Shown: piece after piece, positions 1-64,000 of the stretch | How the letters are laid out: every line of letters begins with the position of its first letter | Numbering within the stretch: position 1 is the first letter of the stretch | Source of the DNA: Protonemura montana | Taxonomy: Eukaryota > Arthropoda > Insecta > Plecoptera > Nemouridae | Length of the DNA stretch: 64,000 bases | Direction of reading: 5' to 3' | Assembly: GCA_947568835.1 (NCBI GenBank) | Contig: OX387609.1 | Location: 12,641,708 to 12,705,707, forward strand | Translations under genes and position numbers: made by a program | Notes under the pieces: generated by a model | Databases searched by the model: none | The model's input: only the letters and a program-made list of their open reading frames with translations | What the model was told of the DNA's origin: nothing

Positions 1-1588
1 CATGCTAGCTCATTAAACCCGATGACGAATGAGCGCAATAAAAGAATCGAATTGGATTCGTCTGAAATAGCCGAGTGAAATTTCAATCAGAATGGTTACC
101 AAGAAGGTAATAACTAGCTGTCTCTGTCTGCTAACGCCTCGACATGGTCGCTGGCTACCCTCAGATTTTAATATGGTTTTGTCCACTTTTTTTCTTTAAC
201 AAATGTGATCTATCAGACCTCCCCACCGCCCCGTCTATTTCGCAAGACCTGTAGGAATCAGAGATTTACAAATCCTTGACAGTCTCGGGACAGGACCTAC
301 CTCCAGTCCTACCGACTGGAACTAGCCGGGTGGCCACCTCATCCCTCGCTAAGCCAATTGTGACCCTAACCAGGATGAAGACTAATGGGGTCAAAGGTTG
401 GTCTATATATCATCGGCAATACAATTCAGGCAGAACGCCATCTACAGCGTCTTGACAGCAGACTTGTTTACAATCCTCAAGAACGTAAGGAGAAAGCCTT
501 AACTGGTCAAGAATTTGACTTAACGAGTCGCGATATTCCATGAGGGCGGATATACTGAGACATAGGTAACAACGCAAAGTTGAAGACCACCTCGAATCTA
601 TACCACCAACGACGGCAAACATTTTTTATCTACGTGGAAGAGAAGAGAAAGAAAGCTTAACGAAAATAAAAGAGGTTTTTCAGAGTAAGGAAAAAATGAT
701 TTTGAATGTAGCAAAACAGATAATTAATGCAGCAAAAGAAAAAAAATATGCAACAATACTGGAGCAGGCAACAAAACTTAGAGGCGAACAGAAACAAAAA
801 CCAACTCACTTGACTCTGCCAATGTTCTCAGAATAAACGGCCAAGTGTTGCCCATTGACTAAATTCCTCAGTTATTTATAACACCTAACGTTCTTTAATC
901 CCTTCACGCCCAAAAATCTCTTTTTCAAATTTAATACATTTGGTTTCCTGTAGCCACAACCTCCACAAGTTCTCCCCTACCAAGGTCCACACGTAAGCCG
1001 TCCGCATCATTGCAGACACAGAGACACGCGGTTGCTTTGCTGGATCTCGGGCGTCTGCCCGGAGGTCAACACGACGAGGTTTGATTAAATACTCGGAGCC
1101 ACAGATCCTCATTTCAAGCGCTCAGTTTGGGTACGACTCGAAACCAGCCAGAGAGACCGACCAAGGTTTAACTCGCACTTGCGGGGAATATTCCAGCACA
1201 GCCTGCTGCCAGCAAAACAATTTCAACGTTTAAAAGTTGACGCCCGACGGATCACGTTGTGCCGGTTTCTTCCAGCATCTGTTGGTCCTGTCGTCCAATA
1301 CCGACCGCATGAGGCTGTCGCATCCCGTCGGCGACCCCAACCTTGTTAGAGTTTTACAACTCCATGCTTCAGCTGCGAAACGACGCTTTTAACCCATTCT
1401 GCAAGTGGAGTAGACGTATCAGTTCCTTTTGTAAGCTGATATTTAGGTAACCACGTCAACCTGAGCGCTGCGTGCGAATGTGTACTGGGGATGAACGGAC
1501 CACCTCGAGGACCGGACCTCGCAGCTGGGTTTACAGCTGGGTAAGATGATGATACATTCATCGGTTCACAGAGGAATTATATGCAGCA
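1..1588. other. No recognisable gene
   Basis: Only short ORFs that I do not recognise, in AT-rich sequence without convincing splice signals or repeats. The stretch ends where the Helitron relic becomes readable. Confidence 0.5.
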
Positions 1589-2130
1589 GTACCAACAAGA
1601 CGAATTGTCCCAAGATCGAGGACTACGAGATGGCTGCGGACCGTTCTGACCTCACAACGCGCATCTTCCAGCTGAAGCTGAAGGAGCTGATGGTAGATAT
1701 CACCAAGCGACACGTGCTTGGCGTCAGTCGTCCACGAGGTGGAGTTTCAGAAGCGACAGCTGTCGAATGCGAACATCCTCGTGCTGCGTGCCGAGCACAA
1801 GCTTTGCACGCCAGAACAAGTGGACAAGCTCATCTTAGCTGCGCTGACTCCATTGCACGCGATTACAGCGAAGACTGTTCCAAACTAGGGCTAGTTTACC
1901 GTAGCAGGGAAGACCGGTTAACTCATGCAGTGGCAGGGTCCGTTGCAGTCGATAATTGACTTTGTCCCGTACAACAGGCACCTGAGCAGTAAGTATGATG
2001 GCCACCTTAACTCAGAGGACCGCGATTCGGCAAAAAGTGTTTTGAAGAACGATAGCATCCAGCAAACGTTTGAAGCAATAAAATCAATCGAACTTAACGT
2101 TGTCTGTGAAATGAAGTACATTTCAAAATG
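1589..2130 (+). pseudogene. Helitron Rep/helicase-like domain relic
   Basis: The plus strand encodes broken pieces of the Helitron replication-initiator region, the part upstream of the helicase. In order: a segment ending 'AADRSDLTTRIFQLKLKEL' (about 1630-1700), matching the family pattern DRPDLxxRxFxLKLK; then, after a frameshift near 1725, 'EFQKRQLSNANILVLRAE', matching the EFQKRGLPHAHIL block that carries the HUH metal-binding histidines; then 'VPYNRHLSSKYDGHLN' (about 1965-2010), matching VPYNPxLxxKYxxHIN. In this copy the His-x-His pair of the HUH motif reads Asn-x-Asn, and stops and frameshifts separate the blocks, so it cannot be active. Family assignment is from motif recognition. 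The 5' TC and 3' CTRR ends were not located. Confidence 0.75.
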
Positions 2131-2139
2131 ACACATTTC

Positions 2140-2817
2140 CTAACAATGCGCCTACAAAACAAACCAAGCAAAGCCGACCGTTACGACTGGAAAGAATCGG
2201 CGATCCAGAAAGTGTCCGTGTTCCAGGCCAGGCGAGGCGTTAACACGAGAAGAAAGTGTCATAGATACGGTAACTGCTGGGACTCGTTACCATTGTAGTT
2301 GCTTTTTCTGCTTTTTCAAACCAACAGTGATATAAGAAGAATACATTGGATTGGAGTGATTGGAGGTTTCGCACGCTGAACGGAAATCTAAAAAAACATG
2401 AAAAAGAGACAAAACTCCGCTGCCAACATTAGTTGGGCTTGTAATCCACCTCATCAAACATGGAGGCTGAAAAAAGGTCTTGTTTTCGCAATTATACAAA
2501 TGTGTACCTTTGTATAATAAAAATAGCTAGCGCATGCAGTGCATGGTCCAGCTCGCAGGAGTATTGTGTCCCCCCAGTTAAGAGTTGGCTGGGGTGCCAT
2601 GGTGGACGCTGAAGCAGCAGAACAACCAGAAGTGGGAGTTCGAGCGGACACTCAAAGAAACACAGTCTAGTGCTACTACTTGACCAAGCCAATGTCAACG
2701 CTACGTGAAATTCAGTTATTTGGGTTCGTCAAGAAAGGCTTCAATACCCTCTTTATGAATACTTGTTAAAACTGCAGAGGTTTATATTGTGTGGGATTTT
2801 GACAGGTACATGTTCTT
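2140..2817. other. No recognisable gene
   Basis: AT-rich sequence with short overlapping ORFs on the minus strand (for example 2454-2698) that show no family signature. I see no tandem or inverted repeat. Confidence 0.4.
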
Positions 2818-3078
2818 TTAGTTCGATGCTTTGGTTGGCGTCATATTAATTGTTCTGCGTGGTACGTCCGCGTTGAGTGCGGAGCAGCTGTCACAATCGC
2901 AGCGAATGAGAATCAATTTCTTCTTTGGATTATCACATGGCAGCTCAATCTGTCGACTGTCATTACATTTGATTTCATTCGGTTTACCATCTTTAAGAAT
3001 TTTCGAGATCAAGTACGATGCTAGTGCCACGGCCACTGCGATGAGCATCAAGCAGAAAGAAAATCCAGGAGGCTCCAT
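2818..3078 (-). CDS. Hypothetical small single-pass membrane protein
   Basis: An 86-codon ORF from the internal ATG at 3078; the longer frame up to 3162 has no ATG at its start. It has a short N-terminus, one strongly hydrophobic segment (about residues 7-22, 'FSFCLMLIAVAVALASYLI'), then a Lys-rich stretch and a Cys-rich tail with C-D-C-D-S-C. It could be a type II or tail-out membrane peptide, or one exon of a larger gene. No family is recognised. The ORF is short enough to have arisen by chance, and only the hydrophobic segment plus patterned cysteines argue for coding. Confidence 0.25.
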   Translation of the reverse strand: MEPPGFSFCLMLIAVAVALASYLISKILKDGKPNEIKCNDSRQIELPCDNPKKKLILIRCDCDSCSALNADVPRRTINMTPTKASN

Positions 3079-3629
3079 TTCTAAGCTGTAAAAACACAGG
3101 ATCAAGGATAAAACAGGTGGCAAATTGTAGAAGGGAAATCTCCCAGGGTCAAGGACTTGCAAAGTGTTTCATTTAATTGAGTATCACAATGACAAGGAGT
3201 TTCCTTGACGTATTCAGCGTTCAAAATAACCCCGTTGTTGTTTTCTTCACTATTTTGCTATACATGCACACGATGCTAATGTTTAGCATTAGCCATCATG
3301 GGTAAAAGCTTAACTGGCTCTACCACACTCCGAAAGCAAAGTACTTGCGTTAAGCGCATTGCCCCACTAAAAAGTTATGTTGCATTTTGATTACCAGTGG
3401 TAATTGTCTCCTTCTGCAAGAAACGAGATAGGTTGCATTTGGGAAATGATTCAATTTTGATAGCAATTTTTTTTCGCCACCGAGGACAGATATATTTTGG
3501 TTATTCGCTTTTACCTGACAGCTAGAGAGTAACCATAGTTACACAAGTGATATGAAAATAACAATAGCATTAAGTTTCACAGCTCATTTTCACGGCCTAT
3601 AATACGAATCAACAAATAAGCAAGTTGTG

Positions 3630-4371
3630 ATGAGCCGTGACTCGAGTAGTGACAGTTGCGAGCGGGCGAGCAACCACAAGGCCCTGGCTGACCGATCTGA
3701 TGCTTTATTTTATGGTGACGTTTACCGAGATATCAACGCTGCACATCCACCATGTGACGAGGTAAGGAATGAAGTCCAGGAATCACCGCTCCACGTCAGG
3801 ATTAATTTTTCTTATGAACCATTGACAGTAACCTCTCTCTTCCGTCAACGCAAGCCTTTACAATCTGGGCACCAATCCGTCGATCGCTGCCAGCAACCCG
3901 AAATGCGAGATTTACAGAGCTGGGACTCGGGGTACGAGAGTTTGTGGGACGCCGTCGTGAAGTAAGCCCCAGGCCTGTCCAGGTCGGCCTGCCGCGAGGG
4001 CTTCAGTCTGTTGCCAAGCTTCTAGGCTGAGACACAGTTTTGTGAAAATCATTTGTTTAAATTATGTAAAATTATACGGAAGATTTTACTAGAATCATCC
4101 CAGCGATGGGGGCCCAGCTTTTAAGCAAAATGCGCGACTGTTGGTCCCGTTGAGTGAGTGCAGTCAGCTGGCCTCCGAGACGTCTATCAAGCGGCACCAA
4201 CACCACACGACGACTACCACCACAACAATCGGTCAGCAAGATGGCAAGGCCAGGCTTCGTCGTAGAAGAGAAATCGCAGTGAAGATGGGGGAGAGAACAT
4301 CACCTCATCCAACATCTGAGATGGCGGACCCCATGAAGTTTAGACCAACTTTGACTCTCGGATCCAGGTGA
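3630..4371 (+). CDS. Candidate two-exon gene, unknown function
   Basis: Predicted exons are 3630-3961 and 4164-4371. The first ATG lies 26-33 bases after a TATA-like 'CCTATAATA' (about 3597-3605). Exon 1 ends at a good donor (GTAAGC at 3962). A 202-base AT-rich intron with an AG at 4162-4163 joins exon 2 in frame (phase 2), giving 179 codons. The product starts with Ser/Asp-rich sequence, has an acidic-aromatic 'DLQSWDSGYESLWDAVV' block near residue 95-110, then a His/Thr run and an Arg-rich patch, suggesting a soluble, partly disordered protein. Exon base composition is clearly richer in GC than the intron, which supports the model. The acceptor has a weak pyrimidine tract, and a second donor (GTGACA at 4370) could extend the gene. 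No family is recognised. Confidence 0.35.
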
Positions 4372-5640
4372 CACAGTGCAAGTGGAAAGAAGGTATCGGC
4401 AACCACGGATGTGAAGAGCGGCGCGGGTGCGGCCAAGGTTTAATCAGTAGTCTATCAAGTTCCAGTCAAGACTTCAACAGCCAACAAAATATTCAACCTC
4501 TCTCTTTAATTTGCTCATGTTTATAAGATTAGGGTGTCAAACTACTTGATCAGTTAGAAACATCTGACAAGTTTGACTTAAGACTTTATTTATAAAATCG
4601 AAGATAGAAATAACGAGAACACAAACTGCTGGTCCCTGTCAAGACCTCCATCACGGCCCTCTTGCACTTGCATTCAGCAGGGCCGGGCACAAGTCGAACA
4701 GTTCCAGACGGCAGAAAATCAAATATGATTTGCAAAATACTTCTCAGCGTTGATTCTTTTTCTACCCGTTGATCTTTCTTGTAAAGCTACCAGATCATTG
4801 ACCAAGATCTTCCAGTAATTTGCCGCGAGCCATCCTAGACATTTCACCGCAATCAGTGGACCACGCAACTGATGGGTCCTCATTGGAAGAAGAGACACAC
4901 AACTGGGAATAAAGCCAAGACAAGTGGCCCAGAGTCCACTTTGCCGAACAACTTATGGAGGCAAAGAAAACGTTGCTTCAGTAATTGGAGAACGACCTGG
5001 ATTCTCTAGAAAAACGAGATGATTGTGAAAAGGTCCAATGGATAAATATGCAAGCGACGAAGGGATCAAGGACAGTACCGCAGTAACGATGATGTGACAA
5101 TTTAATAAAAACATTTAAATTGAGAAAATGCGGAATAATTCAAGAGAACTAAAGCATAACGACGCATCAGTTAGGGTTGATATGACAAGTTTCTTTACAG
5201 GGAAACTAATTTAAATAAACCTTAAGAAATGGACTCACCCTATATGAGTGGGGGGCAACGCCAAGACAATATAAAAGCAGTCAATAGAACTGTGACTTTC
5301 ACCTGGATATTGTTGATTTACTGACGGATTAAGTTTTCGTCCTCTGACCTAGACGCAGCTATTGATGTGAACGTGCCGATAGTGTCCAATATGTCTTGCA
5401 GCAAAAATGTGCACCTCCGGCTGCAGAAATAAGCCACTCGGCGGACATTGGCCGCGTTACACACGGACAGTAGTTGGTACAGGGCGACTGGTTCTTCACA
5501 GGCGATTAACGAGGACAGTGTACTGACCAGCTTCTCAGACTATGGAGACCTCCAAATAGTGCGACCATCCTGCTGTTTTTTTTTTACCTTTTGGTCGCGA
5601 ATCTGCCGCTGAGGAACATAAGGAACGTCGCTGATTTGAG
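4372..5640. other. No recognisable gene
   Basis: No ORF of note and no clear repeat. The 3' part may be more of the reverse-transcriptase relic that becomes readable at 5641, but I could not confirm this. Confidence 0.4.
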
Positions 5641-5830
5641 CTAAAGATCCTCATTCAAGAGCAGTTTGCATTCCGCAAGAAACACTCGACTTCAAAAACC
5701 AACAACAAGCGAGTCGTAATTAGCATCTTACACGGCTTCAACATAAACCGCATCTTCATTGACGTGGTCAAGACCTTTCACACGGCCTAGTAGGGAAAGC
5801 CGAGCAACGAACCCATCAAGTGTGAGTTCT
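5641..5830 (+). pseudogene. Non-LTR reverse transcriptase relic (Jockey-like)
   Basis: One frame reads 'QEQFAFRKKHSTSKTNNKR', then 'HGFNINRIFIDVVKTFHTA' and a stop. This is the EQFGFRxxHST...GFN...FLDVxKAFDxVW block (RT motifs around the first catalytic Asp) of Jockey-type LINEs. It is 5' and 3' truncated and diverged, and I see no polyA tail. Compare the intact Jockey ORF2 at 28-30.8 kb. Confidence 0.6.
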
Positions 5831-7397
5831 CAACGAATAGAACAAAAAACAGAAGATTAAAACGATAAAAAGTGCAAGCCCATCTAAACGTTTACTTGAG
5901 GATTCTGCCAACCAAGAAGGTCACTTCAATAATGTGTCCCTACTCCAGGCAACACTGAAACAAGAACTGGAAGGAAGGAGGGGCTGACCACAGGATGGCT
6001 ACGTACACGGAGGAATAAACGAACGCGTCACAATGTCCTGGAGTCAGCACTGCTGACATAACGTAGGAGAGGTCGTCAGCCAGTGGCTTATACGGCGACT
6101 CGATTGGTCAAACTTCCTTGCTAGTACAAGCCGTGAGCTTGAGCACGTTCGACAAGTTGGTTATTTTGTTTAATCTAGTAATAAAGTACTAGAACAGAAA
6201 ATATGCACCGAATTAGTGGTTGGTAGCAATGAATAATGTTTCGGAAGAGGTGTTAATTTTCGCCGTCAAAATTGAATATTTGTTTGTTTTTAAACCTTTG
6301 CGATAGATGGCAGCATGGCTAACAGCAAGTCGTAACGCGTGAGACAGTTGAAGTGCAATGCAATTTGACTAAATAATGTTTTAGCAACTGCAAACTAAAA
6401 ACGACTACACAATACATATTTGAACACAGAAGGCACTCGTTGATAGCTGCCAATCACGTGCAAGGAACTAATTACATAAGTTAACCTTATTACCGATACA
6501 TAATGCCCGATATTCGCTAACGGATAGACATCTAGTGTAACGCTAAAAAAATTTGGTGCCGAGTTCAAAGCTTGGCTAGGACAAGTGGTGGGCCACCAGC
6601 AAATAAATTTCTTTCAACGGCGAGTTTTTGTCATCGTGCCATGTCCTTGCCTCATTTTTCCTGGTATTGTTTTGGCCGCCAAGTCCCATAGGAAGACGAT
6701 ACGGACATGGATCATTTGACTTCGAACCATCCTAGACATTTTATTCTAATGTGGTCCTGGGCTGGCAGGAAAATGTCTCAGATTCGACTCAAATCGTCCA
6801 TTGGAGTCCAGACTTATGCATCGGATATTTGTAGAGGCCCAGTGCGGCGCTCAAGGGAAATTATTTTGTTCCCTTTATTCCAGTAACGATTTTGGGGGAG
6901 GGAACCTTGAAGCCGCACTGAGGTGAGCAACCTACCAGTCTATCCTGTTACGTGGATCGAGGACATCTCTCTCCTGGGGACCGCCAAGGGGTCGAGTCAA
7001 TAACTCCTAGCTGAGTCTAAAGGACTGTGGATATTAATCATGAGTAAGCAAATTAACTTTCATGGTTGCCAGGTGCTTGGGGACATTTAGATATATCAAC
7101 TGAAGGCGATATCAATATTTTGATAAAAAAAAAATATTTATATTTATAATATTAATTTATAATAATAACATTAGACAATTGTTTGCGGAAAAATCAAATT
7201 GCACCTTGAAAAAGAACAAACAAACGCTAACCTCGACCAAATAACCGAGCTGCTAGTAAAACCAGATCGTTCGGACGTCAAAATCAGATCCGTTCAATCA
7301 AACTCAATTGTTCACCCAAAATTGGAAAGAATCCAAGGCTTGTCCTGCTTGGGTGAAAGTTATCGAGCTCGAGCAAGAATGCCCTGGATACTAACAG
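5831..7397. other. No recognisable gene
   Basis: AT-rich sequence with scattered stops. The only notable compositional feature is an A/T-only stretch around 7126-7170. Confidence 0.4.
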
Positions 7398-7464
7398 CTT
7401 GCATGGACTAGACTGACAGCTTGCATGGACTAGACTGACAGCTTGCATAGACGAGACTGACAGC
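7398..7464. repeat. 22-bp tandem repeat, three copies
   Basis: The unit 'AGCTTGCATGGACTAGACTG' plus AC is repeated three times, the third copy with two substitutions. It looks like a local slippage expansion. Confidence 0.8.
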
Positions 7465-8929
7465 TAATTTCCTTTTCGCCATTAGAAACGTCTTCGGTGC
7501 TTTAAGACACTGTGGGCGGTAGAAGAAAAGAGAGCATCTACCATCAAATGGGGAGATAGTTGGATTACACCCACTCATTTGTTCCAGATACATCTCCTTG
7601 GTAACATGAAAATACCAGTAGCACTAGTAAGACCTCGTGACATAAAACAGTGGCGACTGAACAAGGGTAAAACGCTCAGATTAACACCAGAATAGGTCAC
7701 CGATCTAGAGCGAGAAAGCTCAGTAAACCAAAGCAGCACGAGGAGCAAAGAGGCCAACTAGAATAAGGGTAGGAAGCAAGGCTGAGAAAAACTATTGTGA
7801 AGATTCCCGCCGAAGCAGTTCACCATCCTCACCCAGGTAAAAAGATACAAGGAAAAAGACCGTGACACGGGCACCACTTCAAGCATGGTGATTACATCTC
7901 GACAGCCCAATCATCGTCCGCCTACTCCGCTTTCTGGAAAGTAAGAGCGCTACTTCGTTCAGAAACAGAATCAACCTGCTTGAACTGCAAGGGAGAACAG
8001 GCAAGTGTGAACAAGGAACTCATCTCCAGCGACCAACTCCCAGGCCGGTTGGCTTCGACGACGGAGATAAATTGACGATGTTTTAGTGATTTATTTTTTT
8101 TGCTACATCCAGGAAACGATATCTGCATGGGTGTTGTTGGAACCGGATAAATCACGTGTAGCCCAATTCCCATAGGGTTTTAAATATCCCAGTACAAGCA
8201 ACCAATATGTCCATTAATCATGTAAGCGGTGACAGGTCGTGATAAACCGGGAAGCCGTGGATTAGTACTACCTCTTATATTTTACTGATTTAAACCGAGA
8301 GTCCAACACGACAATGTCACACGTGTACAGCCGCCATTGACACTTTTAACACATCGTCAGATCCTTGGAAGTCATCAGCACCTTTATTTTTCAACCATCT
8401 GGTTCAATCTTGGATTGCTAAAATTGAAAATGTCTGAAAAATCACGACATGTCAACTTTTCTGAAGACGAGTAACAGATAGTTGTTAAACATAGGGTCCT
8501 GTACAATGTCTATGCTGGAATTTCCTCCTTTAGACGCAGCTGATTCGGATGTGGCTAGGTAGCCTGGAACATGCCACCTTAAGACTACACATTCAACAAC
8601 TTCGCCATTCGAGCTCGTCTGGAAGGTGGAGGGTTTGGAGATTATGACAACACCTTAGCCTCTTCGAAACCCAGTTCTTGAAGAAGAGGCTGTCTTAATA
8701 CGGACAAGGAACGTAGTGAAGCGGTAGTATAGCAGGAAATGAGGTTACACTAGCAAGCCAGCAAATGCCAAGCTGGACCACCAACTCTATCCGGTGGATA
8801 AGTAATTTTCGCGATAGCTAAATTATTTATGTTGGATATCAGTATCACCAAAGCTTGATTTTATCTACAATCATATACGCTACACCAAGATATGTACCTA
8901 ACGGTTCCAGCCAACTACATACAACAGGC
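7465..8929. other. No recognisable gene
   Basis: No ORF above about 85 codons and no recognised family. Some of the sequence before 8930 is probably the body of the LINE whose 3' end follows. Confidence 0.4.
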
Positions 8930-9310
8930 AGTTTTATTTGTCCTGCAAAACAACAGCAGATACCACCACAATACAAGAAATGTCAATAACTTGGAAATCC
9001 TCACATTCAACTTGACTGACTAGACGGGACCCGGCAAATACTGGAACTTCAATGTTTTACCACTTACCTACAGAACTAAAAAATGAGAAAAAACAGATTC
9101 CGGAGTTTAAACGGGCTCTCAAACACCATCTTGTAACAATAAGGACCTTTTCATGAAAAGAGTATTATTATAGTAATGACTTTATTATTAGCAATTCATG
9201 TAACCTTTTGAATGTAAATAATTATCTATATCTGTATATGCATGTAATATGAATGTATGACTCTTATAGCTCTGACTGAACTCTCAGAATAAAAAAAAAA
9301 ATAAATAAAA
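8930..9310 (+). pseudogene. LINE 3'-end relic with A-rich tail
   Basis: Fragments in shifting frames read 'YHHNTRNVNNLE', then 'LPTELKNEKKQIPEFKRAL' and 'KHHLV'. This is the C-terminal signature of CR1/Jockey-like LINE ORF2 (HNTRxxxxL...LPxxIKxxxxxxxFKxxLKxxL) and matches the better copy at 57.8-58.4 kb. The fragment ends in an A-rich tail at 9288-9309. It is 5'-truncated and inactive. Confidence 0.6.
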
Positions 9311-9404
9311 ACATTCCGCAGCTTTTATTCTTATTGGCGCCTTGGCCATAGTTTTCATCTTCCAGACAACCATCCTAACCACTACCGAATTTTAGTTACA
9401 ATGT

Positions 9405-9455
9405 CAGAAATCACCCATTCAACACTCGAGCCAGTGCAGTGTTGCTTAACCTCGA
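9405..9455 (-). repeat. Short relic of the 5S-rRNA-derived SINE
   Basis: 'ATCACCCATTCAAC' followed by 'CAGTGCAGTGTTGCTTAAC' is the reverse complement of the internal promoter region (box A and box C) of the 5S-derived SINE found intact elsewhere in the window. It is diverged, and only this portion remains. Confidence 0.55.
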
Positions 9456-11099
9456 CTTGCACCAAAAGACTCAACCCTTCCATTGGCCAGGCCAAACAAG
9501 GCCGTGCGTTACTGCGCAATCGCCAGTCATGATTAATTTCACAGCGAACCTTGAAGAGCTACTTATTTTGACAAATCTGAAGAAATAACTGGTATCAGAC
9601 GAGCTACATGTTCCCTCCGAAGATCTCTTCTGGGCACGCTGCATAAGATGGTGAGAAATGAAATTCAGCTTTTAGCCGAAAAAGCTGAAGCTGAGGGGTA
9701 TGTGGCATTTCTCAAAAGGCATCATGTCAGCCGTCGCCAACCCGGAGACCGAACTAAGCAGATCCAGAGGATCGGGAAAAAAATATCTGATAACCATCGA
9801 GATTGGTATGACAAACCTAACTTACACCAACTGCAATGAAAAAAAATGCAACTCATAAACTAGATTCTTTCCCTCGGATTCTAGCCAATTTAACACCACA
9901 ACTTGAGGACCAAGAACCAGTTCCAAACACGAAAATCAAGCGACAGCGACGTCAAGTGCCAACAGAAACGGAAGCGATGGCAATCTCGTGTCCGGTGGAG
10001 ATGCTCAACGATCTGATCCGACCATTACACAGAAATAATTTGATACTCGAGTAGTTCAGTAGTATTTTCATACAGGTCGTGGTTAGCGCGCCAACCTTTA
10101 TCAAAAAAAATGTTTTAGAACGCATTTTCAGGGGCTTGCATCGCAATCCCAGTTTTTAGAAAATAATTTACAGGCCTCTCTTCTGGCCGGACAAGTTCCC
10201 ATTATAAAGCACGGCAAGGTCCTGATTTTTGTTTTTCTGTAAACAAAATAAGCAAATGACAAGTTCTCATAGAATCAATATTAAAAAGGGTGAAGTGGGG
10301 TGACAACCACGTAGCCGAGCATTCATTAGGCATCAAGAAAAGAGACACGATGGGTGCAACTTTCAGCTACAAAGAAATTGTAAATGGTGAGTGAAATTGT
10401 ATCACTGACCAGACGGTTACGAAGAAATACACGGAAATGCTGCCAAAGAGACAGTAGCAAGTTATTTAGTTACTAAAATGCATACGACCTTCAGTGATCT
10501 TAAGAATCGAAGTAGAGAATTAATTGATCAATTAATCTATTTAATGATTTAATTATCCGCGAGGCTCACGGTGGACTGAACCGACAGGCCCAACAGACAG
10601 TTGGGTGTGGCAACAAGTGGCGGTACACCAGTAGCAAAGTACCAACCTGCCCACAAAGTTGTCATCCTGCACTGCAAAACATCACCGGTCTGCAAATTAC
10701 CGTCGATCCTTACCGTAACAAAATGCAACCCTCGTCCTGCTCAAAGTCGTCGTCAACAAATGCTTGGACGTGGTCCGTTAAAACAAGTAACTTGCAAGTC
10801 AGATCTAGTCCACATGGTAAACGGCAAAACAATAAAGAGCGTCACTTTACAATCTTGTGATTACACTGCAAGATATTCCATATTTGGAAACAGCGAAAAA
10901 TAAAAAAAATAACTTTCACACGGCTTGGTTGACTATCTTGGCAGACCCTCATACAACCCTTGAGCAGCTGTTGGTTTAAGTGAATTTCTAGCATGCCGTG
11001 AAAATAACCTTTATTTCAGGAAGTAGCTCAGTGCCCAAAAGCATCCTCAGCCCGAGGAGCCGGATGAAGAAAAGGGAGTATCTACCACCGAATGGGGTG
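9456..11099. other. No recognisable gene
   Basis: ORFs at 9648-9839, 9836-10054 and 10601-10903 are open and somewhat protein-like. They show no family motif and no splice signals linking them, so I do not call a gene. Confidence 0.35.
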
Positions 11100-11200
11100 G
11101 GGTCTGGTGAGCGACCAGGCCCTTCCTCCGCGAGCAAATTGGACGCGACTGAACCCGAGCCCGATCGCCACGCCGCCTTCTACAGACAACCGCCAGGCGG
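11100..11200 (+). repeat. Diverged interspersed repeat, copy 1
   Basis: This stretch shares 'GAACCC' and a following 'GCCACGCCGCCTT' block, in the same order and spacing, with 13855-13955. Similarity is patchy. The element family is unknown. Confidence 0.35.
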
Positions 11201-12594
11201 CAACACTCTCCGTGCACGGTCATGCGCCTGGCCACCCCCCGAGCGCGAGGGTTTAGGTGTACAAACATATTTAATTGTCTTTAGAGACGTGCACAAAGAC
11301 TCGACCCGAGCTACAAGCTAAAACAAGAGAAGAAAATACCGCACCGGGCCAATAGTACTTTTTGTAACAGGTTTAAACTGGAATGTAATGCTTGTGGTTG
11401 GGTTGGTAGTCCGGCTCTGGACGGTGTTTTTCACATCTCTGATTCGTCCCGTTATTGCAAATGGTTTGTTGGTCTTAGAATCGCCCTGCTAGGGCCAGAG
11501 CATCCTGTACCCAGTCATCAAGCCAGGCTACCAAATGTTCGCGTGTAGCAGCTTCTAGCAGGCAGTGACAAGTTACTAGCCGAGGACAATTTTACCACTC
11601 TTTGACCGCAACCGGTTGCCGGACGCAGAAAAGGTGTGCTCGTGACGTCAATAAATTCCTTTTGAAAATACGCTACTCAGGTCATCAGATAAAACATGAA
11701 AATCGCATTTTATAAAGTCACGAAGATGTTAAAGAAAATCGAAGAAGATATAGTGAACGTTCTGAAACTGACTGAACTCGTGTGTTCCACCCCCTCAAGT
11801 AGTCGATGATTACCCAAGAACTTACATAATTCTCTGTATAAATTGCCCTGAAATATCAATAGAAAATCATCGGTAGGACCGTGACAGACTCAGGGAGCCA
11901 AGTATCGAGGGCGTTGATACGCTATGGAATATTTGCGCTGTTTTTGTACAAGAGTCAGTTGCAAGTATTTGCCGTGGTGCCCAGTCGAGCCAGCTTTGTG
12001 GCTGCAAAACTCTGCGCCTTCCATGGCAATGTGACTCTTCCTTCGCGCATTAAGCAATGTTGGTCCAGATAATGTTGATCCAGTAAGTCAAGATTTGTGT
12101 GGCGACACTATCTCGTGACGTATTGGAGATTCGAGGCAATAACTTGTCAATCTTATAATATCATCTTGGACAGGCCAGCCAGACTTTAAGCTACGTCAGC
12201 AACAGCGATTGGTCGGTGGCCAGATCGACGAGATGGACACATTGGGAGGCACAGTCAGACTTTTGATAGGCACAAGGAATGAATTGTAGAAGAATGATTT
12301 TGTCCAGAAGCATCGCCTGTCCCACAATTTGACACGTATTCTGGCAAAAAACACTTAAAAAACTTCAACGTACTCAAGACGCGAGAAACTGCGCTGGCAG
12401 CATTGAAGACGGCTTCCGGTCACTTGCTTACGCGTGCTTGAAATTCAACCGGCGATTCAATGGTTCTGCATTAAGCAATGGTGCACTGGTGCATAAAGGT
12501 TCTGGGAGAAGAAAATGTCCTCATAAGAAATGGAATATTTGGGGTGGTCGAGGGTACAAAGTCGCTGGCATCGGTGAGCAAGGAATGGGCCGAG
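11201..12594. other. No recognisable gene
   Basis: No ORF with family features. The sequence is AT-rich with no clear repeats. Confidence 0.4.
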
Positions 12595-12705
12595 AAGCCG
12601 AACCGGAGGCAGCGAACTGGCAAGGAAGCTGAACTGGAAAAATGTGTTACCGAACCGGGATATGAATCTGGGACCTCCCAATTGTTGGCCGGGTTTATGT
12701 ATGTA
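12595..12705 (-). repeat. tRNA-derived SINE relic
   Basis: The stretch 'ACCGAACCGGGATATGAATC' and flanks match, in reverse complement, the box-B region and the following body of the tRNA-like SINE at 43480-43640. It is diverged and 5'-incomplete. Confidence 0.5.
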
Positions 12706-12743
12706 TTATTTATCATAATTTGAAGTAATGCTGTGATTATAAA

Positions 12744-12890
12744 ATGTCGTACATTGTGTCAAAGTTCGGCAAGCCCGTTCTGTTCATAACAGTGACGAGA
12801 GACTCCAAGTGGCAGGAATATCAAGACAAACTCGTGGCGTTTGAAATAGTCGACGACCGACCCGATCTCACTGCCCTCGCGACACCGTGC
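12744..12890 (+). pseudogene. Helitron Rep relic, second copy
   Basis: The frame reads 'IVSKFGKPVLFITVTRDSKW' then 'DDRPDLTA', matching the Helitron block FGKPDLFxTxTxNPxW...DRPDL, which lies just upstream of the EFQKRGLPHAHI block. This is a different, slightly more N-terminal piece than the relic at 1.6-2.1 kb. It continues as an open but unmatched frame to 13010. Truncated and inactive. Confidence 0.75.
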
Positions 12891-13010
12891 CAGAGTTTGA
12901 ACGATGGTTTGAAGGTTGAAATTAACCGTTTTGAGTACAGAAATAATTACGAATATTTCTTGAAAACCAATATCGTTTTTCAGTTTATCTTACAATACTG
13001 GTGGACATAA

Positions 13011-13854
13011 GTACAATAAGTTTAAATTATACGAATTACATAAATTTTTGTAAAATTTTATTTTATTTTAATTAGTTATACGAATACATCACCAAAAATA
13101 ATTATTAGTTATTACTGCGTTACTTTTAAAATGTCTTAATGTAAGTAACAGACAGCAAATCTGCTAAATAAAGAATGTTACTACTATATATTTGCTTGAC
13201 TTGAGCTAGTTTCAAGTATAAAGGAAAATTGAGTTTACCACAATGCTATTTTTACATGATAATGCTACATGACAGGATGAACATTATTTTATAAATAAAT
13301 CTTTGAGGGGTGGAAGGCATGGAAAGAGATGATATTTGGTTCCACCCTGTCAAGGTACCCAAGAATAACGCCATAGCATTGAGATGCGAGGCAGCTGGGT
13401 CTGAGCAATCATAGGTGAAACGACAAGGAGCAAGTACCTGGATTCTAAACCAGTGGCAAAAAGAAAGAAGCAGTGTATGTCTCACAGCCAGTTTGATGAC
13501 CACCTGGAAATTGTTTTCGCGGGAGTTGGCAAGAAAGAAATAATCCAAAGCATTTTGTCAGAACATAATTTTAGCGATTGGATAACAGACATTGACTACA
13601 GTTCAACCCTTCGAACATAAAAGGCATCCGTGGGTCACTAGACTTATGGCGTATACAAAATATCGCTGAATGACCACATAAAATGGTAATAGCAAAACGA
13701 GATATGAGACAATGATCGATATTCGCACTTCAAAAACAATTGAAAGCAGTTTTACCAAAGTGCCAAGAAATCAGAACTCAATGTGTACCAACTAAATAAC
13801 CTTGCCTCGAACACCAAAAAGAAGTTGTTTCTTGAACCATACTGACAACCTAGA
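13011..13854. other. No recognisable gene
   Basis: Very AT-rich up to about 13220, then ordinary sequence with no family signature on either strand. Confidence 0.4.
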
Positions 13855-13955
13855 CCAGGCGAGAGCGACCAGACTTTTCCTCCTCCTCGAGCGACTTGGA
13901 CAGAATGAACCCGGGAGCGATCCCCACGCCGCCTTATGTAGGCGACCAAGATGGT
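13855..13955 (+). repeat. Diverged interspersed repeat, copy 2
   Basis: See the copy at 11100-11200: the same ordered blocks, including 'CACGCCGCCTTATG'. The GC-rich stretch produces long antisense open frames that I do not regard as genes. Confidence 0.35.
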
Positions 13956-14307
13956 CCACGAGGCTCCGAGGAATGATCAGCAGTCGAACACTGCACAAAT
14001 ACACCAGACGCAACGTTGCCAAGACATGTTCAGAATGGAAATTGTTCGGGTGATTTGCAAACCTTGCCACGTCGTTTTCGCGAGTGGGTGATCTTCGTCG
14101 GCTGGGATTTCTCACTGGCTTTAACCGCCTTGCCGCTTTTTTTACTGCTGATGACGTTAGAGTAGACTTTTCCGGTGATTTGGTTGATGTAGAACTGCCG
14201 GGGCTGGCGCGTTCTTTTATATGCTCCGTCGGATGTGCCATGGCAATACTTGTCCGTGCGCTCTAGGAATCAGTGGGCCTGGCAACAATATACCAACGCT
14301 GTGGGTG

Positions 14308-14370
14308 GCGCAATTTAGCAATTTATGCAATTTGCAATTATGCAAATTGCAATTTATGCAATTTAGCATC
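14308..14370. repeat. Short AT-rich near-palindromic repeat
   Basis: Repeated 'CAATTTATGCAATTT' (twice) flanks 'GCAATTATGCAAATTGC', giving a cluster of ATGCAAAT-like octamers able to fold. Most likely simple-sequence slippage. Confidence 0.6.
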
Positions 14371-14467
14371 GCAGTATGTTCACAGGTTGTTCTGGCCTTC
14401 TAGAATTTTAACCATGAAACCGATTTAACTTCTTTAATAGCAATAACCCACAGAGGCCAAGTTCATC

Positions 14468-14620
14468 TCAAGGCTCTAATTTAGGTCCGCTATTTTATCT
14501 ATTTTATGTGAAGGAATTTACTTCCTGTGCTTGTAATACCAAAATGTATATGTATGCGGACAGCATGGTTATAATCTTCTCCCATAAGAACTCGAGTTCA
14601 AAGCAGATGGCCAAATGCAC
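14468..14620 (+). pseudogene. Reverse transcriptase relic (catalytic core)
   Basis: The frame reads 'LGPLFYLFYV' and then 'CNTKMYMYADSMVIIF', which is the GxxLGPLLFxLYxNDL...YADDTxxx core of a LINE reverse transcriptase. The catalytic YADD is degraded to YADS. Truncated on both sides. Confidence 0.7.
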
Positions 14621-15137
14621 GACGTGACCAGCGACAACGTCGAGCAGCAATACTTTCGTTAATCGAATTAGTTTAAACCTGGCCCTACTCCCCCATACAA
14701 AAAACAAGTTTACTGACATATTCAACTAAAAGTAAATCAAGATAAAATTGGCAGCGAACAAGTGCAGCCCATGGCAACTGTCGCCATGGAAACCTCGCCT
14801 CGTTACAGAGCTCAGCTTCCTTGAACTCAACCGTGTCTGCCCCGCCGTGCTGGCAGAAATTTTGTGAAGAGGTGGTGAAGCTCCTTGCAGGAGCGAAGAA
14901 AAGGGGCATCGAACTCGAAAGTGGGAGATGACGGCGAGGAAGCCAACCAAAAAAAAGGGGTGTTAGTAAGAGGAAGATTTTATTGGTGATTGAATTATCT
15001 TTCACTAGCTAGATTAGAATCTGAAATATAATCCAAAGCACGCAAGGAAGTCCAAGATTCGCTCGGCGAGCTCTAGGATTAAATAGGTAAAACGTTGACT
15101 AATCTCTTGACTATTGTAATAATAAGAATAATGCCGG

Positions 15138-15180
15138 CTCTTATATCGTTATAAGAGCATGATATTGCTCTTAATTATTA
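15138..15180. repeat. Small hairpins in AT-rich DNA
   Basis: 'GCTCTTATATCGTTATAAGAGC' is a perfect 8-bp stem with a 6-base loop, followed by a second AAGAGC...GCTCTT hairpin. No adjacent gene suggests a role. Confidence 0.6.
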
Positions 15181-15239
15181 CTATTATTATTATTCTTGTC
15201 GGCTCTTTTGCATATATCTCATTGATATCTCGATCGAGT

Positions 15240-16090
15240 CTGGTACGTTCCCTACAAAACTAAAGCTTGCCGTGGTCATACCGGTTCACACAAAAAAAAA
15301 GGCAAAATAGACATCTGAATTAACTATGGACCAATTTGACTGCTCTCTTCCCAAAGTTTTCGAAGAAATTATGTATGCTCGTCTTACACCCTACCTGCAT
15401 AAACATAATGACCTTAGAACCTCCTGTATACTCAGTACTGGACAAAAATGAGTGCGCCGCAGGCCATTTCTATGATCTGAGCAAGGCATTCGATAACATA
15501 GGACTATTATCTTCCATCTTTCAAAATTAAATCCCCGTGGTATCTTCTGGGCCAGCTCGTGCATGAATTGAATCAATCATCTCCCAACGCTCACAAGCAG
15601 TAATAATAATAATGTAGGGGAATATTCCTTATCTATCCGAGTATATTTCAGTATCCCATGAATCTGTCTTGGGTCCATGACTATTTTAACTCGACGTCAA
15701 CAAATCACCGAATATACCCTGTCAACAAGCTTAAGGGGGAGATATCAAAGAACTCGTCGCACAGTATGCTGTTGGTACGACTCATTTGCTAACTGCAAAC
15801 AAGAGAGAGGAACTAGTTTTGTCCAAACCACAAATCAACATGCAGCCCTGATGTCCGAGTATTGTAAGAAGAACCGTCTTGCCTTGCAAACATTAAAAAC
15901 TATATTTATCTAAATTTAACATCGATATCCCGAAATCAGACAGTGCCCTCTACTCCGCCATGAAGGGGAAACTATCAGACGCTTGAAATACCTGTTGCAA
16001 TTCCACGGCCCACTCGAAAATCCGAACAAATTTCACTGCTTCCCACGTCGACCCAAAAGGACAGTACATTGTCTTTTCAATCTGTCACTC
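15240..16090 (+). pseudogene. LINE reverse transcriptase relic
   Basis: Broken frames read through successive RT motifs. About 15325-15400 gives 'NYGPI'...'LSSQSF' and FEEIMYxRLxPYLxKHN. About 15470 gives 'YDLSKAFDN' (first catalytic Asp block) followed by IPRGI. About 15840-15910 gives 'CKKNRLALQTLKTIFI' (the WxxxNxLxLNxxKTxxI block after the YADD core). About 15980 gives RRLKYLLQFHG, the VKYLGxxxD block. Several frameshifts and stops are present. The motif order shows a CR1/Jockey-like ORF2. Confidence 0.7.
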
Positions 16091-16919
16091 CATCTGTAAT
16101 TTGAACAAATTGTCGATTAGAAACTATTTATTTGGTAACTATATTATACCTTAACTATTCTTTATTATATAACTATTTTTAAGATTCCGAAAGAAACTTT
16201 AATTATTGGTGATTTGCATAAAATACGCAAATGACATCGTCGCTCGGAATCAGCTGCGTAACCCCCGTCTCGGCTGGCGCTGAAGAACGCGTCGTATTTT
16301 GACGAATTTCTTGCCTAATTAACAGTAAATCGGAAAGCCATTACCGAGGTAATTTATTGTTTTTCTTGCCGCTGTGATTGTAGCAGTGCCCTTTGGAACG
16401 TTCAAACGAGACAACTCATTTTCACCCGACGTATTGTTTTAAAGTATGTACCATCACGCTCAACGCAACAATGCTTGCATCAAAGATTGCCAGTCTCGAG
16501 TCCGAGGCCCTTGGAGGTTATTTGAACGTATTGGAAGATATTTTTATTCCTGTCATTCCAAAAATATCACGAGCTCGTAATCCGATGTCGTCTCGCAATG
16601 GCGTGTGCTATGAAAAACTCTTAAATTTTAACCTACCGCTCTGCCTGTCAACGCAACGGTATGACAGAGATATGTGACCAACGTTATCGTAGGAAAATAG
16701 GTGCTAATCAGAGCTCTTACGATGCCACGATCCTCAAATTCTCTTCTTCCAACGATGCACATCAAACTTAAGTAATAACGCCAGCACTGCTGGGTATTTG
16801 CGGAAACTAATGAAAGTAAGCTACTTTCAACGGCATGCTAATCTTAAGCGTACTGTCAATTGATTAGCTTTCTAATTAAACTTAAATCTACAATCGAACA
16901 ACACAAATTATAAACACAA
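16091..16919. other. No recognisable gene
   Basis: This is the region downstream of the minus-strand TMBIM gene. An open plus-strand frame at 16393-16677 lacks an ATG start and family features. Confidence 0.4.
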
Positions 16920-16920
16920 C

Positions 16921-16926
16921 TTTAAT
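16921..16926 (-). promoter_or_regulatory. PolyA signal (ATTAAA) of the TMBIM gene
   Basis: ATTAAA on the minus strand, 20 bases past the stop codon. Spacing is short but workable. Confidence 0.4.
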
Positions 16927-16945
16927 ATACAAATAAACACACAAA

Positions 16946-17797
16946 TTATAAAAGGCTTTCTACACAAGACCACACCATGTGCAACAGCAAAAAGAACGGA
17001 AGGACATCCGCGAACAAAGTCAGTGCATCTAAAACAACATCACTAGTCGGCACCTCAAGTTGTCTTCTACCGAACACTCGCTGGGTGTCGAAGAAAAGTA
17101 AGGGGCTCAACAGGAAGACCAAGCAAATACAGGCCGCTAGGAGAAGTCCTACGATTTCCAGCACCATTGCGATAACTACCGTGAAGAAGAGGAGCACACA
17201 GACGATGAACATCGTAATCGCAGGCCACATCCGGTGCTTTAGTGGGCAGTCGTAGGGCAAGAAAACGGCGAGCACAGAGACCAGGGCGATCGTCAAGACC
17301 GCGAGACCGGAAGTGCTGAGCACGAGGATTGGGTCACGAAATGATAAACACAGTCCGATAAGTAACCCCATCGCGATGTGGAACACCAGAAGGAGGATGA
17401 AGTTAAACGGAAATTTGACTCTGACTGATGCGAAACAAAATAATATACAGGCAATGAGAACGGCGGCCGCGCAGAGACCGAGTGACGGTACCAGCGTGTT
17501 GCGTTCCATGTCATGAATGTAGATTCTGGTGAGGCCGTCGAACAGGAAGGCTGCGGCGCTGGCAAAGGTCACGACCAGTTCGAGCAACAAGACGATGTAA
17601 GCTTTGATGATGTGAATCTTTCGGCTCTTGGGTTGGACGACATCGACGTCGTCGTCGGCCCCGCCGCGTAGTCGTTGAGCGTCCTGTCGGGTGGGAAAGT
17701 AACGTGTTGAAGACAAGTCGTCGGATTTCATTTGCGATACATACGTGCACACGGTGGCCAAGATAGATATTTTTGGCTGCGGGTTAAGAAATGACAT
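16946..17797 (-). CDS. TMBIM/Lifeguard (Bax inhibitor-1 like) membrane protein
   Basis: A 283-codon single-exon ORF. Family members sit in ER, Golgi or plasma membranes and modulate calcium leak and apoptosis. Hydrophobic segments lie at about residues 63-86, 104-123, 131-151, 157-179, 190-212 and 215-236, with a seventh, C-terminal segment at 254-277. Family marks are 'VKFPFNFILLLVFHIAMG' after TM2, 'FFDTQRVFG' (236-243), and the closing DxVLDALTLFADVLPFF block, which fits the DTQ...YVxxALxLYxDIxxxF signature. The acidic, Gly-rich stretch before TM1 replaces the Pro-rich tail of typical GRINA/Lifeguard proteins. Translation may start instead at Met23 (17731), whose context CAAATG is good. 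The lack of introns could mean a retrocopy, but the frame is intact. Confidence 0.8.
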   Translation of the reverse strand: MSFLNPQPKISILATVCTYVSQMKSDDLSSTRYFPTRQDAQRLRGGADDDVDVVQPKSRKIHIIKAYIVLLLELVVTFASAAAFLFDGLTRIYIHDMERNTLVPSLGLCAAAVLIACILFCFASVRVKFPFNFILLLVFHIAMGLLIGLCLSFRDPILVLSTSGLAVLTIALVSVLAVFLPYDCPLKHRMWPAITMFIVCVLLFFTVVIAMVLEIVGLLLAACICLVFLLSPLLFFDTQRVFGRRQLEVPTSDVVLDALTLFADVLPFFLLLHMVWSCVESLL

Positions 17798-17829
17798 GTG
17801 TACCGCAAAGACGCGTTTTAATGTTGTTT

Positions 17830-18316
17830 TACAGCTAACCGTAGGTCTTCAAAATAAATAAAACCCCAACGACATTTAATATTGTTTGCCTTGTGAAACA
17901 AATTAGCAATCATGCTTATTTAATGTTACATTACAGTTTAACTTAACCCTGTATTTTAACTGATTGCTTTTTGATTTTTATTCCAAGAATGATCGTTTCT
18001 GTAGCAAGATTTAAAACCACGTTCTACAGTGGCAAGTCATCTACATCAAAACCTCCTACGCTCATCTTTAATACAAACTCTCTTGCACGGAACTACAAAT
18101 ACGCCTACCATTGTTCCCGCGGCGTGCTCTGTGCTCGCCGAGCTGCTTCCAGGCTAGTGATCCTAGGCAAGTTCAGATTAACTACAAAACTTAGCTGTAC
18201 TGTGTTAAGTAACGCCGAATCTAAACATTGGGTTTCACGCATTTGAAAGCATTGCAAACTTCCAAAAATTATAATTCCCGTCTGTGCGTTGCGATGGATA
18301 CGTCAAAGCGATAAAT
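17830..18316. other. No recognisable gene
   Basis: Upstream region of the TMBIM gene. I cannot point to a TATA box. The open plus-strand frame at 17971-18246 has no ATG-supported or family evidence. Confidence 0.35.
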
Positions 18317-19447
18317 ATAACGTACTATTGTTGTATCAGTGGTCTTTATTGCCTGGTGTTGACTGCAGATGGCCTCTCACACAAGTGGACTGATACGCCA
18401 AGGGTACAGTGACCCAAAATCTTGCACCAAGTGTCTTGACTATTGCAACAATACCGCTAGTCGGAGCGCTAATTTGCCAATGCGCAAACTGACTTCGTAA
18501 AAACTGTATGCCAAATTACTACTTTTCAGAAACAATGAAAAATGCTTTTAGGCGAAAAGTTATTTAATTTTGTTATTTTAGACTAGTTCCCAAACGCATC
18601 GTCGACAACTGCGAGTAAAACCGAACACTTTGATTAGGTTTCGACCACTAGCCTACGGCAGGCAAGGGCGTGTATGATGGCTATGAGGACAAAGACTCTC
18701 GGGTCCTCATCTGAAACTCGGTGCTTGGGGTGTACAGCGCAAGGACGTTGTCACCGCCTTAACATCACGGCCCGCAGGAACTTTGTACACCATTAACAAG
18801 CCAATGGTACCAACTAAACCGTCGACATTTCAGTGATGCTCTAGTTTAGTTTGCCGCCTGGTGGAGCATAGGTCTTCCGTCGAAGTATACGATGGCCGAC
18901 ATGTCCGGGTAAGTGGCGATGCGTTGGACAATTTTCTTTCTTGACCGCGGAGCCATAAACAAATCTGCATCAAGTTTAGTTTAAATGTTAAATAGCGTTA
19001 AACAAAAATATCTCTTTTGTAAGATGTGTGTAGTTTAATTTTGTTCCCTCAAGATTACCAGCCGTACATGGTTGCCTATGTTAATGCTCTGAGAGGCGTT
19101 GCGGGACTAGGCACGGTCGCAGTGAGCAACTTGCTTTTATAAATGACGCCTCCCACAAATATGTCCGTGCATGACGCGCCGTGCCAACCGATGTGAAGTG
19201 CGGGTCCTGGAACCATCTCAACATAACGCAGAAAAAAAAAACTCGAAACCGAAATATATGTTTGTTGTTTGTTTTAAAGTTGTTTATTTAGCAAAATAAT
19301 TCCATTTACAGTCAACTATATTTAGTTGTAATAACTTCGCTTAAATGTTTGCTTAAATACTAACATTGCTTTCTATTTTTCTACTAAACTTAACAAAGTT
19401 TTCCTCACCTTTAATATTATTTGCAGGAAATGCATAATACTTTCTTA

Positions 19448-19852
19448 AGCCCGGTTTACATGGGAGTATTTTTCTCGGCTCTCTGCCTCCGCAGTCTACC
19501 ACACGAGAAAACTATGCCCGTGTAGACGGAAACTATTGCCAAACATGTGCTACAAGTCGGTACAAGAGACGTAGTAGATATCTGCCGCCGAGATTTTCGA
19601 TTAGCGCATGTTCTGTTTGAACAGAGATCTACGTTGAAACCAACCAATCAGAAACGTTCCCGCGAGCGTGTCCGAAGCTGACGGGGCGTGCCTAGTTGCA
19701 ACTGATGTCTCCGAAGAGAACTTGTGCCTATGCTGAAATGTGGAAACAGCTACGCACGCAATATTGTGCCAGCACTCTAGAGCAGCAAACTCGGCAGTAG
19801 ACTGGCGCTGAGAGTCTACCGCCGAGAAAAATACTCCCATGTAAACCGGGCT
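19448..19852. mobile_element. MITE with 32-bp perfect TIRs and TTA target duplication
   Basis: A 405-bp element begins 'AGCCCGGTTTACATGGGAGT' and ends with its exact inverse; 32 bp are identical at 19448-19479 and 19821-19852. It is flanked by TTA at 19445-19447 and 19853-19855. A 3-bp TWA target duplication is typical of the PIF/Harbinger superfamily. There is no transposase ORF, so it is non-autonomous. It is absent from the paralogous unit 2, although that unit lacks the whole surrounding stretch. Confidence 0.85.
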
Positions 19853-20079
19853 TTACTCCTCTATAAAATATACCTACTATTATTAGCCTTGCCTTCTACA
19901 CACGAATTTCTTTCTGATCTAGTATTATGTTCGTGATCTTGAAAGTAAGTTGATTTTTTTAAGTATTAGGGCATCCTGCTATGTAGGTTCTTAAATATAA
20001 GCCACAGAAAAATGCAAGTAAAAGGGTAACAACAAGTAACAAGCAAAACCACAGATACATTTAACCTTTCTCTGATAGC

Positions 20080-20948
20080 CTTTGTGATAATGTCTGTGAT
20101 ATTTGTTTGAAGGAAGGTGGTTCGTCAAATTATGATCTCCGACAAGTCACCCACGTGCGCGATACCCCTTCAATCAATTGAAAACCACTTGGGGTAACGA
20201 ATGGTAACAGAGCAGAACACTATGAAAAAAACCAGAAAAAAGACCTCAACTGCATTGACCACGGCCTGTTGCGCAAGAAGTTATCGCTGCAATCAACGGA
20301 ATCGCGATTGAAAATGTACCTAAAAAAGGCAAATTTAACATTATTATTATACAAACTACGGGAAGCCTTCGGGTGGCCTTAACGAACTGTTTAAGTAACT
20401 AAGTTTAACGAAGAGTGCAATATGCTAAGGTTGTTTACGGATGGATGTGGGGGGAAAAATAAATAATCGCACATTGTTCCTTCCGTGGCACCGATGCTTT
20501 TAAGGCGCCCGGGTCTATCCGCGACAGGCTGTTGGTATTTACGGTTCGTGGACATTCCTTTCTTCCGGCAGATAAGGTTTTCGGTCAAGTTAACCGCAAG
20601 CTACTCGTCCAATCAGAGATTTATTGGCCCGGAGGCTACCACCAAATTTACAGAGAGGTAGGTGAGGTGTGGATTGGACTATCTAGAATATCTCTTTAAT
20701 TGTTGGAATTAAAGTAGTTGGAATTTGAGACGTGAGGCGGATAATGCTTCGTCGCCAAAGCCATGGAAAGTTAAAATACTGATCAAGAATGCACAGACTT
20801 AACGAACAAATTTGTAAACTTGGCCGAAGAACAATATTGGTGCCAAAAGGCCTAGCGTCGAAGAAATTCCCCTCGGGAAGCCTATTGCCGACAAGAAAGC
20901 GGACGTGAAGGCTCCTTTGTCAGGACGTGTCTGACATTATTACTGTGC
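20080..20948 (+). pseudogene. Transposon ORF relic, DUF7869-like, copy 1
   Basis: Broken frames read 'CDNVCDICLKEGG' (about 20082-20120), then 'NEECNMLRLFTDGCGGKN' (about 20410-20465), then 'GHSFLPADKVFGQ' (about 20540) and an IYxPGxYHQIYRE block. The order FxDGCGGQNKN...GHSFLPxDRxFGxIE is typical of a large arthropod transposon protein group annotated as DUF7869; I recall this rather than having searched it. Stops and frameshifts are present. The last frame, through 'KADVKA', closes near 20963 and is better preserved in copy 2. Confidence 0.6.
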
Positions 20949-21057
20949 GACTGCCACACTGTAAAAACTAATGTCTTACAAATAAGACACTAAAACACCA
21001 ATTGTAGCTTGCATGTGAAATAGTCCCCGAATCAAAGCTACATTTGTGTCGTAGAGA

Positions 21058-21312
21058 TATTTCATCCAGTGTGGCTCTTTGAGCGGCAGTGACACAGAAG
21101 AAGAGAAGGATGAAGACCGGGAAGATCACTCTGTTGTCGGTGTTGTTGGACAGGTTAGGGTCCACGAGCACTGCACGGAAACGCTAAAAGACATCAACTT
21201 GGATGCGGTTAACAGTCTGGAGGCGGCGTCGACAAGCCTGAGAAAAATATCCAGGTGGAAGAGATTTAAAAGGTTATTTACTTGCTGCCTCCCTTCTCGC
21301 AAGAAACGATAG
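21058..21312 (+). other. Candidate terminal exon, acidic protein with basic Cys-Cys tail
   Basis: After an AG preceded by TTTCATCC (about 21065-21075) an open frame of about 80 codons runs to a TAG at 21312. It starts with 'SGSDTEEEKDEDRED', continues through a helical middle part and ends 'RWKRFKRLFTCCLPSRKKR'. Such a basic tail with paired cysteines resembles membrane-anchoring, palmitoylated tails. No upstream exon or ATG was found. The homologous stretch in unit 2 (about 25970-26144) keeps the first 45 codons in frame, with mostly conservative changes and one 12-base in-frame indel, but then reaches a stop. Shared frame preservation hints at past coding, possibly inside the transposon. 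Confidence 0.3.
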
Positions 21313-22461
21313 GGCGAACGGTGAAGGAGGAGACAAGAATGCCCCATCTCAGGGACCCGGTTCCAGCTCAAGATGTCCATAACAACATCACTATCAAAGA
21401 AGATTGCACGAGATGTCCTAACATCTGGACTTCATCACAACAAATCCGTCTCGTCTCATCTCACTAGGAGAGTATACTCTCTTCAAAGTCTTCGCTCAAG
21501 GTGGACGAAACATCGCTATATTTAAAGTTTTCGAGAGAATTTGTTTCTCTTTGACAAGACAGGGATGTGATGTACGGCTGGTAAGTTAAAAAATCTGGCC
21601 GCTCACCAAAAGTAACAAATGTGCTAAGTGTTCCTGTCCGTTTCATTGAATTTACGTTCACGTACATGGCTTGGCGTGTATGGTTTGTCATGGATTATTG
21701 TACGTTACCCTGAAGATATACATTTCAAACGTGAAATAGATCTTCAAGGCATTATAACGTAATATTGTTGTATCAGTGGTATTTATTGCCTGGTGTTGAC
21801 TGCAGATGGCCTCTCACACAAGTGGACTGATACGCCAAGGGTACAGTGACCCAAAATCTAGCACCAAGTGTCTTGGCTATTACAACAAGACCGCTCACCG
21901 TAGCTAGGAGCGCTAATTTGCCAATGCGCTAATGCGCAAACTGACTTCGTGAAAACTGTATGCCAGGTTACTACTTTACAGAAACAATGAAACATGCTTC
22001 TAGGTGAAAGGGTATACAATTTCGTTAATTCTCTCGCATTACTCGTATTTGAGACTGGTTCCCAAACGCATCGTCGACAACTGCGAGTAAAACCGAACAC
22101 TTTGATTAGGTTTCGACCACTAGCCTACGGCAGGCAAGGGCGTGTATGATGGCAATGAGGACAAAGACTCTCGGGTTCTCATCTGAAACACGGTGCTTGG
22201 GGTGTACAGCACATGGACGTTGTCACCGCCTTGTCATCACGGCCCGCAGGAACTTTGTACACCATTAACAAGCCAATGGTACCAACTAAACCGTCGACAT
22301 TTCAGTGATGCTCTTAGTTTAGTTTGCCACCTGGTGGAGCATACGTCTTCCGTCGAAGTATACGATGGCCGACATTTCCGGGTAAGTGTCGATGCGTTGG
22401 TCTTTTGTAAGATGTGTGTAGTTTAATTTTGTTCCCTCAAGATTACCAGCCGTACATGGTG

Positions 22462-25133
22462 AAAACGGGGCTCAAATCGGTAGGGTCCTAAAATGGGTGC
22501 GCAGTTTCTCTCGTGCAGTGTTCGCCCCACCCAATGAATTGGATGGGAGCTGGTAATTACAGATATCCGAGATTCTCATTACATCCGTGTACCAACGCGC
22601 CATCAGTGAAATGTTATCTCTCATTTTGGAAAAGATAGATTGACATTGTTCGGAAAGCTGAAGAAAATGGTAAATGAGAGAATACCAAAAATAGTTTTTG
22701 ACACCGAGTATGAAAAGCTACGAGTGAGAAGAACAATTAGAGGATTATAAAGAAGAAAGGGGGTGAAGAATGTGGGAAGAAATTATAAAAAGAAAAGACG
22801 CTGCCAACGCTGCCAGATGTAGATAGGAGAAATAAAATATACAAGTGCTGCTTGGTGTAGCAAATTCTAAGTGAAACTCTACCTAGTTATGTCAACAGGA
22901 AAAATAAACAGATATTGAAGTGAAAAAAATTGATTTTCTAGAAAGTTTCAGGCCGCATAACTCCCGGTAGGACGTTGCAAAATGAGATGCAAATCCTTGC
23001 GGGCCTAAACAACTGACAGCACCAGCTGCCATTGGCAGAGATGGCCGACAATAACGTTTGCTCCTTTTCACACTTTCTTTATCACTTTGCTCGAAATGCT
23101 ACCAACGAATGTAAATAAATGGTGGACAGTTTCATGGGATCAGTTTTGGTGTCAACAATTAGCAAATACAGGTTCAGCCCCTGCGCCAAATTTAACTGCC
23201 TAGATTTTCGAGAAGTCTGAAGCAAGCGAAACCGTGGCCGGCAGCAACGAGCTCTGCCCGTTAGTTTGTCTTCATATAGTCCTAGAAGGGGCCAACATTT
23301 CATATCTCGTCGTGTTAGCTAAGATGTTTTGAAACCGTTGCATTTAACTAGGGGCACGTGCGAGGTTCTGAATTCGAGTTTGTGTAATAATCTAGTTATT
23401 TTCTGGGCTAAGTGCCTGTAGTAGTAGCTGGCCAGATTTCCAGCTCAGATGGACAAATCTGTCAAGACCAATTCGCTGTCAGAAACAGCACAGTCGAAAC
23501 AAATACTGGCCAAAATGTTGAGACCTGTACATCAAATTGAAACACTTCTCGTCGAGTCCACAAGCTGCCCAGGGTACCGTTGTGCATTAATTTAAATTTA
23601 ATTTCAGTTTCAAAAATAAAAGTTGCATTTTAGAGACACTAGCAAACGCCCAGAAAATGAGGATACTCACGAAATGTACCATTTTAATACCAGTTCTAAT
23701 TTTAAGCAATTGTTGAAGCTGGTTTCCGTTCTGTATCTTGCTAGGCTTGCAAACTATTTAAACAGTACAGACGCGGATATGATGGCACAATACATGCAAT
23801 ATTGCAATTTTAACGCTAGCTATCATGTAACTCATCCGCTAGAGCTACCTGGCGATATCTACCGAGATTAACTGGATACCGGTCTCTGGCTCGTAGACTC
23901 TTTTGTTGGGCAAACAAAAACATTCATTCCTACTCTCGAATTAATGCTTGTTATTTTTGTATCGGAAGCATTAATGGAAGACACTTACCAAAGAGTTCAC
24001 CACAGGATCCTTGGCAGCGCCCACGCCGACACTGTTAGAGGTCAGAAGGAAGTGATACTAATTTGAAAACAGATTGGAGAGGGTTATCGTATTAAAGGGT
24101 CATCGAAGTATCATCATGTTAGTAAACAGAGATTATATTTGGTACTACCAAATTACTCGTTTATGTTTATCTACCCATGCCAGTAAAACATCTCATGTTT
24201 TTTCAGACAATAAACCAAAAAAGTAATTACATATGATTTTTCACAGTAGTTTACATTACACTGCAGTAGATTACGTCACATCTTCATGAATGAATTATTT
24301 TTCAAGCCATTTAAAATTAACTCGATACTCATCCAAGCAACAGAATAGAAAAGCAACCTCATTGTAAATGATCTCTTACCCTAAATAAATACGGACATAG
24401 ACATCGGTCATAGTGAAAAATAAAGAATTACTGTTATTATCTACAAAGTGGAGATCGTTCCACACGAAGGTCACAAATAAAAACCAACACAGGTCAATAA
24501 AGATTTAATCTTTTTAAATATTTTCCCCTTTCTTACTAAAATGTTTCTTTGCAAGTTATTGGTTTAATAATTTGACAAAAATACCCAAGTATTTCCCCGA
24601 ATGTCCTGCCAATTGTTCCGACACTTTGAGACACGTTATGTTATCGATTAAATTACACTCAAATTCAATTTAATTGCGTTTAAATACAAACAGATTATCA
24701 CACAATCATTGTTTGTAGTTTGCTTTAAGTAAGTGACGCATTTCCGTGCTGTTAAAACTGTTTGGTTACTTCATCAAAAGAGACGAGTGGATCCAATTAC
24801 ACCACACAAGAATCGATGAAATCAACAACACTCCGCACCATTTCGCTGAGCTACAAGAACCTCCACTGTAGCCTGATATCATAGACATCAGCCTGAAGAA
24901 AACAAAACACCGCTACACTAATAACAGACCCATAGACCAACAAGAACATTTGGCTGGTGAATAATTTTCCCCATAATTCCGCTGCTGACACTCGTTGGAC
25001 GCCAGCTAAACCTGGCACTGGGTTTTTTTCTAGTGTGTCAGGAGCCAAATGGGGCAATACACGCAGAACGAATCGAATGGAGTTACCCGATGAGATGACA
25101 TACAGTGAATGCACGTGATATTTGCAGCGAAGC
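22462..25133. other. Insert in duplication unit 2, no gene recognised
   Basis: About 2.7 kb without counterpart in unit 1. An open frame at 23623-23871 is the only ORF of note and lacks family motifs. I did not find terminal repeats or a target duplication at the borders, so its origin is unclear. Confidence 0.4.
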
Positions 25134-25394
25134 CGATGTAAACGCTCTGAGATGCGTTGCGGGACTGAGCACGGTTGCAGCGAGCCACTTGCTTTCATAG
25201 ACCACAAACATGTCCGTGCATGCAGCCAACGGGCCGTGCCGACCGATGTGAAGCGTGGGCCCTGGAACCGTCTCAAAATAACGCAGAAAAAATAAGTCAA
25301 AACCGAAATGTATGTTTGTTGTTTGGTTTGAAGGTTTTTTGTTTTTAGCAAAAAAAATCTATTTACAGTACATTATAAATTATTGTCCTTGCTT

Positions 25395-25858
25395 CGCTTA
25401 AATGTGGTATTTCCGGTTCGTGGCCATTCCTTTCTTCCGGCAGATAAGGTATTCGGTCAATTTGAACGGAAGCTACCCGGGTGTCCAATCGGAGATTTAT
25501 TTGCCCGGAGACTACCACCAAATTTACAGAGAGGTAGGAGACGAAAAATCTTAGGTGTGGATTGGACTATCTAGAATATCAAATCTCTTTAATCTACATT
25601 CAAGAAAGTAGTTGGAATTTGAGACGTGAAGCAAATAATGCTTCGTCGCCAAAGCCGTGGAAAGTTACAATACTGATCAAGACTGCACAGACTTATCGAA
25701 CAAATGTGTTAACTTGGCCGAAGAACAATATTGATGCTAAAAGGCCTAGCGTCGAAGAAATTCCCCTCGGGAAGCCCATTGCCGACAAGAAAGCGGACGT
25801 GAAGGCTCTTTTGTCAGGGCGTGCCAGTCATTATTACTGTGCGACTGCCACACTGTAA
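25395..25858 (+). pseudogene. Transposon ORF relic, DUF7869-like, copy 2
   Basis: It reads 'VVFPVRGHSFLPADKVFGQF', then, after a frameshift, a PGDYHQIYREVG block, then 'KILGVDW'. Another frame ends in 'PSVEEIPLGKPIADKKADVK' and closes at 25858. The tail frame is conserved with copy 1, so the parent protein evidently ended here. Inactive. Confidence 0.6.
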
Positions 25859-26550
25859 AAACTAGTGTCTTAAAAATAAGACACTAAAACACCAATTGTA
25901 GCTTGCATGTGAAATAGTCCCCGAATCAAAGCTTCATTTGTGTCGTAGAGATATTTCATCCAGTGTGGCTCTTGGAGCGGCAGTGACACAGAAGAAGAGA
26001 AGGATAAAGACCGGGAAGATCACTCAGTTGTCGGTGTTGTTGGCCCGGTTAGGGTCCACGAGCACTGCACGGAAACGATAAAAGACATCGACTTGGATGC
26101 GGAGGCGGCGTCGACAAGAACGGGAAATATATCAAGGTAGATGAGGTTTTAAAAGTTGTTTACTTGCTGCCTCCCTTCTCGCAAGAAACGATAGTAATGC
26201 CCCATCTTAGGGACCCGGTTCCAGCTCAAGATGTCCATAACAACGGGACTTCATCATCTCATCTCACTTTTTCTTTTCGTAACACTCAAGCAATCAAGCT
26301 ACTGCGGAATTTTCAAGTAGGTACGAATGCCCTCCATCTCAAGAACTCACTATCAAAGAAGATTGCACGAGATGTCCTAACATCTGGACTTCATCACAAC
26401 ATCATCTCATCTCATTAGAAAAGTATACTCTCCTAAAGGTCTTCGCCCAAGGTGGACGAAACATCGATATATTCAAAGTTCCCTTAAAACAGAGCATGTC
26501 ATTTAGCACAAATGGCTCTGAAAGCCTCGCCATACCATTGATTTATTATA

Positions 26551-26879
26551 TTTGTCGTTACAGGCTGGTAAAGAGGTCAGTTTGGCCTCATCAAAAATTC
26601 AGTGCCCATGCGTTGCCGTCTTTTTCAGCGAATGTGGGATTACGGACGCTTTTCGAAAAGCACACCATCTACGCCTGCGCCGCGTGGGAAGAGGGTAGAC
26701 GGGAGCTTACCGCGTTGCTGGGTGTACCCAGAATTACCCTGGAGGACACCGTGTCCACCATGCTGCGGCATCCCGAATCATGGGCAGCATGGCCACTGTT
26801 CGAGTCTAAGGTGATGGAGGCGAAGGGAGGATGCGGAAAACGCCCGGAGAAAAAGGTCCTCTCGGCGGGGTCTGATTGA
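26551..26879 (+). pseudogene. R1-like LINE ORF2 C-terminal fragment
   Basis: The open frame from about 26551 ends with 'HTIYACAAWEEGRRELTALL', then 'LEDTVSTMLRHPESWAAW' and a Lys-rich end. This is the C-terminal zinc-knuckle-like region of R1-clade LINE proteins (HxxxxCxxWxxxRxxL...ENxVxxMLxxxxxWxxVxxFxxxVMxxKE). Only the C-terminus is present. Confidence 0.6.
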
Positions 26880-27244
26880 AGATTTTCCCTTTTACAGGAA
26901 AAAAAGGGTTAGGTTAGGATGTTTAAGTAGCATAAGCTTAACGGTCGTTATGTTCTCGACAATAAGAAGCAAACTTATCTTAAACGCAATAGGTTTGGAG
27001 GAATCATCATCGGCAAAATGATTATCGAAAATCTGAAATCTTTAAAACATCATCCTGAAGATGCCAGCGCCAACGGCGACAAAATCTCGACCCCGGACGT
27101 TTTTAGAACAAAAATCTTATTAAAAATAAAGCAAAACCGTCCACACGTTACCATCGCGATAACCGTTATTCTTTGCTGATTGAACGTGAAATGTTCTGCA
27201 ATTGTTTTATTTTAATGTTCTTAAATTATTGGTAATTTAATTGG

Positions 27245-27385
27245 AAAGAAAGATTGTGACGATCAAAAACTCTGCCGTGACATGCAGATAGAGAAGAGCA
27301 GGTTGCATCCCCACTAGAAGTGAGTTTGCTATGTCTGCGAAGGGCTATATATTACTCTCCGTGGGAGAAAAGTCTCCAGAGGTTC
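27245..27385 (+). repeat. Direct repeat, copy 1 (about 120 bp)
   Basis: 'GATTGTGACGATCAAAAACT' and the following hundred bases recur nearly unchanged at 27688-27800. The stretch between them includes a LINE 3' end. Confidence 0.8.
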
Positions 27386-27390
27386 AGTCG

Positions 27391-27520
27391 AGTTTTTTTT
27401 TGTTTTTAGCCGTGGCCCCCATCCCGCCACGGCTGCATGGCGATCGCTTCACACTACATCGCCTCTGCCTCGCACTATCAAAGATTGTGCAGCCCGTTGC
27501 AAGCAACAGGAATCTCTAAT
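27391..27520 (-). repeat. LINE 3' terminus with hairpin and polyA tail
   Basis: Read on the minus strand, about 100 bases end with 'AGCCGTGGCGGGATGGGGGC' plus CACGGCT, a perfect 8-9 bp stem-loop, followed by an A-rich tail (poly-T on plus at 27391-27406). The upstream part, 'GGCGATCGCTTCACACTACA' on plus, recurs at 57490-57590, again next to poly-T. It is thus a 3'-UTR module of a LINE family with several 5'-truncated insertions. Confidence 0.65.
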
Positions 27521-27687
27521 GTGCGGACATGCAAGGATTCATGCAAGGATCAACAATGTCGGAGAGGTAGAATGCATTGTTCAGCTTTTCGGCTGGTATA
27601 ATGCTGTCATGCTTGGTTGTTAGTTGGTTTGACATTCCAAGATGGAATCGAGAAGAGAGAAAGGCAGTAAAAAGACCGACACGAAAG

Positions 27688-27800
27688 TAAGATTGTGACG
27701 ATCAAAAACTCTGCCGTGACATGCAGATAGAGAAGAGCAGGTTGCATCCCCACTAGAAGTGAGTTTGCTAAATCTGCGATAGGGCTATCAATTTAGTCTA
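27688..27800 (+). repeat. Direct repeat, copy 2
   Basis: See the copy at 27245-27385. The two diverge after 'AGTGAGTTTGCTA'. Confidence 0.8.
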
Positions 27801-28057
27801 CGTGGGAGTAGGAATTGAAGTAGATGCAGGAATTTCTAGCTCTGGGAGGAGCATTTCCGTTAGAATGTCCACATGAGAGAGCAATGGTCGTACAGGTTAT
27901 TAATAGGGCTATCTGGCGTCGGTCGCGGCGTACCTGCGTCAGAAAAGCGTGTCAGAATGGTGAAATATTCTAAAAAGGTTCCTACCCGCCGTGCTAGCCA
28001 CGGTTCCTGGTCTGCCCTACCTAGCATGTTTGAATTTAAATACCTAGAATTTCTTCG

Positions 28058-30793
28058 CTATTTGAAATATAGGGGATCGTATTGTGTGGTGAAGATGGCC
28101 TTCGGCCGTTTATGTTTAGTTTTTCTGTGTTCGTTATAATGGCCTAAGGATTGAATTAGGGGATTTGGTGAGTCTATGGTTTTATCATAAAATTTATTAG
28201 CTAGTTTTTGAGCAAAGACTATTAGTGGATCTATCTTTAGTTCGTCATGCAGTGTGTCATTACGGGTGCCCCTGGGGGCTTTAGTGATGATTCTCAGACA
28301 TTTGTTTTGAATTATTTGTAATTTACGTATGTGTCGTTTGTCAGCCCCACCCCACACAGCCGATGAATATGACATCACAGGTCTAATTAATGTCTTGTAG
28401 AGCAGAAGGCCTTTTTGTTGGCTTAGGGCTGACTTTTGATTTAGGAGGGGGTAAAGCTCGGCAAGTCTGCCATATGCTCTACCTCGCATTTTGTTGGCGT
28501 GTTCACCAAACGTCAATCTAGTATCAAGATGAACTCCCAGATACCTGACGACAGGTTTCCAGTCTATTTTTACTGCAAAAAGGTGAGGCCGGGTAGTGGG
28601 TTTACTGGTGCCCGGTCTGCGGCCAGTAAATAAAATCGCTTCGGACTTGGCTACGTTAATTTTAACCCTCCATTTGCGATACCAATCTTGTAGATCGTCT
28701 AGTCCTTCCTGTAGACAGCGCGTGAGGCATGCTATCGACGGGGAGGTTCTATAGATCACTGTGTCGTCAGCGTAGATGCCAATCTCGGCGTTACTGGGTT
28801 TTGGAATGTCGTTGATGAAGATATTGAATAGAACTGGAGCCAGTATAGCGCCTTGAGGCACGCCGGCTGCGATGGGACGGATCGACGAGTGTTCGTTTTT
28901 AACGTTGACCACGAAGGATCTGTTAGTTAGGTATGATTTTATGAGGTGCACGTACCGGGCCGGAAGTAGAGTGTCAATCAACTTGAATAACAAACCCTCG
29001 TGCCAGACCCTGTCGAAAGCTTTCTCGACATCTAAAAACACGGCACCGGTGACATGTCCCCGGCTAAAACCTTTGGTGATGTGTTCTGTGAATCTGATGA
29101 GTTGGTGATCTGTGCTGTGTTTAGCTTTAAAGCCGAATTGTTCATGTCTGATGCTTTTGTGATGATTAAAGTGTGCAAGCAGCCGTGCTTGTATTACTTT
29201 CTCTGTTATTTTACTGAGCGAGCTGAGAAGGCTGATTGGGCGGTGATTGCCTGGGAGTTTGTGATCTTTATTTGGTTTAGGAAAAGCTAGTATTTTGGCA
29301 ATTTTCATGGCACTGGGAAAGTGCATGAAAAGTATGATATTATTAATTATGTATGCAATAAATTCTATGGCCCTATCAGGAAGATTAGAAATCGCTATGT
29401 TAGAGATATTATCGAGGCCTGGGGCCTTTTTAGGGTGAAGTTTTTTAATTATGTTTTTTATTTCGGCGGTGTTTGTTTTGTGAAATTCGCTGTCTACTGG
29501 TTTAAGCAAGAAGTTATTGACTTTATTGTTTACCGTTGTTATTTGTGTGACGCATTTAGGCTCTTCGTTCGGCTGAAATGTCTGCTCAAGGGTGTCAGCT
29601 AGCACGTTAGCTTTATCGCTGTCTGTGTATGCGATCCCATTTACACCTTGCAGTGGTGGGATAGCATGCGCCTTTCGCGTCAAGGCACCCGTGAGTTTCC
29701 ATAACGACCGATCTTGAGGGTTGATTTGACTGATTTTATTTTCCCATTGTGTGTGATTGTGTTCGGCCACGTCGGTTTTAATCTGTTTAACTAGGCGGTT
29801 TACCATTGTTTTAAGAACTGGTTTTCTGACTTTTAGGTAAAGTTTTCTGCATTGATCTTTAAGTTTGATATTATCCAGGATTTCCTGGGGTAATTTGGTT
29901 TTAAAAAATTTAGGTTTGTTGAGTGGAATATTTGAATTCATGGCTGTCTGCAAGACTGCCGTGAAGCGATTTACATGTAATTCTATGTCTTCGGTGTTTT
30001 TAATAACTTCAAAGTTGTCCAGCTCGCTGTTGATCTCGGTTCTGTACGAGTCCCAGTCTGCTTTCTTATAATTGAGAGTTGGTCTTGGAGTGTTGTATGT
30101 TGTGTGTGCGTCAAAGTCAATCAAGACTGGGACGTGATCAGAGTTGAGTTTAGTTAGTGTTTTGATGTCAAAATTGAGAATGATGTTTTTTACTAGAGCA
30201 ACGTCAAGAACATCCGGCTTGACTTTGAGGTTGTGAGAGTAAAAGGTAGGATTAAACGGTGCAATGACAGAGTATGATTTTTTATTTGCGTGAGCAAGTA
30301 GGATTTTTCCATTTTGATTGTTAAGCCGACTGTGCCAGTTGGTGTGTTTACAGTTTAGATCTCCTGCTATAACGATTCTCTTGCCCAGCTTTAGCAATAG
30401 ATCGATATCTTGAGTGACAAGTTTGATTTGCGGTGGTTTGTAAGCTGCTATTATCGTTGTTAGTTTGCCATTCAGCTTGGCTTGAATTCCCGTGGCTTCT
30501 AGTGATTTTAGTGCTGGTATTGTTATTTCGTGGTGTTTAATGCTTGATTTGATAAGAATGGCTGTGCCGCCTGCTGCTTTTTTATTTTTAGTTCTGTCTG
30601 ATCGATAGGTTACGTATTGACTGATTTTAAGCTTGGATTTAGGCCCTAGGTGTGTCTCGTTTAAAAGTGCAATACCTATGTCCTCATCTAGCAGAAGAAG
30701 TTCTAGTTCAGCTTTTTGAGCTGTGACCCCATTACAATTCCAAAATATTAGTCTGCCGGAGGCCGGAGAGGAGAGGAGTGTTGTGGAAGTCAC
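28058..30793 (-). CDS. Jockey LINE ORF2: endonuclease and reverse transcriptase
   Basis: A 911-codon frame. Residues about 14-228 form an AP-type endonuclease: 'FWNCNGV' (18-23), Glu in NETHL (45-49), GDLN (144-147) and the closing SDHVPVL (218-224). The RT spans about 490-760, with 'NHRPISLLSSLSKITEKV', 'FLDVEKAFDRVW' (first Asp, 586-597), 'GVPQGAILAPVLFNIFINDI' and the catalytic YADD at 674-677. The C-terminal LGVHLD region and Trp/His/Cys-containing tail are typical. The frame overlaps the end of ORF1 by 4 bases and has no ATG there; it opens with GTG or continues from a TAA about 45 bases upstream. ORF2 is therefore probably made by frameshifting or reinitiation. All catalytic residues appear present. 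Confidence 0.92.
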   Translation of the reverse strand: MTSTTLLSSPASGRLIFWNCNGVTAQKAELELLLLDEDIGIALLNETHLGPKSKLKISQYVTYRSDRTKNKKAAGGTAILIKSSIKHHEITIPALKSLEATGIQAKLNGKLTTIIAAYKPPQIKLVTQDIDLLLKLGKRIVIAGDLNCKHTNWHSRLNNQNGKILLAHANKKSYSVIAPFNPTFYSHNLKVKPDVLDVALVKNIILNFDIKTLTKLNSDHVPVLIDFDAHTTYNTPRPTLNYKKADWDSYRTEINSELDNFEVIKNTEDIELHVNRFTAVLQTAMNSNIPLNKPKFFKTKLPQEILDNIKLKDQCRKLYLKVRKPVLKTMVNRLVKQIKTDVAEHNHTQWENKISQINPQDRSLWKLTGALTRKAHAIPPLQGVNGIAYTDSDKANVLADTLEQTFQPNEEPKCVTQITTVNNKVNNFLLKPVDSEFHKTNTAEIKNIIKKLHPKKAPGLDNISNIAISNLPDRAIEFIAYIINNIILFMHFPSAMKIAKILAFPKPNKDHKLPGNHRPISLLSSLSKITEKVIQARLLAHFNHHKSIRHEQFGFKAKHSTDHQLIRFTEHITKGFSRGHVTGAVFLDVEKAFDRVWHEGLLFKLIDTLLPARYVHLIKSYLTNRSFVVNVKNEHSSIRPIAAGVPQGAILAPVLFNIFINDIPKPSNAEIGIYADDTVIYRTSPSIACLTRCLQEGLDDLQDWYRKWRVKINVAKSEAILFTGRRPGTSKPTTRPHLFAVKIDWKPVVRYLGVHLDTRLTFGEHANKMRGRAYGRLAELYPLLNQKSALSQQKGLLLYKTLIRPVMSYSSAVWGGADKRHIRKLQIIQNKCLRIITKAPRGTRNDTLHDELKIDPLIVFAQKLANKFYDKTIDSPNPLIQSLGHYNEHRKTKHKRPKAIFTTQYDPLYFK

Positions 30794-32412
30794 ACAAGGA
30801 TTTGCACGGCTTCTACGACAAACTGTAGGGTGGCCATTGATAAAGCTTGGTTATCGGAGGTGGGATTCTTTAGCTTCATTTGAAGAAGCTCTAATCCTCT
30901 CTTGATGAGAGAGGAGATTGCTGATGCTGAGGGCAGGTGCTCTGATGGAGCCAAAACTTGTTCGCAGGCAGCACTGCGCATGAAGCTAGTATTCGGGGTC
31001 TGGTTCGAGATTGGTTTTGACGAAACCTTCTCTCGTTGGGGTTTTGGCTGCTGAGTCTGATGGACTCTTGGCCGGGCAACTGGCTTAGGGCGGGCTGCCG
31101 CAGGGGCTGGCTTTGTTGCTGCTGTTGGTGGCGATGCTACCGGGGCCTCTGGGGTTGGAATTGGGTCAGGAATGGCTCTGTCCCAAGCGTTATGCGCCGG
31201 GGGCGGTGCCGGGATGAATTTTGGAGTATCAGTAGCAGCAGTCTGCTTGACCTGGGGCTTGGGCTTAGGGCCCAGGAGTCTAGCTTTATGGGCGACGGAA
31301 GCGGCTTTGAATGCCGGGCAGGCGCGGTAGGATGCTGTGTGCCGCTCATTACAATTAGCACACGTTGCAGGAATAGTCAGGTCGGATTTGGTGCAAGTGT
31401 TGGTGTGGTGAGCACCAGCGCACTTGACGCACCGGGGATGGGCGCTGCAACCGCTGGTTACATGCCCGAACCGACAACAGTTGTGACACTGTCGTGGTCC
31501 GCTGGGGCCGCGGTACGCTTCCACGATTACCCTCATGTGGAGTAAAGTCCGGAGATTGTAAATCTCCGGCGTGGTCGCGCAGTCTCGCAGTTCCACGAGG
31601 AACATGGGGATGGGTATCTTGCGGTAATTGCGCATTGCTGCAACATTTACTACTTCAAAACCCTGGGTGAGGAGATCCGCCTTGATTTCCTCCGTCGGTG
31701 TTAGCTCCATCAAGTTGCGGATGACAACTTTGATGGTTTTGTCAGAGAGGGTGCGGAACACAAAGAATTCAATCCCCTCTGACTTGAGGAAATTGGAAGT
31801 CGTGTGGTAATCGGACTCATTAGAGGTCTGGATCGAGACTCGGACCTTGATTTCGAGAGAGCCCGGCGGGCCCCTCTTATCAGTTCCTCGCCTGGTAAGC
31901 ATCGGGGGGGTGTTCAGTTTGCCTGCAAGCCTCCGTGCAAACGAGGAATGATTAAAGGATTCGGGAAAGAATCCAGTAATGGCGGGAATTTGGCGTTTTT
32001 TAGGCGCCTGGGTTGACGGAGTAGACACCGGGCTGGGAGAGCCGGTGTCCATAGGAGTGGTGGCATCATGCGAGGAGGAGGCAACGGCCTTATCGGTCGT
32101 TGCTGGCGGCACGATTTGTCCGAGGACAATTGAAGGTGCAGCCTTCTTAACGGCCGCAAGCAGCGACCGTGCTTCGTCTGGTGACAGACGTTTCTTTCCC
32201 CGCTGTGGAATTGACGCCACAGAGCGGGGATTGAAAGTGGCTGAAGGCCCATTTTTGAGTGAGACAGTTCGTCGTCTTACCTTAGTCCATTCGGCTGCGT
32301 CGGCCGAGGCGTCGGTCGAAGGAGCAGCGAACTGCAATTCGACGACTGTCCCAGCGGTCACAGCGTCGGGCTCAGCTAGGACGTCGGGCGGACCCGGTCC
32401 TCGCACGGACAT
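30790..32412 (-). CDS. Jockey LINE ORF1: gag-like nucleic-acid-binding protein
   Basis: The frame is open from 32526, but the first ATG is at 32412, giving 540 codons. Order: a Pro/Ser/Ala-rich N-terminus; a PRE_C2HC-type region ('IKVVIRNLMELTPTEEIKAD' and following 'GFEVVNVAAMRNYRK'); then three Cys/His knuckles starting at 'CHNCCRFGHVTSGC', 'CVKCAGAHHTNTC' and 'CANCNERHTASYRAC'; and a long disordered Pro/Lys-rich C-terminus. ORF1 proteins coat the element's RNA for retrotransposition. It ends TGA at 30790-30792, inside the start of ORF2. Confidence 0.9.
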   Translation of the reverse strand: MSVRGPGPPDVLAEPDAVTAGTVVELQFAAPSTDASADAAEWTKVRRRTVSLKNGPSATFNPRSVASIPQRGKKRLSPDEARSLLAAVKKAAPSIVLGQIVPPATTDKAVASSSHDATTPMDTGSPSPVSTPSTQAPKKRQIPAITGFFPESFNHSSFARRLAGKLNTPPMLTRRGTDKRGPPGSLEIKVRVSIQTSNESDYHTTSNFLKSEGIEFFVFRTLSDKTIKVVIRNLMELTPTEEIKADLLTQGFEVVNVAAMRNYRKIPIPMFLVELRDCATTPEIYNLRTLLHMRVIVEAYRGPSGPRQCHNCCRFGHVTSGCSAHPRCVKCAGAHHTNTCTKSDLTIPATCANCNERHTASYRACPAFKAASVAHKARLLGPKPKPQVKQTAATDTPKFIPAPPPAHNAWDRAIPDPIPTPEAPVASPPTAATKPAPAAARPKPVARPRVHQTQQPKPQREKVSSKPISNQTPNTSFMRSAACEQVLAPSEHLPSASAISSLIKRGLELLQMKLKNPTSDNQALSMATLQFVVEAVQILV

Positions 32413-32589
32413 CCTCGTGTCAGGTAATAGACGGAGGGTTGGTCGCAGGTAGAGATTCTCGAAGGCAAGCGTGGCTCGGAATATCGGAAGCACTGGCGAC
32501 GCTTGGCGTCCTTTATCTGTTGGCAACCCGAGAACTTAGTCCGTTGTTTGCCGGTGACGTTTGGGATGAAATGGCTTGGCACTCAATGC

Positions 32590-34430
32590 CATAATGCATG
32601 TCCAGATAAAAATATAATACTTATCCTTTTAATTCACCGTTTATAAGCCCGTACATAGCAACGAGAGAACTTCCCTTTGGCCAAGATAAGAAACCACCAG
32701 TCAAACCACTGTGTTCTTTCGTCTGCCAGTAAATACCTGTCAAAGTCAAGTCCATGACCAAAGGTAAACAATATTTTTGTCGTTAACAGCGATGTAATTT
32801 TGGCCTAGCAAGTGTTTTTGACGCCATCGTCCATCCTTATCACCCGACGATAAGGAAATTATCTTTACTTGTGTTTATTTCATTCTAACTGGTAGATTTT
32901 TTATTTTTAAACTCCGCATGGAAATAAAAAAAATTGTCTGTCGCACAAGTTTCCAACGATGCAACTGGAACCACGTTGCCAGCTGCCCTAGTAATAATTT
33001 ATAAAATACATTGATTTTATTACAAAATCGCTACCATGACAGCGTACATCTGGCAGCAGTGGGTAATCATGGAGCCAGGCGTACAATTCATTGATCAAGT
33101 GTAAAAAAATCGAGACAAGCATATCGACATCTTATGTACTTTTTCCACTGACTTTGCTAATCCAGTGTATTTTAAAACAGTCCTCGTTTGTCTATATCGC
33201 AATTGTTAAATTAAACTTGCAAACGGGAAATGTAGGTACCTACAAAGCAACACAGTAAAATCAACTCATTCACTGGCTCGTTGCTGATGTTGGTAGGTGC
33301 ATTCCAAGTCCATGTCAAAAGCTGCTAACACAAGAAGGAAAAATGATCTGGAGCGAACACGTAGGTACTTGAGCAGGCGGTCAAAATCAGACCACAGCAG
33401 TTTCATAATTACAAGTTTTTATTTTAGAAACGCAAAATTATTTTCTTCAGTGCAATGTTCCCCAAAGTTTTCATATCTGTGTGTACCCCTTGCATAACTT
33501 TCGTATCACCGAGTACCCCTCGTATGAAACAAAAATCACATAAGGGTAATTTAATTTGAAAGCAACACATCATGAAGTCTGACCAAATTATATGTGAAAA
33601 AATTATGCATCCGGAGCAGAGAAAATAAGCCTAGGACAGAATAAAGCAAAATTTTATCTCGCATCGTCCATGCGCAGTAGCCGTTCGAACGTCAGCACAT
33701 TTGAGTGTTAGTAAAGTTTGGGCTTTTAGCTAACGATTCGTTTAAGATAACGATAACGTAAAAGCACCAGCCGAAAGCTGAGAATATTTGAGTCGGTTAA
33801 AAATGAAAAATGAAAGTGAAATAGAGTAAAAACTACCATTAATGTACAAGAATAAGCTGAATTGAAAAAATAATAATCGCTCCTGTTTTAATATTGATAA
33901 ACAATTACCAACCTACTGCTTATCTGAAAGTTTCATCAGATTGCACACATTGTTTTGTACCGATCGGTCCTTTTCCAAGGCAAAGTTGATGCTTAAATAA
34001 AAGAACATAAATATTTAATTAGTGCGGCTAGTAGTTATGTAAAGATCTCTTAACTTTGAGGTTCACAGAAGTTTTTAGGAAAAATAATATTTTATCTCGG
34101 TCCCATAAGTTCATCCAGCGATACGCATTTCAGGGCGTCCGGGGCCCAGATTTCTTGGCCCCATAACTTTGATAATATTTGTCAGAAAAAAAATCACAGT
34201 TTTAAATAGGCACAATGTTGGTTTGTGTACCAAATTCCATCAAAATCGGAGTCTGTGACTGTCAAAAATAATTAAAAATGTATTTCTTTGACATTGCATC
34301 TCCCATATATACAATTAGATCAAATGTGGTCCCATATAGGGTCGTATGCATAAAACTACCAGAATGGTCTTTATCAGAAGCAAGACCAAACTTCTTAGGA
34401 GGTACCTATACTATCAGTAAGAGCGGAGGC
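32590..34430. other. No recognisable gene
   Basis: AT-rich intergenic DNA between the LINE and gene C. The only sizeable ORF (33297-33497) lacks any signature. Confidence 0.45.
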
Positions 34431-37004
34431 TTATCCTCCTAATCCACCCATCATAGCCGCTGGATCAAACTCACCCTTAGATGGGCTACCACCCTTACCA
34501 GGCGCACCTCCACCCATTAAACCGAGTAAAGCACCTATATCAAGACCACCTTTACCACCCTTACCACCCACTAGACTGCCCATCAAAGCCCCTAGATTTA
34601 ATCCACCATTAGAAGAGCTACCACCCTTACCAGGTGCACCACCCCCTACACCACCCATCAAAGCCCCTAGATCGAATCCACCCTTACCAGGCGCGCCTCC
34701 ACCCATTCCACCGAGTAAAGCACCTATATCAAGACCATCTTTACCACCTTTACCACCTCCTAGACCACCCATCAAAGCCCCTATATCGAATCCACCCTTA
34801 GAAGGGCTACCACCCTGACCAGGCGCGCCTCCACCCATTCCACCGAGTAAAGCACCTATATCAAGACCATCTTTACCACCTTTACCACCTCCTAGACCAC
34901 CCATCAAAGCCCCTATATCGAATCCACCCTTAGAAGGGCTACCACCCTGACCAGGCACGCTTCCACCCATTCCACCGAGTAAAGCACCTATATCAACACC
35001 ATCTTTACCACCCTTACCACCCCCTAGACTGCCCATCAAAGCCCCCAGATCGAATCCACCCTTAGAAGGGCTACCACCCTGACCAGGCACGCCTCCACCC
35101 ATTCCACCGAGTAAAGCACCTATATCAGGACCATCTTTACCACCCTTACCACCTCCTAGACCACCCATCAAAGCCCCTAGATCGAATCCACCGTTAGAAG
35201 GGCTACCACCCTGACCAGGTGCACCACCCTCTAGACCGCCCATCAAAGCCCCTAGGTCTAATCCACCCTTAGATGGGCTACCACCCTTACCAGGCGCGCC
35301 TCCACCCATTCCACCGAGTAAAGCACCTATATCAAGACCATCTTTACCACCCTTACCACCTCCTAGACCACCCATCAAAGCCCCTATATCGAATCCACCC
35401 TTAGAAGGGCTACCACCCTGACCAGGCGCACCACCCCCTAGACCACCCATCAAAGCTCCTAGATCGACCCCCCCTTTCCCCGGTTCAGACCCTCCATGCG
35501 CTCCACCAGTCAATAGGTCGAACTTCCCGCTGTCTGGACTCCCAACATCGCCGGGGATGAGAGTCTTCATCAGCTTCGTGACACCCGCGATGCTTGCCGT
35601 GGTGCCGTTGCCAAGGAAACGCTCTCCCTTGCCGATTACCTCCAATATGTGCCCTACGTCACGTGTGTTGTTCTTTGTGTTCTCTCTGACAAACTTCTTA
35701 AGCTTCTTGATATTCTTCTTGGTGGTCCCCGTCGCTTCGGTAAGAGCGGACAAAATATGATTCGAGTAGAATTTAAAATTCTTCGTCGTCAGTTGACCGG
35801 ACTTTTTCTTGAGCGCCGCCGTGGTTGCGTTCCGTACGACGGCGACGAAGGTGTTGAGGGACGGGACTTCTGGGTTGACGCCCGACTGGATGCTCTTGAG
35901 AACGAGCGGCATCAGTTCTGAGAGGATTGTCGACTCGTCGACCGGGTAAGTCGTGTCGCTGACGACGGGGGTTGCGAGCAAAACTGCCAGGACCGCTGGA
36001 AGTTTGGAGAGAGAACGTTTTAGAAGACTGATGGGTGCCAGTCGATAAAGCGGAGTAATTTCTTTGTACCGAAGAAGCTGGTTAAGGCTAGAAACAAAAC
36101 GGATCGGTGGTCATCCATGAAGAAGTTAAACTTAACGTAAGATTTGTTAGGCGTGCCACTCAGTAGGATAGTTGCAAGATAAAGGTTGTCACTACATATT
36201 TTGAGACATAATAATGACTTGCAGTCCTCGCCGCAGACCACAGAAACAATGGTGTGCACTTGCAATTCTAAATTACTGGAGTAGGTTTTTCGAGACACCT
36301 TCAAAACAAAATCAATTGTGTTGCTGGCAGGTTGGATTCTCAACCTAATTGTGGTAATTGTTTCGCATTGCGAGCCTAAAGATTCCTGATGAGTTTATCT
36401 CCCTTACATCGAGATCAAGTATTCATTAAATTACAAATGTACTTATAATCAAGCGACCACCGGGTCGCTTTCCAACCAATTTGTTAAGAAACAGACATTT
36501 AAACATTGAAATTGATATGAACCATTGGTGGCGGCTCTCAGGGAACGACTGGTGCTGCCCTTAGAGTACATGTCTTGCACGAGACGGTTGCCAAGACAAG
36601 TGCATCTCGTCTTCTTTATAGAATGGATATAGTCGTGTGAGTTCCTATTGGCCACCCTATTCAAGCACAAAAGTACAAATAATTGCGATACAATCAGCAA
36701 TCATAAATATTAAAATATATTAGTAGCTATGGTGAGAAAAACGTCATAGCAAAACCAAAAATAACTGAAATATAGCCCCGTAAACGGCCCAAAATTGCCC
36801 AATTGTCGAAATCCTGACTAAGGTGTTAAATACAGCAAGGTCCTGAAGAAATATATTTACAAGTGTGGAAAGGTTTGATGATTTCAAGTAATACTTAAAT
36901 GACAAGAAGTGTCCAACGACATGGTCGACCTTCCTTCCTGGCAAAGCTTAGCTCCAGGAGCATGCCAATAACTCACTGCACGTCAGAGCGGCAACGTTCT
37001 TCAT
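34431..37004 (-). CDS. Gene C: secreted Gly-rich structural (silk/glue-like) protein
   Basis: Predicted exons are 36977-37004 (28 nt) and 34431-35995, joined in phase 1 (donor GTGAGT; acceptor CTCTCTCC...TTCCAG), giving 530 codons. The model is supported because the joined N-terminus becomes a clear signal peptide, 'MKNVAALTCTVLAVLLATPV'. Residues about 31-158 form a helical, Lys/Thr-rich domain, including 'SGQLTTKNFKFYSNHILSAL' and KKNIKKLKKFV, homologous to genes A and B. From about 165 to the end come tandem Gly-rich modules: [F/L]-D-[I/L]-GALMGGLGGG and LDIGALLGGMGGG alternate with KGGKDG and APGQGGSPSKGG linkers, repeating every 44 residues. Signal peptide, helical head and repetitive Gly-rich body recall silk-type or adhesive secretions. 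Family membership is not established and no matching named family is recognised. A possible TATAAG lies at 37152-37157. Confidence 0.8.
34440..35470 (-). repeat. 132-bp tandem coding repeat of gene C
   Basis: The coding sequence repeats every 132 bp (44 codons), for example at 34759, 34891 and following. Some units lack one half, which shows two 22-residue sub-modules. High DNA identity between units points to recent unequal exchange. Confidence 0.85.
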
Positions 37005-37399
37005 CTTGGCGACGAGAGACAAGTATAAAGTTGAGGACGGCGTCGACCGTCTGCTTTCCCTGGCCTGGTACGTGTGCCGGTCACCAGTGTTATTACATGT
37101 GCCGTGATAATATTGCCCACATCGCCATTGTCCACCGCGAAGGTCTCTTCACTTATAACAGCGACACGGGGGAGTAATTATTGTCGTTATCTTGTACAGC
37201 GCTCACTCGATAAGACTGTTTACTCGAAAGCTAACTTATCGAGGTGCTCAAAAATGTTTGGCTGGTTTGGACAAATAATTCAAAACTTTGATTACGGCCG
37301 CAGTTTGCAAAGGATCTTATTGCATTGCTGTTTTAGCTAGCTTAGCTGGCTTAGCTTAAAGGTAAAGGCTTGGGAGTAAGAATGGGCCTTGTGGTGGGT

Positions 37400-37420
37400 G
37401 GGGGGGGGGGGGGGGGGGGG
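37400..37420. repeat. Poly-G tract
   Basis: An uninterrupted run of about 20 G in a G-rich stretch. It is quadruplex-prone and may be assembly-sensitive. Confidence 0.9.
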
Positions 37421-37650
37421 TGCGGGGGGAGAGGCTACATTCAAACGGCCGGCAAATGATTGGTCGTGGTTTCATATGGATTTATTCCATCCAACAAAGT
37501 GGATCAGATTCTAAAGAAGACGTGGAATCGTCTCAAGGAACGGGGAGAGCAGTGGAAACATATCCGCGAAATATAAAATGATTTATTATTAGCAAAGTTA
37601 GGCCATGTTTTTCCACTCGCGCACAAAATAACACAAACGCACATTGCCTC

Positions 37651-37990
37651 TTAGCACCAGCAAGCAAAAATAGAACAAAACAGCGTGTTTTGAACATTGA
37701 AAAACCGATCGGATCCCTGCATCACATTCGGGGCTTGGTGACGCTGTCGACGCTCTGAGTGGCCGTCAGCGACCCGTTGGTGACAAACGCCTGGAGGTTG
37801 TCCTAGTTTCCTTGACCGCGTCACGGTCGCGCCACCTGTCTGGACGTCGGCTTGCCCTTGGTCTTCGCTCGCCGCGACCTGGACCTTTGATGCGATCAGG
37901 GCCAGTGGAGGGCGAGGACAGACGTCAGGGTTGCTGATCAACACAGACGTCGTCAAGGCGACGAGCTAGCGATACAATGGTGTCCTCGTA
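37651..37990 (-). pseudogene. Possible decayed paralogue of the Gly-rich gene family
   Basis: Read on minus, the stretch begins 'LVALTTSVLISNPDVC', reminiscent of the signal-peptide end of gene A (AALTTSVDCVP). After an Ala/Gln-rich part, another frame gives 'FVTNGSLTATQSVDSVTK', resembling the SKGKLTQKAVSNLATE block of gene A. It lies between C and A in the same orientation. Frames are broken and matches are short, so this is a tentative reading. Confidence 0.2.
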
Positions 37991-37999
37991 TCATCGATC

Positions 38000-40025
38000 A
38001 TGGCAGAGGCAAAGCAGTTGTCACCCGTTTGACATCTAGTTGATATAGTTGCATGATTTAAACTATTATACGCCGATCTCCTGTCCCGTGTTCCAACAAG
38101 AAAACAATTATCTACCGATTTTGCACATAGCGATTTTGTGCCCAGCCGAAGCCGGGCCTCCAAAAATTGTCTAAAAGACTCGTCATACGTCCATCTCCAC
38201 GGAAATCTTTAGTAAAAGGCGAAAGATTTATTCGTTCTGAAGAGAGACCAGAGTAACCAATGTCAGGTGCAGGCGGCAGGTTTTATTGCCAGGTTTGTTC
38301 GAACACGCCCTAGTGTTAACTCATTTGCGCGACCTCAGCGCCACTAGTCAGCTTCAGTGGAACTATCTCATACCACTTTTACCCCATATAATTGTTTTCT
38401 TTTTCTGTTCTCGATCTGGCGGTCAAACGGTTGCTCTGATTTTGACGAGATTTTCGGGGTACCATTTTGTCTTCTCAACTTCTGACTCCGTGTGCCCTTG
38501 AGTACCTTTTATCAGTCGTAATAGTTTTAAACAAAGCCAAAAAAAAACAAATACAAATACAAATTTAAACGTGTTTTTTTCTACGCTCCAGAATGAACTG
38601 TTCTTCGATTTTTATTAAGAAATCTCACCGATTTGTAGATCAAGTAACTATCATTAACTCTGTACCAGTAATCGTTAGCTATTTTTCAGTGTTGGGATAA
38701 TTTTGTTTTCCTGTAATTTTGTTTTCCATGTTCGCACGCCACAGATTTCGTCCAATCATCTTTCTATGAAAACTTGATCGTAATCACAGACTTGGTCTAC
38801 TTCTTATTTGCGTACAGTAATTCACCACTGACTAATATTAAATGGAGTTCATCCTCAACCGAACGTAAATTTCGTTCGCCGAGCAAAAATAATGTCTTAT
38901 CTGGCTTTTGCATTTCCTTATCGTTTATAATACGTCTGCAAGTCTGCATTCTGAATGTAATGGCACTTTTTAAACCAACAAATGAATAGCAAATCTACTA
39001 ATACCACTGCAACGCTCCCTTAAAGCAGGTTGATCAGAGTGTCCCTACTCAATCCAGATGTAACAGACGCATATTTTAGACACAAGACATTTCCCAGATT
39101 TTAAACCAACACAACGATCGGAACAAACATCCACCAATCAGGGGAGTGAAAACCGCTGAACCTAGGAAAAATCTCAGGTTACAAAATTTTTTTTTGACCA
39201 AATCCACGTTTTCAAAACGACGCCACAAAATTGACCTCCAATTTACCGACTTCCATGAATCCGACCCGAACGGATTCCCGAGAAACTCCTTATCACCACG
39301 TAACCACTTCTTTGTCCCCAAGGCACGGCCGCCTTTGTTGTGTCCACTTAGATTTAATACGCGACTTATCAATCGTGTAGCGTGTTGGCCGTGATTTCCT
39401 CCAAATTGATCCCCAAAATTCCGTCGCCGAGCGCCACGACATTATCTAGCTTTTGTTATCGTTAAATTGCTTGTCGTCATACACCTTCAACCGATAATTA
39501 CTCGGCACGAACCAACTCTATTTCAGAAAAATACAAGCCATGAAAATACCTTGTCGTTGACAAAGTTGGATCCAGTGCATCATTCGACCGATCTGTGCTT
39601 ACAAACGGCCGTGCCTGGCTATAGCTGGCTGGTCACAAGACTAACAAGACCTTACATAGACTTTTCCCAGATTTTCCAGGCTTTCCTAAAGTTAAACAGT
39701 ATTTTCCAGGTTTTTCCAGGCAACTCTTGAACAATCCCATTATTTATCAAACAGATGCAATTAGTGTGAATGAAAGGCTTGAGCAGCTGTCTTTTGTTCT
39801 CTCCAAACAGCTGAAGGGCGAATGTTTTGTCTGATTGCGATCAGATCAAAGTAACCATCTTGGATTCCACGGCCTCCAGTCGACATGCCTGACGCATGCG
39901 TACAAGGTTGACCAACGCGCAGTAGATTGTCTTGTGGCTGTATTTAGGTTTCCAGGAACGGAATGAATCCAACAGGCTTAGGATAACGACTTGTGAGTTC
40001 GTTGATGATCTTTTCTGCCATCAAG
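38000..40025. other. No recognisable gene
   Basis: No ORF with family or exon signature. Pyrimidine-rich 'TTTTCCAGG' repeats near 39665-39722 are the only pattern noted. Confidence 0.4.
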
Positions 40026-40835
40026 TTTCAAGTTTATTTATTTGTCTAGCATTTCATACATTTCTTATAGTAAACAATACTTCAAATAATAAAGTTATTT
40101 TAAATATTTCTAAAACTTAATCTTACACTTGCGGTGTGCACCAGAATGTGTTAATATCGGTGCTACATTTTGTCCATTTGTATTGTTTATTTTCTATTGT
40201 GAAAATAATTACATTCCACGATCGTTGTCACATAAAACAGTAAAAACAGGCTTTGGAAATTGTCAATTGATAATTAAAACTCTTGTGCAATTATTCATTT
40301 AAGTTCATTCACACAATATTTGCAATCATTCAAACTAGTATTTTCTAAGGTGTCATAAAATGAATGCTGAATTAAAAAAACTTTTACCATTCCCTGAAAA
40401 CTTTTCCTGCTAAGTGATTTTTCCTTTATTTTCCAGGGCAGTTTATTGTAGAAAATAGGTCCCATAAAATTCTCATCCTTTCTTCCAATTTCTAACTAGC
40501 TTTTTTTACTCTTACGTCGTCTTTTTTCCTGGTATTTTTGTTGTGAATATTTTGATTCTCTTGAAAAATGGTCTGGTTATCTCGTTCATATAAAATTGTC
40601 TCTAGTATACAAAAGGTAGGTAATGTCAGTGTGTTAAGATCTTTGAACACTTTTCTGCATGTGTCTCTTTTCATAGTTTAACCAAGTGTTTTTATTGCCC
40701 TATTGCTACGCGTAATCGTTAATTTTTGAGTATTTTTCCTAACTTGATGTGAAAGTCTTTTGTACCAGGAAGTAATAATAATTTTATTTTTGACCAGATC
40801 GATTACATTGTGTAACATTGGGCGAGTCATGTTCA
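40026..40835 (-). pseudogene. LINE 3'-end relic, older copy
   Basis: On minus, 'KRDTCRKVFKDLNTLTLP' (near 40660) matches 'KRGTCRKAFKDLNILTLP' of the LINE at 48148-48618. Further down, 'YNKLPWKIKEKSL' is the LPxxIK block of the ORF2 C-terminus. The tail 'GACAAATAAATAAAC' near 40030-40045 matches the 3' end of the element at 58.5 kb. Confidence 0.65.
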
Positions 40836-41470
40836 AAATTTTTTTTTTTTTTTTTGACTGTCTGTAAACAAGCTTTTATATAAATACAGATACATGAAAA
40901 AAGATTCATAAAATATATCACAAAATTGTCTTACAGTGTGGATATATCGTAGAATTTCTTTTAGGGAATAAAAGCAATGTTCTAACAAGAATTATGTAAG
41001 TTTTACTGAAAAGTCTTGTTTGTTTAATCTGGTTTTTAAGATGTTCGGTAGTTTATTAAAGATGACTATCCCATCAGAGACAGGACTTTTAATCACACTA
41101 GTCTGTGCTGTTAGATTTATTTCCACGTTACCTCTTAACAAGTAGTTATGGTTTCCCAAATATTTTTTGACATCATTTCATTGATTGATTTGACATCCAT
41201 CATTTGATGGATCGCTGTGTTGGAAACGCCGGTTCTCTTTAGATCACCGAAGTTAAGCAACACTACGCTGAGTCAGGTATTGAATGGGTGACCATCATAC
41301 ACATGACCATGATACATGATACACATGATGATACACATTACATATAAAAATAGGCTGTGACTACCGTTTCGCTGAGGATATTCACATGTGTCTTCCATTT
41401 TAAATTATCATCTATTTGTATTCCGAGGAAAGGACAATTGTTGGTGCACCAAAGTCTTTTCTTTAATATA
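40836..41470 (-). pseudogene. LINE 3'-end relic with polyA, holding a SINE fragment
   Basis: On minus: 'FLGIQIDDNLKWKTHVNIL' (about 41380-41450, the RT LGxxxDxxLxWxxHI block), then, past an inserted 5S-SINE piece, 'NHNYLLRGNVEINLTAQ', then 'IVIFNKLPNILKTRLNKQDF', ending in polyA (poly-T on plus at 40837-40855). It inserted beside the older LINE end at 40026-40835. Confidence 0.7.
41213..41345 (+). repeat. 5S-rRNA-derived SINE fragment
   Basis: 'GATCACCGAAGTTAAGCAAC' followed by 'GAATGGGTGACCATCATACA' is the 5S-like internal promoter region in sense orientation. It interrupts the LINE relic described above. The 3' body is missing. Confidence 0.7.
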
Positions 41471-41898
41471 TATTTAAGACACTTCCGATGAAATATTTGG
41501 GTGTTACTTGCGATTCAAATTTCATGCGGCAGTCTGTAAAATAATAGCACACCCTTACAACAACAACAAAAAAATAGCATTGTTGCCAAAGGTTGAATAT
41601 TTTCTGAGAGCATCTAACTTATTTGTGTTTCTAGTGTGGTGCACAGGTGTGAAAACATCTTTGGCATTGCCCAATTGTTTGCCCAGAGACAACTTGGTCA
41701 TTTTGTAGATAAGCGTTGAAGTGTTTTACAATGTTCTGTTTTTTTAAAGAGATCCAGCATAAACTGTCTAACAGTTTATTAACAGATGCGTATTTGTTTA
41801 GTCGTGAAATGTGAAGGATCAAACATTGGGATAGAGCAGGTGTGACATGCCGGACTTGGGACAATTCAACTGAGATTTGTTGGAAACAAAATTCATTT

Positions 41899-41904
41899 TT
41901 TATT
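41899..41904 (-). promoter_or_regulatory. PolyA signal of gene A
   Basis: AATAAA on minus, 116 bases past the stop codon. The same signal is conserved in the duplicate at 46247-46252. Confidence 0.7.
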
Positions 41905-42019
41905 GTAACAAATGAAAAACACATACATTAAACAATTTAACCAGAGGAACAAAACTGTAAATGTTAACCAGCACGAGACTGTGATAATTGCTGCACGCAT
42001 GAAGACATGGATAATTCAA

Positions 42020-43763
42020 TTATCCAGCCAAGGCGGCACTCTTTGGGGGACTCATGAAGTTTCCCAACATGGCGCTAAAATTGATCGGTCCACCCTGGCT
42101 AGCACCAGCAGCACCCTGGCTAGGCACTGCCCCTTTAATCCCGCCAATCAGGCTAGAGAAGTCAACACCTTGAGGGGCGCCTGGAAACCCTGAACCTTGC
42201 ACTGCGCCGGCGCCGAATCCGGTCGAGGCACTCGCGGGGTTGACACTCTTCGGCCCCGCGTTGCCGATCATCGACGCGAAGTCCAAGTTTCCGTTGCCGG
42301 GCGCTCCGAGACCCTTGAGGAGCGAGTCGAAATTCATGGCGTTCCCAGCCGCTGGAGCGGCGCCAGGTGTCGCCCCGGGTGCAGCACCCATGAAAGACGC
42401 TCCTGCCGCGCCAAGACCATTGAACATGGAACTGATGCCCTTGGAACCATCAGGTCCTCCAAGGTTGTTGAACATCGAACCAATACTCTTTACTACGTCA
42501 CCGCCACCGAAGCCAGCAAAGCCCCCGCCGAAGCCGCCGAAGGCCGACGACGCCGGCCCCGCCACCTCCGTCGCCGCCGTCAACAACTCCTGCAACACCT
42601 TCGGGGCGCTCGGACTGAGGAACTTGGCGCCCACCCCGACCTGCTTCATGACGCAGTCGATGTTCGTGCAAGGCTTCAGTCCGTTCTTGACCAAGTCCAG
42701 CATCTTTTTCCCGTTCGCCTTGGACGTGTTGCTAGCGGCAACCAGCGCGTTCACCGTTTCGGTGGCCAGATTGGACACGGCTTTCTGTGTCAGCTTCCCT
42801 TTGGAGTCGGTCTGCACGATGTTCGCCTTGACGATGACGTCGGCCAGCTTGTTCAGTCCCGTGTTTTTGGTCGTCGGGGACCGATTTCCGGATAGGCTCT
42901 TCACGAGTTCCGGCAGGATCTTGGCGACGCTTGGTCCGGCAGCTTTGGGAGCGGCGGCTTTGGGAGCGGCGGCTTTGGGGGCGGCGGCTTTAGGCTTGAC
43001 AACAGCGAGAGCCACTGCGCGTGCGTGTCTTGCGTGAGGGACGCAGTCCACGGAGGTGGTCAACGCGGCGGTGAATGCTGGAACACACAGAACGGCGTTA
43101 CTCGGCATTTGTTCTTTGGCTGGGTTGGCATTAATGACACAGTGGGTCGTCACTGTTGAATGTTTCCTTCACAGAAGGCTGAGGAATCAAAGTTCTTGTC
43201 AACTCCTTCTGAGCAACCTGTTGCAGTTGCACATGTGTGGCCGGGACTCTGCGGCTGTCATCCATGCAAGTTTTTTCGCAGCAAAACTTTCATAACTGTG
43301 AACGATTTAAAATTTATAACAATTGAAAGAATGTAGAACTTGAAGAATGTAAAGACAGGTTCGTTTAAAGTGCCTATGTACAAAAACTATATCAATATTT
43401 AAAAAAAAAAATCTGGAGTAATAAGAGAATTGCTTCTTGTGAAGATCCTCTATCCCACCCTGTGATGCTAAAATCTGTGTGCCCAGATAGCTCAGTTGGT
43501 AGACCACCCGACCGGAAATTGGATGGTCCCGGGCTCGTTTCCCGGTTCGGTTGCACATGTTCTCAGTTTAGCTCCCCTACCAAAAATAAGAGAGATTGTT
43601 GTGGGGGCAATGATGGAAAGCGAAGTGGAATTTAAAGATAAAAATAATTTGATAAACAAAATTTCGATCTATTCAAAAAGGTGGACACAAGTGAATCGTG
43701 GAGACTCGGTGCCCACTTCGCGATAAACTCACCGACGGCAAGGAAGAGGCAGCAGAGCTTCAT
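42020..43763 (-). CDS. Gene A: secreted Gly/Ala-rich structural protein
   Basis: Predicted exons are 43733-43763 and 42020-43077, phase 1, intron 655 bases (donor GTGAGT; acceptor TTCTGTGTGTTCCAG), giving 362 codons. Joining replaces a poor ORF start by a signal peptide, 'MKLCCLFLAVAFTAALTTSV'. Then: a His/Arg segment; a KAAAP repeat linker (residues about 40-57); a helical domain (60-183) with 'KGKLTQKAVSNLATETVNAL', KANGKKMLDLVKNGL and two close cysteines (CTNIDC); and a Gly/Ala/Phe-rich tail carrying the motif [V/L/I]-[D/N]-F-x-[S/A]-[L/M]-[L/I]. That motif parallels the FDIGALMGG modules of gene C. The protein ends AALAG. A TATA box and polyA signal flank the gene. A silk, glue or cuticle-like secretion is inferred; no named family is recognised. 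Confidence 0.82.
43480..43640 (+). repeat. tRNA-derived SINE in the intron of gene A
   Basis: 'GCCCAGATAGCTCAGTTGG' (box A) and 'GGGCTCGTTTCC' (box B) form a tRNA-like head. The body, with 'AGCTCCCCTACCAAAAATAA', follows. The anticodon region is not convincing, so this is a SINE and not a tRNA gene. The same insertion exists in gene B's intron, so it predates the duplication. Confidence 0.7.
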
Positions 43764-43835
43764 TATGTCGCCGCTGGTACTCTCGAGCGCAGGTAGGCGA
43801 TATGGTCGTATGGTAGACGGGACTGCTCATCAGGG

Positions 43836-43843
43836 CTTATATA
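43836..43843 (-). promoter_or_regulatory. TATA box of gene A
   Basis: TATATAAG on minus, 73-80 bases upstream of the ATG, within a block conserved in gene B's promoter. Transcription would start near 43805-43812. Confidence 0.75.
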
Positions 43844-43909
43844 TCGGCCCGTGGTAATGATGGCCCATGACGCAAGCTGTCCACGTCGATGAGTGGTGCG
43901 TGTCAGCCC

Positions 43910-45172
43910 CAGTGGCGGTTCGTGGGGCTAAAATGTAAGGAGGCTGGCTGAAATATATATATTTCGTACTTACATGTAAGGATTTCTAGACTCGATAGGT
44001 GAAGTCAATGCGGCGTTCTTTGATGGCCGCAAAGAAGTCGCTGATGCGCTCGTACCACTGTGGCAATATCTCCATTTCTTTGACGAGTGATTTTTCTAAG
44101 CTTATGAGCGCTCGACCAAAAACGTTGCTTGTGCCACACGTTGCTTATGAGCGCAGGAAATAAAACACACGGCCTGCAGAGCAAAGCATTTTTAATTAAA
44201 CTTCCAGTACCAGTAATTCCAGTAATTAAACCAAGCTAAGATTCGGCGTTGGCCGACCAGTAGTTTTAATCCCTACTCTTTCAGCATAATCGCGCTTCGA
44301 TAATGGAAAATCCAGCAGTTGGTCGACTACATTCCGCAATGCCGCCATATTAACATAAACGAACGCAGAAACAAAACCATAACACGTTAGATCACACAAG
44401 TAAAGTACACAGTTGAAGTCTCACACACAATGTATATGTAGTCTTCACATTCACAACAATTACACTAAGCGACAAATAAGCACGTCTTCAGACCTAGCTT
44501 CAACTCGGAGGATGCCGGTATGGGTCTGCATGCGTGCTAGCAACGTGATAAACATTAAACTTACCGACGACTGCTCAAAAGGGAGGGAAGCGTTTGCTTT
44601 GTTTTCCAGTTAAATAAGACCGTTTTAAGTATTGAAATATTAATCACAAATCAATTTCAGAATATCATAGAATATTAATCAACAATATCTAAGATGATTA
44701 ATTTTTTGGTAGAGATTCGTAAGTAGTGAAAATCGCTAAACTGTTATCAGCCAAAATTATAATTCTGTGGCGCGCTATGTTTTCCGATTTCCCTCCCTGC
44801 ATGCCAACGTCGTGCGCAATCGGGAAAAGTTCGCCAATGTTCGTAGCCTGCTCTCGACGTCATACTACACAGTTCCCTGTCCTTCTCTGGGCAGCAGAGA
44901 CCGAGAGAAAGACCACATGGCGCTCCCCTCCCGCCTATATTCTATAGGCGGCTGGTTGTCGTTTGCCTCCCTGGGGATTTCTTCCTCGAGCGAGCTTGTG
45001 ATGGTGTGTTGCAGGTCGTATCACAAACGATCGTAGGGATGAAATACCGCGCCAAATTAAAAAACAGCTCGATTCGAACATTCAACCTTTAAAACACGAT
45101 TGTAAATTCTCTTCTTACCTCCCTTTTTCAGGGAGGCTGTGCCTCCTTTGCCTCATGCACGAACCGCCACTG
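43910..45172. mobile_element. Non-autonomous hAT-type element with 8-bp target duplication
   Basis: The 1263-bp element starts 'CAGTGGCGGTTCGTG' and ends with the near-perfect inverse (CACGAACCGCCACTG). GTCAGCCC is duplicated at 43902-43909 and 45173-45180. The matching place in the duplicate unit (near 49706) has a single GTCAGCCC, an empty site. An 8-bp duplication and CAGxG termini fit the hAT superfamily. No transposase ORF is visible. It sits just upstream of gene A's TATA box (about 66 bp away) and may affect its expression. Confidence 0.88.
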
Positions 45173-45518
45173 GTCAGCCCCCACTTACCAACTTAATCAG
45201 GCTCGAGTGTGGGCAAGGTTTTTAGAAACTAGTTCACAATATTAAATTGGTTGATAATGCTATCGCTACAATCATTGTCTTTTGAAAGGTGGCCCATTCG
45301 TTTATATCGAAGTAAAGACATTTATTTTGTAACAATTACTAGATTTTAGAGTTTTTCAGGAGAAATAACCAGAAAAAAATTCCACTGTCTCTGCTTTCCA
45401 CCAAAATCTTCTAGGGGTCCACGTCAGGGTTAGCACAAGTTCAGAAACATCTTTGGAATTGCCCAATTGTTTGCACAGAGATAACTTGGTACTTATCCTT
45501 TAGTTATTTTGTAGATAA

Positions 45519-46042
45519 TTATTATTATTATTTGTGGTGTTTAACGACGCACTGTTTTGACAACTGGCCGTGCGGCACTGGTCTAATGGCGTCGGTGAAT
45601 GAGTGGATGATGATGAACCTAACCTAGCCTAGAAGGGAGGAGGGGAAACCCGGTGCCGGCACGTAGCCTACTCCTGTCGAAGAGCACCAAGGGGACCACC
45701 GGCTTCACGTCCCTTCCGAAGGATGGTACAACGCGAACAGCAGGATTCCTCCACAAATCCATGCTGTCGAGAGGTTGATAAGCAAGGCGAATGAAGTTGC
45801 TGTACTAACTTTCATCCCTCCAACCTCTCTCCCAAACAGAACTGGTCATGTGTATGATGGTCACCCATCCAATACCTGACTCAGCGCTGTGTTGCTTAAC
45901 TTTCATCCCTCCAACCTCTCTCCCGAACAGAACTGGTCATGTGTATGATGGTCACCCATCCAATTCCTGACTCAGCGCAGTGTTGCTTAACTTCGGTGTT
46001 CTAACGAGAACCGGTGTTTCCAACACGCCAAACCGTTCGGTC
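45519..46042 (-). mobile_element. 5S-rRNA-derived SINE with 14-bp target duplication
   Basis: TATTTTGTAGATAA flanks the element at 45505-45518 and 46043-46056; unit 1 has one copy of this sequence. On minus the element has a 5S-like head (from ACGGTTTGGCGTGTTGG), two tandem 91-bp internal-promoter segments, a unique body and a TAA-repeat tail. The 5S box A (AAGTTAAGCAAC) and box C (GGATGGGTGACC) are clear. Confidence 0.88.
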
Positions 46043-46246
46043 TATTTTGTAGATAAACGTTAAAGTGTTTCACGATATTATGTGTTTTTTTTTTTCAGAG
46101 ATCCAGCACGAACTGTCTAACAGTTTATTAACAGATGCGTCTTTGTTTAGTCGTGAAATGTGAAGGATCAAACATTGGGATAGAGCAGGTGTGACATGCC
46201 GGACTTGGGACAATTCAACTGAGATTTGTTGGAAACAAAATTCATT

Positions 46247-46252
46247 TTATTT
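46247..46252 (-). promoter_or_regulatory. PolyA signal of gene B
   Basis: AATAAA on minus, at the place homologous to gene A's signal. Confidence 0.65.
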
Positions 46253-46522
46253 TGCAACAAATGAAAAACACAGACATTAAACAATTTAACCAGAGAAACA
46301 AAACTGTGTAAATGTGAACCAGCACTCGTGGACTCGCCTCTGTTGCTGATAAATAAATAATAGTTATAATAATTGCTGCAAGCATGAAGACATGGATAGT
46401 TTAATTATCCAGCCAAGGCGGCACTCTTTGGGAGAATGATGTCTCCCAACATGGCGGTAATATTGATCGGTGCACCCTGGCCAGCCCCGCTAGGCACTGC
46501 CTTTTGAAGCCCGGCAATCACG

Positions 46523-49500
46523 CTAGTTATAGTAGGCAAAGGCGTGAATACGGCGTGGCGTCGTCGAATCTTCCACTACGCCGGCGCCGAATCCGAACGT
46601 GGTACTCGTGTGATTGACACTATTTGGCCCCGCGTTGCCGATCGTCGACGAGAAATTCAAGCTTCCGTTGCTGGCAAAGGCTTGAAAAGCGCGGGGCGTC
46701 GTCGAACCTTGCACTGCGCCGGCGCCGAATCCGAACGTGGTACTCGTGTGATTGACACTATTTGGCCCCGCGTTGCCGATCGTCGACGAGAAATTCAAGC
46801 TTCCGTTGCTGGCAAAGGCTTGAAAAGCGCGGGGCGTCGTCGAACCTTGCATTGCGCCGGCGCCGAACGAATACGATATTGGCAAGGAGAGACCACTGCC
46901 ATTGCCACGGCCACTGCCACGGCCACTGCTACTGCCAGTCGAGACACCGTCGTAGGGCGGCGACGCCGCCATCTCCGTCGCCGCCGTGAACAACTCCTGC
47001 AACACCTTCGGGGCGCTCGAACTGAGGAACTTGGCGCCCACCCCAACCTGCTTCATGACGCAGTCGATGTTCGTGCAACGCTTGATTCCCTTCTTGACCA
47101 AGTTTAGCATCTTTTTCCCGTTCGCCTTGGACGTGTTGCTAGCGGCAACCAGCGCGTTCACCGTCTCGTTGGCCAGATTGGACACGGCTTTCTGTGTCAG
47201 CTTCCCTTTGGAGTCGGTCTGCAAGATGTTCACCGTGACGATGATATCGGCCAGCTTGTTCAGTTCCCAGTTTTTGGTCGTCGGGTATCGAGTTCCGGAT
47301 AGGCTCTTCACGAGTTCCGGCAGGATCTTGGCGACGCTTGGTCCGGCAGCTTTGGGAGCGGCGGCTTTGGGAGCGGCGGCTTTAGGGGCGGCGGCTTTGG
47401 GGGCGGCGGCTTTGGGCTTGACAACAACGGGAGCCACTGCGCGTGCGTGTCTTGCGTGAGGGACGCAGTCCACGGAGGTGGTCAACGCGGCGGTGAATGC
47501 TGGAACACACAGAACGGCGTTACTCGGCATTTGTTCTTTGGCTGGGTTGGCATTAATGACACAGTGGGTCGTCACTGTTGAATGTTTCCTTCACAGAAGG
47601 CTGAGGAATCAAAGTTCTTGTCAACTCCTTCTGAGCAACCTGTTGCAGTTGCACATGTTTGGCCGGGACTCTGCGGCTGTCATCCATGCAAGATTTTTCG
47701 CAGCAAAACTTTCAGAACTATGAACGATTTGAAATTAGTAATATAGAACAATTGAACGAATTTAGAACTGAGACAGGTTTGTTGGAAGTGCCTATTAAAA
47801 AAAATATATATATATATATGTACAAAAAATACAAAAAAAAATAGGGAGTAATAAGAGAATTGCTTCTTGAGGGGATCCCCTATCCCACCCCGTGAAGCTG
47901 CAATCTGTGTGCCCGGATAGCTCAGTTAGTAGAGAACCCGACCAAACGCCTACACCTTAACAAATATATAAACAATTATATAAATATAAATGTGACACTG
48001 GCTAACCTGGCTTCTCCTCTGATTTTTTTATTTATTTTTTGTTCTAGGATATCGTTTTTTTGTTTTAATTTTAATTTTAGTTTAAGTTTTAGTTTGATAA
48101 ATTTTCAGTAAAAAAAAAAACAAAAAAAAAACTGTAAATTTGTAAATTTGTTCTATTGTTATTATTATTACAGTGTTCGGTCACATCAAACATCAAATGG
48201 AGTAAAGCATAGCACATTTCTAGGGCTAGAGTTGGACTCAGAGTTAAATTGGAAAATACACATAAGAATAGTTAACAAAGGAGCTAGCGTGGCCTGCTAC
48301 ATGTTAAGAACGTTAGCAAACCAGGTGAATCAATCTACACTAAACATAGTGCATCAAGCTCAAGCTCACTCTATTTTAACCTATGGCATATTAGCGTGGG
48401 GAAGTTCACCCGAATCCCACAAATTGTTCATAAAACAAAAAAAGGCAATACGGATAATGGGTAAAAAGGGGAAGAGGGGAACATGCAGAAAAGCTTTTAA
48501 AGATCTGAATATCCTGACCTTGCCAAGTGCTTTTATTTTGGAAGTAATTTTATTTGTTTATGACAATCCTGGATTATTCCCAAAAAATGAAGAGGTACAA
48601 TATGTGATGAACCGTTGAGTGTAGGTTCTAGGTAGAGAAACCACGTCAATGTTACAGTCTCTGCGTGAAAGATGGCCGCCAAATTAATACCTTACCGAAA
48701 AAAATGCAGAGTATCGGAACGTCACGTTAAGTGGAGCCACTGTCGTATGAAATTTAATTTCGATATTTCTCGTAGGTTACTCGCTTTTGAATATCGTTAC
48801 GTGTTTATCAATCGTTGAGGTAAACATTGATGGAGATTTTTTAAGCATGAAAAGTCACAAAAGCGAGTTAACCTACGAGAAATATCGAAATTAAAATTCA
48901 TACGACAGTGGCTCCACTTAACGTGATGTTCCGGTACTCTGCATTTTTGTCGGTAAGGTAGTCATTTGGCGGCCATCTTTCACGCAGAGACTGTAACATT
49001 GACGTTGTTTCTCTACCTTATCTAGGTGCATCCTACTACAAAAGGCTGCCCTTGCGGCTGAAAAAGGAAACAAGCAGAGATAGTCAAGCATTTTATGATT
49101 ACCTACACATTGTATTTATAGTACTAGCGAATTTTTACATTTTAAAGAATGTGAATTTAAATGTGAAGAATGTTTAAAACCCCAACTAGTGCGATGGTTT
49201 TTATCAATTGACCATTTTTAGTGCTTGTGATAGCAACAATAATGTAATTACGCAAAGGGCATGCACCAAGGGGCAATAAAATGTATTGTAAAAGATAAAA
49301 AATAAAAAATCTGATGGTCCCGGGTTCATATCCCAGTTCGATTGCACATGTTTCCATTCTAGCTCCCCTACCAAAAATAAGAGAGATTGTTGTGGGGGCA
49401 ATGATGGAAAGCGATGTGGAATTTAAAGATAAAATTTGATAAACAAAATTCCGTTGCATGCAAAGCAGAGGACACAAGTGAATCGTGGAGACTCGGTGCC

Positions 49501-49550
49501 TACTTCGCGATAAACTCACCGACGGCAAGGAAGAGGCAGCAGAACTTCAT
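46523..49550 (-). CDS. Gene B: diverged duplicate of gene A, C-terminus altered
   Basis: Exons are 49520-49550 and 46523-47499, phase 1 (GTGAGT; same acceptor as A), 335 codons; the intron has grown to 2020 bases by insertions. Signal peptide 'MKFCCLFLAVAFTAALTTSV', KAAAP linker and helical domain are close to A. The Gly-rich middle of A is replaced by a Ser/Gly/Arg stretch followed by two 46-residue repeats containing 'SNGSLNFSSTIGNAGPNSVN'. The frame ends early: A's C-terminal block (VPSQG...SAALAG) is still present in the DNA at 46405-46522 but in another frame, showing an indel. It may be a functional shorter protein or an early pseudogene. TATA and polyA signals are kept. Confidence 0.7.
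46555..46860 (-). repeat. 138-bp tandem repeat in gene B
   Basis: Unit of 138 bp (46 codons), two full copies plus a partial third. 'CTGGCAAAGG' recurs at 46671 and 46809. Copies are nearly identical, so the expansion is recent and keeps the frame. Confidence 0.9.
47943..49310 (+). pseudogene. 5'-truncated LINE copy inside the gene B intron
   Basis: The open frame 48148-48618 carries 'FLGLELDSELNWKIHIRI' (LGxxxDxxLxWxxHI block), 'LTYGILAWGSS' and 'KKAIRIMGKKGKRGTCRKAF'. After a MITE insertion it resumes with 'YYKRLPLRLKKETSRD' and ends in an A-rich tail at about 49288-49308. It includes only the ORF2 C-terminus. The plus orientation is opposite to gene B. Confidence 0.75.
48622..49027. mobile_element. 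Foldback MITE, family 1
   Basis: The two halves are nearly perfect inverted repeats: from 'AGGTAGAGAAAC' and 'GTTACAGTCTCTGCGTGAAA' on the left to their inverses on the right, including GTGGCTCCACTTAACGT and CGAGAAATATCGAAATTAAA. The short centre contains AACATTGATGGAG. It interrupts the LINE above. A second copy of the family, itself interrupted, lies at 57598-58612. No coding capacity. Confidence 0.85.
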
Positions 49551-49640
49551 TTTGTCGCCGCTTGTTTGTTCTCTCGAGCGCAGCTGGGCGATGATGAAGG
49601 AGGGAACTGGTCGTATGGTAGATGGGGCTGATCATCAGGG

Positions 49641-49648
49641 CTTATATA
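49641..49648 (-). promoter_or_regulatory. TATA box of gene B
   Basis: TATATAAG on minus within the promoter block shared with gene A, 91-98 bases upstream of the ATG. Confidence 0.7.
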
Positions 49649-49973
49649 TCGGCCCGTGGTAATGTTGGCCCATGACGCAAGCTGTCCACGTCGATGAATG
49701 GTGCGTGTCAGCCCCCACTTACCAACTTAATCAGGCTCGAGTGTGGGCAAGGTTTTTAGAAAACTGCGTAGTGGACAATAATAACTTGGTTGGTAATGCT
49801 TTCGCTACAATATTTACATATTATATATTATAATATGTATAACAATATTTTTCACTAACTTTCCCAAGCGCTTCACCCTCTCCATGTTATTTTTCTTTTA
49901 TTGAGTCTTTATGACAGACAGGTATGTAACCGGGTATGTGCCATTTAATAAGGGGATGTAAAGGATCAGTAAG

Positions 49974-50151
49974 GGATGGTGTTAGGAGACGGCCGTGCCC
50001 TTTCGGTGGTGGAACTATCCCAGCATTGGCCTGGAATGGATAAGGGAAATCACGGAAAAACCACATCCAGGATAGCCGGTCTCCATGATCGAACCTGGGA
50101 CCTCCCGAATGCAAGGCAGACGCGCTCTCACTACGCTACCGTGCTCGGTGC
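49974..50151 (-). mobile_element. tRNA-derived SINE (polyneopteran-type body)
   Basis: On minus: 'GGTAGCGTAGTGAGAGCGCG' (box A), 'CAGGTTCGATCATGG' (box B), then a body with 'GTTTTTCCGTGATTTCCCTT' and GGGCACGGCCGTC. I recall such bodies from cockroach, termite and other insect SINEs; this is memory, not a search. It lies in a stretch absent from duplication unit 1. Confidence 0.65.
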
Positions 50152-50648
50152 GGTACGATTATATTCAATAGTTCCTGCTGTTCTAAAATCATCAATTTGC
50201 ATCTTACACAATAATTTGTACAACAACACTTCATAATTACCATAACCCTTATCATAAATATTACTAATAACAAATTGTATTAAATTATAGATAAGTAACC
50301 TAGACCTCAATGGTCCACCATATATTTGGATAGCAGTAGATTTTTAAATAAATTGATTTTCTCTCTCTGTCTTTTGACGGTGGCCCATACGTTTATATCG
50401 ACGTACAGACATTCTTTTAGTAACAATTACTCTAAATTTTAGAGTTTTTCAGGTGAAATTTCCAGAAAAAAAATCCATTGTCTCTGCTTTCCACTAAAAT
50501 CTTCTAGGTGTCCGTGACTAGATCAGTCACATCTTTGTGTTTTTGACATGACCTATTGACAAACGTCAAATTCCAACCAAAATTATTTTTTGAGCCTCCA
50601 CTTTCGTCATTTCAATCATTTAAACTATTCGTGGCCATCTTCGCTTCG

Positions 50649-51113
50649 ATGGCGCCGACAAAATTACCAGGTCTCGGCAAAATCCGATGCGACTCGAAAC
50701 AAATCCAGAAAGCGATCGACTTCGTCGAGCGGACACTTGCTGAGCCACAAAGAGTGTTCGATGTCACCAAATGTGTCAGCGCCGAGCTGATCGTCAACGA
50801 CGAGATGCAGAAGTGCATAGATTTGTCCGACGAGGTTTTGCTAGCCAGCGAAGAGGTCAGTTATAACCTGGAAAATGGAGCCCTCTTCCTATGCAAACTC
50901 GAGAAGTTCAAAAAGGACACCAAAGATTTGATGGACGCCATCGAGTCGCAGCTGAAACCGTTCGGGTACGTGTGCTACACGAAGAAAGCAGAACAATCTC
51001 CGCCTCTGGTGTCCAATGATTTTCCTGGTGGCTTTGTCGGTGTCGACCCATCGCTAAGCAATCTGCTATTTGGCAAAGAGGCAACCAGCCAAGACGCCGT
51101 TCTGACGGAATAA
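50649..51113 (+). CDS. Hypothetical intronless protein, 154 codons
   Basis: The frame is open from 50556, but the ATG at 50649 (TTCGATGG) is the better start because the upstream part is AT-rich. The product is mostly helical and charged, with five cysteines (residues 14, 42, 56, 82, 109) and a Gly/Pro-containing, likely disordered C-terminus from about 115. No signal peptide (for the short start), no membrane segment, no recognised domain. GC content is higher than the flanks, and AATAAA follows at 51110 and 51145, both supporting a real gene. It begins about 120 bases after the end of duplication unit 2 and runs in the opposite direction to the Gly-rich genes. Confidence 0.55.
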   Translation: MAPTKLPGLGKIRCDSKQIQKAIDFVERTLAEPQRVFDVTKCVSAELIVNDEMQKCIDLSDEVLLASEEVSYNLENGALFLCKLEKFKKDTKDLMDAIESQLKPFGYVCYTKKAEQSPPLVSNDFPGGFVGVDPSLSNLLFGKEATSQDAVLTE

Positions 51114-51144
51114 ATTACAAGATGACGCCTACGATTACAGGTCG

Positions 51145-51150
51145 AATAAA
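51145..51150 (+). promoter_or_regulatory. PolyA signal of the 154-codon gene
   Basis: AATAAA 32 bases past the stop codon. Confidence 0.5.
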
Positions 51151-51224
51151 ATATGTTAAAATCTTTTTAAAAATATATCGTGTCAAATATGATCGTGTTC
51201 ATTGTCAATTACTCGTTGTGCTGT

Positions 51225-51411
51225 GAGGGTCAAGTTATTTAATTTTGTGTTATCTGTGTTTTGAGGGTTAAATTATTTAATTTTGCGTTATCTTTGTTTT
51301 GAGGGTTAAATTATTTAATTTTGTGTTATCTTTGTTTTGAGGATTAAATTATTTAATTTTGTGTTATCTTTGTTTTGAAGTTAAATTATTTAATTTTCTG
51401 TTATCTGTGTT
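51225..51411. repeat. 38-bp minisatellite
   Basis: About five copies of a unit containing 'AAATTATTTAATTTTGTGTT' and ATCTTTGTTTTGAGGGT, with few substitutions. Confidence 0.85.
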
Positions 51412-51659
51412 TCGTGGTATTTTTTAGTCCGATATACAAGAATATAATGTGGCAGAGAAAGCGATTACCTGCATGGTCTAGTTGATTCAAGAAATCAACT
51501 CGATCGGTGGCTAAAACTAGCCGAAATTGCGGTCTAAGAAACAAAACCAAATCAAAAACCCTGAACTATTATGCAGAATATGATTCTTGAATTGATATTA
51601 AATTTTAAAATAGTTCATTTCTTTGGACTTGAATGCACAACAAGTTCTCAATTAATTAA

Positions 51660-52355
51660 ATTCTAAAAAATGGGTGAGTCCAATACCTGACCGAGCACAG
51701 TGTTGCTCCAACTTCCTCCAACCTCTCTCCCGAACAGAACTGGTCATGTGTACGATGGTCACCCATCCAATACCTGACCTAGCGCAGTGTTGCTTAACTT
51801 CAGTGATCTTACGAGGACCGGTGTTTCCAACACGGCAAACCGTTCGGTGGACACCCATCCAATACCTGACCCAGCGCAGTGTTGCTTAACTTTCATTCCT
51901 CCAACCTCTCTCCCGAACAGAACTGGTCATGTGTATGATGGTCACCAATCCAATACCTGACCCAGCGCAGTGTTGCTTAACTTTCAGTCCTCCAACCTCT
52001 CTCCCGAACAGAACTGGTCATGTGTATGATGGTCACCCATCCAATACCTGACCTAGCGCAGTGTTGCTTAACTTTCATTCCTCCAACCTCTCTCCCGAAC
52101 AGAACTGGTCATGTGTATGATGGTCACCCATCCAATACCTGACCTAGCGCAGTGTTGCTTAACTTTCATCCCTCCAACCTCTCTCCCGAACAGAACTGGT
52201 CTTGTGTATGATGGTCACCCATCCAATACCTGACCCAGCGCAGTGTTGCTTAACTTTCATCCCTCCAACCTCTCTCCCGAACAGAACTGGTCATGTGTAT
52301 GATGGTCACCCATCCAATACCCGACCCAGCGCAGTGTTGCTTAACTTCAGTGATC
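51660..52355 (-). repeat. Array of 91-bp units from the 5S-derived SINE
   Basis: About seven head-to-tail units with a 91-bp period (for example GTCATGTGTATGATGG at 52018, 52109, 52291). Each contains the 5S-like box C (GGATGGGTGACC) and box A (AAGTTAAGCAAC) in reverse complement. A complete 5S-like 5' end (CCGAACGGTTTGCCGTGTTGG on minus) occurs once inside, near 51815-51855, so at least two insertions or a rearranged array are present. SINE body and tail are missing here. Confidence 0.85.
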
Positions 52356-52502
52356 TCAAAACTGTTTATAATTGCACACAGATTCATGAACGTTATCAAT
52401 TCGACGATGAGTGTCGAGGTCAGAGATAAGATGCTCGCGAACTCTGAGTGTTTCAACTTTATGATGCTCCTACTACAACGCCCCAGCATCATAGACTAGC
52501 GA

Positions 52503-52520
52503 GGGGGGGGGGGGGGGGGG
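52503..52520. repeat. Poly-G tract
   Basis: A run of 18 G. Confidence 0.9.
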
Positions 52521-52714
52521 CGTTGAGAGACGGCCAAGTCAGGTTGTTCTCGACATCTCCGCCGGACGCTCCACTTGAAGACGGCCCGGGAAGGAAGTGA
52601 CACTCACCAGTAATTGATCGGTAGTTGTACATCCAGAAGATATCGGGAGATCCTACTTCCTGCACGGGACCCTTCTGACCAGGTTTCTGATAATTGCTTA
52701 TTTCAACATAGATT

Positions 52715-53278
52715 TTATTTATTATTTATTTTATTTGTGGTGTTTAACGAAGCACTGTTTTGACATCTGGCCATGCGGCACTGGTCTAATGGCGTCGCTG
52801 AATGAGTGGATGATGATGAGGATGATGATGAACTTAGCCTAGCTTAGAAGGGAGGAGGGGAAACCCTTTGCCGGCACGTAGCCTACTCCTGTCGAAGAGC
52901 ACCAAGGGGACCACCGGCTTAGTGTCCCTTCCGAAGGACGGTACAACGCGAACAACAGGATTCCTCCACAAATCCATGCTGTCTAGAGGTTGATAAGCAA
53001 GGCGTATGAAGTTGCTGTACTAACTTTCATCCCTCCAACCTCTCTCCCGAACAGAACTGGTCATGTGTATGATGGTCACCCATCCAATACCTGACCCAGC
53101 GCAGTGTTGCTTAACTTTCATCCCTCCAACCTCTCTCCCGAACAGAACTGGTCATGTGTATGATGGTCACTCATCCAATACCTGACCCAGCACAGTGTTG
53201 CTTAACTTTCATCCCTCCAACCTCTCTCCCGAACAGAACTGATCATGTGTTGCTCCAGCGCAGTGTTGCTTAACTTTT
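52715..53278 (-). mobile_element. 5S-rRNA-derived SINE, long body with three 91-bp units
   Basis: On plus it starts with the A/T-rich tail (TTATTTATTTTATTTGTGGT), then the unique body ('GCCGGCACGTAGCCTACTCC') and three internal-promoter units up to about 53275, the last shortened. The 5S-like 5' end is missing. Same family as 45519-46042. Confidence 0.8.
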
Positions 53279-53394
53279 TGCCAAATGATCTAAAAGAACA
53301 TGTCATTATTTCTGGAATATTTTTCGATATCATTGAGTTTATATGAAACAGTCAGAAGTCCAACGCCAATATTAATCTGTCGTTGTGAAAAATT

Positions 53395-53660
53395 ACCGCC
53401 AAACGCCTACTACTATATGGAGTCGCCGTCGTATCGAGGTTTACGAAATTTCTTTTCGTCATTTCTCGCAAATTACTCACATGTGAAACTGGTTTACATT
53501 CAATTAATCTTTATAAATACTTAACTCAACGATTGATAAACACACATCGATATTTTGAGTAATTATTATTTACTTGAAGAGATGTGTTAAAAAGTACGGC
53601 CGCAAGCGCCATCGGGTGGCACCCACCGTCACCACGTGTTGCCGGCCTTGTTAACTCAGC
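53395..53660. mobile_element. MITE, family 2
   Basis: Contains 'TTTCTTTTCGTCATTTCTCG', CAACGATTGATAAACACA and 'GGCCGCAAGCGCCATCGGGT'. It is matched in inverse orientation by 56740-56965 and shares its core (CGAGAAAT...ACGAAATTAAATTT...GTGGCTCCA) with family 1. Confidence 0.65.
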
Positions 53661-54917
53661 AGAAAGTTTAACATAAGCGCTGGCTCTCTGTGGCCAAACC
53701 TATAAACTCAATGGTAATGTAATTTTATGTAAAAAAAAAAAGTAAAATTTTCGTTTATTTAAATTTCGATTTCTCGTCTTGTGTAAGAGTTTAACAATGG
53801 CTTAAAAATGTCACTCAATAGTCGATTACGCGCAGTACTACAAACTGCTCTGACAAACTTGAGGAAAATACAGCCATAAAGATAAGTAAGTTGACGTTTA
53901 TGACAAACGTATTACACGAAGCAAGGCATGTGCCCAAATATCTCTGCTGGCTTAGAGTAATTTTTTATTCTAAAAATATATTGTTTTTTAGTCCTAGGTG
54001 GGCTTTATGATTCATTTAGGAAGCCTTGACAAGGGGATTTGTTTTAATTTTTTGTTGTTTTATTTGTTATCGGAAAAAATGTCAGGACTGCTTTCGACTT
54101 TGGTAAAGTAACTTGTAATTTTTTCCGGCGAAATCTTCGATGTGTGAATAAAAGACTTTCACAGAAAGTTGGTTCTTAGAAGAGAAACGCACAAACTTTC
54201 AAGAGGTATAAACACTTTCACTTGAAAGATTTTCAGGTGAAAATATTTGTAAAATTGCAAACATATTTGCAAAGATTTGTAGTGAAATGAAAATAAACTT
54301 CAAATCACCGCTCAAATTCAAACCTAGGACCCACCTAGGACCCCGATATCTCTTCTACAGTTGTGTTAGCCTTACCTTGCCACAAGCTGGTGGACTCTGA
54401 CTACACATTGCCAACTTTAGAATACAAAATAAAGCCAGTCTTCACCGGGGAGTTTGAAAATTAACCAAAAAATTATGACCAAACAATGCATCATGCACTT
54501 AAATTCTTTGTGGATTTATCAGTTTATTTGCGTGAAATAAATTCTATTGAAAAATAAGAACTTAAATGCAAAACTAAAAGTCCTAATGACTTCTGCTAAA
54601 TACCTACCGTACACTAGCGGATTCTAGCAATGGCTGCCAAAAAGCAGTTTGTAAGCTTGGTTTCCTGCCAAAACCTGATAAAAGTTAAAAGTAATCCAAA
54701 ATATATTAATTTTAACTTTGGTTGATTAACATTTATTGTTTTTCATTAAATATTTTGTTTTCCTGAAATTATTAAATGTTTCAACCAAAAAAAAACATTA
54801 TTTTGTTGCTTTTAAATCGGATAGTTAACAGTAGCATCATGGTGTCATGTTTCCTAGGTTGGTACAAGCGCCCCAGAAAGTGGCAAACTCAAATTAATCC
54901 TAGTGTACGCAGGCGCC
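53661..54917. other. Upstream region of the P450 gene, no gene recognised
   Basis: AT-rich with no ORF of note. A splice acceptor or promoter for a 5' UTR exon may lie here. I could not identify a TATA box with confidence. Confidence 0.35.
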
Positions 54918-57900
54918 ATGCTGCTCGAGCTGCGCACGGTTCTCGTGACGGCCGCAGTGGCGCTGCTCCTCGCCGCGCTCGTGTTTCTGCGCAGCGGTCA
55001 GCGCAGGCAGTTCGTGCGCATGATCAACAAGCTGCCCGGTCCGCCACTGTTGCCGTTGCTAGGCAACGCGCTCGATGTCATGGTGGACAGGGCGAGTGAG
55101 TCGTCTTTAAGTTGATAATAATAATAATAATGTATTTATATCTTTTTATTTCATTTCTTATCGTTTTTCCATAAAGTCCTAAGAGCTCATCTGTGGATTT
55201 GATTAAATAAAGTTACATTTCGGGCAGATTTTTAACAATTACACTATTAAAAATTGAAAAAAATGTAATTTCAAAAATAACAAATTGACATAAAAAAAAA
55301 TGTATATATATATATATTATATTAATAATAATAAAGCGTACCTTTCCTTGCCGTGCAGAGATAATGGACCTCATCAACGAGCGCACGCGCAGATACGCAC
55401 CGATATTCCGCACGTGGAGCGGACCGGATGCAGTGGTACACCTGACCAGGGCCGAGCACATCGAAGTCAGTGCCTTCTAGATCGTTTCCAAACAAGAAAA
55501 CTAGCAATATGTGAAATCTGATTCAAAATGCGCGGGGTTTTTTCTACCCTCTCAAAAATTGATGCGCCAAAGGGGACAACATGGGCTGAGCAGCCATTTT
55601 GTTTCAGGCCATCATGGGCGGCTCGAAACACACCTCGAAGGCTCGATGGTACGTGTACCTGCAGCCCTGGCTGGGACTGGGACTTCTCACGAGTGCAGGT
55701 TGGTACTCCTGATTGAACGTGCTAATTAATTACTTCCGCCCAATGTTGATGCTGTTTGCAGGTCAGTATTGTAGTTAGTTCTGTGCTCGTGTCTGTTGTT
55801 TTGTAATCTGAATAATGGAACTCCAAGAAAGAAGACAACGAAATGCTGAAACTGAATTGATTGTCTATTCTTATTAACACCGAACACCAGGCTAATCGGC
55901 GTTTCTTAGTCTTGAAGACCGAATTGTCAACTTCTAGCCTCCCACTCAAAGTGTCCAAGGGTCACAGTCCGAGGTTTTTAGTCCAAGAGTCGTAGTCCAT
56001 CCATCAATTTTACAAGGTTTTTATTTTTTAATAGGGCAAAGATATTTTTCAATAAAATTCCTAATTTTAATACAGTAATAGACACGTCTTATAGGGCTTT
56101 TAATGATTTTAAAAAGCCCTATTTACGACCAGTAAATAGCTGTCAATGTTCGTATTATTTTTTAACTCGTGGGCAAAGCCTCTTTTACAAAAAAGATCAA
56201 TAAAAATAAAGGTCGCAGACCAAAATTCGTAGTCCAGGTATTCGAGGAGCCCACCCATTGGTCATACAGCTTGCCCGCAGCCTAGGGATGTTGAAAATTT
56301 CAACCAATGAGCTCTTTCCTTGCAGGTGCCAAGTGGCACGCTCGGCGCAAGATGATCACGCCGACATTCCACTTCAAGATCTTGGAGACTTTCTGCGACG
56401 TGTTCGTGGAGAACAGCGCCATCTTGGTAGACAAGATGGCGGCCGCAGCTGACGTGGCTCGACACGGCGGGTTTGATGTTTACCCCTTGATCAACTTGTG
56501 CACCCTGGACATTATTTGCGGTGAGTTTAGTCCGTCCCAGCGGCCTTCAAACTTGCCCGATTAATTGTCGGTACTTTCACTCAAGATCCGCTGAAAAACG
56601 AGCGGATATTTGACATTTTCTTTCCTCATTTGACATTCTTTTAAAGTAGCAATAAAAGTCGCTAATCGTTCTACCATAAAGCTCATAGACTCAGTCAGAG
56701 TCCCAGCGCCAGTGTTAAACGTTCTGCTGAGCAAACGAGCCGGCAACACGTGGTAACGATAGCTGCCACCCGATGTCGCTTGCGGCCGTCCTTTTTAACC
56801 AAATTCTACAAAAAAATAATTCCAGCTCAAAATATTGACATGTGTTTATCAATCGTTGAGGTTAGCATTAATCAAGATTAATTGAGCGTAAACCAGTCTC
56901 AAATGCGAGTAATCTGCGAGAAATAACGAAATTAAATTTTTTAACACTCGAAACGACGGTGGCTCCATCTAGTAATAGTAGATATATTTTTTTGTCTGTC
57001 AAGGAGTTGATTGGTTGGTTTAAACATAAGCTGGGAATCGAAACTTAAAAACTCGGTGCAGATTGACCAGTTTCAATTTGTGGAGGTTTGGTATTTAGAA
57101 GGGAAACAGATAAAACAAAGTAGTCAATTAATTATTTATAAAAAGTGACTTTCCAATAGCTTATTGCAAAAGCAAATAGCCAATCGGAAATGTGAGGCAT
57201 TATATAGCGAGTGTGTCTGAAGCGTTTTCATTGGCTCATTGTTTCGATTGGCCCACAGAGACGGCGATGGGCACAAAAATCCACGCGCAGGAGCAGACGC
57301 GCTCCAAGTACATCGACGCAGTCTTCGAGTGAGTCTCTGGCAACGCTGTCAGGCAATCTTGCAATCATGTTGTCAAATTTCCCAACATCTACGACACACA
57401 TCCCTGGTTCCAGTGCTGTGACGTCAAGATCCCAGCTTGGTCCTTGACAACGCCTCCAATTCGATATATATTATATATTTTTTTTTTTATTGCCATGGCC
57501 TCCATCCCTTCCAGGGAGCATGGCGATCGCTTCACACTACATCGCCTCTGCCTTACAATATCAAAGATTGTGCAGCCCGTTGCAAGCATTTTATTTCGAT
57601 ATTTCTCGTAGGTTAACTCGCTTTTGTGACTGTTCATGCTCAAAAGATCTCCATCAATGTTTACCCCAACGATTGATGTACACGTAACGATATTCAAAAG
57701 TAACCAACGAAAAATATCGAAATTAAATTTCATACGACAGTGGCTCCACTTAACGAAAGAGGTCAACGAAATAAAACTACTGGGTGTGATACTGACCAGC
57801 AATATGAAATGGGAAAGCCATGTGAATTATATCGCCCCTAAAATAGTATCAGGCTGCTATTTAATAAGGAGGCTTATGAAAGTCGCTAATCTTGAGACGG

Positions 57901-60900
57901 TTAAATTAGTCCATTTTGCCCGCATGCACTCGCACATACAATTCGGCATCATACTGTGGGGACATTCAACCTGCGCGTCAAGAATCCTTAAACTACAGAA
58001 GAAAGCCGTAAGAATCATGGCTCGAGCTATAGTTACGACCCATGCAGCGTCGTTTACTACAAGGATTCATGCCGACCGCTCTTTAAAAAATTTTAAAATC
58101 ATGCCCCTTCCCTGTACTTACATTTACTGCTGCATCATGTTTGTTTACTGTCTTGATAATTTGACCCCTGTGCAAACCCATCATAATACCAGAAAGAGGA
58201 ACGACCTGCCACTGCCTAAACACAATCTTAATTTACTGACCAAAGGACCAAGGTATGCTGGTCGAAAAAATTTTAATGCGTTACCAGATTTTGTAAAGAC
58301 TACAAGTTTTAACTCATTTAAATGTACTTTAAAACGATTCATGTTGCAACACTGTTTTTATTCTACTGACGAGTTTTATCTGATTTGTAAAAACATTACA
58401 TTGTGATTGTCTTCTGTTATGTTATCTCATATGCTTTTTTATATCTGTCAAGAGATAGTTTGACTGTCTTATATCTTCGGATCAAAGGGACAATAAAAAG
58501 TAAATAAATAAACGTGACGTTCCGGTACTCTGCATTCTTGTCGTTAAGGTAGTCATTTTTCACGCAGAGACCGTGACATTGACGTTGTTTCTCTACCTAG
58601 AACCTACTTTTGACGGTACTACCAAATCCAATTCGATTGCAGCATCAGCCAGGTGACGTTGCTGCGAGCTGTCCGACCTTGGCTGTACAGCGACTTGATC
58701 TTCTACCGCACATCCCTCGGACGTCTCTACAAGAAGTGTCTTGGTGTCCTCCACGGGTTCACTGAGAAGGTAGACACAATTCCTTGGCAAGGCGATGTAA
58801 ACGTTTGGAAGGAACGAGTTAGCATCTTAAAGTTTCCTAGGTCATTACAAATCGTTCAACACGAACCAATCAAATTTATCAGAGTAAATCAAATGACCTC
58901 TTTAATCAAACGGTTTGGCGTGTTGGAAGCACTGGGTCTCGTGAGATCACCGAAGTTAAGCAACACTGCGCTGGGTCAGGTATTGGGTAGGTGACCATCA
59001 TACACATGACCAGTTCTGTTCGGGAGAGAGGTTGGAGGGAAGAAAGTTAAGCATCACTGCGCTGGGTCCGGTATTGAATGGGTGACCATCATACACATGA
59101 CCAGTTCTGTTCGGTAGAGAGGTTGTAGGGATGAAAGTTAAGCAACACTGCGCTGGGTCAGGTATTGGATGGGTGACCATCATACACATGACCAGTTCTG
59201 TTCGGGAGAGAGGTTGGAGGGAAGAAAGTTAAGCACCACTGCGCTGGGTCCGGTATTGAATGGGTGACCATCTTGCATATGACCAGTTCTGTTCGGGAGA
59301 GAGGTTGGAGGGATGAAAGCTAGTACAGAAACTTCACTCGCCTTGCTTATCAACCTCTCGACAGCATGGATTTGTGGAGGAATCCTGCTGTTCGCGTTGT
59401 ACCGTCCTTCGGAAGGGATGTTAAGCCGGTGGTCCCCTTGGTGCTCTTCGACAGGAGTAAGCTACGTGCCGGCACCGGGTTTCCCCTCCATCCTTCTAGG
59501 CTAATAATAGTTAATCATCATTCTGGTAATCTATCCACGCCGTAAGAAAGCGCCACAGAGCCCATTGTTAAAGGAAAGCGTCGTTAAACATTAAACAACA
59601 GAAATTAACCAAATCTTTTTTTGTTCCTCATCTTGCCTTCCAGTCGAGTTTCCATTGCACATTTCTAACCTGACACCTGTTGACGGTTGCAGGTGATTCG
59701 GGAGCGGCGAGAGGAGAACCTAGCGGCCGACTCGAGAACTGACAACGCCGACATGGAGCCAACCGGTAAGCGTGTAACTCTTGCTTGGCCGTGACTGGTT
59801 TCTAAACAGTGCTAAACAAGTCCTTGGCGGTCACCCACCCAAAGTCAGACTCGACACTTGTTGCTGAACTTTGGAAACACAAGAAAGAAACTTTTTGGGT
59901 GATTTATTTAAAAAAGCAGCAACTAGGATAATTTTATTATTATGAACACTATAACCGTCTCAAAAATTGATGCCCAAGCGGGGGTTCAAACCCCGATCTC
60001 CACCTATCGTGGATGTTGCTCTAACCCATTGAGCTACTTGGACACTGACTTTTCGAGAGGATTTTAGTGTATTTGATGAGAATTAACCAAGAGGCTGTGA
60101 ATACTCACAGTCACTCTGATTCTAGTGACGCTATACCACGTCACAACCATTCAACCTCGAATAACTCCAATTTAACGTTCGATGCGTTATATTTATTTGA
60201 ACAATTCAGAAATATCCAAGCTTTGTCGTATTTAATTGAGAATTAAAAGATAACAAAGGGAAGAATGTGTAACAATGTAACTTGCAAACCCACAACAAAA
60301 TAATAGGATAGGATTGATTGACGTATTCTTTAGTTTTGCTCTGGTTTGGCCAAAAATCTAGGCCCATTTTATGGCCACAAACCTCCATTATCCAGAGCAA
60401 AACTGTAGAAAACGTCAATTAAGATCAGATTGGCGATTATGAAACATGGCGATCTTCCATTCTCTTACACCCCGACGACGACTGCTTTTTATGAAAGTCT
60501 TGTGGTGTTTTCATCACCCCAGGTACCAAGAAGCGGCTCGCGTTCCTCGATCTCTTGCTGGGGGCGGGACTAGATGGGGGCGTGCCCCTGACCGACTCGG
60601 ATCTGCGTGAAGAGGTCGACACCTTCATGTTTGAAGGTCACGACACGACGACAGCGGGCACGTCTTGGGCCCTCTTCATGCTGGCCACCCACCAGGACGT
60701 GCAGGTCAGTCTAGCCTGGCATGCCAGGGAGCCGAGAGTGGACCCGGTGCCGGCACGCAGCCTGCTCCTGTCCAACAGTACCAAGGACCGGCCACCGCTT
60801 AGCCTTGTCTCTTTGACACACTGTGTTGGCTGCTCCTGTCCAACAGCACCAAGGACCGGTCACCGCTTAGCCTTGTCTCTTTGACACACTGTGTTGGCTG

Positions 60901-62667
60901 CTCCTGTCCAACAGCACCAAGGACTGGCCACCGCTTAGCCTTGTCACTTTGACACACTGTGTTGGCTGCTCCTGTCCAACAGCACCAAGGACCGGCCACC
61001 GCTTAGCCTTGTCACTTTGACACACTGTGTTGGCTGCTCCTGTCCAACAGCACCAAGGACCGGCCACCGCTTAGCCTTGTCACTTTGACACACTGTGTTG
61101 GCTGCTCCTGTCTAACAGCACCAAGGACCGGCCACCGCTTAGCCTTGTCACTTTGACACACTGTGTTGGCTGCTTCTGTCCAACAGCACCAAGGACCGGC
61201 CACCGCTTAGCCCTGTCCCTGATGAGTAGGTCCAAAAACATACATGCGATTAATTTCGTTCGCTTCGTGCCTTCTGTCCGTGCCACCAGGAGCGCTGTGT
61301 GCGTGAACTCGACGCCATCTTCGGTGATTCGGAGCGAGCTGCGACGATGCGTGACCTGACAGAGATGCGTTACCTCGAACGCGTCATCAAGGAGACCCTG
61401 CGTCTTTACCCTAGTGTGCCTTTCGTCATGCGCACGCTCGACGAAGACGTCAACCTTGGTACGCACCAATCACGGGGCTGCTGGCCTGTTATTATTATTA
61501 TTTGTGGTGTTTAACGACGCACTGTTTTGACAACTAAGCCCTGCGGCACTGGTCTAATGGCGTCGGTGAATGAGTGGATGATGATGAGGATGATGATGAA
61601 CCTAACCTAGCCTAGAAGGGAGGAGGGGAAACCCGGTGCCGGCACGTAGCCTACTCCTGTCGAAGACCAAGGGGACCACCGGCTTCACGTCCCTTCCGAA
61701 GGACGGTACAACGCGAACAACACGATTCCTCCACAAATCCTTGCTGTTGAGAGGTTGATAAACAAGGCGAGTAAAGTTGCTGTACTAACTTTCATCCCTC
61801 CAATCTCTCTCACGAACAGAACTGGTCCTGCTGGCCTGACCTAGGTCGCTGGAAATATTTTGAGATGTGTCCCCTTGTTCCTGCAGGTGGCTACACTCTG
61901 CCCGCAGGGTGTATGGTCAACGTGCACATCTTCCACCTTCATCGTGACCCGGAATATTTCCCGGACCCGGAGGCGTTCGACCCAGACCGCTTTCTCCCGG
62001 AGCGCAGCGCGGGCAGACACCCTTTCGCTTACCTTCCTTTCAGTGCTGGTAGGTATCTGATTGTAATGTAGGCACTAGCAGTGCGGCCGCTTTGCACGCA
62101 GCTGCCGTGTGTGAAGTGATGTGATTGATTTGAGTTGATTTTGCAATCTCAGTATCTAAAATGTATCTTATCGAGGGTTACTCTGTCGAAAATGGTTTAC
62201 CCTCAAGACTTCGACTCAATGTCCAGGTTCAATCTCACCCAAATCCAACTCCTATACTGCTTAATTTGGACCCCCTTTGCTTGCTTTCAGGTCAAGAATC
62301 TTTGTCCATATAAGTGTGTGATTCATGAAACCGAGTGATAAGAATTACCGTAGTGATACTGATCCCGCGGACTGCTCAATTTTGAACCACTTTAATCAGA
62401 TTAAATTCTTATTTACACGCTTCGATTCCACGGTCGATTTCGTAAGAGAATAAACCTATCTCTTGGTAACGCAACTCTCGTTCTATTCTTTCTCTTCATT
62501 TAAATTACATTTTGGTATTTAAATCGTAATGATTGTATATATATTTTTACTTTATTTTTATATTTATGTTTAACCATGTCTTGCACATCATTTTTGATTT
62601 CAAAGACAATACAAAATTACTTACCTACTTACTTCTTGAGGAGCGTTGTCTCAAAATGGGATAAAAC

Positions 62668-62746
<79 letters not shown>

Positions 62747-62903
62747 AATGAACCGTATAGTTTATAAAAAAAAAACACGCACACAAACACAAACCCACAA
62801 AGTGTTTTTTTATTTTGAGGTCACTGGAATGAAAAATTTTGCTTCTCTCGCTACGCTCATACAAAATCCACAATTTTGTTCCAATAAAAATTACCAGCAC
62901 ATT

Positions 62904-62949
<46 letters not shown>

Positions 62950-63187
62950 CCCTACCAGTACACGGCATAATGGACGCATGTTCAACCATGATCTCCCAGG
63001 TCCACGAAACTGCGTCGGCCAGAAGTTTGCGCTGCTCGAGGAGAAGGCGATGCTCTGCGCAGTGCTGCGCAGGTTTCGGCTGCGCGCCACGCAGCTGCCC
63101 GGTGACGTCACGCTCGTGCAGGAGCTGATCCTGCGTCCCAAGGACGGCATCCTGTTGCAAGTCTCTCCCAGAACAAGATCAGTCTGA
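54918..63187 (+). CDS. Cytochrome P450, family CYP4, complete 11-exon gene
   Basis: Exons: 54918-55095, 55359-55465, 55608-55698, 56326-56520, 57259-57328, 58643-58769, 59693-59765, 60523-60704, 61290-61458, 61887-62048 and 63000-63187. All have GT-AG borders and the phases agree, giving 513 codons, normal for CYP4. N-terminal membrane anchor (residues about 8-30) and hinge '[15 protein letters not shown]'; '[20 protein letters not shown]' (C helix); the CYP4 I-helix signature '[16 protein letters not shown]' (311-326), whose Glu is the residue that in many CYP4s binds heme covalently; ExxR at 376-379; and heme loop 'PFSAGPRNCVG' with Cys456. CYP4s are ER mono-oxygenases that hydroxylate fatty acids, hormones or foreign compounds. 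The substrate cannot be told from sequence. All key residues are intact. Introns carry many repeats. Confidence 0.95.
56740..56965. mobile_element. MITE, family 2, in P450 intron 4
   Basis: Inverse copy of 53395-53660: 'CCGGCAACACGTGGTAAC', CGATGTCGCTTGCGGCCG and 'TGTGTTTATCAATCGTTGAG' are the matching landmarks. Confidence 0.65.
57476..57595 (-). repeat. LINE 3' terminus in P450 intron 5
   Basis: Poly-T (57478-57490), then a stretch with 'GCATGGCGATCGCTTCACAC' matching the LINE end at 27391-27520. The terminal hairpin is degraded here. Confidence 0.6.
57598..58612. mobile_element. Foldback MITE, family 1, interrupted by a LINE
   Basis: The left part (57598-57758, ending GTGGCTCCACTTAACG) and right part (58512-58612, from GTGACGTTCCGGTACTCTGC to CTACCTAGAACCTAC) together match the MITE at 48622-49027. 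The LINE at 57759-58511 lies between them, with AACG possibly duplicated at the joint. The inner part of the left half is folded like the reference copy. Confidence 0.8.
57759..58511 (+). pseudogene. 5'-truncated LINE in P450 intron 5
   Basis: The open frame 57759-58406 carries '[20 protein letters not shown]' (LGxxxxxxxxWxxHV), '[10 protein letters not shown]', '[12 protein letters not shown]', '[20 protein letters not shown]' and '[20 protein letters not shown]'. It ends with a tail rich in AAATAA at about 58490-58511. It is only the ORF2 C-terminus, but the frame is intact, so the insertion is fairly young. Confidence 0.8.
58910..59605 (+). mobile_element. 5S-rRNA-derived SINE, sense orientation, in P450 intron 6
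   Basis: The 5S-like head ('AAACGGTTTGGCGTGTTGGA', GATCACCGAAGTTAAGC) is followed by four 91-bp-type units (58960-59320), the body ('GTACCGTCCTTCGGAAGGGA') and the conserved end AGCGTCGTTAAACATTAAAC. This is the only complete sense copy in the window. It is in the same orientation as the host gene. Confidence 0.85.
59827..59880 (-). repeat. 5S-derived SINE relic
   Basis: GTCACCCACCC...CAGACTCGACACTTGTTGCTGAAC resembles box C and box A of the SINE in reverse complement. Heavily diverged. Confidence 0.5.
59935..60195 (-). repeat. tRNA-like repeat, copy 1
   Basis: On minus, 'GTCCAAGTAGCTCAATGGGT' (acceptor and D arm, box A) and 'GGGGTTTGAACCCCCG' (T arm, box B) form a tRNA-like fold. It is followed or preceded by 'ACCGTCTCAAAAATTGATGC' and a unique stretch shared with 63480-63770. 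Confidence 0.7.
60740..61215 (+). repeat. 68-bp minisatellite in P450 intron 8
   Basis: About 6.5 copies of a 68-bp unit with 'GTGTTGGCTGCTCCTGTCCA', ACAGCACCAAGGACCGGCC and CTTTGACACA. Starts fall near 60824, 60892, 60960, 61028 and 61096. The first unit is preceded by GTGCCGGCACGCAGCCTGCTCCTGTC, matching the body of the 5S-derived SINE. Confidence 0.9.
61489..61827 (-). mobile_element. 5S-derived SINE, 5'-truncated, in P450 intron 9
   Basis: Flanked by the 11-bp duplication CTGCTGGCCTG (61478-61488 and 61828-61838). On plus it runs from the TTATTATTATTA tail through the body to 'TCTCTCACGAACAGAACTGG', ending inside the first promoter unit, so the 5S head is absent. Confidence 0.88.
62669..62744. 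repeat. (ATT)n microsatellite
   Basis: About 25 ATT repeats in P450 intron 10. Confidence 0.95.
62905..62948. repeat. Poly-C tract of 44 bases
   Basis: Uninterrupted C run ending 51 bases before the acceptor of the last P450 exon (AG at 62998-62999). Confidence 0.9.
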
Positions 63188-63309
63188 GCCTGGACTCGAA
63201 CTCGATCCGGAAAAATTCGGTAATCGAACCCGAGCCCTTGCTGGTGTGTGCTGACCTTGTTTAACCCGGTGTTTTTGAATCCCCAGCCCAAAGCTGAACA
63301 AGTTTTGGT

Positions 63310-63490
63310 TCTAGGATGAAATCTTATTTAAATTGCAAACGCTTGCAATGCGCGGGGTATTTTATTATTAACAACACTATAACCGTCTCAAAAATTGATG
63401 CCCAAACGCGGACTCGTTATAGTGTTGTTAATAATAAAATACCCCGCGCATTGCAAGCGTTTGCAATTTAAATAAGATTTTATCCTAAAA
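63310..63490. repeat. Long perfect foldback just after the P450 gene
   Basis: Arms at 63320-63383 and 63416-63479 are perfect inverse copies of each other, with 32 bases between; similarity extends a little further outward with mismatches. The arms include 'GCAAACGCTTGCAATGCGCG' and TTATTATTAACAACACTATAA. The loop contains 'ACCGTCTCAAAAATTGATGC', as found beside the tRNA-like repeat. Confidence 0.92.
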
Positions 63491-63770
63491 CAGCAATGAA
63501 TCCAACGTCAAATTGGAGTTACTCGAGTTTGACAGGTTGTGACGTAGTATAGCGTCACTAGAATCAGAGTGACTGTGAGTATTCACAGCCTCTTGGTTCT
63601 ACTCCTTAGAGAACTGTCATTCTCATCAAATACACTAAAATCGTCTCAAAAAGCCAGTGTCCAAGTAGCTCAATTGGTTAGAGCAACACCCGCGATAGGT
63701 GGAGATCGGGGTCCGAGTCCCCGTTTGGGCATCAATTTTTGAGACGGTTTTAGTGTTGTTAATAGCAAAG
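63491..63770 (+). repeat. tRNA-like repeat, copy 2
   Basis: 'GTCCAAGTAGCTCAATTGGT' begins a tRNA-like sequence at 63659-63730 with a 7-bp acceptor stem, a perfect D stem (GCTC/GAGC) and a T arm (GGGGTCCGAGTCCCC). The anticodon loop lacks the usual T33 and one stem pair is missing, so it is a SINE-type head and not a working tRNA. The preceding 170 bases match copy 1 in inverse orientation. Confidence 0.7.
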
Positions 63771-63815
63771 TATTGGTTCTACTTTCAACAATTCAGCAAT
63801 TCAGCAATTCATCAC

Positions 63816-64000
63816 AGCTACAGCCACAGCCACAGCTACAGCTACAGGCACAGCCACAGCCACAGCCACCGCCACAGCCACAGCCACAGCCACAGCTACA
63901 GCCACAGCCACAGCCACAGCCACAGCCACAGCCACAGCCACAGCCACAGCCACAGCCACAGCCACAGCCACAGCCACAGCCACAGCCACATCCACAGCCA
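63816..64000. repeat. (CAGCCA)n satellite reaching the window end
   Basis: CAGCCA units with occasional CAGCTA. The array continues past the window border. Confidence 0.95.

Follow-up and report, generated by a model that had tools for sequence, protein, structure and literature searches.

Secreted families of restricted occurrence are nothing unusual in arthropods, and described systems of several kinds resemble, in one respect or another, the family reported here. Insect silks and glues (lepidopteran and caddisfly fibroins, coiled-coil silks, glue proteins), share with it secretion, which is predicted for the family, and, in some members, low-complexity repeats. Known fibroins are much larger than the seven family proteins, and we know of no insect silk or glue that carries the same conserved N-proximal domain (henceforth the head); Pfam and protein searches brought up none either. 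The insect pheromone-binding proteins (PBP/GOBP) are small, secreted and helical, as the family is predicted to be, and insect pheromone/odorant-binding proteins have six conserved cysteines. The spidroins offer a likeness of layout, with a signal peptide leading to a helical domain of about 125–130 residues (the N-terminal domain, Pfam Spidroin_N, PF16763) and then to repeats, an order that recurs here in one gene, C. In aciniform and tubuliform spidroins (9lie, 9lif, 2lyi, 2k3n, 2k3o, 7dfe) the silk repeat consists of the domain itself, whereas the head of the present family occurs once per protein.

The locus lies in a window of 64,000 nucleotides, the whole stretch of DNA analysed here (contig C12, 12,641,708–12,705,707, in a source genome of 258.5 Mb and 34 contigs). 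It comprises three genes, whose coordinates and models, as first read from the letters, were upheld:

37004–36977 + 35995–34431, minus strand: gene C, product of 530 aa
36977–37004, minus strand: gene C exon 1 (predicted), 28 nt, MKNVAALTC + 1 nt
34431–35995, minus strand: gene C exon 2, remainder of the signal peptide, head and 15-copy Gly-rich repeat body (open frame and acceptor)
35544–35954, minus strand: gene C head domain, residues ~24–160 (alignment and leave-out profile)
43763–43733 + 43077–42020, minus strand: gene A, product of 362 aa
43733–43763, minus strand: gene A exon 1, 31 nt, MKLCCLFLAV + 1 nt
42020–43077, minus strand: gene A exon 2, end of the signal peptide, Lys/Ala/Pro linker, head and Ala/Gly-rich body with four tail motifs
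42551–42940, minus strand: gene A head domain, residues ~57–186 (alignment, structure model and leave-out profile)
49550–49520 + 47499–46523, minus strand: gene B, product of 335 aa
49520–49550, minus strand: gene B exon 1, 31 nt, MKFCCLFLAV + 1 nt
46523–47499, minus strand: gene B exon 2, laid out as in A, with a 145-residue body of 16.6% Gly without the tail motif
46961–47347, minus strand: gene B head domain, residues ~62–190 (alignment and leave-out profile)

All three genes are built alike, from a short coding exon 1, a phase-1 intron with a GTGAGT donor (655 nt in A, 2020 nt in B, 981 nt in C) and a single long exon 2, and their spliced products are predicted to open with a hydrophobic, signal-peptide-like stretch. 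Of the traits that an earlier note had listed as common to A, B and C, the orientation and the 28–31-nt first exon with its phase-1 intron were confirmed, and the start of a signal peptide in exon 1 was borne out as a prediction, from the hydrophobic N-termini and the splitting of their coding by the intron. Exon 1 of gene C is the sole 28/31-nt phase-1 candidate within 2.2 kb upstream of its acceptor. TATA-like boxes lie 80 nt (A) and 98 nt (B) before the ATG; the pattern that detects these two found none for gene C.

Searches of the source genome with individual heads placed the three genes in a family of at least seven members, of 211–530 aa, organized in three clusters: C/A/B in the window, D and E on contig C15 (about 4 kb apart, both on the plus strand) and F and G on contig C5 (about 29 kb apart, both on the minus strand). 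The heads of C, F and G each retrieved the identical seven loci, with worst E-values of 0.004, 0.002 and 0.0001, respectively. With the head of A, five of the seven were found at E < 0.01, D and E being missed, together with an extra weak match on C3 (E 4.6); that of E gave five at E < 0.01 and B at E 2.3, missed A and added two weak extras (E 3.2 and 5.6). These weak extra matches were left out of the count, which is a lower bound. Both C15 members, E (L002) and D (L003), end in NFGR, a Gly-Arg ending that may signal amidation or may be shared by chance.

The gene design recurs along with the head. We scanned 1.1–8 kb upstream of each acceptor (19.2 kb in total for the seven genes), and every gene had exactly one open ATG stretch of 28 or 31 nt ending in GT[AG]AG; the background in the window, both strands included (128 kb), was six such candidates, of which three are those of A, B and C. 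The proteins begin with MKNAVLLGF in D, MKGVLLSGF in F, MKGALLLGL in G and MKNVAALTC in C, and hydrophobic N-termini are present in all seven proteins (maximum 11-residue mean 2.4–3.5). One might object that the models derive from sequence reading alone and that the tail of B may be decaying, so that what we describe would be chance open frames and splice sites over repeats rather than genes, but the sevenfold recurrence of head and first-exon design on three contigs speaks strongly against this, and we find it hardly credible. That a family of at least seven proteins, predicted to be secreted, exists is in our view nearly certain; the family is real and probably unnamed.

Homology of the heads was assessed with leave-clade-out profiles, in which each clade was scored by a profile built without it and compared with 2000 shuffles per left-out sequence. 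The head of C reached 110.8 bits (at most 11.8 among 2000 shuffles), those of A and B 46.1 and 49.2 bits against a profile lacking both (best of 4000 shuffles 13.4), those of E and D 83.0 and 69.9 bits (best shuffle 11.4) and those of F and G 81.1 and 78.1 bits (best shuffle 12.1). For A, B and C, the homologous head of about 125 residues that had been claimed from the letters therefore holds (46.1–110.8 bits versus at most 13.4 for shuffles), and the blocks quoted earlier for C and A were found in the alignment. Compared pairwise, the heads of A and D are not significantly similar on their own (score 59, against a highest score of 72 in 200 shuffles), and the A–E and B–D comparisons are weak, so it is the profiles that carry these three links.

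In a tree of the seven heads, E grouped with D (99/98) and A with B (100/99), while F and G were joined less firmly (88/89) and C stood apart from A and B. Given this separation, the C-A-B cluster is not a single recent expansion. Within it, A and B are the recent pair, with heads 85% identical and DNA 90% identical over about 1 kb that covers the intron and the head-proximal part of exon 2. The dN/dS between their heads is about 1.1, although the changes counted are few (5.5 synonymous, 18.5 nonsynonymous). The stop of gene B (46523–46525) lies within DNA (46369–46671) that can still be aligned to the tail of A; on both counts gene B gives the appearance of a weakly constrained copy.

We then asked whether the head belongs to a described domain. 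No match above the cut-off was obtained in a Pfam scan of three second-exon frames, all seven heads and the whole proteins A, D and E. Among about 5.8 billion predicted proteins, none was retrieved with A (E ≤ 0.1, 8000 scored candidates), with residues 117–290 of E (E ≤ 1, 581 candidates) or with the alignment of all seven heads (E ≤ 1, 5394 candidates); the family is restricted in the sense that it was not found in this collection, in which insect representation may be limited. Against solved structures the head profile gave its lowest E-values with designed helical proteins and showed no convincing relative. The earlier note knew of no named family with such a head and suggested a profile search as a check; the profile searches assigned it to no known family, in agreement with the solved-structure and predicted-protein results. 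The helical character proposed for the head stood as a prediction, in that both head models obtained were helical, with six helices (mean pLDDT 54 and 69, i.e. low to middling confidence). The seven proteins thus share a predicted helical head of about 125 residues that belongs to no recognised family in the libraries searched.

Individual candidates were also examined. The first-ranked Foldseek match of the A head was the Bombyx mori PBP (E 0.43, TM 0.21); a pheromone/odorant-binding identity was rejected, as each whole protein has 1 to 5 cysteines and Pfam gave no PBP_GOBP match. An identity with Spidroin_N was rejected as well: hhalign against four spidroin N-terminal domains gave a probability of 0.2% with one column aligned, and the Pfam profile had no match at E ≤ 10 in the source genome. 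With four aciniform repeats, hhalign returned a probability of 0.6% (E 0.1), i.e. sequence support was absent; the Pfam scan listed no RP1-2 on any of the seven heads, and the one RP1-2 match in the source genome (E 3.3) lay in a frame of simple repeats that is not part of the family. On these results an aciniform/tubuliform repetitive domain was rejected by sequence, and we consider it very improbable that the head is distantly related to such domains or to their fold, which would make the family spidroin-like by descent.

Outside the head the members differ widely. Most add low-complexity sequence, either before the head, as a Lys/Ala/Pro-rich linker of 34–92 residues (A, B, D and E, but not C, F or G), or after it, as a tail, which is extended in C, A and B alone and measures 44–52 residues in D–G. 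Body Gly content falls from 42.7% in C and 24.4% in A to 17.3% in E, 16.6% in B, 13.5% in D, 11.4% in G and 6.7% in F, so a body clearly rich in Gly marks C and A rather than the family as a whole. The earlier note had attributed such a body to each of A, B and C, together with the silk-like plan of signal peptide, helical domain and Gly-rich repeats; the body holds for C and A but not clearly for B, and the plan fits C, with its 15 repeats, and more loosely A. Members D–G do not fit the plan of a signal peptide and a repetitive low-complexity body, F and G having neither a Gly-rich body nor the tail motif.

The tail of gene C contains 15 copies of G-[FLVP]-[DN]-[IL]-G-A-L-[ML]-G, separated by two kinds of spacer. 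As a genome query, these repeats gave five matches at E ≤ 1 (ten candidates scored), every one within gene C itself. A looser form of the motif occurs 15 times in C, four times in A, once each in D and E and not at all in B, F and G, compared with a mean of at most 0.065 in shuffled tails; the single matches in D and E were equalled by 0.75% and 0.55% of shuffles, respectively.

Our preferred reading, which we put forward tentatively, is that these proteins have a structural role as part of a gland secretion or an extracellular coat, be it a glue, a silk-like material or a matrix. The signal peptide, its coding split by the phase-1 intron, would direct secretion; the head might then keep the chain soluble or join chains, and the low-complexity parts would drive assembly into the material. 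In the tail of C, short hydrophobic GALLGG-type stickers, 15 in number, alternate with Gly/Lys/Pro spacers, an arrangement that may serve such assembly. This role is favoured by the hydrophobic N-termini in all seven members, the regular repeats of C, the shared tail motif and the helical head models; it is weakened by the restriction of Gly-rich long tails to C and A, by the small size of the proteins and by the low to middling confidence of the head models.

The deep divergence of the paralogs (the other six heads are 25–31% identical to that of C), the small sizes and the variable low-complexity tails would suit fast-evolving secreted reproductive, eggshell or cuticle proteins, which would be made in accessory glands, follicle cells or epidermis and would form not a thread or glue but a coat or plug; the Pfam scans matched no described family of cuticle or chorion proteins, and we regard this as possible if somewhat unlikely. 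Regular sticker repeats are unusual among Gly-rich antimicrobial proteins, so those of C would be atypical if the family were made up of immune effectors, that is, Gly-rich, net-positive proteins, predicted to be secreted, that bind or kill microbes. All seven members do carry a positive net charge (+9 to +21, G being counted without its first nine residues), and Gly-rich antimicrobial proteins are described in arthropods (PMC12387859); as no known antimicrobial family was matched above the Pfam cut-off, we hold the immune reading to be unlikely.

The proposal of a hitherto undescribed insect system of silk or glue, in which a new helical head has converged on, or shares, the aciniform/tubuliform fold and is joined to sticker-and-spacer Gly-rich tails, strikes us as decidedly doubtful. 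If the proteins do form a material, they would represent a further arthropod origin of silk- or glue-like proteins, with a possible convergence on a spider silk domain fold, and their compact head and sticker-spacer repeats would be short enough for expression in laboratory bacteria. If they do not, the family would still combine secretion with a conserved gene design and with a head that current profile libraries overlook, and both of these features would help annotators to spot such genes in related species.

Other features were recorded around these genes. Between genes C and A, at 38139–38256 (minus strand), U5 spliceosomal RNA is matched with 94.6 bits, and the intron of gene A contains a tRNA-like stretch (43481–43553, plus strand) that is barely above the Rfam cut-off and is not called as a tRNA by ARAGORN, possibly a tRNA-derived repeat. 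Four 5S rRNA-like stretches exceed the Rfam cut-off (41203–41315, 45921–46041, 51729–51847 and 58906–59024); all except the first overlap or adjoin tandem arrays of a 91-base unit, which recurs at 53021–53250 and may belong to a 5S-derived repeat family. A LINE-type retroelement at 28058–32535 (minus strand) comprises a PRE_C2HC zinc-finger frame (30790–32535) and an endonuclease/reverse transcriptase frame (28058–30850) without internal stops, and an uninterrupted frame of 300 aa at 16946–17848 (minus strand) belongs to the Bax1-I family (E 1e-11). In the region 60495–61217 (plus strand) a cytochrome P450 fragment (E 3.8e-13) precedes 6.7 tandem copies of a 68-base unit (60762–61217). Elsewhere in the assembly, contig C34 is a mitochondrial genome of 15,885 bp that is open under the invertebrate mitochondrial code; its proteins look like those of an insect, which the source organism probably is, and its gene order, including the position of tRNA-Leu(UAA) between cox1 and cox2, is that of the pancrustacean ground plan.
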